From Isoetes taiwanensis (taxonomy: Eukaryota; Streptophyta; Lycopodiopsida; Isoetales; Isoetaceae): a DNA stretch of 64,000 bases. The stretch lies in contig JAJEKV010000075.1 in assembly GCA_021234155.1 (NCBI GenBank), positions 122,001-186,000 of the forward strand, written 5' to 3'. Both the position numbers and the translations under genes were made by a program. Positions 1 to 64,000 of this stretch are shown piece by piece. The notes beneath the pieces were generated by a model that saw only the letters and a list, made by a program, of their open reading frames with translations, did no database searches and was not told the DNA's origin. Each line of letters starts with the position of its first letter. Position 1 is the stretch's first letter.

Positions 1-73
1 TGTTTTGCAGGGTTAGTGTAGGTTCGTCACCTTAGCGTAATGCTGAGGACAACATTATCCTAAGGGGGGAGAA
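1..73 (+). mobile_element. Gypsy-1 internal 3' end with polypurine tract
   Basis: This is the last stretch of the internal region of an LTR element that runs off the left edge. A purine-rich run (AAGGGGGGAGAA, 62-73) directly precedes the TG of the LTR, as a polypurine tract does. The same arrangement, reverse-complemented, follows the LTR at 61610-61670, including a matching GAGGACAA-type segment. That identifies the downstream LTR as a 3' LTR. Confidence 0.75.
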
Positions 74-1813
74 TGTGACGTTTCAGGGAAATATAGGCCA
101 TAAATACATATATTTCCAGGACCGTCACTATACAAGTCTACCTTCATAGCCTTGTATACCATAGATTAGTGGTATATGGTGCATGGCTAAGTTATTCATA
201 TAACTTAGCCAACCTTAGGTTAAGACCATTTCCACGTGGCCTTAACCTATTGAGCACCCGCCACACGGGATACCCTATTGGAACCACGTGGCAGGTGACA
301 TCAACCCTAACCTATAAATAGCCAAACCCTAACCCTATGCCATTTTTCTGGCTCCAACAGTCTGGGAACTCTTTTCGCACTCGAAACTCCATTTCGAGAA
401 CCGTCTGCTGTGGCATAGCCTAGCACAGCAGCCCCCAGAGCGTGTGCGCGTCAATAGGAGTGGGAACTACTTCGACCATTTTGAAGACCATGGAGAGGCC
501 GGGAGTAGGAGGGAGTTCCTCAAGAGCAAGTATTTGGATTAGAGTTCTTTATAAATCATCTGGAAGTAGGACTCCAGATGAGTTAGCATTTCGTGTCTCT
601 AGTAGAGCCTTCCTAGACACCTCGGTATAGATCTTGAACCCTAGTCAATGAACCCTAATTGTAAGTTAGATGTATATGATTAGGTTTAGATGTTCTTCTC
701 ATTATTGTCATGTTATGTGGATATGTGATGTTGATTGATCATGTTTGCTCCTCTTGTATTGGGAAGGGGGGTAGAGACCTAGTAGCCATTACTTAGTAAT
801 GCTCCTAGTTAGACCTTTAGTTCCTATTATTATGCGGCCTGTGCACAAGAACCCACCTAGCTATGGGGACTATGGAATGACTGAGCACTACATAACGGGG
901 ATAGTAGCTAAAAGGATGGGAATTTCTGCTGAGCACGGCTACTGGGGACCCATGGCAAGCTAGGCTTATGGCCGGTCACTTCTTGTGGGCGGGGCATGGG
1001 TCTGACACCATCTGGATCATGGTGCTGCCCCTCGATCCTCGGGAGTTCTGCGTGTCGGCACTACCCCTCGTGTTGGGGTGTTAAGTCGGGGAAGAATCGT
1101 GTGTCGCCATGATTCTCTAGCTGCCCTTGGAACTGCTAGACCCGGGAAGGGGAGATGGAACCCTTCCTGCCTCAACGTGATGGCACGTGTTCTCTAGCAC
1201 ACACATGGATCCCTCATGCTCGGGGAGGGGACTCCCTGATCTGCCTCATTGGATCGAGGAGATGTAACTTGGAGTAGTATCATAGGGTGATTCCATGGGA
1301 TTGCATCTCCGTAGGGCTACAATCATGGCATAGCATGTTTCAGCCTATCTGCAAAGTGTGCACAGGAGGGGCGGATGGAGTGGACTACTCTAGCCATTGT
1401 TCTATGCCAGCCAATGCCATGTTATACCCATGTCTACTGATATCTTGAGGCCCTGATCGTTAATCGACCCCATGGAGTCTGAGCCCAGAGTAGAGCCTTA
1501 CTTATGACATATTGCCTATGTTATCTTGTTCTTGTATTGCTATTTAGTTGATGATGATGGATGGGCCACCCTTCGTGGTGGTATATTATTTTGAGCATGA
1601 TTGATGTGTGCTAACATGTATGTACGCTTCACCGTGATAGGATTCCCATAGAGAACTGGACTAATGACACTTCGTGTTCTCGCCCGCACACTTGGCCATC
1701 CCAAGTGGTCCGAGTTAGACGGAGGGCCCTTCCATGGTGATGTAGTCGCCAGGGGAGGGGAAATTCCCGTATTTATATGATGGGAGCATCGTATAGATTT
1801 TGGGAGTGTCACA
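74..1813 (+). mobile_element. Gypsy-1 3' LTR
   Basis: A 1,740-bp LTR begins TGTGAC and ends GTCACA, so its termini are short inverted repeats. A TATA-like box (CCTATAAATAG, about 311-321) lies about 240 bp in and is followed by CCCTAAC-type repeats and a GC-rich R/U5 region. Related LTRs occur at 37532-39129 (divergent U3) and in reverse at 60096-61609. The element body lies left of the window. The flank after 1813 is antisense gypsy RT, so this copy inserted into an older gypsy element. There is no coding sequence in the LTR; short ORFs here are chance. Confidence 0.85.
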
Positions 1814-1985
1814 ACGATAATCTATGCACATGCGCATAGTTTCATCTTTCTTCTTAGCTAGCAGCATTGGAGCCACAAAAGGAGACTTACTTGGCCGGAT
1901 AAACCCCTTTTCAAGCAATTCCTTAACTTGCTTTTGGGACTTCCTTAGAACGAGCTTTGGCGGGTTAATAGACAATTGATGTAAG
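1814..1985 (-). pseudogene. gypsy reverse transcriptase fragment (RT N-terminus)
   Basis: The minus strand encodes the start of a Ty3/gypsy RT: the family motifs [13 protein letters not shown] and MRMCIDYR are readable. The open frame is cut by the LTR ending at 1813, directly after the IDYR motif. The rest of the RT (including the YXDD catalytic box) is not in the neighbouring sequence and lies beyond the left edge or is lost. It is not a continuation of the gypsy protease fragment at 17552-18334, because both contain the same linker just before the RT. Confidence 0.8.
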
Positions 1986-4024
1986 TAATTTAATACAATT
2001 TAGTATGATTATGAGAGACCATTAAACTAATACTGGTGTTGGAAAAATACATACATGGTATGTATATGATGTTTATACAGGAAGTCCATAAATATTAAAT
2101 TGTAGAGGAATTGAGGTTTTTGCTCTGGAGGCAAACCTTCCGAGGAGGAGTTTTATGTGAAGGAGATTTGGAGAGTGAGCAGGACAATTGCAGAGACAGC
2201 TTAGCCAGGTGGGTGGTTTATAGCTTACATCGGAGATGCTAGAATGGTTAGATGTGATCTAGCCCAAGAAATAATTATGAGGCTAAAAGGATCTAAATTG
2301 TAAGTAATATTTAATGGGAAAATATAATATTATTGAAGCTGAAGGATTCGTTTGTGTAAAAAATAGGTGAAGGATGGAAGAGCCATCCGAGTCAGATTAG
2401 AAAATAATGTAAAGAATGTTTAAGAGGATAAGGGTTTGAGATTTCACAAATTAAAAGACTATTGTAACAAAGTATAACTATATTGAGGCCGAGATGGCAA
2501 AATTCGAAGTTGTTTTGAAGCAGGTCGGATTGGCCTGGGAAATGGCAGAAGTGGACTCAGGAAGGCCAATTTGAGGATATAAGACCCAGCAAGAACCTGA
2601 AAGGGGGCCATAGCTACCATAATCAGAGTTTGGAAATGGCACAACCACAACAAAATCTCCACCAAATCTGCTTGAAACTGGCATTAAGAAGTCGAAATCC
2701 AGGCCCAAAGGGCCGATTTGCTTGTCTGAGGCCCCAACCAGGTCAGAAATGAGAGAATCGAAGCTCAATCTGCGTTGTTGGCCGTGAGTTCGTGACCTTA
2801 AAAGGGTCGTGCCCTAAATGTGAAAAAAATATTATGTGGTTAGTAATTGAATAGTAAGTTTAAAATGTAAGTTATGAAATTAGTTTAAAGCTATTAAATA
2901 AGGTAAGTGGATTTGGCCCTAGGAATTTATATTCCTAACGTTCTGAAAGCCGAGTTAGTCACTGCTAAAGGAGATGGTGGTAAATATTAGGTTAATATCT
3001 GCATATTAAATTACGTAATTTAATGTGAAACTATGGTCGCCCTCATTAAACTATTATTAACAAGGAGCTTGGGTAAGGAGACGGAAATTAATGAAATAGG
3101 AAGGAAATGCATTTATATCTAACAACATTAATAATGTAATGTAGAAGTTAGGACCTTTCTCTATGGGAAGAAAGAGGTTGGAGAGCATGAATTTGCCAAG
3201 AGGCGACATGAGTTTGGAAGTTGCTTAATAATGGAAATTTTTAGAATGGCCATAGGAAAAACTCATGACCTAGTGGTATTAGCACGAAAATGGCCCTAGT
3301 TACACTAATAGTAAACATTAGAAATGTGATGGTCATCGTTGTTATATTGGTTATGTGCCATTATTGGTGTGGTATCAAATGTTGAATGCATGGTATGTTT
3401 TATGTGGAATTGGCATTTCCGTTGTGGTATATATTAATGAGAAATACATGTGAATTGCATCTGAATTGTTGATATCATCAGTATGGTCGTATTGGATATT
3501 GCACTAACTGCAAGGATAGTGGTATTGAACATGTGGAATGTGACATATCTCGGGGGACAAAGTCCATGTGCGGTGGCTTGGACTTGCGGTGCGTGACATC
3601 GGACATTGTTATCCTGGCTGGATGCTTTGTCGCGCTACATGGCAGAAGTGGTCTTCCAGTGCTAGTCACAACGTGGATGGGTGTGTACACATGAGGGCAA
3701 ACCAACCGCATTGGGTTTGCGGCAGGCCCGATCAACCAGGTGGCATGTTAGAACCGGAGTAGGCCTTTGCATGCGGATGAGATTGCTAATGCGTGGAATA
3801 TGAGGTGTTATTGTGGTATATGTATGCATACTAATTTGGTTGGTTGGATGCAGTGGGACTATTGGTGGTAAGCTTGCATAGGTGCTATGGTATAAGTTGT
3901 TATGAATAAATAGTTCCTATAATGCTCCAAACCTCCACTTGGTCTTTAGGACTAACCCCCGGGTTGGTGTAAGCAATACCTGATGGAGCCGAGTGCAGTA
4001 AGGTCGTAGAGACCCGGGGTTAGA
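1986..4024. other. AT-rich stretch with no recognisable gene
   Basis: I see no credible coding region, RNA gene or element terminus. Reading frames on both strands are short, overlapping and low in similarity to anything I recognise. Composition changes near 3480-3760, which is richer in GC, so this is probably several old repeat fragments joined together. Confidence 0.5.
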
Positions 4025-4369
4025 GGCCTCGATAGGATCAAAGAGTTGGAGGCAAGGTTTTCCCTAGGAGCGAAGTTCCGGCATGAGGAGGTGCTAGATT
4101 TCCTTCGTGAGTTGGAGGACGAGGCTAGTGAACATGTGCCAGAGATCGTCCAGAGTTCAGAAAAAGGCCATCCTTCCGGGGTAGAAACTAGTATGGGATC
4201 TACCCCCGGTTTTGTAGAACCTTCTTTGGAAGGCAATGAAGTCCACCTGTATGCAGATGAAGGGGATGACCTCCCATTGGATTCGAGGGATCAAACAGCT
4301 ATAGATGCCTTAATGAGTGAACCCTCTGATGATAAGAGCTCTCTAGTTGAAGACTTTTCTCATAATTAA
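4025..4369 (+). pseudogene. acidic coiled-coil-like ORF fragment, unidentified
   Basis: An open frame of about 115 codons ends at a TAA near 4369 and has no convincing ATG start. The product is acidic, with a heptad-like stretch (around EVLDFLRELEDEASEHV) and an Asp/Glu/Ser-rich tail. Its 3' third lies inside the 328-bp sequence that is duplicated on the far side of Copia-1. It could be the end of a retroelement ORF or a captured gene exon. I do not recognise the family and assign no function. Confidence 0.35.
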
Positions 4370-4589
4370 TAGTTATACGGATTGTGGGTTTGACATTGTT
4401 GAAGGTCTTGGATGTATATACATGTATTATATGATTTGACTTCAACGCTTGTTGGATATCTAATGGAAATAAAGATTGGATTCTTTACTGTGTTATATGG
4501 ATTTACAAGTTGCATAAGATATTTAATTAGCCCAACCTCCCTTGTCAAGTGTTAGTAGTAATGTAATGAAACCAACAGGATCCCAAGCT
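4262..4589 (+). repeat. 328-bp direct repeat, left copy, abutting Copia-1
   Basis: This segment starts GGGGATGACC and ends GATCCCAAGCT exactly at the first base of the Copia-1 5' LTR. The same sequence reappears at 17224-17551, starting exactly after the last base of the 3' LTR, at a constant offset of 12,962 bp with no indel. I count about five differences between the copies, all transitions. It behaves like a target-site duplication about 65 times longer than normal. Confidence 0.9.
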
Positions 4590-5182
4590 TGTTGGAATTC
4601 ACCATATAACTGTGCTAGACAGAGACCATGATAGCCTAACCTAACTCTATTCTGTGAAAATTCAAGTATCTACCCTAATGGTTTTGATAGACCTAAGGGC
4701 ATGTACATATTGTAAATATTTAAAGTTAAATGACCATTGGTTTTAATGGTCAATGGTTGGCTTCACATTTTGGAGCCAACCGAACATTCAAATAAGAAAG
4801 AAATACAGGTGGCCCGGATCTCTTGGCAAAATCGTCGAAGCTACCAATTTAATGGACAGTGCCGTGTAATGCAGATTGAACTGGCAGATTGAAGTACTCG
4901 GCAGACGATTTACTGGTCTAATTCATCCATTAGATCAATTCATAGATCATCGAAACTGCTACAGTAAATGGTTTAGTCCAAATGAACAGTGTTTCTCCAA
5001 TAAATATCTTTACCATTGTATTTGACTATGGTCGTTGAAACAATTCATGAATGTGTTTATCTATGCATTGAAATATTGTCTTTATTGAAAGAACTACTCT
5101 AGTCAAGTTGTTGAGCTAGAGCATTGAGATGTATTTAGAATAATTGCATTAATTATTCTATAGAAAAGGCTTGATTCTAACA
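4590..5182 (+). repeat. Copia-1 5' LTR
   Basis: This 593-bp LTR has TG...CA ends and the same length as the copy at 16631-17223. It is followed two bases later by a tRNA-Met-type primer site. The LTR should carry the element's promoter and transcript start; I see no unambiguous TATA box. Confidence 0.93.
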
Positions 5183-5184
5183 TT

Positions 5185-5196
5185 TGGTATCAGAGC
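5185..5196 (+). promoter_or_regulatory. Copia-1 primer binding site (initiator tRNA-Met)
   Basis: TGGTATCAGAGC is complementary to the 3' end of plant initiator tRNA-Met, the standard primer for copia minus-strand synthesis. It lies two bases after the LTR end and just upstream of the gag ATG at 5198. Confidence 0.93.
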
Positions 5197-5197
5197 T

Positions 5198-8100
5198 ATG
5201 TCCAGCAGATTTGGTGCAGGTCTTTTAAGCACAGTAGAAGTGTACAAAGGTGGCTCAGGCTTTCAAGTTTGGAAGGATGCCATAAAGCATATTTTAGAGG
5301 TGGAAGATCTTTGGGATCTTGTCAACCCTTCTGGAGATTCTGATAGTCAAGAAAGCTCTGCCACAAGTGCAAATGTGAGAACTGGTAATGGAGGTAGCTC
5401 AAACACTAATGTTGCAGCTATGAGTACAGGGGACACAAGCTCAGGACAGACTTCTGCAACAGTTGCTGCTCGAGTTGAACCAGGAAGAAGCCTATTTGCA
5501 AACAAAGGTATTATTACCTCAAAGGTCAGTCCAATTATAAGACTAAAACTCAGAAATATGACTGCTAAGGAGATGTGGAGTTATATGTTGAAACATTATG
5601 AGGAGAAAACTTCCTCTCAGATAGATCTCCTTGAAAAGGAGTTGAGGAAGCTAAAAATTAAGGATGAAGATGATGTCTCAGAGTTTTTTAATAAATTTGA
5701 CAACATTGTGGCAGATTTAAGTGGAGCAGGTGTGAATCTAACTGAGAGATATCAGGTGCTTGCCATAGCCAGAGCAGTTTCAGAAAATGAGAATCTTTCA
5801 TTATTCATTAGGAATATAGCTAAAACTCGTGAGGATGCTGAAGGGATCCTAAGAACAGAAATTGAACAAAAAAGAGTAACGAGGAATGATGAGGAAGAAT
5901 CCACTGAAATTCTTTATACAAGAAGAAAGGGCAAGGGCAGAAATGAAAAGGGGACATGTTTCTATTGTCATGAGCAAGGGCATTTTAAAAACACTGCCCT
6001 AAATTGAATAAAGAATTTAATTGTTACACTTGTGGAGGAAGGGGGCATTTGGCAGCAAAGTGTCCAACAGCTAAGGAATATTCAAAGGAGAAAGGAAGAG
6101 GAGGCTCTAGCAGAGGAGGAAGAACATCTAGGGGTCGAGGTGGCAGACCTACAGGAACATACTTGGCCAGAGAACAAGCAAATGAAAAGGAAGAAATAGA
6201 GGAGGAAGATGAGGTACCAAAAATTTGTGCTTTCATTGATAAATCAAAAACTAATAAATCCCATGCTCTTGTAGTTGATCGTGGAGCTGAAAGATCAGTA
6301 GTTCATACTACTGATCTACTCAAAAATGTTGGATCAACTCATTCAATAAGTGTTCAAGTTGGAAATGGAGCTTTACAAGTAATTGAAGGCAAAGGGTTGC
6401 TGCAGTTGTTTGATTTAAATGGAAATGTAATTGACATTGAGAACGTACTTTGTGTAACAACTCTTGTCAAAAATCTCATTTCAGTGAGTAAACTTGTTGA
6501 TTTAGGTTATAGAGACACTTTTGACTCTGATGCTTGTAAGATTTCAGTTGGAAATAAAATTAAGTTTCTTGCCAAAAGGGTTGGAAATCTTTTTCAGTTG
6601 AATGATGTGGTTGTTGACAGCATAAATTCTGTAACAAAATCAAAATTTGCACTTTGGCATAATAGATTGGCACATACACATTGCAACAATTTGAAATACA
6701 TAGCTAAAAAGGGATGGATCAAATGCAAAGAGCTAAAATCTGAAAGATTTTTATGTGAAGGCTGTATGCTTGGCAAGATTAATAGATTGCTTTTTCCAAA
6801 ATCAAAGCACAGGGCAACTAGTGTTCTAGAACTAGTCCATAGTGACCTTTGTGGTCCTCTAAATGTGAAAGGAAGGACGAAAAAAAGGTATTTCATATCC
6901 TTTATTGATGATTATAGCAGAAAATGCAAATGTTATTGTTTGGCTCGAAAGTCTCAAGCTTTAAATGCTTTCAAACAATATGTCTATGAAACAGAAAGGG
7001 AAACTAGAGCTAAATTAAAATGCATTCGATCTGACAGAGGAGGGGAGTATTTATCAAACAAGTTTAAACATTTCTAATGGCATAAAAAGGCAACTTACTT
7101 GTAGGTACAGTCCCCAACAGAATGGGGTTGCAGAAAGGAAAAACAGAACATTAATGGATGTTGTGAGATCCATGATTAAAAATTGTGGACTACCTAATTA
7201 TCTCTGGGAGGAGGCCTTGAAGTCAGTTCAAATCCAAAACAACTTGCCTACATCAAGTCTAAAAGGTAATGTTCCTAACTTCCTCTGGTCAAATTCTAAA
7301 GAGGATATAAACTATGATATGTATAAGTGCTATGGTTGTTTGGTGTACTTTCACATACCTATAGAACTAAGGAAAAAATTAGATAGCAAAGGGGAAATTG
7401 GCTATCTAGTTGGATATGATGAGGAAGCAAAAGGATATAGAATTTTTTGTCTTCAAGAATAAGGAGATAATTGTAAGCGAGATGTTTGCTTTGATGAGAA
7501 CACCTTGTATAAGGACAGACATGTAAAATCTGCTGACAGCAAAACTATTCAAAATGTAGAACAAGAAATAGATAAAATACAAAGCTCCAGATTAGACATA
7601 TGTTCAGATGATGACTCAGATAGGGATTCTGAAAAAAGGAGAAGCTGAAACTATAGGTTGTGATGAGGAACAAGCAACAAAAATTCATAATGAAGAACCG
7701 TAACCAAATTTTGATTCAAAGGAAGAGAAAAACACAAGTGGAGAGACTGCTTGAGGAAGCAAACATTCAGAACAGAAAGAGGAAAGAGTTTGAGACTAGA
7801 AAGACAGGGGCAGGAACTTGAACAATAAGATATAGTCCAAATCCTAGCCATTATGCATGATGAAATTGTCCCCCATCAGTAGGCAGACTCGAACTTCAGA
7901 CAAGGACAATTACCGAAAAGCCATGCGGGGAGGAATTAGAATCTTTTATGCGTACACACACTTATGATCTTGTAACTGAACCAAAGGAGAAAAATATTAT
8001 AGGCAGCAAATGGATTTTTAGAATCAAAGATTGTGCAGATGGAACAAAAAAAATATAAAGCAAGGTTAGTAGCTCAGGGATATACTCAAAAAAGGGGCAG

Positions 8101-8598
8101 AGATTATGACGAGACATATTTTCCTATTGTGAAACTAGCTAGCATTAGATTGTTGCTTAGCTTGGCAAATGCTAGAAATTTGGAACTCCATCACATGGAT
8201 GTAAAAACAGTATTCTTGAATGCGAAAATTGATGGAGATGTTTACATGAGACAAGCTCCTGGTCTTGTTCAAAAGAATGGCATGATGTGGAAGTTAAACA
8301 AGGCAGTTTATGGCCTAAAACAAGCTCCAAGGGAATGGTATTTTTGCATAGACCAATACTTGAGAGAACATGATTTTGAGAAGTTGAAAAATGATGGAAA
8401 TATTTATAGATTCAGAAATGGAGAAGATTATTGCATGATTGCTCTTTATGTTGATGATTGCATAATGATTGCAAATAATGCTCATTGTTTAGCTCACTGC
8501 AAGGAAATACTCAAAGCCAGATTTCAAATGACAGATTTAGGAGAGTTAAAACAATTTCTTGGCATAGAAGTATATCGAGATAGGGAAAGGAAAATATT

Positions 8599-8604
<6 letters not shown>
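5198..8604 (+). pseudogene. Copia-1 gag-pol, 5' portion (gag to RT), disrupted
   Basis: Translation starts at ATG 5198 (MSSRFGAG), immediately after the primer site. Order seen: gag (5198-5940), two CCHC knuckles (about 5955-6065; the first lacks its last Cys and is followed by a TGA), aspartic protease near 6275 with DRG where DSG is expected, integrase with HNRLAHTH, CEGCMLGK, DLCGPL and the DRGGEY region (about 6650-7060), a stop at 7075, then NGVAERKN. RT follows (about 7990-8604) with YVDD intact. Frames break at about 6001, 7076, 7460 and through 7460-7990. The reading frame stops at the L1 insertion and resumes at 15696. Not functional as written. Confidence 0.93.
8592..8604 (+). repeat. 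L1 target-site duplication, left copy
   Basis: The 13-bp AAATATTGAAACT within the copia RT frame recurs at 15683-15695, where the RT frame resumes. Removing one copy and everything between them restores an uninterrupted copia coding sequence across the site. That proves a single insertion event bounded by these positions. Confidence 0.93.
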
Positions 8605-8641
<37 letters not shown>

Positions 8642-8643
<2 letters not shown>

Positions 8644-10537
8644 TGAACATCATGTTACCCTGATGCTGATGCACTGAACGTCATCATGTTGCTCTGAACA
8701 TAACATAAAATGGCCAATGGGGCATCTAGTTTACTATAGGAGCATGCTCATGTTACCTTAGAAATGGATTTCATGCAAGAAATATACGTGTACTTTGACC
8801 AATTTGGGTTTATAAGGTAAGAACCTTTTATTAAATTTGTGGATCTCCTTTTTATATCCAATTACCTTTAATATACATGCATGCATGCATGTTTGCCATG
8901 TGTTGGCATTTCTATTGCACTATACCTTTTTGTTGCATGAAAGTGATGGTTCTACATATTTTCATATGAAAGGACAAGGATCAAAAAGATGAAAAAAACT
9001 TATTTACCTTATTATTGACGTCCACGGCCAAGGCATGGTTCATTCATAATACAAAGGGCAAGGGCGTATCTTCCCATCAAGGTAACAATACCATTTGGGT
9101 GATAATGGTAGAGGATATCACCTTTTTCTTGAACTCTCTTATATTTCATTGCCCTAATATATTTCTGTGACACGAAAACTGTGCCCTAGCACAGCCGCTT
9201 CTCCATTTTCTCATTCTCATTGTATGCGATGACTCCTTGCTTCATCGCCATTCTCCTTGCTTCATCTGCTTTGTTTCACAATGATTGAAGAGTGTATACC
9301 TTCACAATGTATGCTGTAATGCTTTCCTTTACACAAATATGAGACTGCCAGCAAGTCCAGCCATGGCCTTGCTACAAAATCGTTGGGAGCTGCTCCAGTA
9401 TTCAAAAGGTGCAATGTTGCTGATGTATTCTGCAAAAGGCCTCTTTCATGTTCTGCACAGTGCTAGTTTTAAAGACCTGACATTCATGCAACAAGAAAAC
9501 TACAGAAGTGTTTTTAGCTTCCAGTTGGGGCTTCATAACAGGTTTTTATCACTAGATTGTTTATATTCATTGCCTTTTTTTTACTATGTTCAAATGCTGG
9601 CTATGAATAGTCTACATTCTATTTCTACATCTGCCATTCCATTTTCCTCTAGAATCTAACTTTGGGCAAAGGGTTACAAAGGGTGATCGGCCATAAGCCG
9701 AGAGGACCCAATGTACCTTTTGGCCCTTGCTATGTTACCATTTTCATGCTAACGTAGTATTGTTTGGCTGCAGGTACGGGTCCTCTCTTCTCTTTGTGAT
9801 TCCTTTGCTGTTTATGTTAGTATTTTGCTGGAAGTGGATATGGAGCATCCAAGAAGCTGCTACCAAACGTCAACATGATAAGTTCTTCCTTTTGTCTGGT
9901 GTAATGCTGGCTGAAAATTATTGTTAAGGGCTATCACTTGTTAACTTCATGGAACAGAAATCAATTTACTAATCTAAAACATACTTGAGTAATTAAGCAT
10001 GTAAGTAAGCATTCTTGTGCTTTGGATTGGTTTATCCCACATATTGAGAAACAATATTCAAATGCTTTAAGTTTATATTTTTTCATGTTTACATGTAAAT
10101 GAAGGATTCACTTCACAGACCTTATTTTTAAACCAGTGGTCATTTTGATTTAATATGATATGCTGCTCCTTTGTAATTGCTACTCAGATATAATGGCATA
10201 TATGCTTCTTACTTTTTTCAAGACTACACAGTGTCACATCTAATGTTACTAGTGTCACATCTAATGTTACTGCATGGTCTTTGTGGCTCTTGCATTAGTA
10301 TTTTTGGTTTTGTCGCATGCTTTCATGGACTCTGTTTGCTACTGTATAAGTAGCAAGGGAAGTTCAGGCGTATTAATGATTAATCGTCTGATTAAGTTTA
10401 CATGGTTATAAAGATTCACTTGTCTTAGACTTTACTTTGGATATCAGACTATAGGAACACAAGTACCAAGTTTGAATTCGTTCAAATTTTGGATTGATAA
10501 TATGGATTGACTGAAGCTGATGCTGACCTAGGATACT

Positions 10538-10540
<3 letters not shown>
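8642..10540 (-). other. Putative 3'-transduced segment between two poly(A) tracts
   Basis: About 1.9 kb of AT-rich DNA without LINE coding lies between the two T-runs. On the + strand there are two modest ORFs (9285-9659 and 9727-9927). The second has a hydrophobic stretch and a CAG/GT-like splice context near 9770-9775, so the segment may include part of a host gene on the strand opposite the LINE. I cannot identify it. A 21-bp tandem duplication (GTGTCACATCTAATGTTACT-type) lies at about 10232-10274, and a short CATG tract near 8876-8893. Confidence 0.6.
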
Positions 10541-10571
<31 letters not shown>

Positions 10572-11070
10572 AGAGAATGGGGTTTTTTTCATTAATTATA
10601 GAAAAAGGTACAAGAAGTTAAGTGAGCCATTAATTTGGCCACCCAGATTAAAACATGCAAGCATATTTAACATATTCAAAAGAAATGCTATAGCTGTAGC
10701 AAAAAGTCTGAATGTGTCCAAAATTTAAAGTAGAGATCAGCCTTGCTGGAGGCTTGAAATTTGTAGTGTTGTTCCTTAGTAGAACCATCCTTGAGTCAAA
10801 ATTTCTCAACTTTGTGTGAGGTAGCATTCTGATGACAAAATCCTGCAAATCCTGTTGATGTTCCTGCAGCAGATAAAATGTAAAACAGGTGGAGAGAAAA
10901 GATGAGCATATTCGTAAAGGGAGTGTGATAGGAAAATAGTTGAAGGATTGGAAAATGACTAAGGATTTGGGTGAAAATGATAATTGTGAAGGTAGTCATA
11001 GTTGACTTGGAAGTGTGGCTGCAGAATAAGAGTGTTTCCATTTCCCCAGTTCAGCTCTTGAATCAGGGTG

Positions 11071-14000
11071 TCAAAGTTGGTTGTAGACATCAAAGATGAT
11101 CAAAGTGCCATATGCATCCGCCAAGCATCCGGTGATGATAGTAGCATTCTCTGTCAGAGAAAAAATTGCCGGGTCCTGGTCATTCTTCCTCGGCAAGCAT
11201 TTCTTTCCATGAACCACCATAACTGCACCATTAGATATGTACTCCTGCAGAATTCTATGGCCCAATCTATTTCATGATCAGGGATATCTGGTATATCAAT
11301 GTCCAGAATAACTCCTCGACTAGGCCTCCACATATCATTCTCTCGTGGTCTCGAATATCATGCACTAATCTCGGTTCGGGAAAAGTCCAGTGACTCACCG
11401 GCTCAACAGACGTGTTGAAATCTCCGCTAAGGCTCATCATGTAATCTAGCGTAAAGACATTCAATGTTAGTATGAGTGGCATTACGTTGTAACTTAAAGC
11501 AGGATGATAATGGCCTATGAAGTTACCAATAGTGTGCCATTTACTATCAATGTAATCTTCACCTAAATGCATTTGACTAGTTGTTACCAATTCAATGTCA
11601 TACATAACTTTGTGTTTTTTATCCAATGTGTGGATAAATTTTTTCCTCCATAATGACATACATTTTACGTGCTTCCATACATTCCACAATGCAATAAAAG
11701 CAGAGAATTTTTAAAAGCATCATCATTCATCATAAATTCCAACAGAGGGTAGCGGGGCAAACAATATTGAAAAGAATTTTCAAACCACAACAAAAAGGAG
11801 TAAGTTTGGCACACCCAAAAATGTGTTCAAGTGTTTCAAGATATCCACAACCTAGGGGGCGGTTAGAGTTCGGAGAGTTGGTAGTTTGATTTGAATGCCC
11901 GATATCATTTCAGATTTGGCACACTTTTTTGTTTGCAAGAAGCCAAATAAAGTATGAGATTTTTGGAGGCGATAGGAATGCCAAATGTTTGTGAAAAGCC
12001 TCGTTTTGTCTCTCTCGAGAATCCCAAGACACTTTTGCCTTTGAAGGTAAAGTAGGCTTATTTAGGCATTTGTAAACCTTTGAGACAATGTGATGTGGAT
12101 TTTCCCATAAGATTCCAATCATTAATAATAGGATTATCATTGAGATTTAAATTCACCGACCTTCGCATTATATATTTGAAGAGAATCTTGTCGATGAAGT
12201 ACCTCTCGATCTTATGCTTCAGATTGGTCCATGAGATCCATCTTGTCCGATCCCATAGATCTCCAAGATTAAGCACATTGCATTCTTTCCATTTCTTATA
12301 CAACTTATAATGTCTGATAGCCATAGTAGTGCTGTTTCTAGATAGGTTAGAGTTCCAAAAAATACTCGTGTTGAGGTGACTGTTCTCCAACTTAGAATGC
12401 TCAAAAGTCAAGTGAACCTTATTCCAAAGCTACAATCATGTTTCTCATGAGAGGAGAAATAGAAGAGGCAAGGTGCAAAATAGTAAAAAGGCAAGAGGAG
12501 GGCAAACTATGAGAGATAGAAGCATACTTTTTTGGATGGCTACAAGAGAGCCTGTGTTTAATGAAAATGGATCTTTGGGTTATTGTTCATGAACAAAGAT
12601 TTCCGTGATATATTTACCGCCGAGCATAGCTCAGTAAAATTAGATTCTTGCAACCAAAACCACCTTGGATTTTGTTTACGGTAATTGAAGTCCGATTGAC
12701 CATGTGGTGCTTCCCCAAATGAAATTTCTCACTAACCTTTCAATGGATGATAAATACATTTAGGAGCAAGAAGTGCGTAAGAAAAAATAGATGTGAGAAG
12801 TCCGCAATAACCGAAGTTTTGCAATTATGGTTCTTCCAGCCAAAGAAAGACAGTTGCCATAATTGCCTAGCTTCCTTCTTATCTTTTCCACAATGGGAGT
12901 CCAAAGACCTTTAAGACTAGGATTGAGAGATAAAGGCATACCTAGGAGATTTGTAGTTTCAATGAGCAGTCCATACATTTAATTCCCCGCAATATTATCG
13001 AAGATCCAACTCACCAATTATAATGCATTTATTCCTGTTCAAGTGAATCCCAGAGGCAGCTCCAAAATTATGAATAGTCAGCAGAAAAGTGTCAATGATA
13101 GATGGATCATTTTTAAGGAAACTGAAAGAATCATCTGCATATTGGAGAATTGCAAGATTTGTGATGTTGTCGGGAGAGTTAAGCCGATTAATTTGTCCAC
13201 ATGTTTGAAGGTGAGATAACTCTGGTTAGCATCTCAAGCACGCTAAAAAAGGTAAGGGCAAGAGGGCACCCTTTGTCCGACACCTCGGGCTAGTGGAAAG
13301 AAGAAACCGGGGGATCCATTAACAAGAACAAGTTGATTGAGAGTGGAATTTAACCCCATAATAAGCTTAATGATTTTATCATTGAATCCTAACTTCTTGA
13401 GGGAGAATTGAAGGAAGTCCCATCTAACCATATCAAAGGCTTTTGAGAAATCTAGCTTCGACAAGAAGATACGATTCGATTGGTCAATTTGTTCCAGTGC
13501 ATCCCTTCCATGGCAGCAATATAATTATCAAGGATGTATCTACTTGGAAGGAAAGCAGATTGGTTACAACTAATAACCACTTGAAGGTGAGACTTGACTG
13601 CTTTTGCTATAATTTTAGCAATGAGATCTTGTAGGTAGAGTTTGTCAAAGAAATAGGCCTCCAATCGGAGAAAGATTGAGGATTATCCACCTTTGGGATT
13701 AAGGAGATAAGGCAGAAAAGAGCGGTGGTGCGTGATTCGAAGTTCGAAGCCTTTGATCATACACATAATATCATTTTTCATAATGTCCCAAAATTTGATG
13801 TAGAATTCAGGAGGCAAGCCATCAGGACCAGGACTTTTCCCTTTGGCTAAGCTATTGAGAGTTGAAAAAATTTCATCCACAGAAGGGATTGCCTCTAAAG
13901 CTTGGGACATAATTCTGTCACTGTTTAAATTGTTATCATTTATCAAAGCAGTGAAGGAATTAGCACTAGCAGATTGCATAGGTGTGTCAGAAGTAATTGG

Positions 14001-15198
14001 AGATGTCCTTTTGATCTTCTAGATTATTACCATTATCATCCTTGATAGAGGAGAGCTGACTTTTTAAAAGTCTGGATCTGGCCATCCTATAGAAGAATTT
14101 TGAGTTACCATGGTCCATTTTGGAAAAATATTTGAGCTTACATCTAATTGTTGAGCCTTTGGCCTCTAGTTCTTCAATGGTTTTAATGCTCATCTCAAGG
14201 TTCCCTTCTTGCCTGTGAAGGTCAATGTTTAGGGGGTCATGTTGGAGTTTCAGTCTAACCTCTTTCATTTCTTCAAAGTAGACTCTTTTTTTCAAAGAAC
14301 CTTGATGTCATGAAGGTGTTTTGCCCACTTCTTAATCCAGGACTTGGACTCCTTTAGATTGGAATAAAAACGTTCTCATAGAATTTGTAGATCTAACTCT
14401 CGGGAGAGAATTGTAAAATGTAGTGAAATCTCTACAAAAGATGTCAGAGTCAAGAAGGGAGCAGTTTAGCTTGAAAGGAGTATTTCCATGTCTCTTAATG
14501 GTGAGCATATGTTTAGTGATAAGAAACTGAGGCTGGTGGTCAGAGATGGAGGTGCATTCATCACTGTAGACAAAGCAGTTGTCCCAAAAATCATTGTGAA
14601 TGTTGTTGATGTAATATCGGCCCAAAGGCAATGTGAACCCCGTTGTTCCCATCTTGCTTATTTGACCAAGAGTAAGCGTATGGAGGAAGGAATATGGTGT
14701 AAGAAATGCCCTGCCTAGCAAGTGGTCCCAATGAGTTCTCTCATCTATGGACATATTCAAATCTCGCCAATTTTCATATCCCATGTGGGAGTATTGTTGA
14801 AATCACCTCGCCATGATCCAAGTTTCATGTGTTTGAGTTGTTAGCCGCTTGTTTATAGCAGGCCGTGGTAGATCTGATCCTAGAATCAGAGAGGCATAAA
14901 TGTTGATGACTCATTTCGAGAATAACAGATTGCCAACTTTTACAGTGTGGATCAAGTATAGATCAAGCTATGATCAAGGTGTTTCCAAATGATGCGAGAC
15001 CTCCGTGAGGTGCCAAATTGGCTTCAATCCAATTAGAGGAGAATCCAGGTCCAATCCAATCCGGAGGTTTGAACATTCAAAATTTGGGAGTCTAAGCTCT
15101 GTGGGAGGATAATGTCGATCATAGCTTCCGATTTGGGAAATTGTCCTTCTTCTTCAGGGACCCTTTATTCCTCTGAGATTCCAACTTAGAATCTTCAT
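11071..15198 (-). pseudogene. L1 ORF2: endonuclease, reverse transcriptase, C-terminal domains (degenerate)
   Basis: The start is ATG at 15198-15196 with the typical plant L1 opening MKILSWNLRG. The apurinic-type endonuclease continues to about 14480, with the SIDERTHWDHLLG region at about 14735 and SDHQP at about 14540. RT motifs follow: GKSPGPDGLPPEFY (about 13800-13840), KLDFSKAFDMVRWDF (about 13420-13460), QYADDS catalytic box (about 13125-13145), and the SLAGRTIIAKLRL region (about 12800-12850). A zinc-knuckle-like zf-RVT region lies at about 11740-11950 and a WNVWKH C-terminal segment near 11680. Numerous stops and shifts, beginning 15 codons in, make it non-functional. Confidence 0.9.
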
Positions 15199-15682
15199 GA
15201 CGAGGAAGATAGCAGCAGCCAAAAAAAGGGTAGTTAACAATGTTTCCTAGTTCTGAGTCTAGTGTTTGCTGCAGGAGTGTTGAGAGTGCTGAGAATAGTC
15301 TTTTTCTTTGCTTTCTTGCCTTTAGATTTAGGAGTGCCAGAGGAGTTGTGATGAGGTATGAAAAAAGCATAATCATCCCAAGAAATGTTATCAGCAAGGG
15401 TATTTTTGGTAGTATTTTCCTTGTCAGAATCAGTGTCATCAGAGGTTGTGTCTGCAGAATTTTTTCCTTCAGAGGAATTGTCATGATGATGGCACATCCA
15501 AAATTTAGATCTGCAGCAGTCTATGTCAGTTGAGTTTGTTGAAGTTGGATAGATGGAGGTAATGGAAGTATCCATCAGGCTGTCTCTTTCATTATTATTA
15601 GTAACAGAAACAAACTTAGAGTTTAAGTGGAAAGATCTTGCCTGGGAATGTCTTGGTCGAGGTGTGCAGCAGCTGCAAGTGC
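15199..15682 (-). pseudogene. L1 ORF1, C-terminal part only
   Basis: A minus-strand open frame runs from the insertion boundary to the stop near 15234, just upstream of ORF2. It is Ser/Thr/Asp-rich with a basic lysine cluster (KGKKAKKK) near its end, consistent with the tail of a plant L1 ORF1 nucleic-acid-binding protein. The N-terminus is absent because the element was truncated during insertion, as is normal for target-primed reverse transcription. Identity as ORF1 rests mainly on position. Confidence 0.6.
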
Positions 15683-15695
15683 AAATATTGAAACT
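15683..15695 (+). repeat. L1 target-site duplication, right copy
   Basis: Exact second copy of AAATATTGAAACT from 8592-8604. Copia RT coding resumes here. Confidence 0.93.
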
Positions 15696-16476
15696 GAAAC
15701 AAAGCAAGCATGTTCGTAATATCTCGAAAAAAGATTTAACTTGAGGATGCAAATCCAGCCTCAACTCCAATAACCCGTGTCACAAAGTTGATCAAGAAAA
15801 AGGAATATCGAGAAAGAGATAAGGGATATGGAAAAGGTGCCATATAGAGCTTTACTCGGATGTTTGCTTTATTTGTCCAACAACACCAGACGACATATCC
15901 TACATTGTGAATGTTCTTAGTAGAAGATCTCACAATCCAAGCAAAGAGCATTGGCAAGTGGGAAAAGAGTACTCGATATTTGAAAAATACTCAAGACTTT
16001 GGCATAACATATGACCTGATAACTGAACTTTAGCATTTAGTGATGCCGACCGGGAGGAGACCCTCGCCTTAAAATCAACATCGATATGTAATTTATCTAG
16101 GCTGGAGCAAGAATTTGAAAAGCAAAAGGCAAAGTGCTATAGCAATGTCAACTGCAAATGAGTATGTGCCTCATCTTTGGTTGCAAAAGAAATAACTTGG
16201 CTCAGAAGACTTCTAGAAGAATTAGATTGTGCACAAGTAAATCCTACAAAAATATGGACAGACAACCAAAGTTGCATATCAATAGTCAAAAATCCTGTTG
16301 ATCATGAGAGGACAAAACATATTGAGCTCAACATTCATTTTATCAGGGATTTGGCTGAGAAAAGGTATATTCAAATGAGTTACATTAAGACAGAAAATCA
16401 GGTTGCTGATATTTTTACAAAAGCTTTGACAGTTGGTAAATTCGTGCAACACAGGAATAGCTTAAAAGTGACATGA
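15696..16476 (+). pseudogene. Copia-1 gag-pol, 3' portion (RT end and RNase H), disrupted
   Basis: This continues the copia frame interrupted at 8604. Weak RT-connection motifs are visible (degenerate YRALLGCLLYL-like and EHWQ-like segments) and then a clear RNase H C-terminus from 16177: EITWLRRLLEEL, DNQSCISIVKNP, HIELNIHFIRDL and VADIFTKAL. Several stops lie between 15740 and 16170. The frame ends at a TGA at 16474-16476, about 155 bp before the 3' LTR. Confidence 0.88.
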
Positions 16477-16616
16477 TTAAGTGAGATTGAAGTTGTGTTG
16501 AAACAGGGAAAAACAAGTTGCAGACAACCTCACAGAACATTATACGGTTGATAATTTTTTTACAGTTGACAGGTTTCAAACAGTACAAAGATTCTTTGAA
16601 AGGTTATGTAATTATA

Positions 16617-16630
16617 TGGTGAAGGAGGAA
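16617..16630 (+). promoter_or_regulatory. Copia-1 polypurine tract
   Basis: A purine run (GGTGAAGGAGGAA) directly abuts the TG of the 3' LTR, the expected plus-strand priming site. The same GGAGGA-type tract precedes the LTRs of the Copia elements at 46231-46245 and 59879-59895 (on the minus strand). Confidence 0.85.
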
Positions 16631-17223
16631 TGTTGGAATTCACCATATAATTGTGCTAGACAGAGACCATGATAGCCTAACCTAACTCTATTCTGTGAAA
16701 ATTCAAGTATCTACCCTAATGGTTTTGATAGACCTAAGGGCATGTACATATTGTAAATATTTAAAGTTAAATGACCATCGGTTTTAATGGTCAATGGTTG
16801 GCTTCACATTTTGGAGCCAACCGAACATTCAAATAAGAAGGAAATACAGGTGGTCCGGATCTCCTGGCAAAACCGTCGAAGCTACCAATTTAATGCACGG
16901 TGCCATGTAATGCAGATTGAACTGGCAGATTGAAGTACTCGGCAGACGATTTACTGGTCTAATTCATCCATTAGATCAATTCATAGATCATCGAAACTGC
17001 TACAGTAAATGGTTTAGTCCAAATGAACAGTGTTTCTCAAATAAATATCTTTACCATTGTATTTGACTATGGTTGTTGAAACAATTCATGAAGGTGTTTA
17101 TCTAAGCATTGAAATATTGTCTTGATTGAAAGAACTACTCTAGTCAAGTTGTTGAGCTAGAGCATTGAGGTGTATTTAGAATAATTGCATTAATTATTCT
17201 ATAGAAAAGGCTTGATTCTAACA
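16631..17223 (+). repeat. Copia-1 3' LTR
   Basis: 593 bp, co-linear with 4590-5182 and with identical termini. It ends CTAACA at 17223 and is followed without any gap by the second 328-bp repeat. Confidence 0.94.
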
Positions 17224-17551
17224 GGGGATGACCTCCCATTGGATTCGAGGGATCAAACAGCTATAGATGCCTTAACGAGTGAACCCTCTGATGATAAGAG
17301 CTTTCTAGTTGAAGACTTTTCTCATAATTAATAGTTATACGGATTGTGGGTTTGACATTGTTGAAGGTTTTGGATGTATATACATGTATTATATGATTTG
17401 ACTTCAACGCTTGTTAGATATCTAATGGAAATAAAGATTGGATTCTTTACCGTGTTATATGGATTTACAAGTTGCATAAGATATTTAATTAGCCCAACCT
17501 CCCTTGTCAAGTGTTAGTAGTAATGTAATGAAACCAACAGGATCCCAAGCT
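17224..17551 (+). repeat. 328-bp direct repeat, right copy, abutting Copia-1
   Basis: Co-linear with 4262-4589. It begins at the first base after the 3' LTR and ends GATCCCAAGCT, after which the sequence changes to antisense gypsy DNA. The few differences from the left copy (for example within CCTTAA-T/C-GAGTG) are transitions, at a rate similar to or lower than the LTR divergence. Confidence 0.9.
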
Positions 17552-18334
17552 ACGCCGGAGAGGCCAGCTTGGCAAGCCCTTTACACTTCCTCTAACTTAA
17601 GAGGATTCAAACGGTAAGGTGCTCTTGCCATTGGTTTAGTTTCAGGCTTAAGATCAATCTTGCTCCACTCCCCTTCACGAGGTGTGCCTGTAGGCAACTC
17701 CTCAGGAAACACATCCTTGTATGTTTTCAAAAGATCAAGTAATTGAGGATGAAATTGGGAGCTTACATTCGGTTACTCTACAAGTGAATTGCAAGTTTTT
17801 ACACATATATCATTATTATATACATATAACCCAAAAACTTGATTATTATTCACTCTAAAAGTAGTTTTGGCCTGAGTGGCCGATAACAATTTCCCCGACT
17901 CCACATAAGGTGATCCTTGTATACTAACAGACTTAGAGTTCTTTAACTCAAAAGGTAATACATGGGATGTGCAGTCAATGAGCAGACGTGCAGTTTGAAG
18001 CTGCTTTATCCCCAAAATGACATCATAACATTTTAAACTGATCAAGTCAACATCAATTTTGATGAGGGCCCGCCTCTCCTTCAACCACATATGGAGTCAC
18101 CCTTGTCAGCTCCAGGCCTAGCTCCCTTGTTAAGTCTGCGGACAAGAAATTGTCAGTGCTCGCAGAATCAATAAGAACAACTACATTCTTTTCTTTGATT
18201 CTACCTAGAACAAGAATAACTTTACCAAAGAAAACTTTAGAAGAAACATTTACCATGCTTTCTTCCCTCACGATAGCCGGCAGCATCTTCATGCCTTCAC
18301 CATCCAATGGTGTTTTGGAAGTTGTGGCTACCAT
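17552..18334 (-). pseudogene. Gypsy-2 aspartic protease and RT linker
   Basis: The minus strand shows the retropepsin signature as VLIDSASTDNFLS (canonical gypsy is DSGSTHNF; here DSAST). Downstream is the CYDVILG segment that follows gypsy proteases, and then the RT-proximal linker with PEELPTGTP and MARAPYRLNPLKLEEV. The frame shifts near 18060 and a stop follows LKLEEV at about 17580. The product would be incomplete and inactive. Confidence 0.85.
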
Positions 18335-18339
18335 TTTCT

Positions 18340-19290
18340 TTGGCTTTTATGGCTTAGGACATTCCTTCGCGTAATGCCCCATGCCCTGACAGTTATAACA
18401 CGTTATAGCTGCTTTTTTTTTACTAGAATCTTTAGACTGCCCTGCAACCTTTTTGTTTGACTGATTCCTTTTTCTTTTCTTAGCATATGACACTCCATCC
18501 GCAAAATTTTCAGTTTATTTTAACTTCCAATCAAACGTTTCTTCATGACCAACTAGCTTTCTTGCAAGTTCAACTGCTTCCTTGAAGGCTTTGGGTTCCG
18601 CTTGCAAGACGTGTATCTTAATACTGGTTTCCTTTAGGCCATTCACAAAGTGATCTACCCTCATCTGAGGGGTAAGGTCGAGAAGTCTCGCAAACAACCC
18701 TCGGAGCTTACTAACCTACTCCTGTGATTTGCACCGACTCCCTGAGTGATATAAGTGCATGACGACTATCAAAATGAGGCGTATACTCATCTTTAAATTG
18801 TTTACAAAAATCGGTCAATAACCCGAAGGTCTAATGTGGATAACCCACCATGAAGCAGCAGCACCTTTTAGCTTAAGAGAAGCGTGCAAAACCTTTGTTG
18901 TATCGCTTTTCTTAGTAACAGCATAATATAACCTCATGCGACCAAACCAGAGCATGGCATTCTCAGATGTACCAGTTCCATCGAATTCTGGCATCTTCAT
19001 CTTCTCAAGAGCCTTGATCTCCTCCTCAGAAAGTCCATTCAAGGTCTCTTCATAAGGCTCACCAACAGCTGGGTTTGTTGTATCTGGCACAATGCGACCA
19101 ACCCCAGGTGGTGCACTCGTACCCGCTCGTCTCGTAGCAGTACTCTGTACCGCTTGAGTTGTAGGGTTGTTTCCAACACTTTTAGAATTCTGCAAGAACC
19201 GTCCAAGGGACTCCTTTAAGCGTTGTTCCCGGGCATCGCTCTCAATAATCCACCAGTTCATTTGCCTTTGCATGGTATTCAAGGTTTTAG
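18340..19290 (-). pseudogene. Gypsy-2 gag with CCHC zinc knuckle
   Basis: A retrotransposon gag runs on the minus strand. An N-terminal basic/coiled segment is followed by the KALEKMKMPEFDGTGT region, LWFGRMRLYY, and LKLKGAAASWW (capsid-like retrotrans_gag domain, about 18820-19010). A downstream segment has VDHFVNGLKE (about 18640), and a CCHC knuckle CYNCQGMGHYAKEC lies at about 18360-18405. At least three frame breaks (near 18820, 18700, 18510) separate the parts. The region upstream, 19300-20430, is also full of stops and may hold gag N-terminal remnants. Confidence 0.85.
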
Positions 19291-20847
19291 CAACCAGAGA
19301 TTGGTCATCCTAGGAACCCCCTTGTGTAGTAGTAAGTACTGTTGCAATCGTCCGTATTGATGTTATAAGAGTATAGCTCTTTGTGGAACGGAAATACCCC
19401 CAGGGCGTTCAGTTCCAGTAGTAGATTGTACAATAATCGCAGTTACCATAGGTACTAGATTAACCGGAGTTACAGGAGATAACTCTACACTGGGTCGTGC
19501 TTGTAGTAACGTTTCAAAGTCAAATACAGGCAAATCCTCCAGGTGGATACCCAGGAGTAGAGCAAGTTATATAAGCAGAGTAGGGGCTTTTGGAGACGGA
19601 CACGAAAATCAAAAGGTAGCTTCCCTCTGATCAGATTGAACTCTCCTGTCTTTACTTCTGCTGTGTTTTGTGCTGGATTGTCTCTCTGAGATAGCTGGAG
19701 GTCATATCGGCCTCTCTGGAGTAATTTCCAAGGTTTCTTTGACAGTTGGCGATTTCTCCATCATTCTTGTGTTTGCTCTTATTTTGAGCAATACTACTTT
19801 AGCAGTAGTAGTTTTTGTGTAGAACCAATGAAGCAGGGCTTCATGCTAATCCTGGGGATTAGTTTTCAGTTGTGCATGGGGAGTTCTGGGAGCTCAAGGC
19901 TGCGGGAAACTCGGGGAGTTCAAGATAGTGCAATTGATCCTACTTTTTGTAGGCCTTGACACTTGTATTAAAAACCTTACAAGCATATCATTTAACTTTG
20001 GTAGAGGGATTTCTTCGATTGAATCGAGCTCCACTGCCCTGCTCAGGCCCTCCACTTGTCAAACTTCTTCTTGGCCCACAAAATCACCTTAGGTGACTTG
20101 TTCTTACCACCTCCTTCAATTTCCTTCAGCATTTCTCATCAATAGCTATGAATTCTTAACAGTCCTCATCCTTGGCATTTGCCTCAATAAAATCCTGACA
20201 AAACCACTCTTCCTTTGCAAAACTCTCCATAAAATTGTTCACATAATCTTGATTCACATCCTCAAGCATATAATCCATTTCAATAGCACTATCTCCCACA
20301 TATGCTTCTACCTCGGCAATTAAAGCAAATGACGGTCTACTAGGTCGAGCGCAGTGAGAACTAATTGTATACAAACTAATAGAAGACAAGAACCAACATG
20401 ACATGCTTTCGTCTGCCATTCCAACCACCCTTGTAAAAACACAAAGGAGAGCATGTTATCTCAAAAAACAACAGAAAGCACAATGTTAACCTTAAGAAAC
20501 TCGAAAGTATTAGGAAACCAACGAACACATAAGTCCAGAGATTCAAGAAAGTCGAAGAAACTCAATAGAATAACTCCAAAGACTTGAAGATCTCGCAAGA
20601 ACTATACTCAAAAATCCCCACATAAACTCGCAGATCTTCACATAAACTTGAAGATCTAGTGGAAAATCGAGGCTAAAATACAAAGATCCAACAAAGCTGG
20701 AAAATACTCACCAGAATCAGAGAAAATCATCGAAGATCCACAAAAACTCAAAGAAACTCCAGAGAAGATGCTACAAAACTCTCAGGCAAGAAGATCCTCA
20801 CAGACAACTCCAAAAATCACAAAAATTAGATCAAACGGCAGCTGCAC

Positions 20848-20857
20848 GTATGGCGCC
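20848..20857 (-). promoter_or_regulatory. Possible Gypsy-2 primer binding site
   Basis: TTGGCGCCAT on the minus strand resembles the TGGCGCC primer sites of plant gypsy elements. It lies upstream of gag at a plausible distance. The adjacent LTR boundary could not be confirmed. Confidence 0.35.
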
Positions 20858-21312
20858 AACAGAGAACGACTCTCGGCAAGGAGCGCCACAGAAAAGCACA
20901 GAGAAATCACATGCCATGTCGCCCGAGTTATGCCATAGCAAAAAAGATACAAGAAATGATCCACACATGCAACATAATAGATCGTCACATCGGCGCCAGC
21001 TTAGTGCCACCTCGGGAAAAAGCTCCCAACGTTGCTTACACCAGCTAATTGACGCATGTTGGAGTTTTCTTACCACTCGGGGCTCCTCTGCTCGTGGTGG
21101 TGCCGCCGGGAAGTTTCCATGAAGGGAACTCCTGCCTCAGTTTCTTAATATAAAATATCAGCATGATTAGTGATTTTTATACATACTTCCATATTTAGTG
21201 CTCAATATTCCTCAATATTTGCTATGAGGCATGCTCGAGCTGACTGGCACCTTTAAGACAGTCAGTCGTTAGTAGTATTGGAGTCCGCCAGAGATTCCCA
21301 CTCTCTCTAATG
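20858..21312. other. Region expected to hold the Gypsy-2 5' LTR; nothing confirmed
   Basis: A GC-richer stretch without a supported gene. The + strand ORF at 20850-21122 overlaps the primer site and looks like chance. No matching LTR copy exists elsewhere in the window for comparison. Confidence 0.4.
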
Positions 21313-21775
21313 TTGTTTGACCTATCTATTGATCAGTTGGATGGTTGGCTTGTTGAACAGGGGATTGGAAGCTTAGCTTGTGCATCGCATAATTAGCTAG
21401 CTCATATATACCGACGATTAGCCTACACCCCAGATGACATGCAATGCTATTTTGGATGCCCTGGATACTTTTTGCTAGTTTACTGGCATGCGAGTTAACT
21501 TGGCCAAGACTAAGGTATCGCTCGACTCGACTCAACCTCTTGCCAACCAACGCCGCCCTCCTTCACTTACCAGGGCCAAACTATGGAGGTAGCACCCACC
21601 TACAAGCATTTGGGTGTAGAGTTTTCTTCTACTACATACTGGGACATTCCATCCTTCTGCACGTGACAGCGGGTTGGAAGGCACTGTATGTCATGCAGAA
21701 CAACAGTTACAAAGTAAAACTGTATGACTGGGCTCATCAGACGCACTTGTTACGGGGATAGTGACATTCCAATAT
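21313..21775 (+). pseudogene. LINE RT C-terminal fragment (TATTC-tail family)
   Basis: Degenerate + strand frames match the RT thumb and post-RT region of the LINEs at 34140-35180 and 43400-43610: IDQLDGWL, then YQGQTMEV and YKHLGVEF, then a W-G-AL-type segment and NCMTGLIR. The catalytic YADD region is not intact. The fragment is truncated at both ends and stops before the family's 3' tail. Confidence 0.75.
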
Positions 21776-23102
21776 ATTACACGATATACCTATACTATAT
21801 TGCTACATCACAGTACATGTCAAGCATTTTGACATATACAAGTGTAGAATATGCTAATGTATTATACATGCATGCACCTAGATAGCTAGCATGTTAATAT
21901 ATTGTAAGGGGTTGCCTACGGAGATATAAATCCATTGACATATATTTATTCCATGCACCCATTAGGAACCATTATACTATGCATGTCAGTATAACATAAT
22001 CCATGGACTATTTATGTGACACATGGGTGCCAACTCATATTATCAACATGTTTTTATGCATGTAAGTTGCACTTGACTCCATAAAATCCAATAACATTGT
22101 ATTTATGACTCATACAACTATTACACACCATTATATTCCACATGTTAACACTAGACGCCCCCTCGGGACCATTCCTGATCCATGGACCAGAACTGGCCCA
22201 CATGACCTCTGCCACTTAAATCCATATAACTCACGAAAGAAATTTGAATTTTATAATATACCAACATCATTGAGTCTTCACTTATTTCTTGATGACCTCT
22301 GAGAATTTCAAGACCAATGTGGTCACCTATACCTTGTGGTGATTGCTCAAACATTGGAAAATCTGGCAGTTTTTGCACCAGTCCAGAACTGCCTTGTTCG
22401 ATATTTCTAGCATAAAGTGACCTAAACCTTGCTAAAGTTGGAGGTATTTGCCTGTTTATCATAGTTTTATGTTCCCATGTTTTCTTGCTATCACCTGACA
22501 TCGGTGGAAGTCGCCAAACCTGACATCTGACATCGGTGACTAGCATAAACTTTATATCTGTGTTACTGCTATAAAGCATTGTCATCGAAGTAGAATAATA
22601 TTACATATAAGTTATCTTTCATGTATATTATATTTTTTATGGATGCAAAACATTCTTGACAATAGAAATCTCTAGTTGCATGTTAAAATAACATGTTATT
22701 TCTAAGGTTTTAATTTATATAAGCACGCATCACCATTTATGGTCCACGAAACCAATTGTATAGAGCATAGATCTCTCACTGGCCTTATATCCATTTTTTC
22801 CCATAGAATGATACTATGTCTTTTTAGCTTCGATCACATGATTTTTAAAAGGTGTAAGTGAAAGTCCATGTAGGTTCAATTGGTTATAAATACTCTATAA
22901 ATTCTCAATTTTTTGTGCTTCAACCTTACCCTTAAATTATGCAAGCTAACCTAATCAATTAATTTTATCCTATAGAGAATTATACAAGTAAACTATATGT
23001 GAAAGTTGAGATCAAAATTGATTAAGGTGGCTCCATTAATGATTTTTAAACTTTCAGTCATTTGGACCAATGATGGTCTGCAACTGGACTACAGATAGCG
23101 GT
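21776..23102. other. AT-rich stretch; one unidentified minus-strand ORF
   Basis: This stretch is mostly low-complexity AT-rich sequence. A 144-codon minus-strand ORF at 22151-22585 is the only frame of note. It includes PTLARFRSLYARN and a GT-like donor context after SEDSMMLV, so it could be an exon fragment of a host gene, but I do not recognise it. No element ends were found, though Copia-2 must end abruptly at its right margin. Confidence 0.4.
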
Positions 23103-23351
23103 CTATCTTGGTTTTTTATAGTAAAGGTTTTTTATATTTTCCCTTGGTCCTTTTTGCATTGGTTTCTTGACATGAGATATACAGCTCTGACTATCTGTGA
23201 AAACTTCTGTTGGATCATTTTGCTTGCAACTTAGCTCTTCTAATAATCTCCTTAACCATGTAATTTCTTTTTTGTCGCTAAAGAAGAAGGCATGTACTAC
23301 TCGCCTCGGCCAGATGACATAGCTATGGCACTTTTGTTTTTGCATCTCCAA
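23103..23351 (-). pseudogene. Copia-2 RNase H C-terminal fragment
   Basis: After a frameshift near 23300-23350 the RNase H continues as EITWLRRLLEEL and TDSQSCISHVKKP. It then degenerates where HERTKHI-type sequence is expected and stops. The remaining ~60 residues found in Copia-1 are missing, which marks the 3' truncation point of this element. Confidence 0.8.
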
Positions 23352-25123
23352 GCAACTACTCCACCAGCCAAGAAAATAGCATAACCTGAGGTTGATTTCC
23401 TTGAGCTTAGATCACCACCCCAGTCAGCATCAGTGAAAGCATACAGGTTAAGATTATCTGTGTCAAAAGCTATCCCCAAATCTTTGGTACCTTTAAGATA
23501 TTTCAACACCCTTTTTCCTGCTTGCCAATGCTCCTTGGTAGGATCATTACATTTTCTGCTTAAGATATTAACTATATATGATATGTCAGGTCTGCTATTA
23601 TTAGCCAAATACAGCAGACATCCTATTAGAGCTCTATAAGGCACATGTTCCATTTCTCTTTTCTCCTTTTCTGATATATTTCTTTCAGCTGTCAACTTAT
23701 GTCCAGGAACTACAGGAGTTTTTACAGTATGTGCTTCCTTCATATTGAATCTGCTCAACATGTTATCTATATGTCTAGTTTGCTTGAGTTTCAGAATTTT
23801 CTGCTCCCTATTTCTCAATACTTCTATTCCCAAGAATTGTTTGAGCTCACCCAAATCTGTCATTCTGAATCTTGCATGCAAGATGTTCTTGCAAATATTT
23901 AGAATTTCCATGCTGTTAGCTACCATGATGCAATCATCCACATATAGTGCAATGATGCAATATTCTTCTTCCTGTTTATATTTATACAAATTCCCATCAT
24001 TATGAAGATTTTCAAAACCCTGCTCCTTGAGATAATTATCCATACATAAGAACCATTCTCGTGGAGCTTGTTTCAGACCATACACAGCTCGTTTAAGTTT
24101 CCACACTTGATCATTCCCTTGTTCAAAACCTGGAGCTGGTCTCATAAAAATGTTCTCTTCTAATTTTGCATTTAGGAAGGCTGTCTTAACATCCATGTGA
24201 TGTAATTCTAGGTTTAAGGCATTTGCCAAAGCCAATAATATTCTGATGCTTGTGAGCTTCACAATGGGTGAGTACGTCTCCTCATAGTCTATTCCTGATT
24301 TTTGTGTATATCCCTGAGCCACCAGCCTAGCTTTATGCTTCTTGGTTCCATCAGCCCCTATTTTAATTTTAAATATCCATTTGCTACCTACTATATTCCT
24401 GTTTTCTGGAACTTGAACAAGATCATAGGTATCAGTTTCATGAAAGGATTTAATTTCCTCCTTCATGGCATCTTCCCATTTTCCTTTATCTCTGGATTTT
24501 AAGGCCTCCTCTATATTTCTAGGGATCTCTTCATCTTCAATAAGTGCCATAATTTGATCATAATCATGACCTATATTTTCTATTCTTTTACTTTTTCCAG
24601 AAATGTTTCTCCCATACAAAGCATTATCAACATTTGCTTCTTCAAGCAACTTTTCAACTTGACTTTTTCTTTTCTTTTCCACTGGCCTGTTTTCATTTAC
24701 ATTTTCATGAGCAGGTTGACCTATTTCAGTTTGTTTTTCAACATCCTTATGCTGATTTTCAATTTCCCCATGCTGGTTTCTTTCTTCACTTTCTGATTCA
24801 TTGTCAGAATCAACATCTATATTCTTGAGTTCAATCTTCTTCATTTCATTTTTCTTTGTTGCTTGTTCCAAAGATTTCTTGCTGAATCTATCTTTATAAA
24901 GAACTCCCTCATTGAATACCACATCCCTGCTGATGATTATTGTCTTAGATTCAGGAATGTATATCCTATATCCTTTACTTTCTAAGTCATATCCCACAAG
25001 AAACCCAGCTTCAGCTTTGTCATCCAATTTCCTCCTTAACTCTGTAGGTATATGACTATACACTAGGCATCCATAGACTTTGAAATGATCATAATTCAAA
25101 TCTTTTTTACCTTTTGACCACAC
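23297..25123 (-). pseudogene. Copia-2 integrase C-term, reverse transcriptase and RNase H
   Basis: A 608-codon frame is open throughout. It runs from the integrase C-terminal KVYGCLVYSHIP region, through an acidic hinge, then RT (GSKWIFKIK, KARLVAQGYTQK, HHMDVKTAFLN, KAVYGLKQAPREW-type motifs, catalytic ALYVDD near 23935-23955, TDLGELKQFLG), then RNase H (DADWGGD, RKSTSGYAIFLAGG). All RT catalytic residues I can see are present. Only the upstream and downstream frame breaks prevent a full polyprotein. This ORF alone could encode folded RT. Confidence 0.9.
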
Positions 25124-26505
25124 AAGATCAGGATTTCCCCTTTAAGACTGGATGTTGGCAGTTTGTTATGTATTAGTGTGGCTGCTTGCAAAGCTTCATC
25201 CCAAAGGAAATTTGGCAGCCCACTATTTTTGATCATGGATCTCACTGCATCTAACAAGGTTCTATTTCTCCTTTCTGCCACACCATTTTGTTGTGGAGTG
25301 TACCTACAGGTTAGCTGTCTTTTTATTCCTTTTGCAATGCAAAAACTTTTGAACTGGGATGACAGATACTCTCCCCCTCTGTCTGATCTTACAACTTTCA
25401 GTTTATTACCAGTTTCCCTTTCCATTTCAGCAACATAATGCTTAAAAGCACTTAGAGCTTGGGATTTCCTTTTTAAACAATAGCATTTGCATTTTCTAGA
25501 AAAATCATCAATGAAAGAAATAAAATACCTGTTATTGCTTCTGCTCCTCACATTTAAAGGACCACATAAATCCGTGTGCACCAGCTCCAATACATCCTTG
25601 GCTCTTGTTTTTGATTTCTTAAATGGCAACCTGTTTAATTTCCCAAGCATACAACCTTCACACAAGAAGTTTCCTGATTCCATATTGTTGCTTTCAATCC
25701 ATCCTTTCTTAATCAATAATTTGAGATTGTTACCATGAGTATGTGCTAGTCTGTTATGCCATAGTTCAAAATCAGAAATATTGAGAGCATTCACCTCATT
25801 GCATACAATATTGTCCATTTGAAAAAGATTCCCAACTCGTTTTGCTTCAAATTTCTTTTCATTCCCAAGAAAAATATTACATGCTTTGGAGTCAAAATTG
25901 ACTCTATAGCCTAGGTCTACAAGCTGACTGACTGAAATCAAATTCTTAATGAGTCCTGGAACACACAAAACATTTTCTATATCCACTACATTTCCATGTA
26001 GATCAAAAAGTTGCAGCAATCCCTTTCCTTCAATAGCTTGAAGAGCTCCATTTCCAACCTGCACACTTTTTGTTGCAACCTTTTTAAGCACATCAGTAGA
26101 TTGAACTACTGATCTTTCAGCTCCACTATCAACTACAATAGGATTACAAGTTTTATTAGCATTTTCTTTTCTTTCAAGAATTGCAAATTGACCACATACC
26201 TCTTCTTCATCATCCGAACTGTCCTTGCCTTTTTCTTCATGCTCTTTGGTGAGATAAGTTCCAGCTGATCTATTTCCTCCCTTGGATTTTCCTCCTCTAT
26301 TAAAATTTCCTTTCCCTTTTCCAAAATCTTTTGGAGTAGGACACTTTGCAGCAAGATGCCCCCTCCCTCCACAATTATAACATTTAAACTCTCCTTTTTC
26401 CCCTTTTACCAGTTTTGGACAATTATTTTTAAAATGTCCAGCCTCATGACAATAAAAACAAGTTCCTTTTGCTGCCACATTTTTTCCTCTTTTCCCTGTA
26501 TACAA
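25096..26505 (-). pseudogene. Copia-2 gag C-term, protease and integrase
   Basis: A 469-codon frame carries two CCHC knuckles (CFYCHEAGHFKNNC and CYNCGGRGHLAAKC), the protease with intact VVDSGAERSVV, the integrase HHCC region (ELWHNRLAHTHGNN, CEGCMLG), and the catalytic core with HTDLCGPL, RSDRGGEYLS and NGVAERRNRTLLD. It overlaps the RT frame at about 25100-25123 in a different register, so a frameshift separates them. In intact copia elements gag and pol are one frame. Confidence 0.9.
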
Positions 26506-26619
26506 AATCTCAGCAGATTCTTCATCATTTCCTTTTTGTACTTTCTTTTGTTCTACCTATGTTCTAATAATGCTCTCAGCTTCATCCCTGTTCTTAGCTA
26601 CATTTCTAATAAAATGACC

Positions 26620-27183
26620 CTATTTGTTCATTCTCAATCTTGCTCTAGCAATAGCAAGAACTTGATACCTCTCAGTGAGGTCAACTCCAGCACCTCCTAG
26701 ATCTGCTACAATATTGTCAAACTTATTGAAGAAATCAGAAACATCATCACCTTCATGTAATTTCAAATTTCTAAGCTCATTATCTAACAGATCTATCTGG
26801 GACGAGGTCTTTTCCTCAAAATGTTTGAGCAAATAGGACCACATTTCTCTTGGTGATTTATTCCTTAATTTCAGTCTTATGGTAGGACTCACCTTTGATG
26901 TGATAATTCCCTGAGCCTCTTTGATTCTTGCATATTCAGATCTGCCAGATTTAGCACCAAGAGTTACTGGAGATGTAACTTCTTCTGCACTTGCCTCCTC
27001 ATTTGGATTTGATGGCCCTGTTGCAGACCTTGCCACTGAGCTCTCAGCAGTACTAGTTTGAACCCCTGTCACATGCTGAGGATCTATCAAATCCCAAAGT
27101 TCTTCAACCTCTAAAATGTGCTTAACATCATCCTTCCAGACTTGGAAGCCAAGTCCTCCTTTATAGACATCAATGCTGCTCAA
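26620..27183 (-). pseudogene. Copia-2 gag (N-terminal part)
   Basis: This gag frame contains VYKGGLGFQVWKDDVKHIL, SPTIRLKLRNKSPREMW, KTSSQIDLLDNELRNLKL and DDVSDFFNKFDNIVADL, all shared with Copia-1 gag. The N-terminal residues before VYKGG are replaced by a short different sequence, and the primer-site/start-codon region is partly deleted. A frameshift near 26620 separates it from the knuckle region. Confidence 0.9.
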
Positions 27184-27200
27184 CAGGCAACCAATAGTGC

Positions 27201-27594
27201 ATTAGATTGCCTTCTTGCTAGCCGATTATGCAAATCTGATCACCCCACTGTGTAAGTCTCAGTCATTCAGCAGTTTTATAGGTGATTCCGGCGGTCATGG
27301 TAGCAGGAAAATAGTTCGGTGGAGGTCTATGTACAGTAGTTACCATATTTGAATATATCGTTGCCTCCAAATGTGAAATAGCAACAATGGCCCTTCACGA
27401 ACCATTTCATAAAACCATTGTCTTTCACGAACCATTATAATTAACCTTTTCAAACCATTGCAACCTTCCCACAATAATCTAAACAGGGTAACTGCATGGA
27501 TGTCTCTGAGAACCATTGTCTGAATGATAACTGCACGAACCATTATCTCTGAGAACCATTACCATGTATTATGCAATGACATTTTCTAACATTG
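27201..27594 (-). repeat. Probable decayed Copia-2 5' LTR, AACCATT-rich
   Basis: On the minus strand the segment starts TGTTAGAAAATG and ends near a degraded primer-site region just upstream of gag. It contains about seven copies of AATGGTT/AACCATT spaced irregularly between 27380 and 27570. With no 3' LTR to compare, the boundaries are inferred from position, the TG start and the copia layout. Confidence 0.5.
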
Positions 27595-28924
27595 GGTGAC
27601 ATATGCGTCTGTTATATGCAATGTGGAACCAATTTGTATTTGCATAGTATTTTGGGCCACATGAAGATCATAGAGTTGTATCAATACTGCATATTGCTCT
27701 TAAGACATGTTAACAAGAGGCTACATGGATTTCTACAATATTCTCCTTTAAAATATTAATGGGTGGCAGTCAGGAGATAAAATATTCCCCTTTGATGTTC
27801 TACAATGTATCGTGTCTTCTTGCGTTTGAGGAAAGCTCCATTTCCTTTACTGCCTTGCAAGTGAAAAACAGGATCAATTACCAGTCTGAGTTATCACTTA
27901 AATTCTTTGCAGTAGTCATCAAACCATTTATTTTGAGGAAAGCTCGATGTGCCTGATGGTCTCCCAGTGCGTTTTCTCCTAAAACATCGCCTTCACTTAA
28001 AAGGAGAGGGAGAAACTTGCCAGACTAGCTAGCAACTATAGCTAGCTACACATTCCTTTGGTCGGGTGATAACCCCCTTGTCATGAAGATCTAATAAACC
28101 CATTTATATGCCTTGATGTTCACATCACCAGCTACTTGTTACTATGGACAACTAAATGGGATATTTAAAATTTATCAAATCAACACATAAGCACTAATGC
28201 CCTTTTTACGGGCCTGGAATGTAGGTTCAAGGGTTTGGTTTGCAATCTAGGTTGTAGGGTTAGGGCAGGCGTAACCAGGAAATCCTAGCCCTAAACCTAA
28301 ATCAATGTCTGGCATTAAATTTAATGCCAAGCATTGATTTAGGTTTAGGGTGTAGGGATTTAACATATCATGAATTTCAAAGAACTGAGAGAATGTGACA
28401 TGCAGCTCATGATGGAGCATTCTATCATGCTCGAATACAACAACTAGCCCCACGTAACTTGTTTAATATAACAATACCCAGAAGGCTCCTTTCTACCTTG
28501 GTGGTGATGACATATATGGTGGTCGCCATGCACTTCTACAACACATCTATTGGGATGTGGGTGAGTTCTTTGTGACAATATCTTGTTCCAATTGCTTCCC
28601 CTACAATGCCATTTGGTTGGTCCTTTTCAAGTGTGCAAGAATAAGTTCCACCCCACCAATCCTTCTCGTCCTTTACTTTCATGCACGATTTTATTTAGAA
28701 GAAGAGGCATCCATTTTTCCATTTTCTTCTTATATAAAGAACGTATTAGAATGCTATGTTTAATGTCCATTCGACATGAGACAATGCTAGAGTTGACCAT
28801 TCTAGCAAATGAAAGACACATTGCACAGAATTGTCTCAAGTTCCATGCCATTGGCATGATGGCTTGACGATAGTATGAGAGAACATCTGGTTTTTAAATT
28901 TTATGAGAATAACTATTAACAACA
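27595..28924. other. Intergenic stretch upstream of the tRNA gene
   Basis: I find no supported coding region. It contains the 62-bp palindrome at 28289-28350. Several ORFs at 28247-28867 overlap one another on both strands and look like chance. Confidence 0.5.
28289..28350. repeat. 62-bp near-perfect palindrome with telomere-like arm ends
   Basis: Two 31-nt arms meet at 28319/28320 with no spacer and match at 29 of 31 positions. The outer ends read CCCTAAACC on one arm and its complement on the other, resembling the plant telomere repeat CCCTAAA. The structure would form a stable hairpin or cruciform. It could be a small fold-back element or a fused telomere-like repeat. Confidence 0.85.
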
Positions 28925-28941
28925 GCTGGAATAGCTCAGTT

Positions 28942-28974
<33 letters not shown>

Positions 28975-28998
28975 GAGGTTCGACCCCTCCTTCTAGCG
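28925..28998 (+). tRNA. trnN-GUU (nuclear): tRNA-Asn (anticodon GTT)
   Basis: The 74-nt gene folds into a full cloverleaf. The acceptor stem GCTGGAA pairs with TTCTAGC (one G-T wobble) and is followed by discriminator G. The A box is TAGCTCAGTTGG, the anticodon loop CTGTTAA carries GTT, and the B box is GGTTCGACCC. There is no intron and no encoded CCA. A CAACA motif lies just upstream (28920-28924), as in plant Pol III tRNA genes, and a T4 terminator follows at 29011. Sequence conservation suggests an active nuclear gene. Confidence 0.97.
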
Positions 28999-29010
28999 CA
29001 AAAAAAAATC

Positions 29011-29014
29011 TTTT
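29011..29014 (+). terminator. Pol III terminator for tRNA-Asn
   Basis: The first TTTT after the tRNA, 12 nt past its end and preceded by an A-run. Confidence 0.7.
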
Positions 29015-29133
29015 GCTACTATTTTAAGCAGATATCGTAAAACAACCTGATAAAATTCGGCTATTTTAGGGCTCCACGAACGCGGCGATGAACAAGATCT
29101 TCACCATTCGTTTTCCCATCTTAGTATTATTGA

Positions 29134-29168
29134 CACGTGCTTTCCACCGTCGAGATCTTGCGCACGTG
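29134..29168 (+). promoter_or_regulatory. Two G-box (CACGTG) motifs upstream of the RBP47-like gene
   Basis: CACGTG occurs at 29134-29139 (within GACACGTGC) and 29163-29168 (within GCACGTGGG), 29 bp apart and about 380-410 bp upstream of the ATG. Paired ACGT-core motifs are the usual binding sites of plant bZIP/bHLH factors and are common in ABA- and light-responsive promoters. No clear TATA box was found, so the transcript start is uncertain. Confidence 0.5.
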
Positions 29169-29545
29169 GGTAACGAACGGCTGCTACGCACTCCTTTCTG
29201 ACTGTGAGTTTATGTGAAGCTCTCTATACCGCCTGGAGCTTCTTCTCTTATCCGCTGCACCTCACGTCGGCAGCGGCCCTGCTTTGGCCTTCCGGCAGCT
29301 TACCTTTTTCAAGCTTCTTCAAACCGGTTTGTTTCAAGAGGCGCTTTCTTTTTTTTTACTTCTGCCCATCTTTCTTCCGGTAGCTTGCTTTTATTTCGTA
29401 GGGTTTGTTTTTCTTGCTTATTCTCCTTTCTAGTAGATTTGAGCTTGTTGGGTCCCTTCAAGAAGAAGGGATTTGTCTTGGTTTGTGAGTTGCAAAGCCA
29501 GATTCGGCTGGGTGCAAAAGCAGAGCTTTTTATTGGAACAGCATC

Positions 29546-32399
29546 ATGATGCAGGCACCAGGCCCGCCGTCTCAAGCTGATGGCCAGCAGCAAGCACAAT
29601 CTCAGGGCCCTCCCCAACAGCAGCAACCTCCCTCACAACAGCCCATTCAACAGCAACCCTGGATGATGATGCAGCAGCCTCCCGCTGTGCAGGGCCAGCA
29701 GCAAATGATGCCTGGAATGTTGCCTCCTCAGGTTTTGCCTCCTCCCCCCTTGTTGCCACCGCAGGGTATGATGGCCCAACCTGCAATGCAGATGCAGCCT
29801 GCAATGTTGCAAGCTCAGCAGATGATGCCTGCACAAGGAATGATGCAGCAACAGCAGCAGCAACAGGGCTCTCAACAGTCCGATGAAGTTAGAACCTTGT
29901 GGGTTGGAGATCTGCAGTTGTGGATGGACGAAAATTATTTATACCAATGCTTTGGAAATTCTGCACCTGTATGTATTCTAGCTCCCTGTTTCTATGTGTG
30001 GTTTTATTTTGTTGCTAGACTTATTTTATTGAATGTTGCAAATCTTTAGTCCGAGTTGAAATGCTACTTGGGCTGAATCTCATGCCTTTTTAGTCTTTCT
30101 TAAGCATAGTAATTGACTTTATATTCCTGCTTTGTTGTAGGTCCAATCTGTGAAAGTTATACGTAACAAAGCCTCAGGATTGTCTGAGGGTTATGGTTTT
30201 GTTGAATTTAATTCCCATGCCATGGCTGAGAGCATTCTCCAGACATTCAATGGCACAATGATGCCTAATGCAGATCAACCATTCCGACTGAATTGGGCAT
30301 CATTTGGAATTGGGGAAAGGCGCCCTGATATGGGTCCTGACTTTTCTATTTTTGTTGGCGATCTTGCTCCAGATGTGACAGACTACATGTTGCAGGAAAC
30401 TTTCCGTTCTCACTATCCTTCTGTCAAAGGAGCTAAAGTTGTGATGGATACCACAACAGGACGATCAAAAGGATATGGATTTGTGAGGTTTGGGGATGAA
30501 TCAGAAAGATCACGAGCTATGACAGAGATGAATGGTATATACTGCTCTAGCAGGCCTATGCGCATCAGCACAGCCACTCCTAAGAAGCCGTTGCCGGGCC
30601 AACAAGCAACAACTAAGGGTATGAAAGTGTTATTTTTTAAGTGGCTCATTTTATAGATAGATATCCTTTAATCAGGTAATAAGGAAAACAAACGAGCTCT
30701 TTGTGTCTAGTTCATTCCACATTATAGTCGGGTTTACTGTGGACCAGAGTCAGTTATATTTATGCTGATATAGACAATAGGTAATATATACTTTGGAACA
30801 GAACAACTTTCAGCATTTATGCCAGCTTTTTAGTAACTGTTATTTAGTTTTTTGCATGGAGTGATGCAAATGATGTTGCTATGAGTAAGTACAATATAAT
30901 TCTGCATTGTAATTGGTTGTAATAACTGTTCACCAGTTCTTTGAAACAACTAGTTTTCTTTGGAAAACACATTAATTAGCTCTTGCGACTTTCAAGATTC
31001 CTTTTATGGCAGTTTCTGCTTTCGGTATTCCATTTGTTAGCAGTTTCTGCTTAAACTTTACATAGCAGTTCCTGCTTTCATATCGTCCTTCAATTCAGCA
31101 GATCTGAATACTGCTTGAGCTTGGAATCAATGTACAGTTGAAACCTTGAGGGCTTATAAGAATGATGCTGTTTTAAAGCAGGAGGGCAAGGGGCTTTCTA
31201 CACAAGTGGGCCATGGAACACATACTTCCATACGGAAAGCATCTTATTTAGTGGTTGACACCTCATTTAGGTCAGTTTACCTGTTTGTCTCTTGCCGAGA
31301 AGTTCCTGCAGATTGTGGTAAGTGAGTTAATGCTTTTAATTTGGCGCAACTGCAACTCAGTGTTTGGCTGGAAATATCCGTCATGATTTTTCCTTATCAC
31401 TTCAAGCTGCTACTTCTTTTAAAAGGGTTGGACATTGTCATTTATATGTAATAGAGTTCTGGCGATTTAGCATATATTGTGACTGATTAAGAAGCTGTGC
31501 AAACATTTTACAGCATAGGCCATTGTCATCCTCTTTTTGAACATTAGTATTTATTGCTGTTAATCATTCTTATTGTTGAATATATTTCTATTTATGGACG
31601 AAGATGTTGATCTTAATAGTAATTCCTATTTGTTGTGCACGCAGCTCCTTATCAAGGCCAGCAAAGCTTCTCTCCACAGCCGTTCCCAGTTGATAACGAT
31701 CCCAACAACACCACTGTGAGCATGTTGCTTTTGTCAGTTATTACTGACTTGGAGGGACTTAGAGTAATAGTAGAGTACTTGTTTGACAAAAATGACACTT
31801 TTGGCAGGTTTTTGTTGGTGGTTTAGACCAGAATGTGACCGATGATGATCTCAGACAAGTTTTCTCTTCATTTGGTGAAATAGTTTATGTGAAGATTCCT
31901 GTTGGGAAAGGATGTGGTTTTGTGCAATTTACTACTAGGTGCTTCTTTATGCTTTTAGGCTGCTAAAGTCATGCTGTGCTTTGCTTTTTCTAATTTTGGA
32001 TATTTGGCTTCAGGGCTAGTGCAGAAGAGGCACTGTCGAAGCTTCATGGTTATGTCATTGGGCAGCAAACAATTCGACTGTCTTGGGGAAGGAGTCCAGC
32101 TAATAAACAGGTATTATTTTGATGATGCTGTTGGCATTGAAGTTTTGGTATTATTTTGATGATGCTGTTGGTATTGAAGTTTTGGTGTTAACGCTGATTT
32201 GTAGACGCCCTTACAGAGGCAAGCTCCTGCTGGATGGGGACAGCCTCAACCTGATCCAAATCAGTGGAATGGTGCTGCATATTATGGATATGGTCAGGGA
32301 TATGAAGGTTATGGCTATGCACCTCCTCCACAAGATCCCGCAGCATATGGCTATGGGAATTATCCTGCGTATGGAACGTATCCTCAGCAAGTGAGCTGA
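29546..32399 (+). CDS. RBP47-like: RBP45/RBP47-like three-RRM RNA-binding protein
   Basis: Six coding exons with GT-AG introns: 29546-29968, 30141-30618, 31645-31715, 31808-31938, 32014-32110, 32205-32399. They join in frame to 1,395 bp, giving 464 residues plus TGA. The N-terminus (1-110) is Gln/Pro/Met-rich. RRM1 is at about 116-193 (RNP2 LWVGDL, RNP1 GYGFVEF), RRM2 at about 209-287 (IFVGDL, KGYGFVRF), RRM3 at about 324-396 (VFVGGL, GCGFVQF), and a Gly/Tyr/Pro/Gln-rich tail ends in YPQQVS. This order and length match plant RBP45/RBP47 proteins, which bind U-rich or poly(A) RNA in the nucleus and enter stress granules. The start is chosen as the first of two adjacent ATGs after a stop-containing leader. 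No stops, frameshifts or lost splice sites. The only clearly intact protein gene here; whether RBP45 or RBP47 needs phylogeny. Confidence 0.96.
32111..32184 (+). repeat. 37-bp tandem duplication at the intron 5 donor site
   Basis: Intron 5 begins with two adjacent 37-bp units (32111-32147 and 32148-32184) that differ at one base. Each begins GTATTATTTT, so the 5' splice site and its intronic context are duplicated. Using the first donor keeps the frame to exon 6. Using the second would add 37 nt and shift it. Confidence 0.92.
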
Positions 32400-34116
32400 A
32401 GATCCATAGATGTGTAGAACATTTTTTAGTTAAATATAATTTTCGTTTTAGCGTTGGGAATTTATGTACATGTTGGAAGGGGGCTTTTTGTTGTTGCGCC
32501 CAGCTTCAGAGAATTTCTACATTATGCTTGTCATGGTATTGTTTGTTTGTATTAACTCGTAATGTGAGACTTTAATTATTGAAATGGTTAAGGCAGCTTC
32601 AAAGTCTTATGTACTGGATCATACAACTTTTGTACGACCATGCCACGCCCTTTTTAAAACACTATTGACTATGGTTAAATGTAATTGAAAGTATAATTTG
32701 GGAAAATGCTAGAGTCTGCTTGTTGGTATGCCTTGCAGATTAATGGAGGGGTGGAGGAATTAACCTCCAGGTAAGTGGAAGTCTTCAACTTATTATCACA
32801 ACCACAACAAAGACTCTGTGATTCATTGCATTCTATAAGCTATCTGAAGATTTAGAAAAGCTCGTGTTTGAGGTTTCAATTTTTCGAAATTATATTTTTG
32901 CGTTGTAAGATTTCGTGTTTGATATTTCAATTTTCCAGAAAATAGTCTTGCATTATTTTCTGAAAAGTAGGCCGATAAAGTAACCCGATAAATTGATCAG
33001 GAAAAGAAGAACCACTCCAATTGCACACATAAAAAAGGCATAGAAGAACCACTCCAATTGCACACATAAAAAAGGCATCAACGGCTTCTCCACCATGTAA
33101 TCTCTGAGTTATGCCAGGGATTCATGCTCCATGGAGGTTGGGGCTGTAGCAAAGAGTGATGGATTAGAAACCTACTTTAACTTGTTTAGATTGAATAGCA
33201 TGAAATCCAGTTCCGGGTCATTTCTATTGCATATTGTGCGTATCTTATTTGGGCAAATCGAATGAAATGCCCAATTGGTTCATGCTTGGTATTTGCAGGA
33301 CAAACCTCTGCTGTTGCAATTGAATTCCGGACTTTGGGGATGCAGAAGCCCATGCACTGCTCATACAATCATTTCTTGGATCAACTTTTTCTTAAATCCG
33401 GCAGTCCGTTCAGAAAAGATGCGGGATGGGTTGTTAGTTGTTTTGTTCTCCTTTGTCTTTTTTGCTTGCAATTTTAGTGCTTGTGCTTGTATATTTGAAT
33501 TCTTCTACGTATTTCATACATATTTTGTGCCATATAGGGAGCATTTTCTTATATAGTGCCTTAGGTGTATGTTCCCCCACCCTTGATGTGGCATATTCAT
33601 GAGAAGATGGTGGGATCCAATGATCCCAAGTGAGCAATAAGGAGTGAATGATAACACATAAAAAAAAAACTAATGTGGTGCACCCTTCACTTTGTAGTGC
33701 AACCTTGTCATTCAAACTGCGTCCCTATTATAGAGTCATCATATACTTATTAGTATTGACAAATTTGTTGTGTAGCCCTTTGATAGTAAATCCCTACAAC
33801 CATGTCCTCCATAACATCTAGTTGATTAACATAATTATAATTATAATTCATTTCTTAGATTCGATCCTCGTTTTCTTATCAAACATGCTCCTTCATTGCC
33901 CAGAGTTGCATCTCGGTATGTTTACACCCTCTTAAAAGGGGCTGAGATTGACTTGAATCAATGACTAAGATCTAAAGGCTAAACCTACACCTTCGTGGAA
34001 AACAAAAAGGCCAATAAGTAAAGAATTCTTTTTGTGGGGAAAAAGAAAAACATTGTATAGTGTTTGACCAATGACGTAGATTTTGCCGCGTGGCACAATC
34101 ATAAATGTCAGTTTGA
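32400..34116. other. 3' flank of the RBP47-like gene; no further gene seen
   Basis: The first ~300 bp should be 3' UTR; I see no perfect AATAAA signal. A 37-bp perfect tandem duplication lies at 33005-33041/33042-33078. Other short ORFs on both strands (33180-33720) do not resemble known proteins. Confidence 0.5.
33005..33078 (+). repeat. 37-bp perfect tandem duplication
   Basis: Two identical units beginning AGAAGAACCACTCC sit side by side. Identity implies a recent duplication. No coding consequence is apparent. Confidence 0.9.
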
Positions 34117-34139
34117 ATGCCTTCGAGAGGGAAAAAGGT

Positions 34140-35180
34140 AGAAATGACATTTTGCCAGGTGACTGCCAAAACCAAGGTAGTCCTGTTATCGTCCGCACGC
34201 CAGCCAAGGCCTCCAATCCTCACTTATCGTGGCCAAAATGTTGAAGTGGTATCCGCTTACAAATATTTGGGGGTGGAGTTCCCGTCGGCTATGAACTGGG
34301 ACAATTCTATCCGGCTACGAGCCGCAGCAGGTTAGAAGGCACTCTATGCAATGGAGAACAATAGCCATAAAGCAGAACTGTATGATTGGGCCCACCAATC
34401 GCACCTATTCAAGGTGCTAGTAGAACCTGTGCTTTTGTACGGGGTCGAGGTCTGGGGCCCAGTGATTTTTCTCGCCACTTGGAATGACTTGGAGCAGGTC
34501 CAGAAAGCTTTCTTGGCACGGGCTCTGGGGGTGAAGTCCACTGTCCCATACCAGACACTGTTGCAGGAAAGAGGTTTCTTGCCTCTTCAAAGAGGGGCCC
34601 TTGACAGACACATCGTCTACTTCCAGAAGGTGGTCAGCATGGACAATACTCGTCTCCCTAACCTTGCTTATATTATGGCAATGGGGCCTCAACGCCTAAA
34701 AGCCTGTTGGCGGGAAAAGAGAGCTCAGTGGCTGGCCAGATGGAATGTGCAGGAGCACATGTGCATCCAAGTGCAAATAGAGGCAGATCACCACAGTCTC
34801 AGACAGTCTTGAAGCATGCTTCCTCAGTAAGCTATGGGATGCTAGCACCCTTGAACAGGTCAAGACGACATATTATCAACACCACATAAATCCCATGTTG
34901 GAGAGGGGTCTGCACGGCTACCTGCGCACTCATCTACCCATGAAAAAGCGCAAATCCATTGCCTCTATCCGCACAGGTGCACAATATCTCCAGATTGAGA
35001 TAGGGAGATGGATTGAGGAGTTCCATCAGGAGAGGCTTTGTCAACGCTGCCAAGTTGGAGCTGTGGAAGACGAATGCCACTCGACAGTAATACGCTTGCT
35101 GCACCTCTTGTTTGGGTCCCATAGGCCAATTGGTCTCCGTGGACAATAAAAACCCTATTCTATTCTATTCTATTCTATTC
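34140..35180 (+). mobile_element. LINE 3' portion with (TATTC)5 tail
   Basis: The RT C-terminus and post-RT domain are readable on the + strand: KTKVVLLS, YKYLGVEFPS, KALYAMENN, LVEPVLLYGVEVWGP, FLARALGVKS, then later degenerate frames to about 35100. A zinc-binding CQRCQVGAVEDECH-like segment lies near 35040-35090. The element ends in five tandem TATTC units (35156-35180) instead of poly(A), after a conserved 3' UTR stretch GGCCAATTGGTCTCCGTGGA. The same 3' end occurs reversed at 59424-59514. It is 5'-truncated and carries a stop at 34336 and shifts. Confidence 0.85.
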
Positions 35181-35182
35181 TT

Positions 35183-35850
35183 TTATGATAACAAGAGCAT
35201 GAGAGTGAACTTGGCTATAACTAAATTTATTTGTCTTTGAGGCACTTAAAGCTGAACATTGTAAGTTTCTGTATAGAGGAGAACAGGTGGACATAGTAGA
35301 CTCCTAAAAATATTTGGGAGTTCATGTAGATAAGAGTCCCAGTTGGAATCATGCAGTAGAAGAAAGGATAGTGGCAGTCTAAAAGCTTTGTATAGCATGC
35401 AATGCAGGGTGCAAATAGTGGCATTTGGAATTTTGAGCTAAAGAAAACGATATATAAAATGCTTGTGCAATCTATAGTGTTGTATGCTTGCAGAATGTGG
35501 GCACCTGGATTAGCAGAGGAGACTTGAAAAAAAGTGAAAAAGGTGCTTAAAAATCCTTTAAAACAAAACTAGGCGTTATAGCTCTCCCTATGATATGTTC
35601 TTGGTAGAATGCGGCATGATGCCACTAGAAATAAAGGCCTTGTGCAAAACTCTTGAATATATATGTAAAGTGCATACGGACGTGCATGAAGAATGCACGC
35701 CTAGAATTGCGTTGGAGGCAATGAGATCTGAAGGATGGTATATGGACGCATACAAATTTGGATGAAAAAGTGGGGACTAGGTAGCAATGATTTGGTTACA
35801 CAACGTGAAGATATTAAGATTTGGGTGCATGAACATGTGGTTGAAAGAGT
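35183..35850 (+). pseudogene. Second, more decayed LINE RT C-terminal fragment
   Basis: Starting right after the TATTC tail, degenerate + strand frames again show post-RT LINE sequence: MRVNLAITKF, YRGEQVDIV, KYLGVHVDKSPSWN, then ACRMWAP-like and RLELRW-like segments, interrupted by many stops. It parallels 34140-34700 domain by domain but with low nucleotide similarity, so it belongs to an older subfamily. The copy above probably inserted into or beside it. Confidence 0.7.
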
Positions 35851-36360
35851 ATGGTGTTGAGGTAAGAAAAGCATATTATAAGCTGAGGTTATTAGTTGTT
35901 GGATGGTGCTAATGATAATATTTTAGATCATGTAGGGATGGTGATCTAGAATATGCGTGGATCATCATCAAAAGTATGAAAATATAATGACATGGTATCC
36001 TAGTATTGGTATCTTTAATTATATTTTCGTAGTTGACTCTACTCGATAGGATGTATGTGATCAAAGAACTAATCTTAGTTCAAAGTTGTACAAAACATGA
36101 AGGACGCTAATAGAAACGTCTTCATGTGGAGCATGAATAGTGAGGCCAAATAATGTGAAGGTATGATTTACATTTGCATTTATTTATTTTCTCTACAATT
36201 GGTAGATAGTCGAGTGGTAGAACCTATTGGCAAATGTATTTTTGAACCAAATAGTGCATAATGTGCGAGAGAATGTAAAGCAAAATTTTATTATGTGCAA
36301 AGGTGGGAGTTTTCCTTATCATATCAGGTGAATTATTTATACATGAAGGAGACGTTACAT
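35851..36360. other. No gene seen; leads into the TRIM cluster
   Basis: AT-rich sequence without supported coding. The last ~10 bp (GTTACA, 36354-36359) look like the end of a very diverged TRIM LTR, because a primer-site match follows immediately. Confidence 0.45.
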
Positions 36361-36858
36361 TGGGTATCAGAGCATGGCTTGAGTTTGAGTCTCCATGGGG
36401 CCACAAATGACATGGATGTCATATGACACGTAATTTTGCCTTGGAGGGGAAGATGAGCATAGTTCTATTGGGAGAGATTGTAATAGGACCCATGGAAGAC
36501 TGCTTGAGTAGATCTTGGTGTGGCATTTCCTGATACCACCATAAGAGGATGTGATGAATTTCCCATAAAAATCCAGATGTTTTGGCTAGTTGGTTAGGTT
36601 GCGGTGGTTAACATTACATACGGAGCCATGTATGACTTGGATATCATTGGAAGATATCATCTTGGCTTGGTCTTGGACACCATGGGATGGTGTGGTCCAT
36701 GGTCTTGTGATGCTTGAGGACAAGCATAGTTCTAGTGGGAGGGATTGTAATGGACCCATGAGAGACCACTCGAGTAGATCTTGGTATGGCATTTTCTGAT
36801 ACCACCATAAGACGGTGAGATGGATTTCAGATAAACGTCTAGGTGTTTTGTCCAGTTC
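36361..36858 (+). mobile_element. TRIM array, + orientation (primer site, LTR, LTR)
   Basis: This is a miniature LTR element with no coding. A tRNA-Met primer site (TATCAGAGC, 36361-36374) is followed by a short internal segment and a purine tract. Then comes an LTR at 36479-36618 (140 bp, TGTAAT...ATTACA), a second internal segment of about 127 bp, and a second LTR from 36746, cut at about 36858. Sharing an LTR between two internal segments suggests a tandem array made by LTR-LTR recombination. Such elements depend on proteins supplied by autonomous copia-type elements. Confidence 0.8.
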
Positions 36859-37460
36859 CTTGACCACCCGGGCCTAACAAACTGGCCAAAACATCCGGAT
36901 ATTTATGGGAAATCCATCCCACCCTCTTATGGCATTAGGAAACGCCACATCAAAATCTACTTGAGCAGTCTCCCATGGGTCCGTTACAATCTCTCCCACT
37001 AGAAATATGCTCGTGCATGAGCATCACAAGATCATAGATCACACCACCCATGGAATTCAAGGCCAACCAAGACCATACCATCCAACAACATCCAAGATCA
37101 CACCACCCATGGAATTCAAGGCCAACCAAGACCATACCATCCAACAACATCCAAGTCATACATGGCCCCATGGAGATTCGTCGTGCTCGAGCATCACAAG
37201 ATCATAGATCAACCACCCATAGAATCCAAGACCAAGTGAAGACCATACTATCCAACAACATCCAAGTCATACATGGCCCCATGGAGACTCGAACTCGAGC
37301 CCTTCTCTGATACCAAGTGTATCATTCCTTAACTATCCTGGCCTAACCAACTGGCCAAAACATCTGGATATTTGTGTAAAATCCATCCCACCCTCTTATG
37401 GTGGTATCAGGAAATGCCACATCAAGATTTACTCGAGTAGTCTCCCATGGTTCCGTTACA
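36859..37460 (-). mobile_element. TRIM element, - orientation, with tandemly expanded internal region
   Basis: On the minus strand: 5' LTR 37460-37318 (143 bp, TGTAACGG start), primer site TGGTATCAGAG at about 37316-37305, internal region 37317-36989, and a 3' LTR from 36988 to about 36859 that abuts the preceding copy head to head. The internal region holds two perfect 59-bp units (37038-37096, 37097-37155) and a third diverged one near 37210-37265. It has no coding capacity. Confidence 0.85.
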
Positions 37461-37462
37461 AT

Positions 37463-39353
37463 TGTAACGTGCCCATGGTTGACCGCTCGAGTATTCGATC
37501 CTTGAATGTGCCTGTGAGGCATTTCCAAGACTTCGGCGTTCGGCCGCGATATCACGGTCGGGGCGTGATATCGCATGTCTTGCCCGCCTAAATCGCATTA
37601 CCGCCACCGACCGCGGCGGTAATGCGCCCGGTAACCAAGCAGGTAGCACCCTAGGGGGGCAACTTGCAAGGTGTGTGCATTTATTAATGTGCACATTTAC
37701 CCATGTGCACATTTATCCAAGTGTACACACTTACCCATGTGGACACTTTATGCCACTTAATAAAGGCAAGTGGGCCATACCCAATTATCCCACATGCTTA
37801 AAGGGATAATGGGAAACCCTAGCCCTAACCCTTTGTCTATATAGGGAGAGGAAACCCTAACTTGCCATTTTGGGTCCATAGCATTCTAGGTCTCTGTTTT
37901 GCTTGCTCCAGGAGCCAAAACCGCCTCCCAAACTCTGTCTGAGCGATCTAGCTCATCAGTTTCCCCTTCTAGCTTCATCTTCTAGCAGTTCAGCAGGATG
38001 GTCGAGTTCAGAGCAGGAGGAGCGAGCCAGGGATCAGGTATTTTGTCAATTTAATAGCCTAAACCGCCTTCTAGTCAGTGAATAAGTAGGTTTAGCCTAT
38101 TAAATTGCCCATAGCAGCCATCTAGATCCCTAGATAGCGAGCCCTAACTAAAGAACCTAACTCTGTGATTTAGATTAGATCTTGTTCTTTAGTTCCTCTG
38201 TGATATGTATGATGATCTATCTCTATGGACTCATTGTATTGGGAAGGGGTAGAGACCCTAAAGCACAGTAGTTGATGCTCCTAGCTAGCCTCTTTAGCAC
38301 ACTTGTAAATTAGGCTGTGTGTACAAGAAACCACACGGTTGTGGGTGAAGGCCGGCTGGGTTCATAAGGAGGTTCATGTCGACTCATGAGAATGATCCTC
38401 TAGTGTGTAAGGCCTACAGGGGATTTCCCGTGGACTAGGGTCTAATGGCTTGCCCCGCTGCGTGTGGGCAAGGCATGGGCTGTTTACCAGGTGGAGTGAT
38501 CGTCACTCTCCATTGGGTTCAAGTCGAATCTGAGGCGGTGGCCCTCTAGTCACCTTGAGTCAAGCATGTAGATCTCGGAGGGAGTGATCCCTACACGCCC
38601 CATGGAACTAGGGAGATGCAACCCGGGAAGAGCCCCTTTGGCTATGCATCCCAGGTGTGGCTCTGGTCCAGTCCCAACACTTTTCAACCTACTAGCCAGT
38701 GTGTGCAGGAGGGGCGGATGGAGTGGACTACCCTAAGCCATGTTCTCATGCCGGCCAAATTCACCGCCATGAATTGGCATGCGCAATGAACTCACGGAGA
38801 CCAAGCGTGGGTCATCCCTTGAGTCCGAGCCTTGGGTAGGATTCCCTATATGTGTTGTCTTGATCTTTGTCTATCGCGAGATATGTGACGAGCCATCCTT
38901 GAGATGGTTATGTGATGTGATGTTGTATCTTGACATGTATGTTTAAACCTTCCTTGCTAGGTAGGCCCGAGGGAGGCCAGGGGTAAAATGACCCCTTCAT
39001 TCTTCCCACTGGAACTCATCAAGGTTGCAGTGATACGTGGAGGGCCCTGTATCAATATGGAGTTGGTATGGGGGACGAACTCCTGTTTGTATACGGTGAG
39101 TGCACCGTATATGAGTAGGGGACGTCACAAAGACACCAGCATAAATGGGTAGAAGCGACTACTCGTAAACGTCTAGACGGTTTTGCCCAGTTGAATAAGG
39201 GCATGTCGGTCAGGAATGTTACATTTAGTATCCGAGTAGGTCTCGAGTTCGAGTCCCATGGGTGCTTATATGCATAGGTAATTTGATAGTCTTGGTAACC
39301 ACCCAGTCAATGGTATAGTGGTTAAAAGAAATTGTAACGGGCCCATGGTTGAC
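37463..39353 (+). mobile_element. TRIM variant, + orientation, split by a solo LTR
   Basis: The 5' LTR starts TGTAACGTGCCCATGG at 37463, is interrupted after 37531, resumes at 39135 and ends GTTACA at 39223. A mutated primer site (39224-39240), a short internal segment and the start of a 3' LTR (TGTAACGGGCCC at 39337) follow. Aligning the split LTR with intact TRIM LTRs shows the break falls between GGCATTTCC and ACCA-CATAA, and the 5-bp AAGAC is present on both sides of the insert. Confidence 0.8.
37532..39129 (+). mobile_element. Gypsy-type solo LTR with 5-bp target duplication (AAGAC)
   Basis: A 1,598-bp LTR related to 74-1813 shares the R/U5 segments (ATTGGGAAGGGG-type, GTACAAGAA, GGAGGGGCGGATGGAGTGG) and the GTCACA end, but its U3 differs. 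A TATA-like box TCTATATAGGG lies near 37838-37848. No internal region or second LTR is present. AAGAC flanks it at 37527-37531 and 39130-39134, the signature of an insertion later reduced to a solo LTR by recombination. The 5' terminus reads TTCGG rather than TG, probably a mutation. Confidence 0.82.
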
Positions 39354-39357
39354 CTTT

Positions 39358-39536
39358 GGAGACTCGAACTCGAGCCCTTCTCTGATAGCAAATGTAAGGT
39401 TACTTAACCACCCCAGCCTAACCAACTAGCCAAAACATTCGGATATTTATGGGGAAATCCATCCCACCCTCTTATGGTGGTATCATGAAATGCCACACCA
39501 AGATTTGCTCGAGCCTTCTCATATGGGTCTGTTACA
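39358..39536 (-). mobile_element. TRIM fragment, - orientation
   Basis: On the minus strand an LTR at 39536-39393 (144 bp) is followed by the primer-site side of the internal region (39392-39358). The rest is missing and joins the stub of the preceding TRIM LTR. It is colinear with 37460-37290. Confidence 0.8.
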
Positions 39537-39540
39537 ATAT

Positions 39541-39760
39541 GAATTTCATAAATATCTGGATGTTTTGGCCAGTTGGTCAGGAATTTGGATGAGGACGAGC
39601 GTAATTCTAGTGAGAGATTGTAATGGACACATGGGAGACCGCTCGAGTAGATCTTGGTGTGGCATTTCCAGATACCACCGTAAGAGGGTGGGATGGATTT
39701 CCCATAAATATCTGGATGTTTTGGCCAGTTGGTTAGGTCGGGTGATAGAAATACGTTACA
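39541..39760 (+). mobile_element. TRIM 3' end, + orientation
   Basis: A piece of LTR (39541-39581), a short internal remnant with a purine tract (TAGTGAGAGA), then a complete LTR at 39619-39760 (142 bp, TGTAATGG...GTTACA). Together with the neighbour it forms a head-to-head inverted pair. Confidence 0.8.
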
Positions 39761-40681
39761 TTATCGTACATCTAGCATGCCAATCCCATCATGTAAGTAG
39801 AGGCACTTAGATTTGGTGATAATTTTGCTGCCGATGCTTCAAAGGCAATGATGAGGTACTAAATTTTGGACTCGTATATGCACAAAAATCAAAATGAATA
39901 GTGGAGAAAGAATTCCAGCTCAATCAAATATGGCACCTTGCCAGTGATAGTGTTGTAGAAGGTACGTATTACAAGGAGGGCATCAGATCAACTGTCAACT
40001 ATGATCTCTACAGTAAAGATGGTAAGGGCATAGTATTGGGACCAATAAAGGGCAGTGGGATGGAACAAACATGGGCCAAAATATCAAAAAAAGAGAAGCA
40101 CAAAGGCCCAAAAATCAAACAACATAAATACAGTTAGATTATGTAGACGTAGCCGAACCAGGGTTAGAAGGTCTAGAATAATTGTTGTGCTTCCCCGATA
40201 GACTGCCTTTTCTTTTAGCAGGCTTGCGTAACCTTACCTACAACAATTCCTAATATTCTAGCCTATCCACGTGTAGGATATCTCACCCAAAAATTGATGG
40301 GGATGAAACTTGTCCGTTAGATTCATTATTTTTCAATCCTATGGTTGGGGAAATCAAGAAATTCCTCCAAAATTATCTTTTGTCCTTCTTATCCCCAGTT
40401 CCGACTTGATTGTTTTTTCCCACTTTCCTTCTTGTCTTCTTTCCAATTTGATCAGATATTGCATTGGATTTGCAAGTGAAGGTCATTGTTGTGTCCTTCG
40501 TTGAAAAACTACCCAGTCTATATTTTGACATGCATTATTTATATTCTTGCCCATCATCCATGCTTTGCATCATATGATAAGGCAGAGATGGAGGCAATGG
40601 ACAAGAAAGACCATCATCAGATCTTAGTGTTTAGGAACTGTAGTACCTGTACATATCCATTGGAACTACAGATAGAACCTG
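39761..40681. other. No gene supported
   Basis: The stretch holds short ORFs only. One + frame at 40556-40615 (DKAEMEAMDKKDHHQ) looks exon-like and precedes the duplicated segment that follows, but I cannot identify it. Confidence 0.4.
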
Positions 40682-41378
40682 CATGTTCTTCTTATAGATC
40701 AATCTGCAGCATGCATATCAAAGACTGATGCTGGGATTAACGGAGGCACAATAGAGCTCCTTGCACCAAGAAAAGTGGATACTGGGGATTTCATCCTTGC
40801 CAGGTTCTAAGGTTTTCATTTCTTTTTCCTGCTCTCCATGCATATGCATACTGCTTGATCATATTTGCCACATCTTCCATTTTGCACAATCTACTCTCCG
40901 TGTTTGATAAGAGCTTTGGCCTTCATGGGCATGATAGCAGCCGATGCATCTTGTTGTAGCCTCCAACCACCAAAGTTGAAATGTTTTTCTAAGGAGGCAC
41001 ATGATGCCATTTTCCATTTTCAAGTAATCATACTCCAAAAACAAATTTATTTTGCTTCCTTATATTGGCCCTGTAGTTCTATAAATTTTACAAGTCATGT
41101 CATGGATTTGACATTTATATATTTGGATATGATGCAATTCAGCACGAGGTGGGTTAGCAGCTACTCTATATGTAACAATATCATTCATGTTCTTTTTATA
41201 GGTCAAACTGCAGCAGGCATATCAGAGACTAATGTCGAGAGTATCAGAAGCACAACAAAACCCCTTGCACCAAGAAAAGTGGATATTGTATATTTCATTC
41301 TTGCCAGGTTTTAAAGTTTTCCTTTCTAATTTCTTTTCCCTGTGCTCTGCATGCATATGCATATTGCTATCATAATCT
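40682..41378 (+). repeat. Duplicated exon-like segment (two copies)
   Basis: About 185-190 bp occurs twice in direct orientation, at 40682-40864 and 41186-41378. Each copy has a pyrimidine/TATAG acceptor-like start, an open frame containing the shared LAPRKVD and ILARF stop, and a trailing CATGCATATGCATA-type segment. This looks like duplication of the terminal exon of a gene whose other exons are not recognisable here. Divergence suggests neither copy is under strong constraint. Function unknown. Confidence 0.55.
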
Positions 41379-41570
41379 CTACATATTCCTTTTTTTTTAT
41401 AGTTGCGCTCCTCCTTACAATTGTTTAGTTGAAGCGAGAAGAGGTCCTCCTGAATGGCGCAATTCAGAGGGGATGGTATGGTTGTAGGTGGGTATGTACT
41501 GCTTATATTATTATATGCATATGATATAGTTATTTTATCTAGATCGGTAGTAGGCATGGAAAAAGATTTA

Positions 41571-43613
41571 GATGCCTTATCTCTCGTATGTGGACCGAGG
41601 TGATCGACTCGTGCATGTGGGAGGACCAGGCATGAGTTGGAGAAAGTCAAAGTGTCACGCAAGCGAGGGGAGGGGTGCAGGGGGCTGGTCGGGGGAAGGA
41701 TGCGAGATCTTGGGGCCACCAAATCTGATGCAAGCACCTCAAACTCTCGAGGCCCTTCTGCCGCGACCCCATGTGGCGGCCTGCTACTTCCCACATGCCG
41801 AGAGCAACTTCTATCACAACCATCCATGTGATAGGTTGGAGCACTATGTCGATCTATACAATGACATACAGCAGCACAAGTAGGAGGGTAGAGTCATGCT
41901 CGTTGGAGACTTCAATGCCCGCACTGGCACGGAATAACCGTTGAGATTTGACCCTCTGATAGATGATGTGTTGCAGCTGAGCCCTTCAGAAGGAGCTTGG
42001 CCACGGTCATCAGTTGACATTTAGGTCTCGCGCTATGGGAGGCAGCTATTGCTGCTCTGCAGTATCTTTGACCTAGTGATTTGCAATGGACTAGCACAAT
42101 GGCTGTCCTCCGGCCGACACTTCAGCGGGGAGAACCCGGGGGAGGTGGGTCAGTGGTAGACTATGTTTTGGTGGCCGAGCAAGACATGCATCTCGTCAAA
42201 TATTTTTGAGTGGGAACAGCTGGTAGGGATGAGGAGGTGGACCTGGACCACCTACTGCTCTACTTGCAGCTGGGTTGGCAGGTTGCTCCAGATGCCAGTC
42301 CAACACCTCCTCGTGTGCCCCAGCTTAGACTGGACTATGAGCGCGCTCCTACTTACTCCCAGATGCTTATGGAGGATCTGGCAAGCATCTCACAATGCTC
42401 AACGCTGGAACGGCAGACAGGCAGGCTCATTGACATCCTCAGGGCTGCTGTAGAGAGGTGTTTTGGGAGAAGTCACCCCCGGCAAACCTCGAGAGCGGCC
42501 TTTTCGCGTAACCAGCGGTTCGATGCCGAGTGTAAAGAACGCAAATGCTGGCTCCGCCAAGTCATAGAACCTACTCTATGCTCGGATGCAGTCAAGCAAT
42601 ACCGCACTTTCCTTAAGGCTAGAAAGGCCAGGTACATTGCGGCCCATCAGCGAGAAAAATGTTCTTCCTCACAGGCGTCATCCCGGGACCCTTCGGCAAA
42701 AGAGTGCTCAAGAGGTCGGTGCAGCCCCGGGGAAATATCACTCCGGACCGATTGGGGGCAATACCTACAACGACTCTACAACCACGAGGGTATGCGGTGA
42801 CATTACCCCCGGCGGGCCCCGATGCGGAAATCCGCAGGCGGAGGTATCGCGGGGCTGCAGCGTCTAGCCAATGGAAGCGCACGGATCTTGATGGCATGCA
42901 GGCAGCGTTACTCAAGTGGACAGGACCATCCATAGCACCGGTACTAACCAACATGTTCAAAAGGCATTGCGGGAAGGTTTTACCCTGCAATGGACCACTA
43001 GCAGGGTTGTCTCAATCTGCAAGACAGGAGACGCGCGATTGGCCAATTACAGGACCATCATGATCAAGTCGGTGTTTGCAAAGCTCCCGTTGGGATCCTC
43101 GGCGGCGGTTGGCGGGATGGGCTGAGGCGAAAAAGTCGCGGGCACTCACAGCAGGCGGGATTCGGGCGAGGCACTCAACCATAGATCATATCTTCATCTT
43201 TGCGGACTACGGTTGGGGGATAGCATGAACCATCGGAAGATACGTATTCTTTGCCGTAGACCGCCAAGGCTTTTGGCACTATGCCTCGGGGAAAAGCTAT
43301 GGGCAAGATTGTAGCGACTAGGCGTCCCCTTAAGCCAAACGAGCGTGGTTTTTACGGGTTATATGAGATATGCACCCATTCGAGGAAGCATTCGGTCGCC
43401 GGGATGCTCTCTCTCCCACACTATTTGCCTGTACATTGATCAGCTGGAGAGATGGCTCGCTGATAATGGAGGCACTGGAGCTCACCTCCTACACCAGATC
43501 ATCAAGCAGCTGATCTATGCTGACGATGTGGACCTCCTAGCACACACTCAGGCAAACACGCAATGCCATCTCGGCATTCGGTGTTGCTAGGTGAGATCGA
43601 ATTGAATCAAGAT
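41571..43613 (+). pseudogene. LINE endonuclease and reverse transcriptase (5' portion)
   Basis: GC-rich + strand frames show a LINE endonuclease end (AACYFPHAESNFYHNH, then VMLVGDFNART at about 41895-41930 and VVDYVLV at about 42155). They continue into the linker (SRNQRFDAECKERK) and RT: DARLANYRTIMIKSVFAKL (about 43030-43090), RHSTIDHIF (about 43170-43195), LYIDQLERWLADNGGTG and catalytic LIYADDVDLLAHT (about 43510-43545). It ends abruptly after the palm domain. The C-terminal half of the same family is at 34140-35180. Multiple frameshifts; dead. Confidence 0.88.
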
Positions 43614-45390
43614 ATGTGCGATTGAGAATGCTGCCCGGGATGGCTAATGCATATGGGGAACAATGATTCGACCACTAGCAAATGAATAGGGCTCGTGCTG
43701 AACATTTGAAGATTAGCTAGTAAATATTATTGTTTCATTGGTATATACTTGGTAATTGGCACTAGATATTAAAAGAAGATAGTTCAATAGTTGAATATTG
43801 TCTTGCAAATTCTTTCAATAGCTCGTGGTCCATCCCTTCCTCGTGCATTTGGGGTGGTTGATTCTAGCAATCTCACAAATAGGGCGTCGAAATTAGAGCT
43901 CTTGGCTATGGCGATGATTTGCATTCCGAAGGAGCCTAGGCATTTCAGGGATTGACAGCCATATTTCCATTTTGAGGAAATAAATGGAGATGGTGTATTT
44001 TTGGGTTGAAAAAAATAAAAAATAAAAGCAAAAACCTGACCGCGCTTTGTGTCGAAAAAAAAGAAAATTTGAAAATTTTAGTTTTGGCATGTTATGGGAT
44101 TTGTGCTATGTTTAATAAACTATGTGTTATTCATGAAATTGCCCATGCTTTTTGAATTTTTATATTTATTTCAAACTAAAAAACCATCATCTCTCATAAT
44201 AGACCAAAACATAAACATAAACATAAAACCAACCATAAACATGCAACCATAAACATAAGGATAATGCAAACATAAACAAACATAAACCATAAACATGAAC
44301 CATAAATGTCAACCATAAACATGCATAAAATCTTTTATGGCTACTGAAATAATTAAGCCACTAGGTCCATTACAGTCCTTGCCTTTACTTGGAACCATAG
44401 GAGTGTGTCTGATGATTGCGGGTTAGTCCAAATAACTCTAAGTGGTCAGGGGGTGTCATGTTTGAGAGGCAGACACACAGAGTGGTCCCGACTAGAATGT
44501 TGTTCTCATCCGAAATGGATTGTGTGGCACACAAACGCGAGGAACCGAGGCGAGCACGACGCGCGTCAGGGACCCGCGTTGTAGCATGCAACAACAAGGT
44601 GAAATGCACTTCCCAACTTCCAACTCAATCTGAACACGCACAAATTCCACAAGCCAAGGCTCTCAGTGGAAGTAGAGATATGTGTGATATCATACCTGCT
44701 CCTAAGGTTCCTAGGGCCAAACTCAGCTGTGACTAGTAAGCTCCTAAACTATGGGCAACACTATGCTCTAATATAAGTGGTGTGATCTTCGCGCCCGAAG
44801 TGTTGCTTCCGTGTAATATATTTGACCCTGTCCTCAAAGGACATAGGAGCAGAACCCTAGCCTATTGCATCTAATTTTTCAACCTTGTCAGTAACACTTT
44901 TGTCTTAGGAAAGACTCTGATCCTCAATTCCAACTCCCTTCTTTTTAGGAAATAGTAATATATAAATAGGGCATGTCTTCAATTGTGCACTTTAAGATGG
45001 TAAGATGATCTATCGCTCGATGATCCTTGCATGTTTTGTTGGTTACTACAGGTGCCAGGCACACCCCCACATTTTCCACTTGGATAAATGTGCATTTGTC
45101 TACATGGAAAAACTTGGATGCATTTCAATTGTATTAGGCTATGCGACGTTGGAATTGAGATTATTTTGAATTGGGCGACTTACTTCCTTCGTTTATAAAT
45201 AAGTAGCTTCAAGCAGCTAGAAAGCTAGCCTTAGATCTGTACTCTCAAAACTCCACTAAGAGAAGACAAACCTCACTCTATCTCCACTCTTGATATCCCA
45301 TGTTCCTCTTCAGCTGAGGTACCAAATGGTTCTAACTCGAGCAGTTTGTTTCATAAGCAAAGTTGGAGTTACATTTGAGGACCACGTGAA
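43614..45390. other. No gene seen; contains a CATAAA-type simple repeat
   Basis: At 44205-44330 there is an imperfect array of CATAAA/AACCATAAACAT units. The segment 45190-45300 has a TATA-like box (TTTATAAATAAG) followed by pyrimidine-rich sequence, as in an LTR or promoter, but no coding region follows. The + ORF at 45290-45544 crosses into the Copia-3 LTR and is not a gene. Confidence 0.45.
44205..44330. repeat. Degenerate CATAAA tandem repeat
   Basis: At least ten imperfect copies of ACCATAAACAT/CATAAA lie within about 125 bp. Confidence 0.75.
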
Positions 45391-45395
45391 AGTTT
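45391..45395. repeat. Copia-3 target-site duplication, left copy (AGTTT)
   Basis: AGTTT lies directly left of the TGATAG LTR terminus and recurs at 50889-50893, directly right of the CTTATCA terminus. Confidence 0.85.
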
Positions 45396-46230
45396 TGATA
45401 GAATTTAGAGGCAAGAATATGATTATCACAAGTGTAATGATAAAATGCCTAGCAAGATTCTTCCAATTCAAAATCTACATGAACACATGTAGTACAAATG
45501 AAGATCTAGTGGAGAGCCACAATATGGTCTCTATTCTCCACTAGATTAAACAAGTACTCAATATTATAAGATAATAGTTCTAATGGTCAATAAAACCATT
45601 TAGCTTTAAACCTTTAAACCATATAACTTCAGGCGTTTCATCGGGCATTGACCCGATTATCTTTGTAGCTTCAGTTGACTTGAGCATTCTTCACATCGGG
45701 CGGATCAACCTCGTAACTTCTTTGTCTACCCATGTTCTCACCGGTTCGCATTCATAATCGTAAAATCCGTGGTTAAGGAAGAGATCTACTTTCCAATCCG
45801 GGCCTTTTCTCATGCACGTATATATATCCCACGGGATAAACATAACGAGCATTTGTGTTCACAATATCCCACCGTGGTCCTTTGCTAGAAATTGGCTTTT
45901 GAACCATTGAACCTTATTTTCGAATTTATATGCTTTCTTCTTGCAACCTTAACCATGGTGACAATATTAGGTTCTCAACCTTCAATGAACATTTCTAATG
46001 AGCACTAAACTGGCAACTTTTACATAATTCTCATGATTGTCTGGCCTACTGCCACTGCTTCTCATAGGCAGACACATTGGATTGCTTAAGTCTTCATGCA
46101 GCATAGGTTACAACATTCAGCAACTTGTGAATCCACTTAGATCATTATCTGCTCACTTGCATCCTAAATGCAATCACTGCCACTGCTTCTCATGATTGCA
46201 ACACAGACTTATAAAGCTGAAATCTTATCA
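45396..46230 (-). repeat. Copia-3 3' LTR
   Basis: 835 bp, co-linear with the split 5' LTR at 47427-48267 and 50870-50888. The long match begins at TGATAGAATTTAG and continues through the ATTGCAACACAGACTT region. Confidence 0.9.
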
Positions 46231-46259
46231 CTCCTCCTTCACTTATAAGTGCGTATATA

Positions 46260-47402
46260 TTAGACACATTTAACTCACCTTTAAAAGCACACATATTTAT
46301 TTTACGGCAATGCCTTAGTCAAAATGCGCAACACCGCTTATTTGTTTCAACATACTTCATATAGATTATCTTCTTGTCAGCTAGATCCCGAATGAAATGC
46401 ATGCTCAATTCAATATGTTTGGTCCTGTCATGATGCACAGGATTCTTCACAATTGCTATGCAGCTCGACTATCCTGGTCCATATGTCAAAGAGGGCTCCA
46501 TTTGTTCACAATACAATTCATTTTAATAATCTTCTTAGCCACACTACCTCTTTGGCAACTAATCAATGTACTGCATGATGCCTTCAAGGTGAACTCTCAT
46601 GGCTACTGCAGCTTGTCTTTTACATCTCCAAGAAATCACTCCTCCTCCAAGAAATATTGTATACCCTGATGTGGATCTTCTTGTATGCAAGTCTCCTCCC
46701 CAATCTGCATCACTATAGCATTTCATGATTAGATTTTCTGAATTGAAACAAATACCATGTCCTTGAGTGCCTTTGAGATATTTCAAGACTCGTTTGGCAG
46801 CCTCCCAATGTTCTCTGGTTGCATTGTCAACCCCAGCCCCTTCTAGGTCAGCAATCAAGTTATCAAACTTATTGAAAAACTCGGATACATCTTCATCCTC
46901 TCTAAGCTTTAGATTCCTTAACTCATTTTCCAATAAATCTATTTGAGAGGATGTTTTCTCCTCATAGTGCTTAAGTAAAAATTTCCACATCTCCCTAGGA
47001 TTTGAGAGACCTTAACTTCAAGCGTATAGCAGGACTTACCTTACAAGTTATGATTCCTTGTGCTTCCTTGACTTTAGCCTGCAATGATTTCCCTCCCGCA
47101 TCGGGTACCTCCTCCGAACGTCAAAGACTAGTACACGAGCCCCGCACTGCAGCTCTCCCGAGCTGCACCCGGGCTCCTGTGCTTCCCCCCCGCAGATTGA
47201 CCACCGGCGGCTCAGGTTCTTGAACCTATAGAAGCTGTTCTAGTTAGCACATCTGCTGCCACTGAGCTATTAAGATCAACCACCTCCCAGAGCTCCTCCA
47301 CATCCAGAACATGCATTATGGCATCCTTCCATATTTGAAATCCTGGACCACCTTTGTATACGTCTATGGTGTTGAGCAAACTTGCTCCAAATCTGCTAGA
47401 CA
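46260..47402 (-). pseudogene. Copia-3 gag fused to RNase H (protease-integrase-RT deleted)
   Basis: Gag begins with MSSRFGASLLNTIDVYKGG (ATG at about 47402) and is followed by a frameshifted stretch (47210-46995). Then comes an open frame 46990-46559 in which gag (KTSSQIDLLENELRNL, EFFNKFDNLIADLEGAGVD) passes without a break into RNase H (REHWEAAKRVLKYLKG, YSDADWGGD, STSGYTIFLGGG). The junction is at about 46828-46833. RNase H remnants with stops continue to about 46260. About 2.7 kb present in Copia-2 is absent. An internal recombination or template switch is the likely cause. Confidence 0.88.
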
Positions 47403-47426
47403 TGATTGAGATGGCTCTGATACCAC

Positions 47427-48267
47427 TGATAGAATTTAGAGGCAAGAATATGATTATCACAAGTGTAATGATATAATGTCTAGCAAGATTCTTCCAATTC
47501 AAAATCTACATGAACACATGTAGTACAAATGAAGATCTAGTGGAGAGCCACAATATGGTCTCTAATCTCCACTAGATTAAACAAGTACTCAATATTATAA
47601 GATAATAGTTCTAATGGTCAATAAAACCATTTAGCTTTAAAACTTTAAACCATATAACTCAGTTACTGTTCATCGGGCATTGACCCGATTCATCGTAGCT
47701 TCGATTGACTTGAGCATTCTTCACATACGGGCGGATCAACCTCGTAACTTTCCTTTGTCTACCCATGTTCTCACCGGTTCCGCATTCATAATCGTAAATC
47801 CGGCGGTTAAGGAAGAGATCTACTTTCCAATCCGGGCCTTTTCTCATGCCTGTATATATCCCACAGGATAAACATAACGAACGAGCTGTGTTCACAATAT
47901 CCCACAGGATCACTGCTAGAAATTGGCTTTTGAACCATTGAACCTTATTTTCGAATTTATATGCTTTCTTCTTGCAACCTAACCATGGTGACAATATTAG
48001 GTTCTCAACCTTCAATGAACATTTCTAATGAGCACTAAACTGGCAACTTATCTTCAATGTCTGTACCCTAGGTAATTACATAATTCTCATGATTGTCTGG
48101 CCTACTGCCACTGCTTCTCATAGGCAGACACATTGGATTGCTTAAATCTTCATGCAGCATAGGTTACAACATTCAGCAACTTGTGAATCCACTTAGATCA
48201 TTATCTGCTCACTTGCATCCTAAATGCAATCACTGCCACTGCTTCTCATGATTGCAACACAGACTTA
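47427..48267 (-). repeat. Copia-3 5' LTR, main part
   Basis: 841 bp matching the 3' LTR. At 48267 the match breaks after ACAGACTTA. The missing last 19 bp (TAAAGCTGAAATCTTATCA) are found at 50870-50888. Confidence 0.9.
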
Positions 48268-50869
48268 ATATGTAGCATAATGACAGGGGTTTTTTTTTGC
48301 GTTTTTATACATTTTTTGCTAAGGTTTTCCTATGATTTGGTGGTTGTATTCATCTATGTGTACTAAATAGTATTTCTAGAGTGCATCGTTTCTTGGCCAT
48401 TGATTTTTATAAGAGGCAGAATCGTACGGTTGTAATTAAATTCATCTCGTTTGCATAGGGTGGAACATAGTCTAATTTTGGTATTAATTATTTTTTTTAA
48501 GGGGCCGAAAAGGCATGCAAACATCGAACCCTTTTGCTAGGGTTTCAAGATCTTCACAAATTTTTGGGTGGTTGATTCACCTGCTCATGATCTTCGGTTT
48601 ATGCTAGATATGCAAGCCCAAGTGTAAAATATTTTAGGGTTTACGCTTCTTGTAAGCGGACTTCGGATACTGTGAACAAAGCCCGATAAATCGATTGGAT
48701 TTTTTCATGCTATAATGGCCGAAGACTCGTTACCGGATTTGAAGTCCGGATTTGGCAGCGGCTGAGTGAGGATCTTGCATCAGACAAAGATGGATATGGC
48801 ATTGGATGATTGAGGTACTTGTATCGGATTTGGAGTGCAGCATGGAGTCCGGATTTGCCGCCGGCGTTATCTCGGGTTATAGTCAACTTGGTGTTCGATT
48901 TGCATTTTGCATTTGCTCTTGTGTGATCGAACAATGCCATTTTGTCTACATCGGATCGGCTAGAGGTTCGGCGGCGGCGAGCAAAGGTCGATAAAAGCAA
49001 TTGAATATATAGTTGCGAAAGAGGGGTTTTGTATGCGGGAAAGAGAAGTAGAAACCGATGGCCATATTCGGTAAATCTATTCTTCTTATGTTTGCTTGCT
49101 TAAAATAAGTGCTTGGTTTTTGTACTGTGCCGGGATCCAGGGGTCTTTTAAAGCAAGCAAATTTAGCCATGAATCATACTCGGATGCATTATGGAGTCCA
49201 GGGATTTTGCCAGCAGCGTTACCTCACGTTATAGTCAACTTCGTGTTTGATTTCCATTTGCACCACTCTTGTGTGATCCGAGCAGTGCCATTTTGTCTAC
49301 ATATCGGATCCGGCTAGAGGTTCCGCAGCGATGAGCAAAGGTCGATAAAAGCGATAAAAACGAGGGTTTTGTATCGCGGGCGGCCGTAAAAGTAGAAACC
49401 GATGGCCATATTCTCGGTAAATATATTGTTCTTGTGTTTGCTTGCTTAAAATAAGTGCTTGGTTTTTGTATACATTAACATGATCTAGGGTCTTTTAAAG
49501 CAAAGCAAATTTGGCCATGAATCATAACCGGTGCATTATATTTCTTTTAGCTCTTCCTACATTAAATATGTAAACAAGCGATTACGTTGCTTGTTCCTTA
49601 GATTAGCTAATATTGCCATAGGATATGGATGGATACGATTTTATTGTGAGTTACGCAAATAAGAATAATCATACGTAACAACTTCCACGGTTTCTTGCTT
49701 TTTTTTCAGTTAGGCAATATTCCACATTATTGCGGTCCATATTACAAGCGGGATATGGATCGAGGAGAGTTTCATAAAGTAACATCATCTCGTATGCTTT
49801 GCAATGATCTTGAAAGCGTTATATCTTCTCCAACAAAAAGTGTTATGTTATTTGCTTTTATTGTAAAACAAATCATTTATAAGAAGACGACTCTCTCAAC
49901 TTAGCGATATCTCATTCAATATGGTCGAAACATTAGTTGTATTTATTAGTAACGAGATGGTGAAGCATTTGGTGAGATCTCAATCATAGTAAGCGGATGG
50001 TGAAGCATTTGGTTAAATCTCATTTGGGCATTTCTTCCTTGTAAGAATCATCTTTTCACTTATTTAGAATTATTGTCTTTAACTCTTGTTATAGTTTACT
50101 TTTGAAGGGGCATGCATGGACTCATACATTCCTTGTTGGCAACTACCATATAAATCGTTGCAATACATACACCAACACATCTCCACATGCTTTGCATCTT
50201 ACGGCCAAAAGTAGCACGTGGACCTCTTATGGGAAGAGCATAAACTTGTGGGTGGTTTATGAACTAAGTATTTTCAATGTTAATAAATGATTAATCCCAC
50301 ATTCCACATTACATTCGTTATACCCTACATTCACTACATGTGTTCAACTACAATATCAAGCTTCTTAGTAATTAATTTGTTTTTTGTTGGGGCCGAAGGC
50401 CCAATTTTTTTTTAAAACAACCCACATAACTATCATTAACATTAATTCACATAAACCATTACATCCAACACTTTTAGATTAAAATCCCCTAAAACCCCCT
50501 TTGGTTTGGGTGCATATTCACCACGAGGGTGGCGTAGGGCAGCGAGAGCCCTCATAATTGTATTTTTACGCATTACAAAATCAACACCATATAGTATTCC
50601 GCTTGAAATCTTATAGTATTATGCGAACCTTGTTATCAATTATAGCAAATTTTGTACTTGCATACCCCACAAGCGAGGAACTTTACGTGCGGTGTAGATT
50701 AAGGAATAAAGGGGTGAATATACCTATCCAACAGCTCTCGTTGCCCGGAGTCACCCCTCGTGTGAATATGCACCCAAACCAAAGGGGGTTTTAGGGGGAT
50801 TTTAATCTAAAAGTGTTGGATGTAATGGTTTATGTGAATTAATGTTAATGATAGTTATGTGGGTTGTTT
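48268..50869. mobile_element. 2.6-kb insert within the Copia-3 5' LTR
   Basis: Removing these 2,602 bp rejoins the LTR exactly (ACTTA|TAAAGC) with no target duplication. The insert contains AT-rich sequence, a 349-bp tandem duplication (48838-49534) and, at its right end, a long-TIR fold-back element (50414-50870). I find no transposase. Its left end (ATATGTAGC) is neither a match to the right terminus nor a canonical Helitron start, so the insertion mechanism is open. Confidence 0.65.
48838..49534 (+). repeat. 349-bp tandem duplication
   Basis: Two adjacent diverged units start near 48838 and 49187. Shared landmarks at a 349-bp offset include ATGGAGTCC, ATTTTGTCTACAT, GAGCAAAGGTCGATAAAAGC, AGAAACCGATGGCCATATT and TTGCTTGCTTAAAATAAGTG. 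The second unit has small indels. No coding frame is conserved. Confidence 0.85.
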
Positions 50870-50870
50870 T
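50414..50870. mobile_element. MITE-like fold-back element with ~130-bp terminal inverted repeats
   Basis: The first ~135 bp (from AAAACAACCCACATAAC) reappear reverse-complemented at about 50732-50870, ending GTTATGTGGGTTGTTTT. The outer ~105 bp are almost perfect and the inner part, with AACGAGAGC/CAGCGAGAGC, is looser. The loop is about 180 bp, with no transposase. Flanking TTT/AAA blurs any target duplication. The superfamily is not determined. Confidence 0.85.
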
Positions 50871-50888
50871 AAAGCTGAAATCTTATCA
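50870..50888 (-). repeat. Copia-3 5' LTR, terminal 19 bp
   Basis: TAAAGCTGAAATCTTATCA matches 46212-46230 exactly and is followed by the AGTTT target duplication at 50889-50893. Confidence 0.88.
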
Positions 50889-50893
50889 AGTTT
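50889..50893. repeat. Copia-3 target-site duplication, right copy (AGTTT)
   Basis: Second copy of the AGTTT found at 45391-45395. Confidence 0.85.
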
Positions 50894-50979
50894 TTTGCGA
50901 CTATAATTTTATATACATTTGACTTATGAGAAATAAGAAATATACTTATGTTGCCATGCTCCATATTTTGTGAAATTTA

Positions 50980-52490
50980 CCTGATCATTCTGTTGCGAAA
51001 CCTCTTTCAAATGCCTTAGTTCGATCTACTTGCATTTCTTCACGCTGATTCTCTTTCCCCTCTAAGACTGCTTGTACCTGAAATAGCATAATTAAACAAC
51101 ATAAATGATTGAAAAAGCGGACATGTTCCCAAGTTTGTGATAGAAATCAATGCACAAATGGAATCAGCGATTGAACAAAATTTGTGATGGAAACCAATGC
51201 ACAGGCTTGTGGGCATACTCCAATTTTTTTCTACCTCCAGCAGTTGTTTGTCATCCCCAAGTTTCTATCTAGATATGGGAAGCTCATGGCATGCCTGAGA
51301 AAACCAATTTAGATAAGACTGCTGTTATAGAATCTTCTGTTCCAATGTTTGCGTAATACACTCTGAGTAATACCTTTCATTTCTAACGGCCTTAGTTAAA
51401 TCCTCCTATATAACGAACAAATTTGTTTACTTTAATCATAACTCTTACCACAAATAATCCAAGAGGTGAAAACTTATCTTTTCTTTCTGCTGAACATTCA
51501 TATTGGATAAATGACGCTCCAAAAAACTTGTCCTCCATCTGCAATGGTTGAAAGACATAAAAGATCATAATACTCCCATATTAAGAACAAGATTTAACAT
51601 GAGTATGCCAATGCAAAATATTTTATGTTTATGCAATACAGCTCATTACTTTTCATATCTAAAATCTGTTTATCTTAATGTGCTCAGCTCAAGAAATTGC
51701 TAGTGCTTGTTGATAGGCCTCAATCAAGGTCTTCGTGCTCAGCAACTTTTCCTTGGTGCGAACTGAAAATGCCAAAGAGAGAAAAAAAAATAGTTCTAAG
51801 AAACTACAAACCAATTATTTGTTTGAGGCTGCAAAAACTCATTGATTTCCTCAAAAGACTCTTCAATGTGTACCATCTGAAAGATGCATTGTCCATCGAG
51901 TCTCTCAAGGTTCTTTTGCTGCTCTATGCAGTCTTCTTTCTCTAAGCTATTTTACCCAAGAAACACAATAGAACCTTTATCCTTACATTACAGACTTCTG
52001 ATTATGTCTTCTTCAGTTTCTGGACAAGCCCTACATGACCTCCATTCTCTCGTCATAAGTTAGCCTTTTTTGTAACTTCTGTTGTAGAAAGCTTTGATGT
52101 GATTCGGCTGTGAAAGGATCAACATTAAACCTAATTTAATTCGAGTGTTTTACGAATCAAGAAGTAAGACCCACTAAAGTATCTTCTTGTAGCTGGGCCT
52201 CTAACTCGTGCATGATTCGATAATTTGATCACATAAGGTTTTAATGGACAAGGAATTAGAATAAGCGGATTTCGAGCTCGACTCCCTATTTAGCTTCTCT
52301 TTTAACATTTGTTCTCGTTATGGGATTACAAGCTTTAAGCTGGAGGCTACACAACAATTCTTCTTATCTTTGAAGCAAAACATACCAAGTAAAAGCTAAA
52401 AATCTTTGTGATATTTTTAAGGTGGTAAAACTCTCTTAGTTCTCGTGATCGACTTCATAATTGCATCAATTTTGGGCTCTAAACATTTGA
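50980..52490 (-). pseudogene. ZYP1-like gene fragment, inverted copy (left arm)
   Basis: This segment is the reverse complement, diverged, of 53975-55417. Exons and introns both match, for example the GAATCACATCAAAGC exon start (about 52110-52095) and the TTGATAGGCCTCAATCAAGG segment (51709-51728). Intron retention shows DNA-level duplication rather than retroposition. Compared with the right arm it has extra sequence near 51880-51960 and several disabling changes. Its outer end is close to the Copia-3 insertion. The parent protein is inferred from the better-preserved right arm. Confidence 0.75.
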
Positions 52491-52595
52491 TCTCTTTGAA
52501 GGCGGGGGACATATTATTGAGAGAAGGGGCTCTCTGAACATTTGATCTCTGTGAAGGCAAGACATATTACTTGAGAGGCGGGCGTCTTTTTGTAG

Positions 52596-53073
52596 GTCTT
52601 GAAGACCCAACACACAGATCCGGGGCCGTGGAGATGCTACAATATAGGTTGAACTTAGAGATCTTCAAAATGGTATCAAGGTTGTAGAGAGATTGAGGAC
52701 TTCAGAAGCAGTTGAGAAAGCTTATGTTGAGGAGAAAAAATATACATACTTGTACGAAGATGGCAACAATGCCGTGCTTATGGAATCTGAAACCTTTGAG
52801 CAACTTGAGGTACCTCAAACTTTGTTTGGTAATGGTGCTGCGTATTTGGTTGATGGAATGCAAGTTTCTGTTAATGTATATGATAGCAACCTAATCTCAG
52901 CACTAGTTCCTTCTCCCGTCACTTGTACTGTATCTCAAGCAGAATCTTACATCAGAGGTCAGACAGAAACTCCTTATAATATTGGATAATGGTGTGCAAA
53001 CTATGGCGCCACCATTAACTGTGGACACATCAGACAATGCTTATATGACAAGGGTAAAGCATTGTAGATGTAC
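52596..53073 (+). pseudogene. Elongation factor P (organellar type) exon fragment
   Basis: After an acceptor-like TTTTTGTAG (ending 52595), coding-like sequence resembles plant organellar EF-P: VLKTQHT, a Gly/Arg loop, VELRDLQNG, then VVERLRTSEAVEKAYVEEKK, TFEQLEVPQTLFG, VPSPVTCTV and, in another frame, LDNGVQTMAPP. EF-P aids ribosomes at polyproline stretches. Defects: a frameshift in the Arg loop, a TAG just before VELRD, and a frameshift near 52980. The N-terminal domain is missing. It lies between the inverted ZYP1-like arms. The retained splice acceptor argues for a genomic rather than mRNA-derived copy. Confidence 0.85.
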
Positions 53074-53974
53074 CAGCATTAGCCATAATAATATACCTTG
53101 GTAATGGGGTTAAGATACTGTAGAAGAATTTATTTCGAATTGTACATTCGAGGATGATGCTTATGAGGCCCAAGTCTAATCTTTACCATAGAAAGAGGTA
53201 TGCTATCTTTCTGTCTCTAAGTGCAGTGAGAATTCCAGCAGATGCAAAAATAAAATGTAAGGCTCTTTCTGGTTTGTTAACTTCATCTGGCACATTCTTA
53301 CTAAGGTATTTGTTTTGTTAGAATCAGTACGGGCGAAGAAAGATAATTTGCCAAATTTGCAGTTCAATCAGATGTTTCTTTGTTGACTCCCAATGCATCT
53401 CAATGGCAAATATATCTAAATATTCGTTCGCAGACCCGAGTTGTTGGGTCATTTGGACAGGCATTGTGGTCTACTCTTGGGGGAAACAATAGGGATGTTG
53501 TGAATCAAGAAGCAATATTAGAGGCCCCTAATGGATTGAGGAGGCTAATCCGGCGCCGTAGCTCCGGCGGAAGTACTGTTGCATTTTGGAAAGTTAAATA
53601 CGGCCGAAGTCTAGTAGTATTTGTTTTCAAAGGCCCTAACATTTTTCCATGGTTTTGGGGCATGTACAAGTATGCCAAAACTGTATTGAAGTTTAAGCTT
53701 TCAATGGTGTTTTTGGTGTTCAAGGATTGGCCAGGAGCGTCTTTTGCAAGTGCATAGAGCCTTGACTATGGCCTTGACTATGGCGGTGGATATCAAATGT
53801 CGGACATCAAATGTTGGCATACTTCATACAAGGACTTCATATACATCATATACATGGAAAAAACCATGGAAAATTATTGGGGCCTTTCTTCAATGGCAGA
53901 TCGTAGAACTACTGGAGCTATGACGACGTTTATCACGGATCAGCCTTCTCAAGCCGTTAGTGCCCTTCTTAGAG
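53074..53974. other. Spacer between the inverted arms; one unidentified ORF
   Basis: A 125-codon + ORF at 53380-53757 (beginning around LTPNASQWQIYLN) is the only sizeable frame. I do not recognise it. It may be another captured exon. No element ends were found. Confidence 0.4.
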
Positions 53975-55665
53975 AGACCAAATATTCAGAAGATTTGAAA
54001 GTTGATGCAATTATGAAGTCGGATACGAGAACGGCGGAGAGTTTTACCAATTCAAAGTTCACAACATTTTTATTTTTAGTTGGTACTTTTCGCTTCAAAA
54101 ATCAGAAGAATTGGTGCGTAGCCTCCAGCTAAAGCTTCAAGAATCCATAATGAGAACGCAATATTGAAAGTGAAGCTAAAGGAAAACTCAGAGATCTGGA
54201 ATGGGCTTGATTCCAAATTCTTGTCCAGTAAAGCTTTATGCGATCAGATTGCTAAAACCATGCACGAATTAGAGGGCCAGCTACAAGAAGGTTAGTCCAG
54301 CTACAAGAAGGTTAGTGGGTCTTACTACATGATTTGCAAAATACTCGAAACTAAATTTGGTTTAACGTTATCCTTTCACAGCCGAATCACATCAAAGCTT
54401 TCTACAACTGCAATTGCAAGAAAGGCTAGCATATCACGACAAAATGGAAGTCACAATCAAAGGCCTTGTCCGAAAATTGAAGAAGAAGGCCGAATCAGAA
54501 GCCTGTAAATGTAAGGATAAAGGTTTTGTTGGACAATGCACCTCTCAGATTGTAGACATTCAAGATTCTTCCGTGGAAATCAGTGAGATTTTGCAGCCTC
54601 AAATAAATAAATAATTGGTTTGTAGTTTCTTAGGAGTGATTTTTTCTCTCTCTGGCATTTTCAGTTCGCACCAAGGAAGAGTTGTTGAACATGAAGACTT
54701 TGATTGAGGCCTATCAACAAGCACTAGCAATTTCTCAAGCTGAGCACGATAAGATGAAACATGTTTCAGATACGAAAAGTAATGAACTGGATTGCATAAA
54801 CGCAAAATATTTTGCATTGGTATGTGTATGTTAAATCTTGTTCTTAGCATGGGAGTATTATAATCTCTTGTGTCTTTCAACCATTGCAGATGGAGGACAT
54901 GGTTTGCGAAATGTCATTTTTATCCAAAATGAATGTTTTGCAAAAAGAGAAGGTAAGCTTTCACCTCTTGGTAAGAGCTATGTTTTAAGTAAACAAAGTT
55001 GTTCGTTATGCAAAAGGATTTAACTAAGACCATACTGGAAATGAAAGGTAGTGCTCAAAGTGTATTACGAGAGCAAGCACTGGTGCAAACGATTGCATTG
55101 TTGGAACAAGAGATTCTATCACAACAGTCCTATCTAAATTGGTTTTTTCAGGCATGCCATGAGCTTTCCATATCTAGAAAACCAAGGTATGCCCACAAGC
55201 CTGTGCATTGGTCATCGCAAACTTTGTTCAATCGCCAATTCTATTTGTGCATTGATTTCAATCACAAACTTGGAAACAAGTCCGTTTTTCCAATCATTTA
55301 TGCCATTTAATTATGCCATTCCAGATACAAGCAGTCTTAGAGGGAAAAGACAATCAGCGTGAAGAAATGCAAGCAGAACTAAGGCATGTGAAAGAGATTT
55401 CGCAACCGAATGATCAGGTAAAATATATAGATGTTAGCCCTATCCATGTAGGATAATTATATCTGGAAACTTATCAAAATTGATATCTAAGGAGCTGCGA
55501 AAGATGCTTTTGTGAATTAACATACTGATTATGAAGTTATTATGGATTCATGATGCTTACCGTCTAACTTTCCAGGCGGAATCTGAGAAACAGCAGTGCT
55601 ATGAAGAATGATTGGCGCTGTCTGCACAAAATCTGCAAAATTTTCAACAGGAGCATGCAAGTCAG
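53975..55665 (+). pseudogene. ZYP1-like synaptonemal-complex gene fragment (right arm)
   Basis: Exon-like blocks with GT-AG borders: about 54080-54290, 54382-54592, 54665-54819, 54890-54952, 55017-55127, 55325-55417, 55576-55665. The first encodes NENAILKVKLKENSEIW and LSSKALCDQIAKTM, which align well with the N-terminal coiled coil of plant ZYP1, the transverse filament protein of the meiotic synaptonemal complex. Later exons are Lys/Glu/Gln-rich coiled coil, and the first intron phase is kept. Defects: a frameshift inside exon one, a doubled 20-bp donor region (54276-54313) and a TGA in the last block. The ZYP1 assignment is from recalled similarity. Confidence 0.75.
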
Positions 55666-58600
55666 GTAAAATAAAAATTAATTTGATGTATATTTCAATT
55701 CAAGCAAAGTTAATTCTTGCCCGAGGTTAGACAACTTTGGGACTCTCATGAGCATAACAATTTAAGTAGTTAGAGGTCTGTCCATGAGATAGCTTGCCTT
55801 GAAATCGAGAGAGAGGCATGTGTTAGTCAGAAGTGTTAAATGTAACATTTAGTTTTATGTCCACTCTCTAGTTATGTATGACATCTTAATGAATATGTTT
55901 TATGCTTGCAAACCTTGAGTGTGTGGAAATGGCAAGGAAATTCGAGACAGGCAGCCATTTAAAGATAGCGAGAGGTATGCTTCTATTTTTAACAATGAAT
56001 ATGTTATTATGCTTGCAAACCTTGAGTATGAGAAATGGCAATAGATTAAGCATAAAGCCGTTTTGGAGAACATGAGAATTTTGAGTGTGCAAGCAAAAAA
56101 GAATTTTGAGTATGCCGAGGGCTCCAAGTATTTGCATGGCTTTAAACCTATCATTTTATTACCTTTAAGCCAATTAAGATACTCATTTCTTCCACTTGGG
56201 AATATGATACGTCAAAGAGTACCTTATATGATTTGTCTTTTTGAGGTGAGAGTGTCGGGACCAAAATTGTATTATATTTTTAGGATCAGAATTCGAGGAT
56301 GTCTCTAACAGATTATAGAAAATCACGCCTTGGAATGGCGTTGAAGATAAGAACAAGATGACAATCTTAGGACTATTTTTTTCTCGTGGATCGGGTCATA
56401 GGTATTTACAACTATAATTTTTGGACGTGCAGGTCACTTTCGGGGAACAGCTTAAGGTTGCCAAAAAGGAAAGAGGAAATGGGTAAGAATGAACATGGTA
56501 TTTTAGTCAAGTTAATCTGGAGCACTGGTTCTATATTCTTTTTTCTCTAGGAGAACTGTAAATTAGAAGATGCTAGAAGGAAGCGTGGGAAGGTAAATAA
56601 GCGATTGCAGAGCTGCGGATGGACGATTTAGTTTTTGCCCTTGGAACTTCACGTGGGGTTATTTATATCACGTTAGGGAACTTCAATCTTCACGGGGAAC
56701 TTCACAACAAAAGCTTTTGGAAGTTTGGAACTTTTGGAACCATCTTAAATGTTTAAAGTGCCCTTTATCGGCATTTAATTCCATTTTGTCCCTTAAGGTC
56801 TTGCCAAAGGTTGTAAGATTTGGATGATTGTCAACCTAAGAGATTTTGCGAAATTGAGAACCCATCTTTGGAAATGACCTTAGAACACCCAAATTTGGCG
56901 GTTTTATTTTTCCAACCAAAGTTGGCAAAATTTCTCCCAAACTAGACCTATTTAGAAAACAAAATTTTATAGATCTAATATTTGAAGGTTAAAAAACAAG
57001 AGTATCCAATGTTAATCCATTTCATATAATAAATTTAGCTATAGTTGACATGATATTTGGTATGGAACCCTAGATCTAAGCTTTTCAAAAGTGCAAAGTT
57101 GCAACAACAAAAAGTGCAAACAAAACACTCCTCGCTGGACGACTTTTGATGTAGAATTTTTGGAAATAAAGTCTGGAAATTAGGGATCAAAAGAGAGTAT
57201 CTTTTTCTAAACAGCTTGCATGTGCACGATCATCAAGATGGCAATCTAGGATGGAAAAATTAATAACCTTCTCTAAAGATTTAGGAAAGGTCACTCTAAT
57301 CTAGTGGAATTCCATGTGCAAGAATAAATCTAGGAACATACAAAGGAAGGCGAAAAGCCCGAAGGCGACTCTACGGATCTCATCAGAGATGCAAAAGCAT
57401 GGGGAGCAAACATGATTAGATGGATGCGCTCAAACCAGGTGTCCACTAGTGTCATTAGATGCTTTATAGACCACAAATTTCACCTAGCACGCATAGGATT
57501 TTGGCTCCAAAAATATGAAAATGCTCCTCACGAGATCGACTTTCATCCTGGAATTCTAGAACAAAACTCTGTTTTTTTTTTCAAAATGGAAGTAATCGGA
57601 TGTTAGCCTTCCCAGCTTTCTCTTCTCTAGGGCCTTGCTCTTTTTAGGAATTTAGACTTCAAGGTTAGGACAAGATGATTCTTGCATGCTTTGATAGTCC
57701 ACAACCATATCATTCCATAGCAGCAAGAATCTTGCAACATAGCGCATCCGTTGAAGAGACTTTTAAATTTCCTCAGGTGGCTTGTTGATCCATTTTTTGT
57801 CACATAATTCAATTCTAGATTCAAACTTACCCCCATAAGCCATCTTGTTTGAGTTCAATTTGCTTCAGATTGTGAGGCCTAAAAGTAATATTGGGATGGT
57901 GTTACTTCCGCACTTGAATGGAACCTTTAGTTCAATCTACATTTCTCGAGGATATGCTAGAGGAAGCCAACATTTTGTCTGGCAGTACACTTGCTACCTT
58001 ACATTTTGATCCGGCATAGTTCGATTTGTTTCAAGTCGTAAGTCCTAGAGGTAATATTGGGGTGGTATTGATTCTTTACTTGAATCAAATCTTTATTTGA
58101 GTTGTCTTTTTTGGATTACATGCTAGAGAACGGCCAATCTAGTGTTTGGCAGTACGCTTGTTAAAGTACATTTTTATCCAATCAATACGCACCTGCCTGC
58201 TTTTGATAGGGAGAGGATAAAATCGTGCTTGGTAGTATGCTTCTTACCATAAGTTTGATGCCTCGGTTGCATTTCAGGTGTTTCACCATGGCAAGAAGAA
58301 ATAACAGAAGACTGCCTCCCACCATTTGCAACGTAAGTGCCCATTCCAAAGACCAGCTTCAGGGCTAGGGACACATCCAGACCACTATTTAGACAGCTTT
58401 ACCACGTTCTCTCTTCAGCAGCCTTTTGTAATCGATGAGAGAAGGTTACTAGATGGGCAATTGGATGCCATGAGCCATTGCCTGAGGAGTTTATAAAATA
58501 GCTTCATTGCCAGTAGGAGTCCACTGATCAGAAAGTTTACTAGGTTTTCTCTTTGGTCCTTATTGGCCTTTCATGGTAAGAATTGGATTCCCAGGAACCA

Positions 58601-59035
58601 TTGCCAAAGAAGTCTCCACCACAATTTCACTATTAGGAAGAGTTTTTTATAGAACAACTTACACCAAAAATGGTTAGCGAAGAACCAGCAAAATTTCAAT
58701 GTCATTGTCCGAGGAATATTTGGAATAGCTTCATTATGAATAGGTCACTTTCCAGGATCTCATAAATTTTTTGGTCCAGAATTTGCCATCTCCACTTCAT
58801 AACCATGTCCAATTTGTTCCTTTTGAGGGATATATAACTGCAACCTCCACAATTGTGTCTATCCTGAGATGGACACAGCTTTTACATCTGATTCTTGGAG
58901 AGGGATTTTATGGTAAGAGGTCTTTGGGAATTGTGGAAGACTCAATGCAAGCATTAGAGTTAGATACATAGACATAGAAAACGCATTATGTTGAGGTGGG
59001 AGTGCAGACATCTTCACAACCCATAGTGAATTAGA
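55666..59035. other. No complete gene; possible further coiled-coil exons and old tandem repeats
   Basis: Two short blocks at about 56432-56482 (EQLKVAKKERG) and 56550-56590 (ENCKLEDARRKRGK) may be further exons of the coiled-coil gene. A GCTTGCAAACCTTGAGT motif repeats at about 55905 and 56011. At 57845-58170 two diverged ~170-bp units follow each other. The remainder (56600-57840, 58230-59035) holds only chance ORFs. Confidence 0.4.
57845..58170. repeat. Diverged tandem duplication (~170-bp units)
   Basis: Paired landmarks: TTCAATTTGCTTCAGATTGT / TTCGATTTGTTTCAAGTCGT, GTAATATTGGGATGGT / GTAATATTGGGGTGGT, ATATGCTAGAGGAAG / ACATGCTAGAGAACG, and TGGCAGTACACTTG / TGGCAGTACGCTTG. A partial third copy of the last motif is near 58228. 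Noncoding. Confidence 0.75.
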
Positions 59036-59279
59036 AGCTCTAGCGTCACATGAGCGAACAGGACCAAGGCTCTCAGTATCTGATGCTAGAATACTGAATT
59101 TGAGAATTACAGGGGTTGTAGAGGCAGAGGCAGACGACCATTCAGATATGGATGAGGCTCGACATTTTCTTACTGATGTCATGCATGTGAAGGTTGATGA
59201 GGTTGTCTCTGCTGCTAGGGTGGGAATAGCAAGGGCTGATTGTCCTCACCATCAACTGATCGATAAACAATCCGAATAA
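59036..59279 (+). pseudogene. Possible LINE ORF1 C-terminal fragment
   Basis: An open + frame ends at TAA 59277-59279. It contains LNLRITGVVEAEADDHSDM, RHFLTDVMHVKVDEVVSAARVG and a Pro/His tail. The pattern LRI-GV-E...F...V.....AARVG is that of the C-terminal domain of LINE ORF1 proteins with a coiled coil/RRM architecture. No ORF2 follows directly. Function as an RNA-binding chaperone is family knowledge, and the fragment is too short to act. Confidence 0.5.
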
Positions 59280-59423
59280 AGTAGGGGGTATAGGACACCC
59301 TTTTTTGACCCCAATATTACTAATTGATGGTATTCAATGTAAACAACTTAATGCATACTCAGCGAAATTCAATGTCAAATGCATAAATTCCTTTGTCACT
59401 ACTCAACTATTGAATTTGATTTA

Positions 59424-59514
59424 AATAGAATAGAATAGAATAGAATAGGGTTTTTAGCGTCCACGGAGACCAATTGGCCTATGGGACCCAAACAAAAAAG
59501 AGAAACCCTTGGAC
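59424..59514 (-). mobile_element. LINE 3' end with (TATTC) tail, - orientation
   Basis: Five GAATA units (424-448) are followed by sequence that is the reverse complement of 35090-35155, including TCCACGGAGACCAATTGGCC. Only about 90 bp of the element is present, a strongly 5'-truncated insertion of the family at 34140-35180. Confidence 0.85.
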
Positions 59515-60095
59515 TTTTATTATTTAGTTACTGTAGAACTAGCATTGACTCAATCATTGTAGATGCTTTGACCATTCACCAATCATAACCTAATCAGTTT
59601 CTTATGCTCTAGATATGATCAGAATGCTTCAGTATTAGCTATGTCTTTGATTAATCTATGTTTACAAATATATACAGATGAATCCCGTCGATTTGCCTTG
59701 GTTATAGGCCAATATTGACCTGGATTCATTTGAACGGTTATAGCTCCAAATCGGTCGCCCAAACCTCCTCAAACATATAGCAAGTTTAATTACATGTAAC
59801 CATTAACAAGGCAAATTCATATCACCTCCAACCTTATGCTTAGTTCCACAACAAATAAGATATGAATTTTTTCTATCATTCCTCCTTCAACACATATTTG
59901 TTTTCATCAACGTCTTGTATTCCTATAATGTTTAGAGCTTTTTCGAACTGAGTAAATTTATCTTCTGCAAGACCTTTGTAAATATATCAGCAACCTGTTC
60001 TATGGTATGAATATACATCATTTGAAAATATCCCTTCTCAGCTAGGTCCCTGATAAAATGAATGTTGAGATCTATATGTTTGGTTCTCTCATGAT
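59515..60095 (-). mobile_element. Copia-4, 3' LTR and RNase H end, - orientation
   Basis: On the minus strand from 60095: the RNase H C-terminus HERTKHIDLNIHFIRDLAEKG and VADIFTKVL, ending near 59932. A GGAGGAATG-type polypurine tract (about 59892-59879) and an LTR starting TGATAGAAAAAATT at 59878 follow. The LTR's far end is uncertain. The upstream coding is cut at 60096 by the gypsy LTR. Same family as Copia-1 to Copia-3. Confidence 0.8.
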
Positions 60096-61609
60096 TGTGA
60101 CGCTCCCTGCTAAATATACGGCGCCCGGCCGTACACTCGGCAGGAAATCCCCCATCCGGTCCATCAACCGCATGGGCCCTCCGTCTAACCCGCACTCTGA
60201 GAGAATCCTAGTGCGGGCAGGGGACACGAAGGTGTCTTGCGCGCCCTTCCCCTATGGGCTCCTATCACAGCGGAAGCATAAACAACGTCAGAACTAGCAA
60301 TAACAATACAACATACTACCTCGAAGGGTAGTCCATCGCATATCCATAAGAGCAAAGAAGATAATCATAAACCATAAAACATAAGAGCTCCTACCCATGG
60401 CTCTGACTCATAAGGAGGATGACCGGACTGGCTAGGCCCTCAAGATAGAGCAGATCGAGTCATAACAATGGCGAGGGCGGGTATAAGACAATGGCTAGGG
60501 TTGACCACTCCATCCGCCCCTCCACGTGCATACTTTGCGGATGGGCTCAATCAGGTGCTCGGCATGACTCTAGCCTTGGGATCGCAATCCCATGGCATCA
60601 CCCATCGGGACTACCTCAGGTTGCATCTCCCTGGTCCGCCGAGGCGGGAAGGGTTGCATCTCCCCTTCCCGGGGTCTAGAGGTTCCACGGGCGGCTAGAG
60701 AATCGTGGCGACACACGATTCATACCCGACTGAACCCCCCAAAACAAGAGCCAAGCCGACACTTGCAACTCTTGAGAGGCAGGGCCCGTTGTGTAGTGCT
60801 GAGTCACATCATAGCCTCCATAGCCCGGTGGGTTCCTATGCACAGCCGCGAACTAATAGGGAACTAAGGGATCTAATCTAGGAGCATACTACATATGGCT
60901 CTAGGTCTCTATCCCTTCCCAATACAAGAGGAGCAAACATGATCAACCATCATCATATAATCATCACATCATGAGAATAATCATAAGAACATCTTAACCT
61001 AATCATACAAATCTAACTTACAGTTAGGGTTCCTTGATTAGGGTTCATGATGATGCATGAGGGTTCTAGGATGGCTCTACCCTAGATACAAGATACTAAC
61101 TCATCTGGAATGCTAATTCCAGATGAACTACTATGACTACTACCCTACATACCTGCTCCTGAAGCACTCCCTCCAAACCCGGGCGTCTCCATGGTCTTCG
61201 AAGTGTTTGAGGTAGCTCCCACTCCTGCTGATGCACTCACACTCTGGGGGCTGCCATGCTATCTTTGTGCCCGGCGGGGACGGTTCTCGAAACGGAGTTT
61301 CGGCCGAAGAAGGTTCCCGGTTGTTGGAGCCGTAAAAGAGGTCTAGGGTTAGGGTTTGGGCCTTTATAGGTTAGGGTTCACATGTTATGCCACGTGGCTC
61401 CAATAGGGTAAGACCATGTGGCGGGTGCCCAATAGGTTAAGGCCACGTGGAAAATGGTCTTAACCTAAGGTTGGCTAAGTTATATGAATAACTTAGTCAT
61501 ACCCCCTAGTGCCACAATCTATGGTATACAAGGCTATATATGTAGACTTGTATGGTGACGGGTCGAGGAATATCACGTATTCATAGCGTATATTCCCTGG
61601 AACGTCACA
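60096..61609 (-). mobile_element. Gypsy-3 3' LTR, - orientation, inserted in Copia-4
   Basis: This 1,514-bp LTR has TGTGAC...GTCACA ends and is the same family as 74-1813 in reverse. Shared blocks include the TATA region (CCTATAAAGG on the minus strand, about 61352-61361), the CCCTAACCCTA stretch and the GTGGCGGGTGCCCAATAGG segment. The C-rich run at 61610-61620 is the antisense polypurine tract, so this is the 3' LTR of an element extending to the right. Its left end interrupts copia RNase H coding. Confidence 0.9.
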
Positions 61610-62499
61610 TTCCCCCCCTTAGGACAATCTTTGTCCTCAAGATTGCTTAAGGTGACTAACCTACCTTATGCCTGCAAAACAACACAACAAGAATATATGA
61701 ACTTAACTCTATTGAAAAGATCGACTTTTCGTTAATTACTTATTATGTAATTATAAAGCTATATTTATAAGTTATACAAATTATATAGCTATAACAACTA
61801 TTATTATAAAAGTATACACAATTAATATTATTACAACAAATTTAGGAGTTCATAGTTAGTCTAAAATCTATGACTCCTATCTTCTAAATAGCGTGCTCCC
61901 TCCTTGATGCTTCCCTTCAATTTGGCCGCACAAGTAGCACATTACGTTATATAAGTTAATAAGTTTGTGGTTTTAGGGGACCACCCCCCTTACCTACCTC
62001 CTTGAGCGGAACTACTAGCTCAAGGTTACCCTACTACCTTGCACTTGATCATGGCCCTTTCGGATTTGAGCTTAAGGACCATTTAAGATGATCCTATCAT
62101 CGCCCATGATCAAGTGCTACCTTTGTACTTTCGGTTACCCGGTGTGTCGAGTACCCCTAGTGCATCATGCCCCAAGGGTTTTTAAGCTAGGGAACGCTCT
62201 CACGATCCCATCATCGGCAAGATGATCACTTTAACCTTCACCATGACCCTCCCTACGGCCGGTGTGCGTATTCCCGCGATCGGCATAGAGAGCATCCGAT
62301 CGATGTCCCATCATCGCCCACCATGCCTCATTCCTCACTTACATGACCCTAATGGTCATGCGCACCTCTTGGTGCGTGTTGGCCTAGAGAATGCCTTAAA
62401 GGCGTATCTCATCATCGCCTATACGTTCCAAGATTCTGGCACATGCACTCTACTAACTAGAATACATGAGCCAGAACTTAAGGCTAACTAAGAAACATA
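61610..62499 (-). mobile_element. Gypsy-3 untranslated 3' internal region
   Basis: This lies between the chromodomain stop (62500) and the LTR. It starts with the polypurine tract (61610-61620) and a GAGGACAAAGATTGTCC segment also present at 1-60. It contains short ATCATCG-rich repeats near 62080-62420. The small + ORF at 62222-62491 is not supported as a gene. Confidence 0.7.
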
Positions 62500-62960
62500 C
62501 TAAGCTAACCTCCTGGCAATCAAATCGGAGACGACTAACCCATCAAACTCCTTCCTAAACTCTGGGTATTGCTTCTCCAAATCCTGTTTCAATACCCATG
62601 TCGCGTCTTCCACGGGCAAGTGCTTCCACTTGACCAAATACTGGAGGAATTGAGACCACCTAGTCCTCTTGAATGACTTATCAAGAAGCAATTCAGGCAC
62701 AATTTCAACTTGATCCTCCATCATTTCCAACAAAGTTGGAGTATCCAAAACCTCCTCAGGGTTAGGATCGTGCCTTTTCAATAAACTCACATGGAAGACC
62801 TTAAGGTGGGCCAAGAGATCCAACTTGTAGGCTTGAGAGCCCACTCTTCTCCAAGATCCTGAACGGACCGGCCCACCTAGGGGCGAGCTTCTTACAATTG
62901 CCGATGCGAAGCTTCCCTTGCTTAACCTTTACTTGAGCCAACTTTATCTGCCACAACAAA
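62500..62960 (-). pseudogene. Gypsy-3 integrase C-terminus with chromodomain
   Basis: On the minus strand, KLRIGNCKKLAPR (about 62930-62870) precedes a frameshift. The 114-codon frame 62844-62500 has the gypsy end-of-integrase motif FHVSLLKRHDPNP and then a chromodomain (VEIVPELLLDKS, LQYLVKWKHLPVEDATW, EKQYPEF). Chromodomains mark chromoviruses, where they steer integration toward particular chromatin. The aromatic Tyr/Trp positions of the fold are present. The frame ends cleanly at TAG near 62500. Confidence 0.88.
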
Positions 62961-64000
62961 ACAACTCTCGAGGAGTTTTATGTCTATCTGCTAGACTCTT
63001 CAGATGTGCCCATGCTGTTGAAGATATTCTCACACTTCTACCAAAAGCTACTGCATATATGCTGTTGTTGTTGAGAAACTTCCACCTTGGGCACTAGATT
63101 ATGCCACATGACTAGGGTCAAGCATTGGTAACTGTAACTGATCATGGAGGAGATATCTTCGATGACTCTTGCTTCATATTATTGTACGTAACTCGACCAG
63201 GTGGATATACTCGGCCCATTTGGATTACTTGTTCCAATCATAGTTTCTCAACGTGCTCTTCAAAATTGTGTTGGTGCGGTCCCTTTGCCGATTTGACTGC
63301 AATTGATAAGCAAAACTCATCAACAAGTTGGTGCAGCTCGTGTTGAAGAAGTTTTTGCTAAACGCCGTAAGCTAAAGAACTTGGATTTCTTTTGGTGATG
63401 ATCGACTGTGGCATTCCATGCAGCCTAAAAAGAACTCTTATGTAGACCACCGCGGCTAGAGCCAAAGCGGTGTGGTGTCTATGGTGGCATGGCAAGTATG
63501 TGCCCTTTTTATAAGCTATATACCACAACCATCAAGGCTTCAAGCTTCTTGTTGGCCTTGGAAGGCCTGCTATGAAAACCATGCTGACGACTTCCCACTT
63601 GGCGTGTGGCACACGCTAAGGTTCAAAACTCATGGAATTGAAATTGTTCGTCCTTGTCCATTTTGGCTCGACATTCTTGGATATATCGATTATCACGCTT
63701 CTTCATATACCCGCCGGATGTAGCTACTTCTAATCTTGAAGTAGGCCTTTATAAATTTTGCATGGCTGGAAATAGGGCTATTATGCGTGTCATGGAAGAT
63801 TTTTCTTACTTCCTATACTTTGGGTACGCATAGTTGTTCTTTGATATTAAAGATTACCTTTCTTTTTAAAATATTCGAAGGTTTCTCTTTCTTAATCCGT
63901 CCTTGCACTCTTGCAAAGACTAGCCCACTATGCTTGAACTCTATGTTGGAGGAGATGGCTTCTTCTATCTTCTTGCCGACTTCGCTTGCCAAAGTGGAGA
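62961..64000 (-). pseudogene. Gypsy-3 integrase core and upstream, degenerate, continues past the edge
   Basis: On the minus strand a stop-ridden frame still shows gypsy integrase landmarks in order. From the right edge: a weak HHCC/linker zone, KWEVVSMVFIAGLPR (about 63575-63620; core GKWEVVSMDFI in relatives), LFRLHGMPQSII (about 63390-63430), and a TNTILKSTLRNY-type segment near 63240. The core DDE aspartates are altered (VFI for DFI, TKRN for SDRD). It is more decayed than the downstream chromodomain end. Confidence 0.8.

Follow-up and report, generated by a model that had tools for sequence, protein, structure and literature searches.

Among LTR elements, members of the HERV-K (HML-2) group were reportedly described by Mamedov in 2004 as carrying long target-site duplications (TSDs). 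In the excerpted text of Kahyo 2017 (PMC5488345), 451 putative HML-2 TSDs were inferred; Table 2 of that work gives 8 sites longer than 10 bp, six of these spanning 61-450 bp, and the empty alleles were sequenced for TSDs of 250 bp and 111 bp. The same excerpt warns that elements in duplicated regions can recombine to give "pseudo-TSDs", and allows that the long HML-2 repeats, and the empty alleles too, may stem from later recombination between long repeats. A second described system is uncoordinated joining of viral ends by retroviral integration, which according to the part of PMC2857682 at hand gives duplications and deletions of various lengths, in cases arising from mutations or reaction conditions. 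That part also cites the correct TSD length at 15/15 HIV-1, 8/8 MLV, and 7/7 spleen necrosis virus sites. In a third, breaks induced in mouse zygotes captured retroelement sequence that, according to the excerpt of PMC4516963, was truncated and mostly joined at microhomologies. For plant LTR retrotransposons, the available sections of PMC6911290 report TSDs of 5 bp in 87.2%, 4 bp in 11.6%, and 6 bp in 1.2% of elements, in a survey restricted to 4-6 bp that therefore sets no bound on long ones. No plant Copia element with a TSD of hundreds of base pairs was found in the literature searched, which lay mostly outside subscription journals, and such an absence is unproven.

The window analysed here is a 64,000-nucleotide stretch of the Isoetes taiwanensis assembly, in which an earlier note had described a 328-bp duplication lying on either side of a Copia element. 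Pairwise alignment confirmed this description: the left copy (U1, 4262-4589, plus strand) and the right copy (U2, 17224-17551, plus strand) are each 328 bp long, share the same orientation, and align with 0 gaps and 5 mismatches, all of them scattered transitions (BLAST: 98.48% over 329 bp, 0 gaps, E 5e-166). The exact abutment of the repeat on the LTRs was likewise found at both sides, as the end of U1 at 4589 adjoins TGTTGGAATT, the beginning of the 5′ LTR, and the start of U2 at 17224 adjoins ...TTCTAACA, the terminus of the 3′ LTR. Outward of the repeat, the two copies have 1 base in common at the left end and 0 at the right, so that both repeat boundaries are the LTR ends. The unit begins with GGGGATG and ends with CCAAGCT. 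No exact direct repeat of 1-14 bp joining the two outer LTR edges was found, and the LTR edges thus lack the 4-6 bp TSD of canonical integrase insertion; what abuts both LTR ends is a long direct repeat of the HML-2 type. No further copy of the 328-bp unit occurs within the window, where the one other match at E ≤ 0.1 was 25 bp long with 88% identity. An LTR-end-like TGTTGGA at position 189 of the repeat was discarded because the 7-mer is common, being present on either strand in 151 of 1224 sampled 328-bp windows.

Plant LTR retrotransposons typically have paired TG...CA LTRs, a primer-binding site, a polypurine tract, and, in the Ty1/copia superfamily, integrase before reverse transcriptase. 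The element between the two repeats has the same layout. Its 5′ LTR (4590-5182, TGTTGG...CTAACA) is followed by TT and TGGTATCAGAGC, which we take to be the usual plant initiator-Met tRNA primer-binding site, and the purine-rich tract GGTGAAGGAGGAA lies immediately upstream of the 3′ LTR (16631-17223), both the primer-binding site and the tract having been judged by eye. The first internal part (5183-8604) encodes, by Pfam, a copia-type gag, a zinc knuckle, a Pol beta-barrel domain, gag_pre-integrase, the integrase core, an SH3-like domain, and RVT_2, with PF14223, PF00665, and PF07727 exceeding the cut-off in that order, which places integrase upstream of RVT_2 as in Ty1/copia elements. The second internal part (15683-16630), with the polypurine tract at its end, appears RNase H-like by eye, and three-frame Pfam searches returned no match there. 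All these features are on the plus strand. The TT that separates U5 from the primer-binding site is missing at the right junction, and the polypurine-tract bases are absent at the left; both ends of the element therefore look like integrase-processed termini. Where the element departs from the ordinary plant pattern surveyed in PMC6911290, as far as its available sections go, is in having no 4-6 bp TSD.

The earlier note had called this element complete, which holds for both of its ends; internally it is split by an antisense insertion, and its coding sequence is fragmented into several frames. The 13-bp sequence AAATATTGAAACT (8592-8604) precedes a long poly-T on the plus strand and recurs at 15683-15695, where the Copia sequence resumes. 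The 7.1 kb between these copies (8605-15682, minus strand) contain an RVT_1 match of 20.8 bits, under the Pfam cut-off of 29.6, and are read as an ordinary LINE-like insertion with an ordinary TSD, later than the Copia element, which would measure ~5.5 kb by its coordinates once this nested sequence is subtracted. At least one insertion in this part of the assembly is thus structurally sensible.

Other retroelement sequence is present in the window. A second Copia element on the minus strand (22154-27201), ~71% alike over the gag-integrase region, has open frames of 614 and 486 codons, and no direct LTR pair for it was found between 19001 and 29500. The LTRs of the first element had no other match in the window at E ≤ 0.1. 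Direct LTR-like repeats of ~0.8 kb at 45396-46211 and 47427-48267 are 92% alike and enclose a short interior, gag-like by eye, with partial similarity to the window's Copia elements. For this pair, which served as a control, a clear short TSD was not seen by eye, and there was no long flanking repeat among the best 80 BLAST matches listed. Inverted segments at 1-1454 and 60434-61681, 77-87% alike, are perhaps chromovirus LTRs, since a chromodomain (62503-62928, minus strand) lies near the latter. A cluster of short direct and inverted repeats occupies 36449-39762, ~77-88% alike and several with a common core. The frame at 30141-30653 matches RBP47-type RNA-binding proteins of plants, all visible organisms among the 120 matches listed of 1101 being plants, which identifies the genome as that of a plant.

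Divergence was compared between the repeats and the LTRs, a check proposed in the earlier note. The LTRs, each 593 bp, differ at 15 positions (10 transitions and 5 transversions); the note had counted about 16. The repeats differ at 5/328 positions (1.5%) and the LTRs at 15/593 (2.5%), a comparison of low power (Fisher p = 0.36) that is compatible with one date for both. Under a model with repeats twice as old as the LTRs, the probability of finding 5 or fewer of the 20 changes in the repeats is 0.012, and under 1.5 times the LTR age it is 0.052. It is thus unlikely that the repeats have twice the age of the LTRs or more. Of the 15 LTR differences, 7 sit within 67 bp, with a post hoc P of 0.024 at that width and P values of 0.89, 0.15, and 0.13 at 30, 100, and 130 bp, respectively. 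This clustering is a faint and unconvincing hint of mixed LTR origin, which would count against a single insertion.

The note's interpretation is partly supported overall: its reading that the duplication could date from the insertion fits, with the exact boundaries at both sides and the compatible divergence standing in its favour. In this one case from one assembly, we consider one Copia insertion that produced a 328-bp TSD to be somewhat more probable than all else together. The basis for a single insertion is the exact LTR ends, the lack of a short TSD, the sharing of at most 1 bp past the repeat, and a divergence compatible with one age. On this model, integrase would trim both cDNA ends normally, and the ends would then be joined to the chromosome without coordination, on opposite strands and 328 bp apart instead of ~5, after which a polymerase would fill or displace both strands over the 328 bp and leave one copy on each side. 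We infer the joining step, the fill-in, and an empty site with a single copy of the unit. A length of 328 bp is close to that of the DNA of two nucleosomes.

A single insertion of this type would represent a kind of long TSD already known from HML-2, here in a plant Copia element. Like the long-TSD HERV-K (HML-2) elements, it is an LTR element with a long direct repeat abutting both ends; unlike those primate retroviruses, for which the empty alleles of the 250-bp and 111-bp TSDs have been sequenced according to the excerpt of PMC5488345, it is a plant Ty1/copia element with a 328-bp repeat seen at the occupied site. It likewise resembles the uncoordinated retroviral integration of PMC2857682, as excerpted, in that ends would be joined at the wrong spacing to give a duplication of variable length, whereas the event here is reconstructed from one old insertion. 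The fidelity of normal integration cited in that excerpt would count against a 328-bp TSD. Joining by integrase is favoured over end-joining of raw cDNA because the ends look processed and at most one base is common beyond the repeat. More tentatively, and at less than even confidence, the plant Ty1/copia integrase itself may have joined the ends 328 bp apart, making this a true TSD, and events of this kind may happen repeatedly in the LTR elements of plants, going unseen because surveys that require a TSD of 4-6 bp record them as having none.

The warning about pseudo-TSDs in the excerpt of PMC5488345 holds for this locus by analogy, as two Copia insertions plus a crossover would look identical. 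Two elements of the same family and orientation, each making a normal 5-bp TSD, would have inserted ~323 bp apart in two alleles or paralogues, and either a crossover within the element or an assembly merging two haplotypes would have combined the left flank of the first insertion with the right flank of the second; we judge both the paired insertions and this joining step unlikely, though less so than the explanations that follow. Such a history yields exact LTR boundaries and no common short TSD, and a related model is put forward for the long HML-2 TSDs in the same excerpt. It is also in line with the somewhat greater divergence of the LTRs than of the repeats, a difference that is not significant, and with the slight clustering of the LTR differences. 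Its two implied 5-bp targets would be AAGCT and GGGGA, neither with the AT-rich centre that the available sections of PMC6911290 report for plant 5-bp TSDs, a weak point against it. Because it needs two insertions within ~0.3 kb and then a crossover or mis-join, an argument from rarity, we rank it second to the single insertion.

The sequence to the right of U2 bears on a third explanation. A truncated Ty3/gypsy fragment on the minus strand (17552-19309), identified by Pfam and by eye, has a zinc knuckle above the Pfam cut-off and capsid-like and aspartic protease matches below it. By eye, its frame extends to the beginning of the reverse transcriptase and can be recognised as far as 17584; Pfam gave no support for this reverse transcriptase start, PDB searches with the gypsy piece in two frames, one of them holding that start, returned no reverse transcriptase, and no protein relatives of the fragment were found at E ≤ 0.001. 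Since the frame stops 32 bp from the end of U2, that end would appear to lie near an older or simultaneous breakpoint. On the left, the six frames of 1-4590 gave only a sub-cut-off DUF1580 match in Pfam and no gypsy continuation, in a search of the kind that also left the right-side reverse transcriptase start undetected. An open frame of 119 codons (4010-4366) enters from the left flank and has the first 105 bp of U1 as its end; it matched nothing in Pfam at E ≤ 0.01, nor were protein relatives found at E ≤ 0.001. A search of a plasmid collection with 3400-4589 gave 9 records, the best 5 of 9 being short matches (E 1-4), and in IMG/VR pattern scans with the gypsy piece, the left open frame, and the Copia reverse transcriptase, the patterns matched and relatives were not confirmed.

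The near-coincidence of the gypsy-frame stop with the end of U2 is not accounted for by a single insertion and counts against it. It would be accounted for, with U2 ending beside the truncated frame (17552 vs 17584), if a double-strand break had captured Copia cDNA, the 328 bp being filler for which the left broken end was the template, or the product of filling in a long staggered break, and the gypsy fragment being the other broken end. Both the capture and this reading of the gypsy fragment seem improbable to us. The excerpt of PMC4516963 cites breaks that captured Ty1 cDNA, but the ends of the present element are complete, processed-looking, and untruncated, and its junctions share at most 1 bp, unlike the captures in mouse zygotes described there. 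A possible hairpin across the right end of U2 (17545-17572, plus strand; CCAAGCT-14 nt-AGCTTGG), whose left arm stops at 17551, would also fit sequence that was older and already contiguous. This is a weak, post hoc observation: the hairpin has a 7-bp outer and a 3-bp inner stem, such stem arms end at 228 of 63,860 window positions (0.36%), an inner stem ends no more than 2 bases away from 2.4% of positions, and its fold has a z of -1.74, with 12 of 200 shuffles folding equally well. If the gypsy breakpoint were simultaneous with the insertion, break repair with copied filler would gain.

A plain assembly artefact, in which the second copy is a false duplication, is slightly less probable again. 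The analysis covered the assembled sequence, which leaves room for one; the two copies differ by 5 scattered transitions, though haplotype differences could yield these, and the nested insertion in the same Copia element carries a normal 13-bp TSD. A falsely duplicated empty-site contig would not be expected to start exactly at the CA end of the LTR. By argument, too, a simple duplication error should not yield genuine TG and CA ends at the two sides; an artefact would need the merging of two real Copia insertions. A further option in the earlier note, that Copia landed at the join of two tandem 328-bp units already in place, would make an unusual integration length unnecessary, but is very unlikely, because ordinary integration, with its 4-6 bp TSD, should have left either additional bases between one LTR and its repeat or a unit with identical ends, and neither is present (the starts and ends of the unit differ at 3, 4, and 4 positions for 4, 5, and 6 bp), and because the divergence makes it unlikely that the repeats greatly predate the LTRs (P = 0.052 at 1.5 times and 0.012 at twice their age).

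If a single insertion with a 328-bp TSD is confirmed, long TSDs would not be peculiar to one human retrovirus group and would represent a minor integration outcome in a superfamily far from retroviruses. Existing assemblies offer a simple test, in which LTR elements with no 4-6 bp TSD are screened for long exact repeats next to their ends. With long TSDs, recombination between the repeats could also remove an insertion precisely, and insertions would therefore be weaker as irreversible markers.
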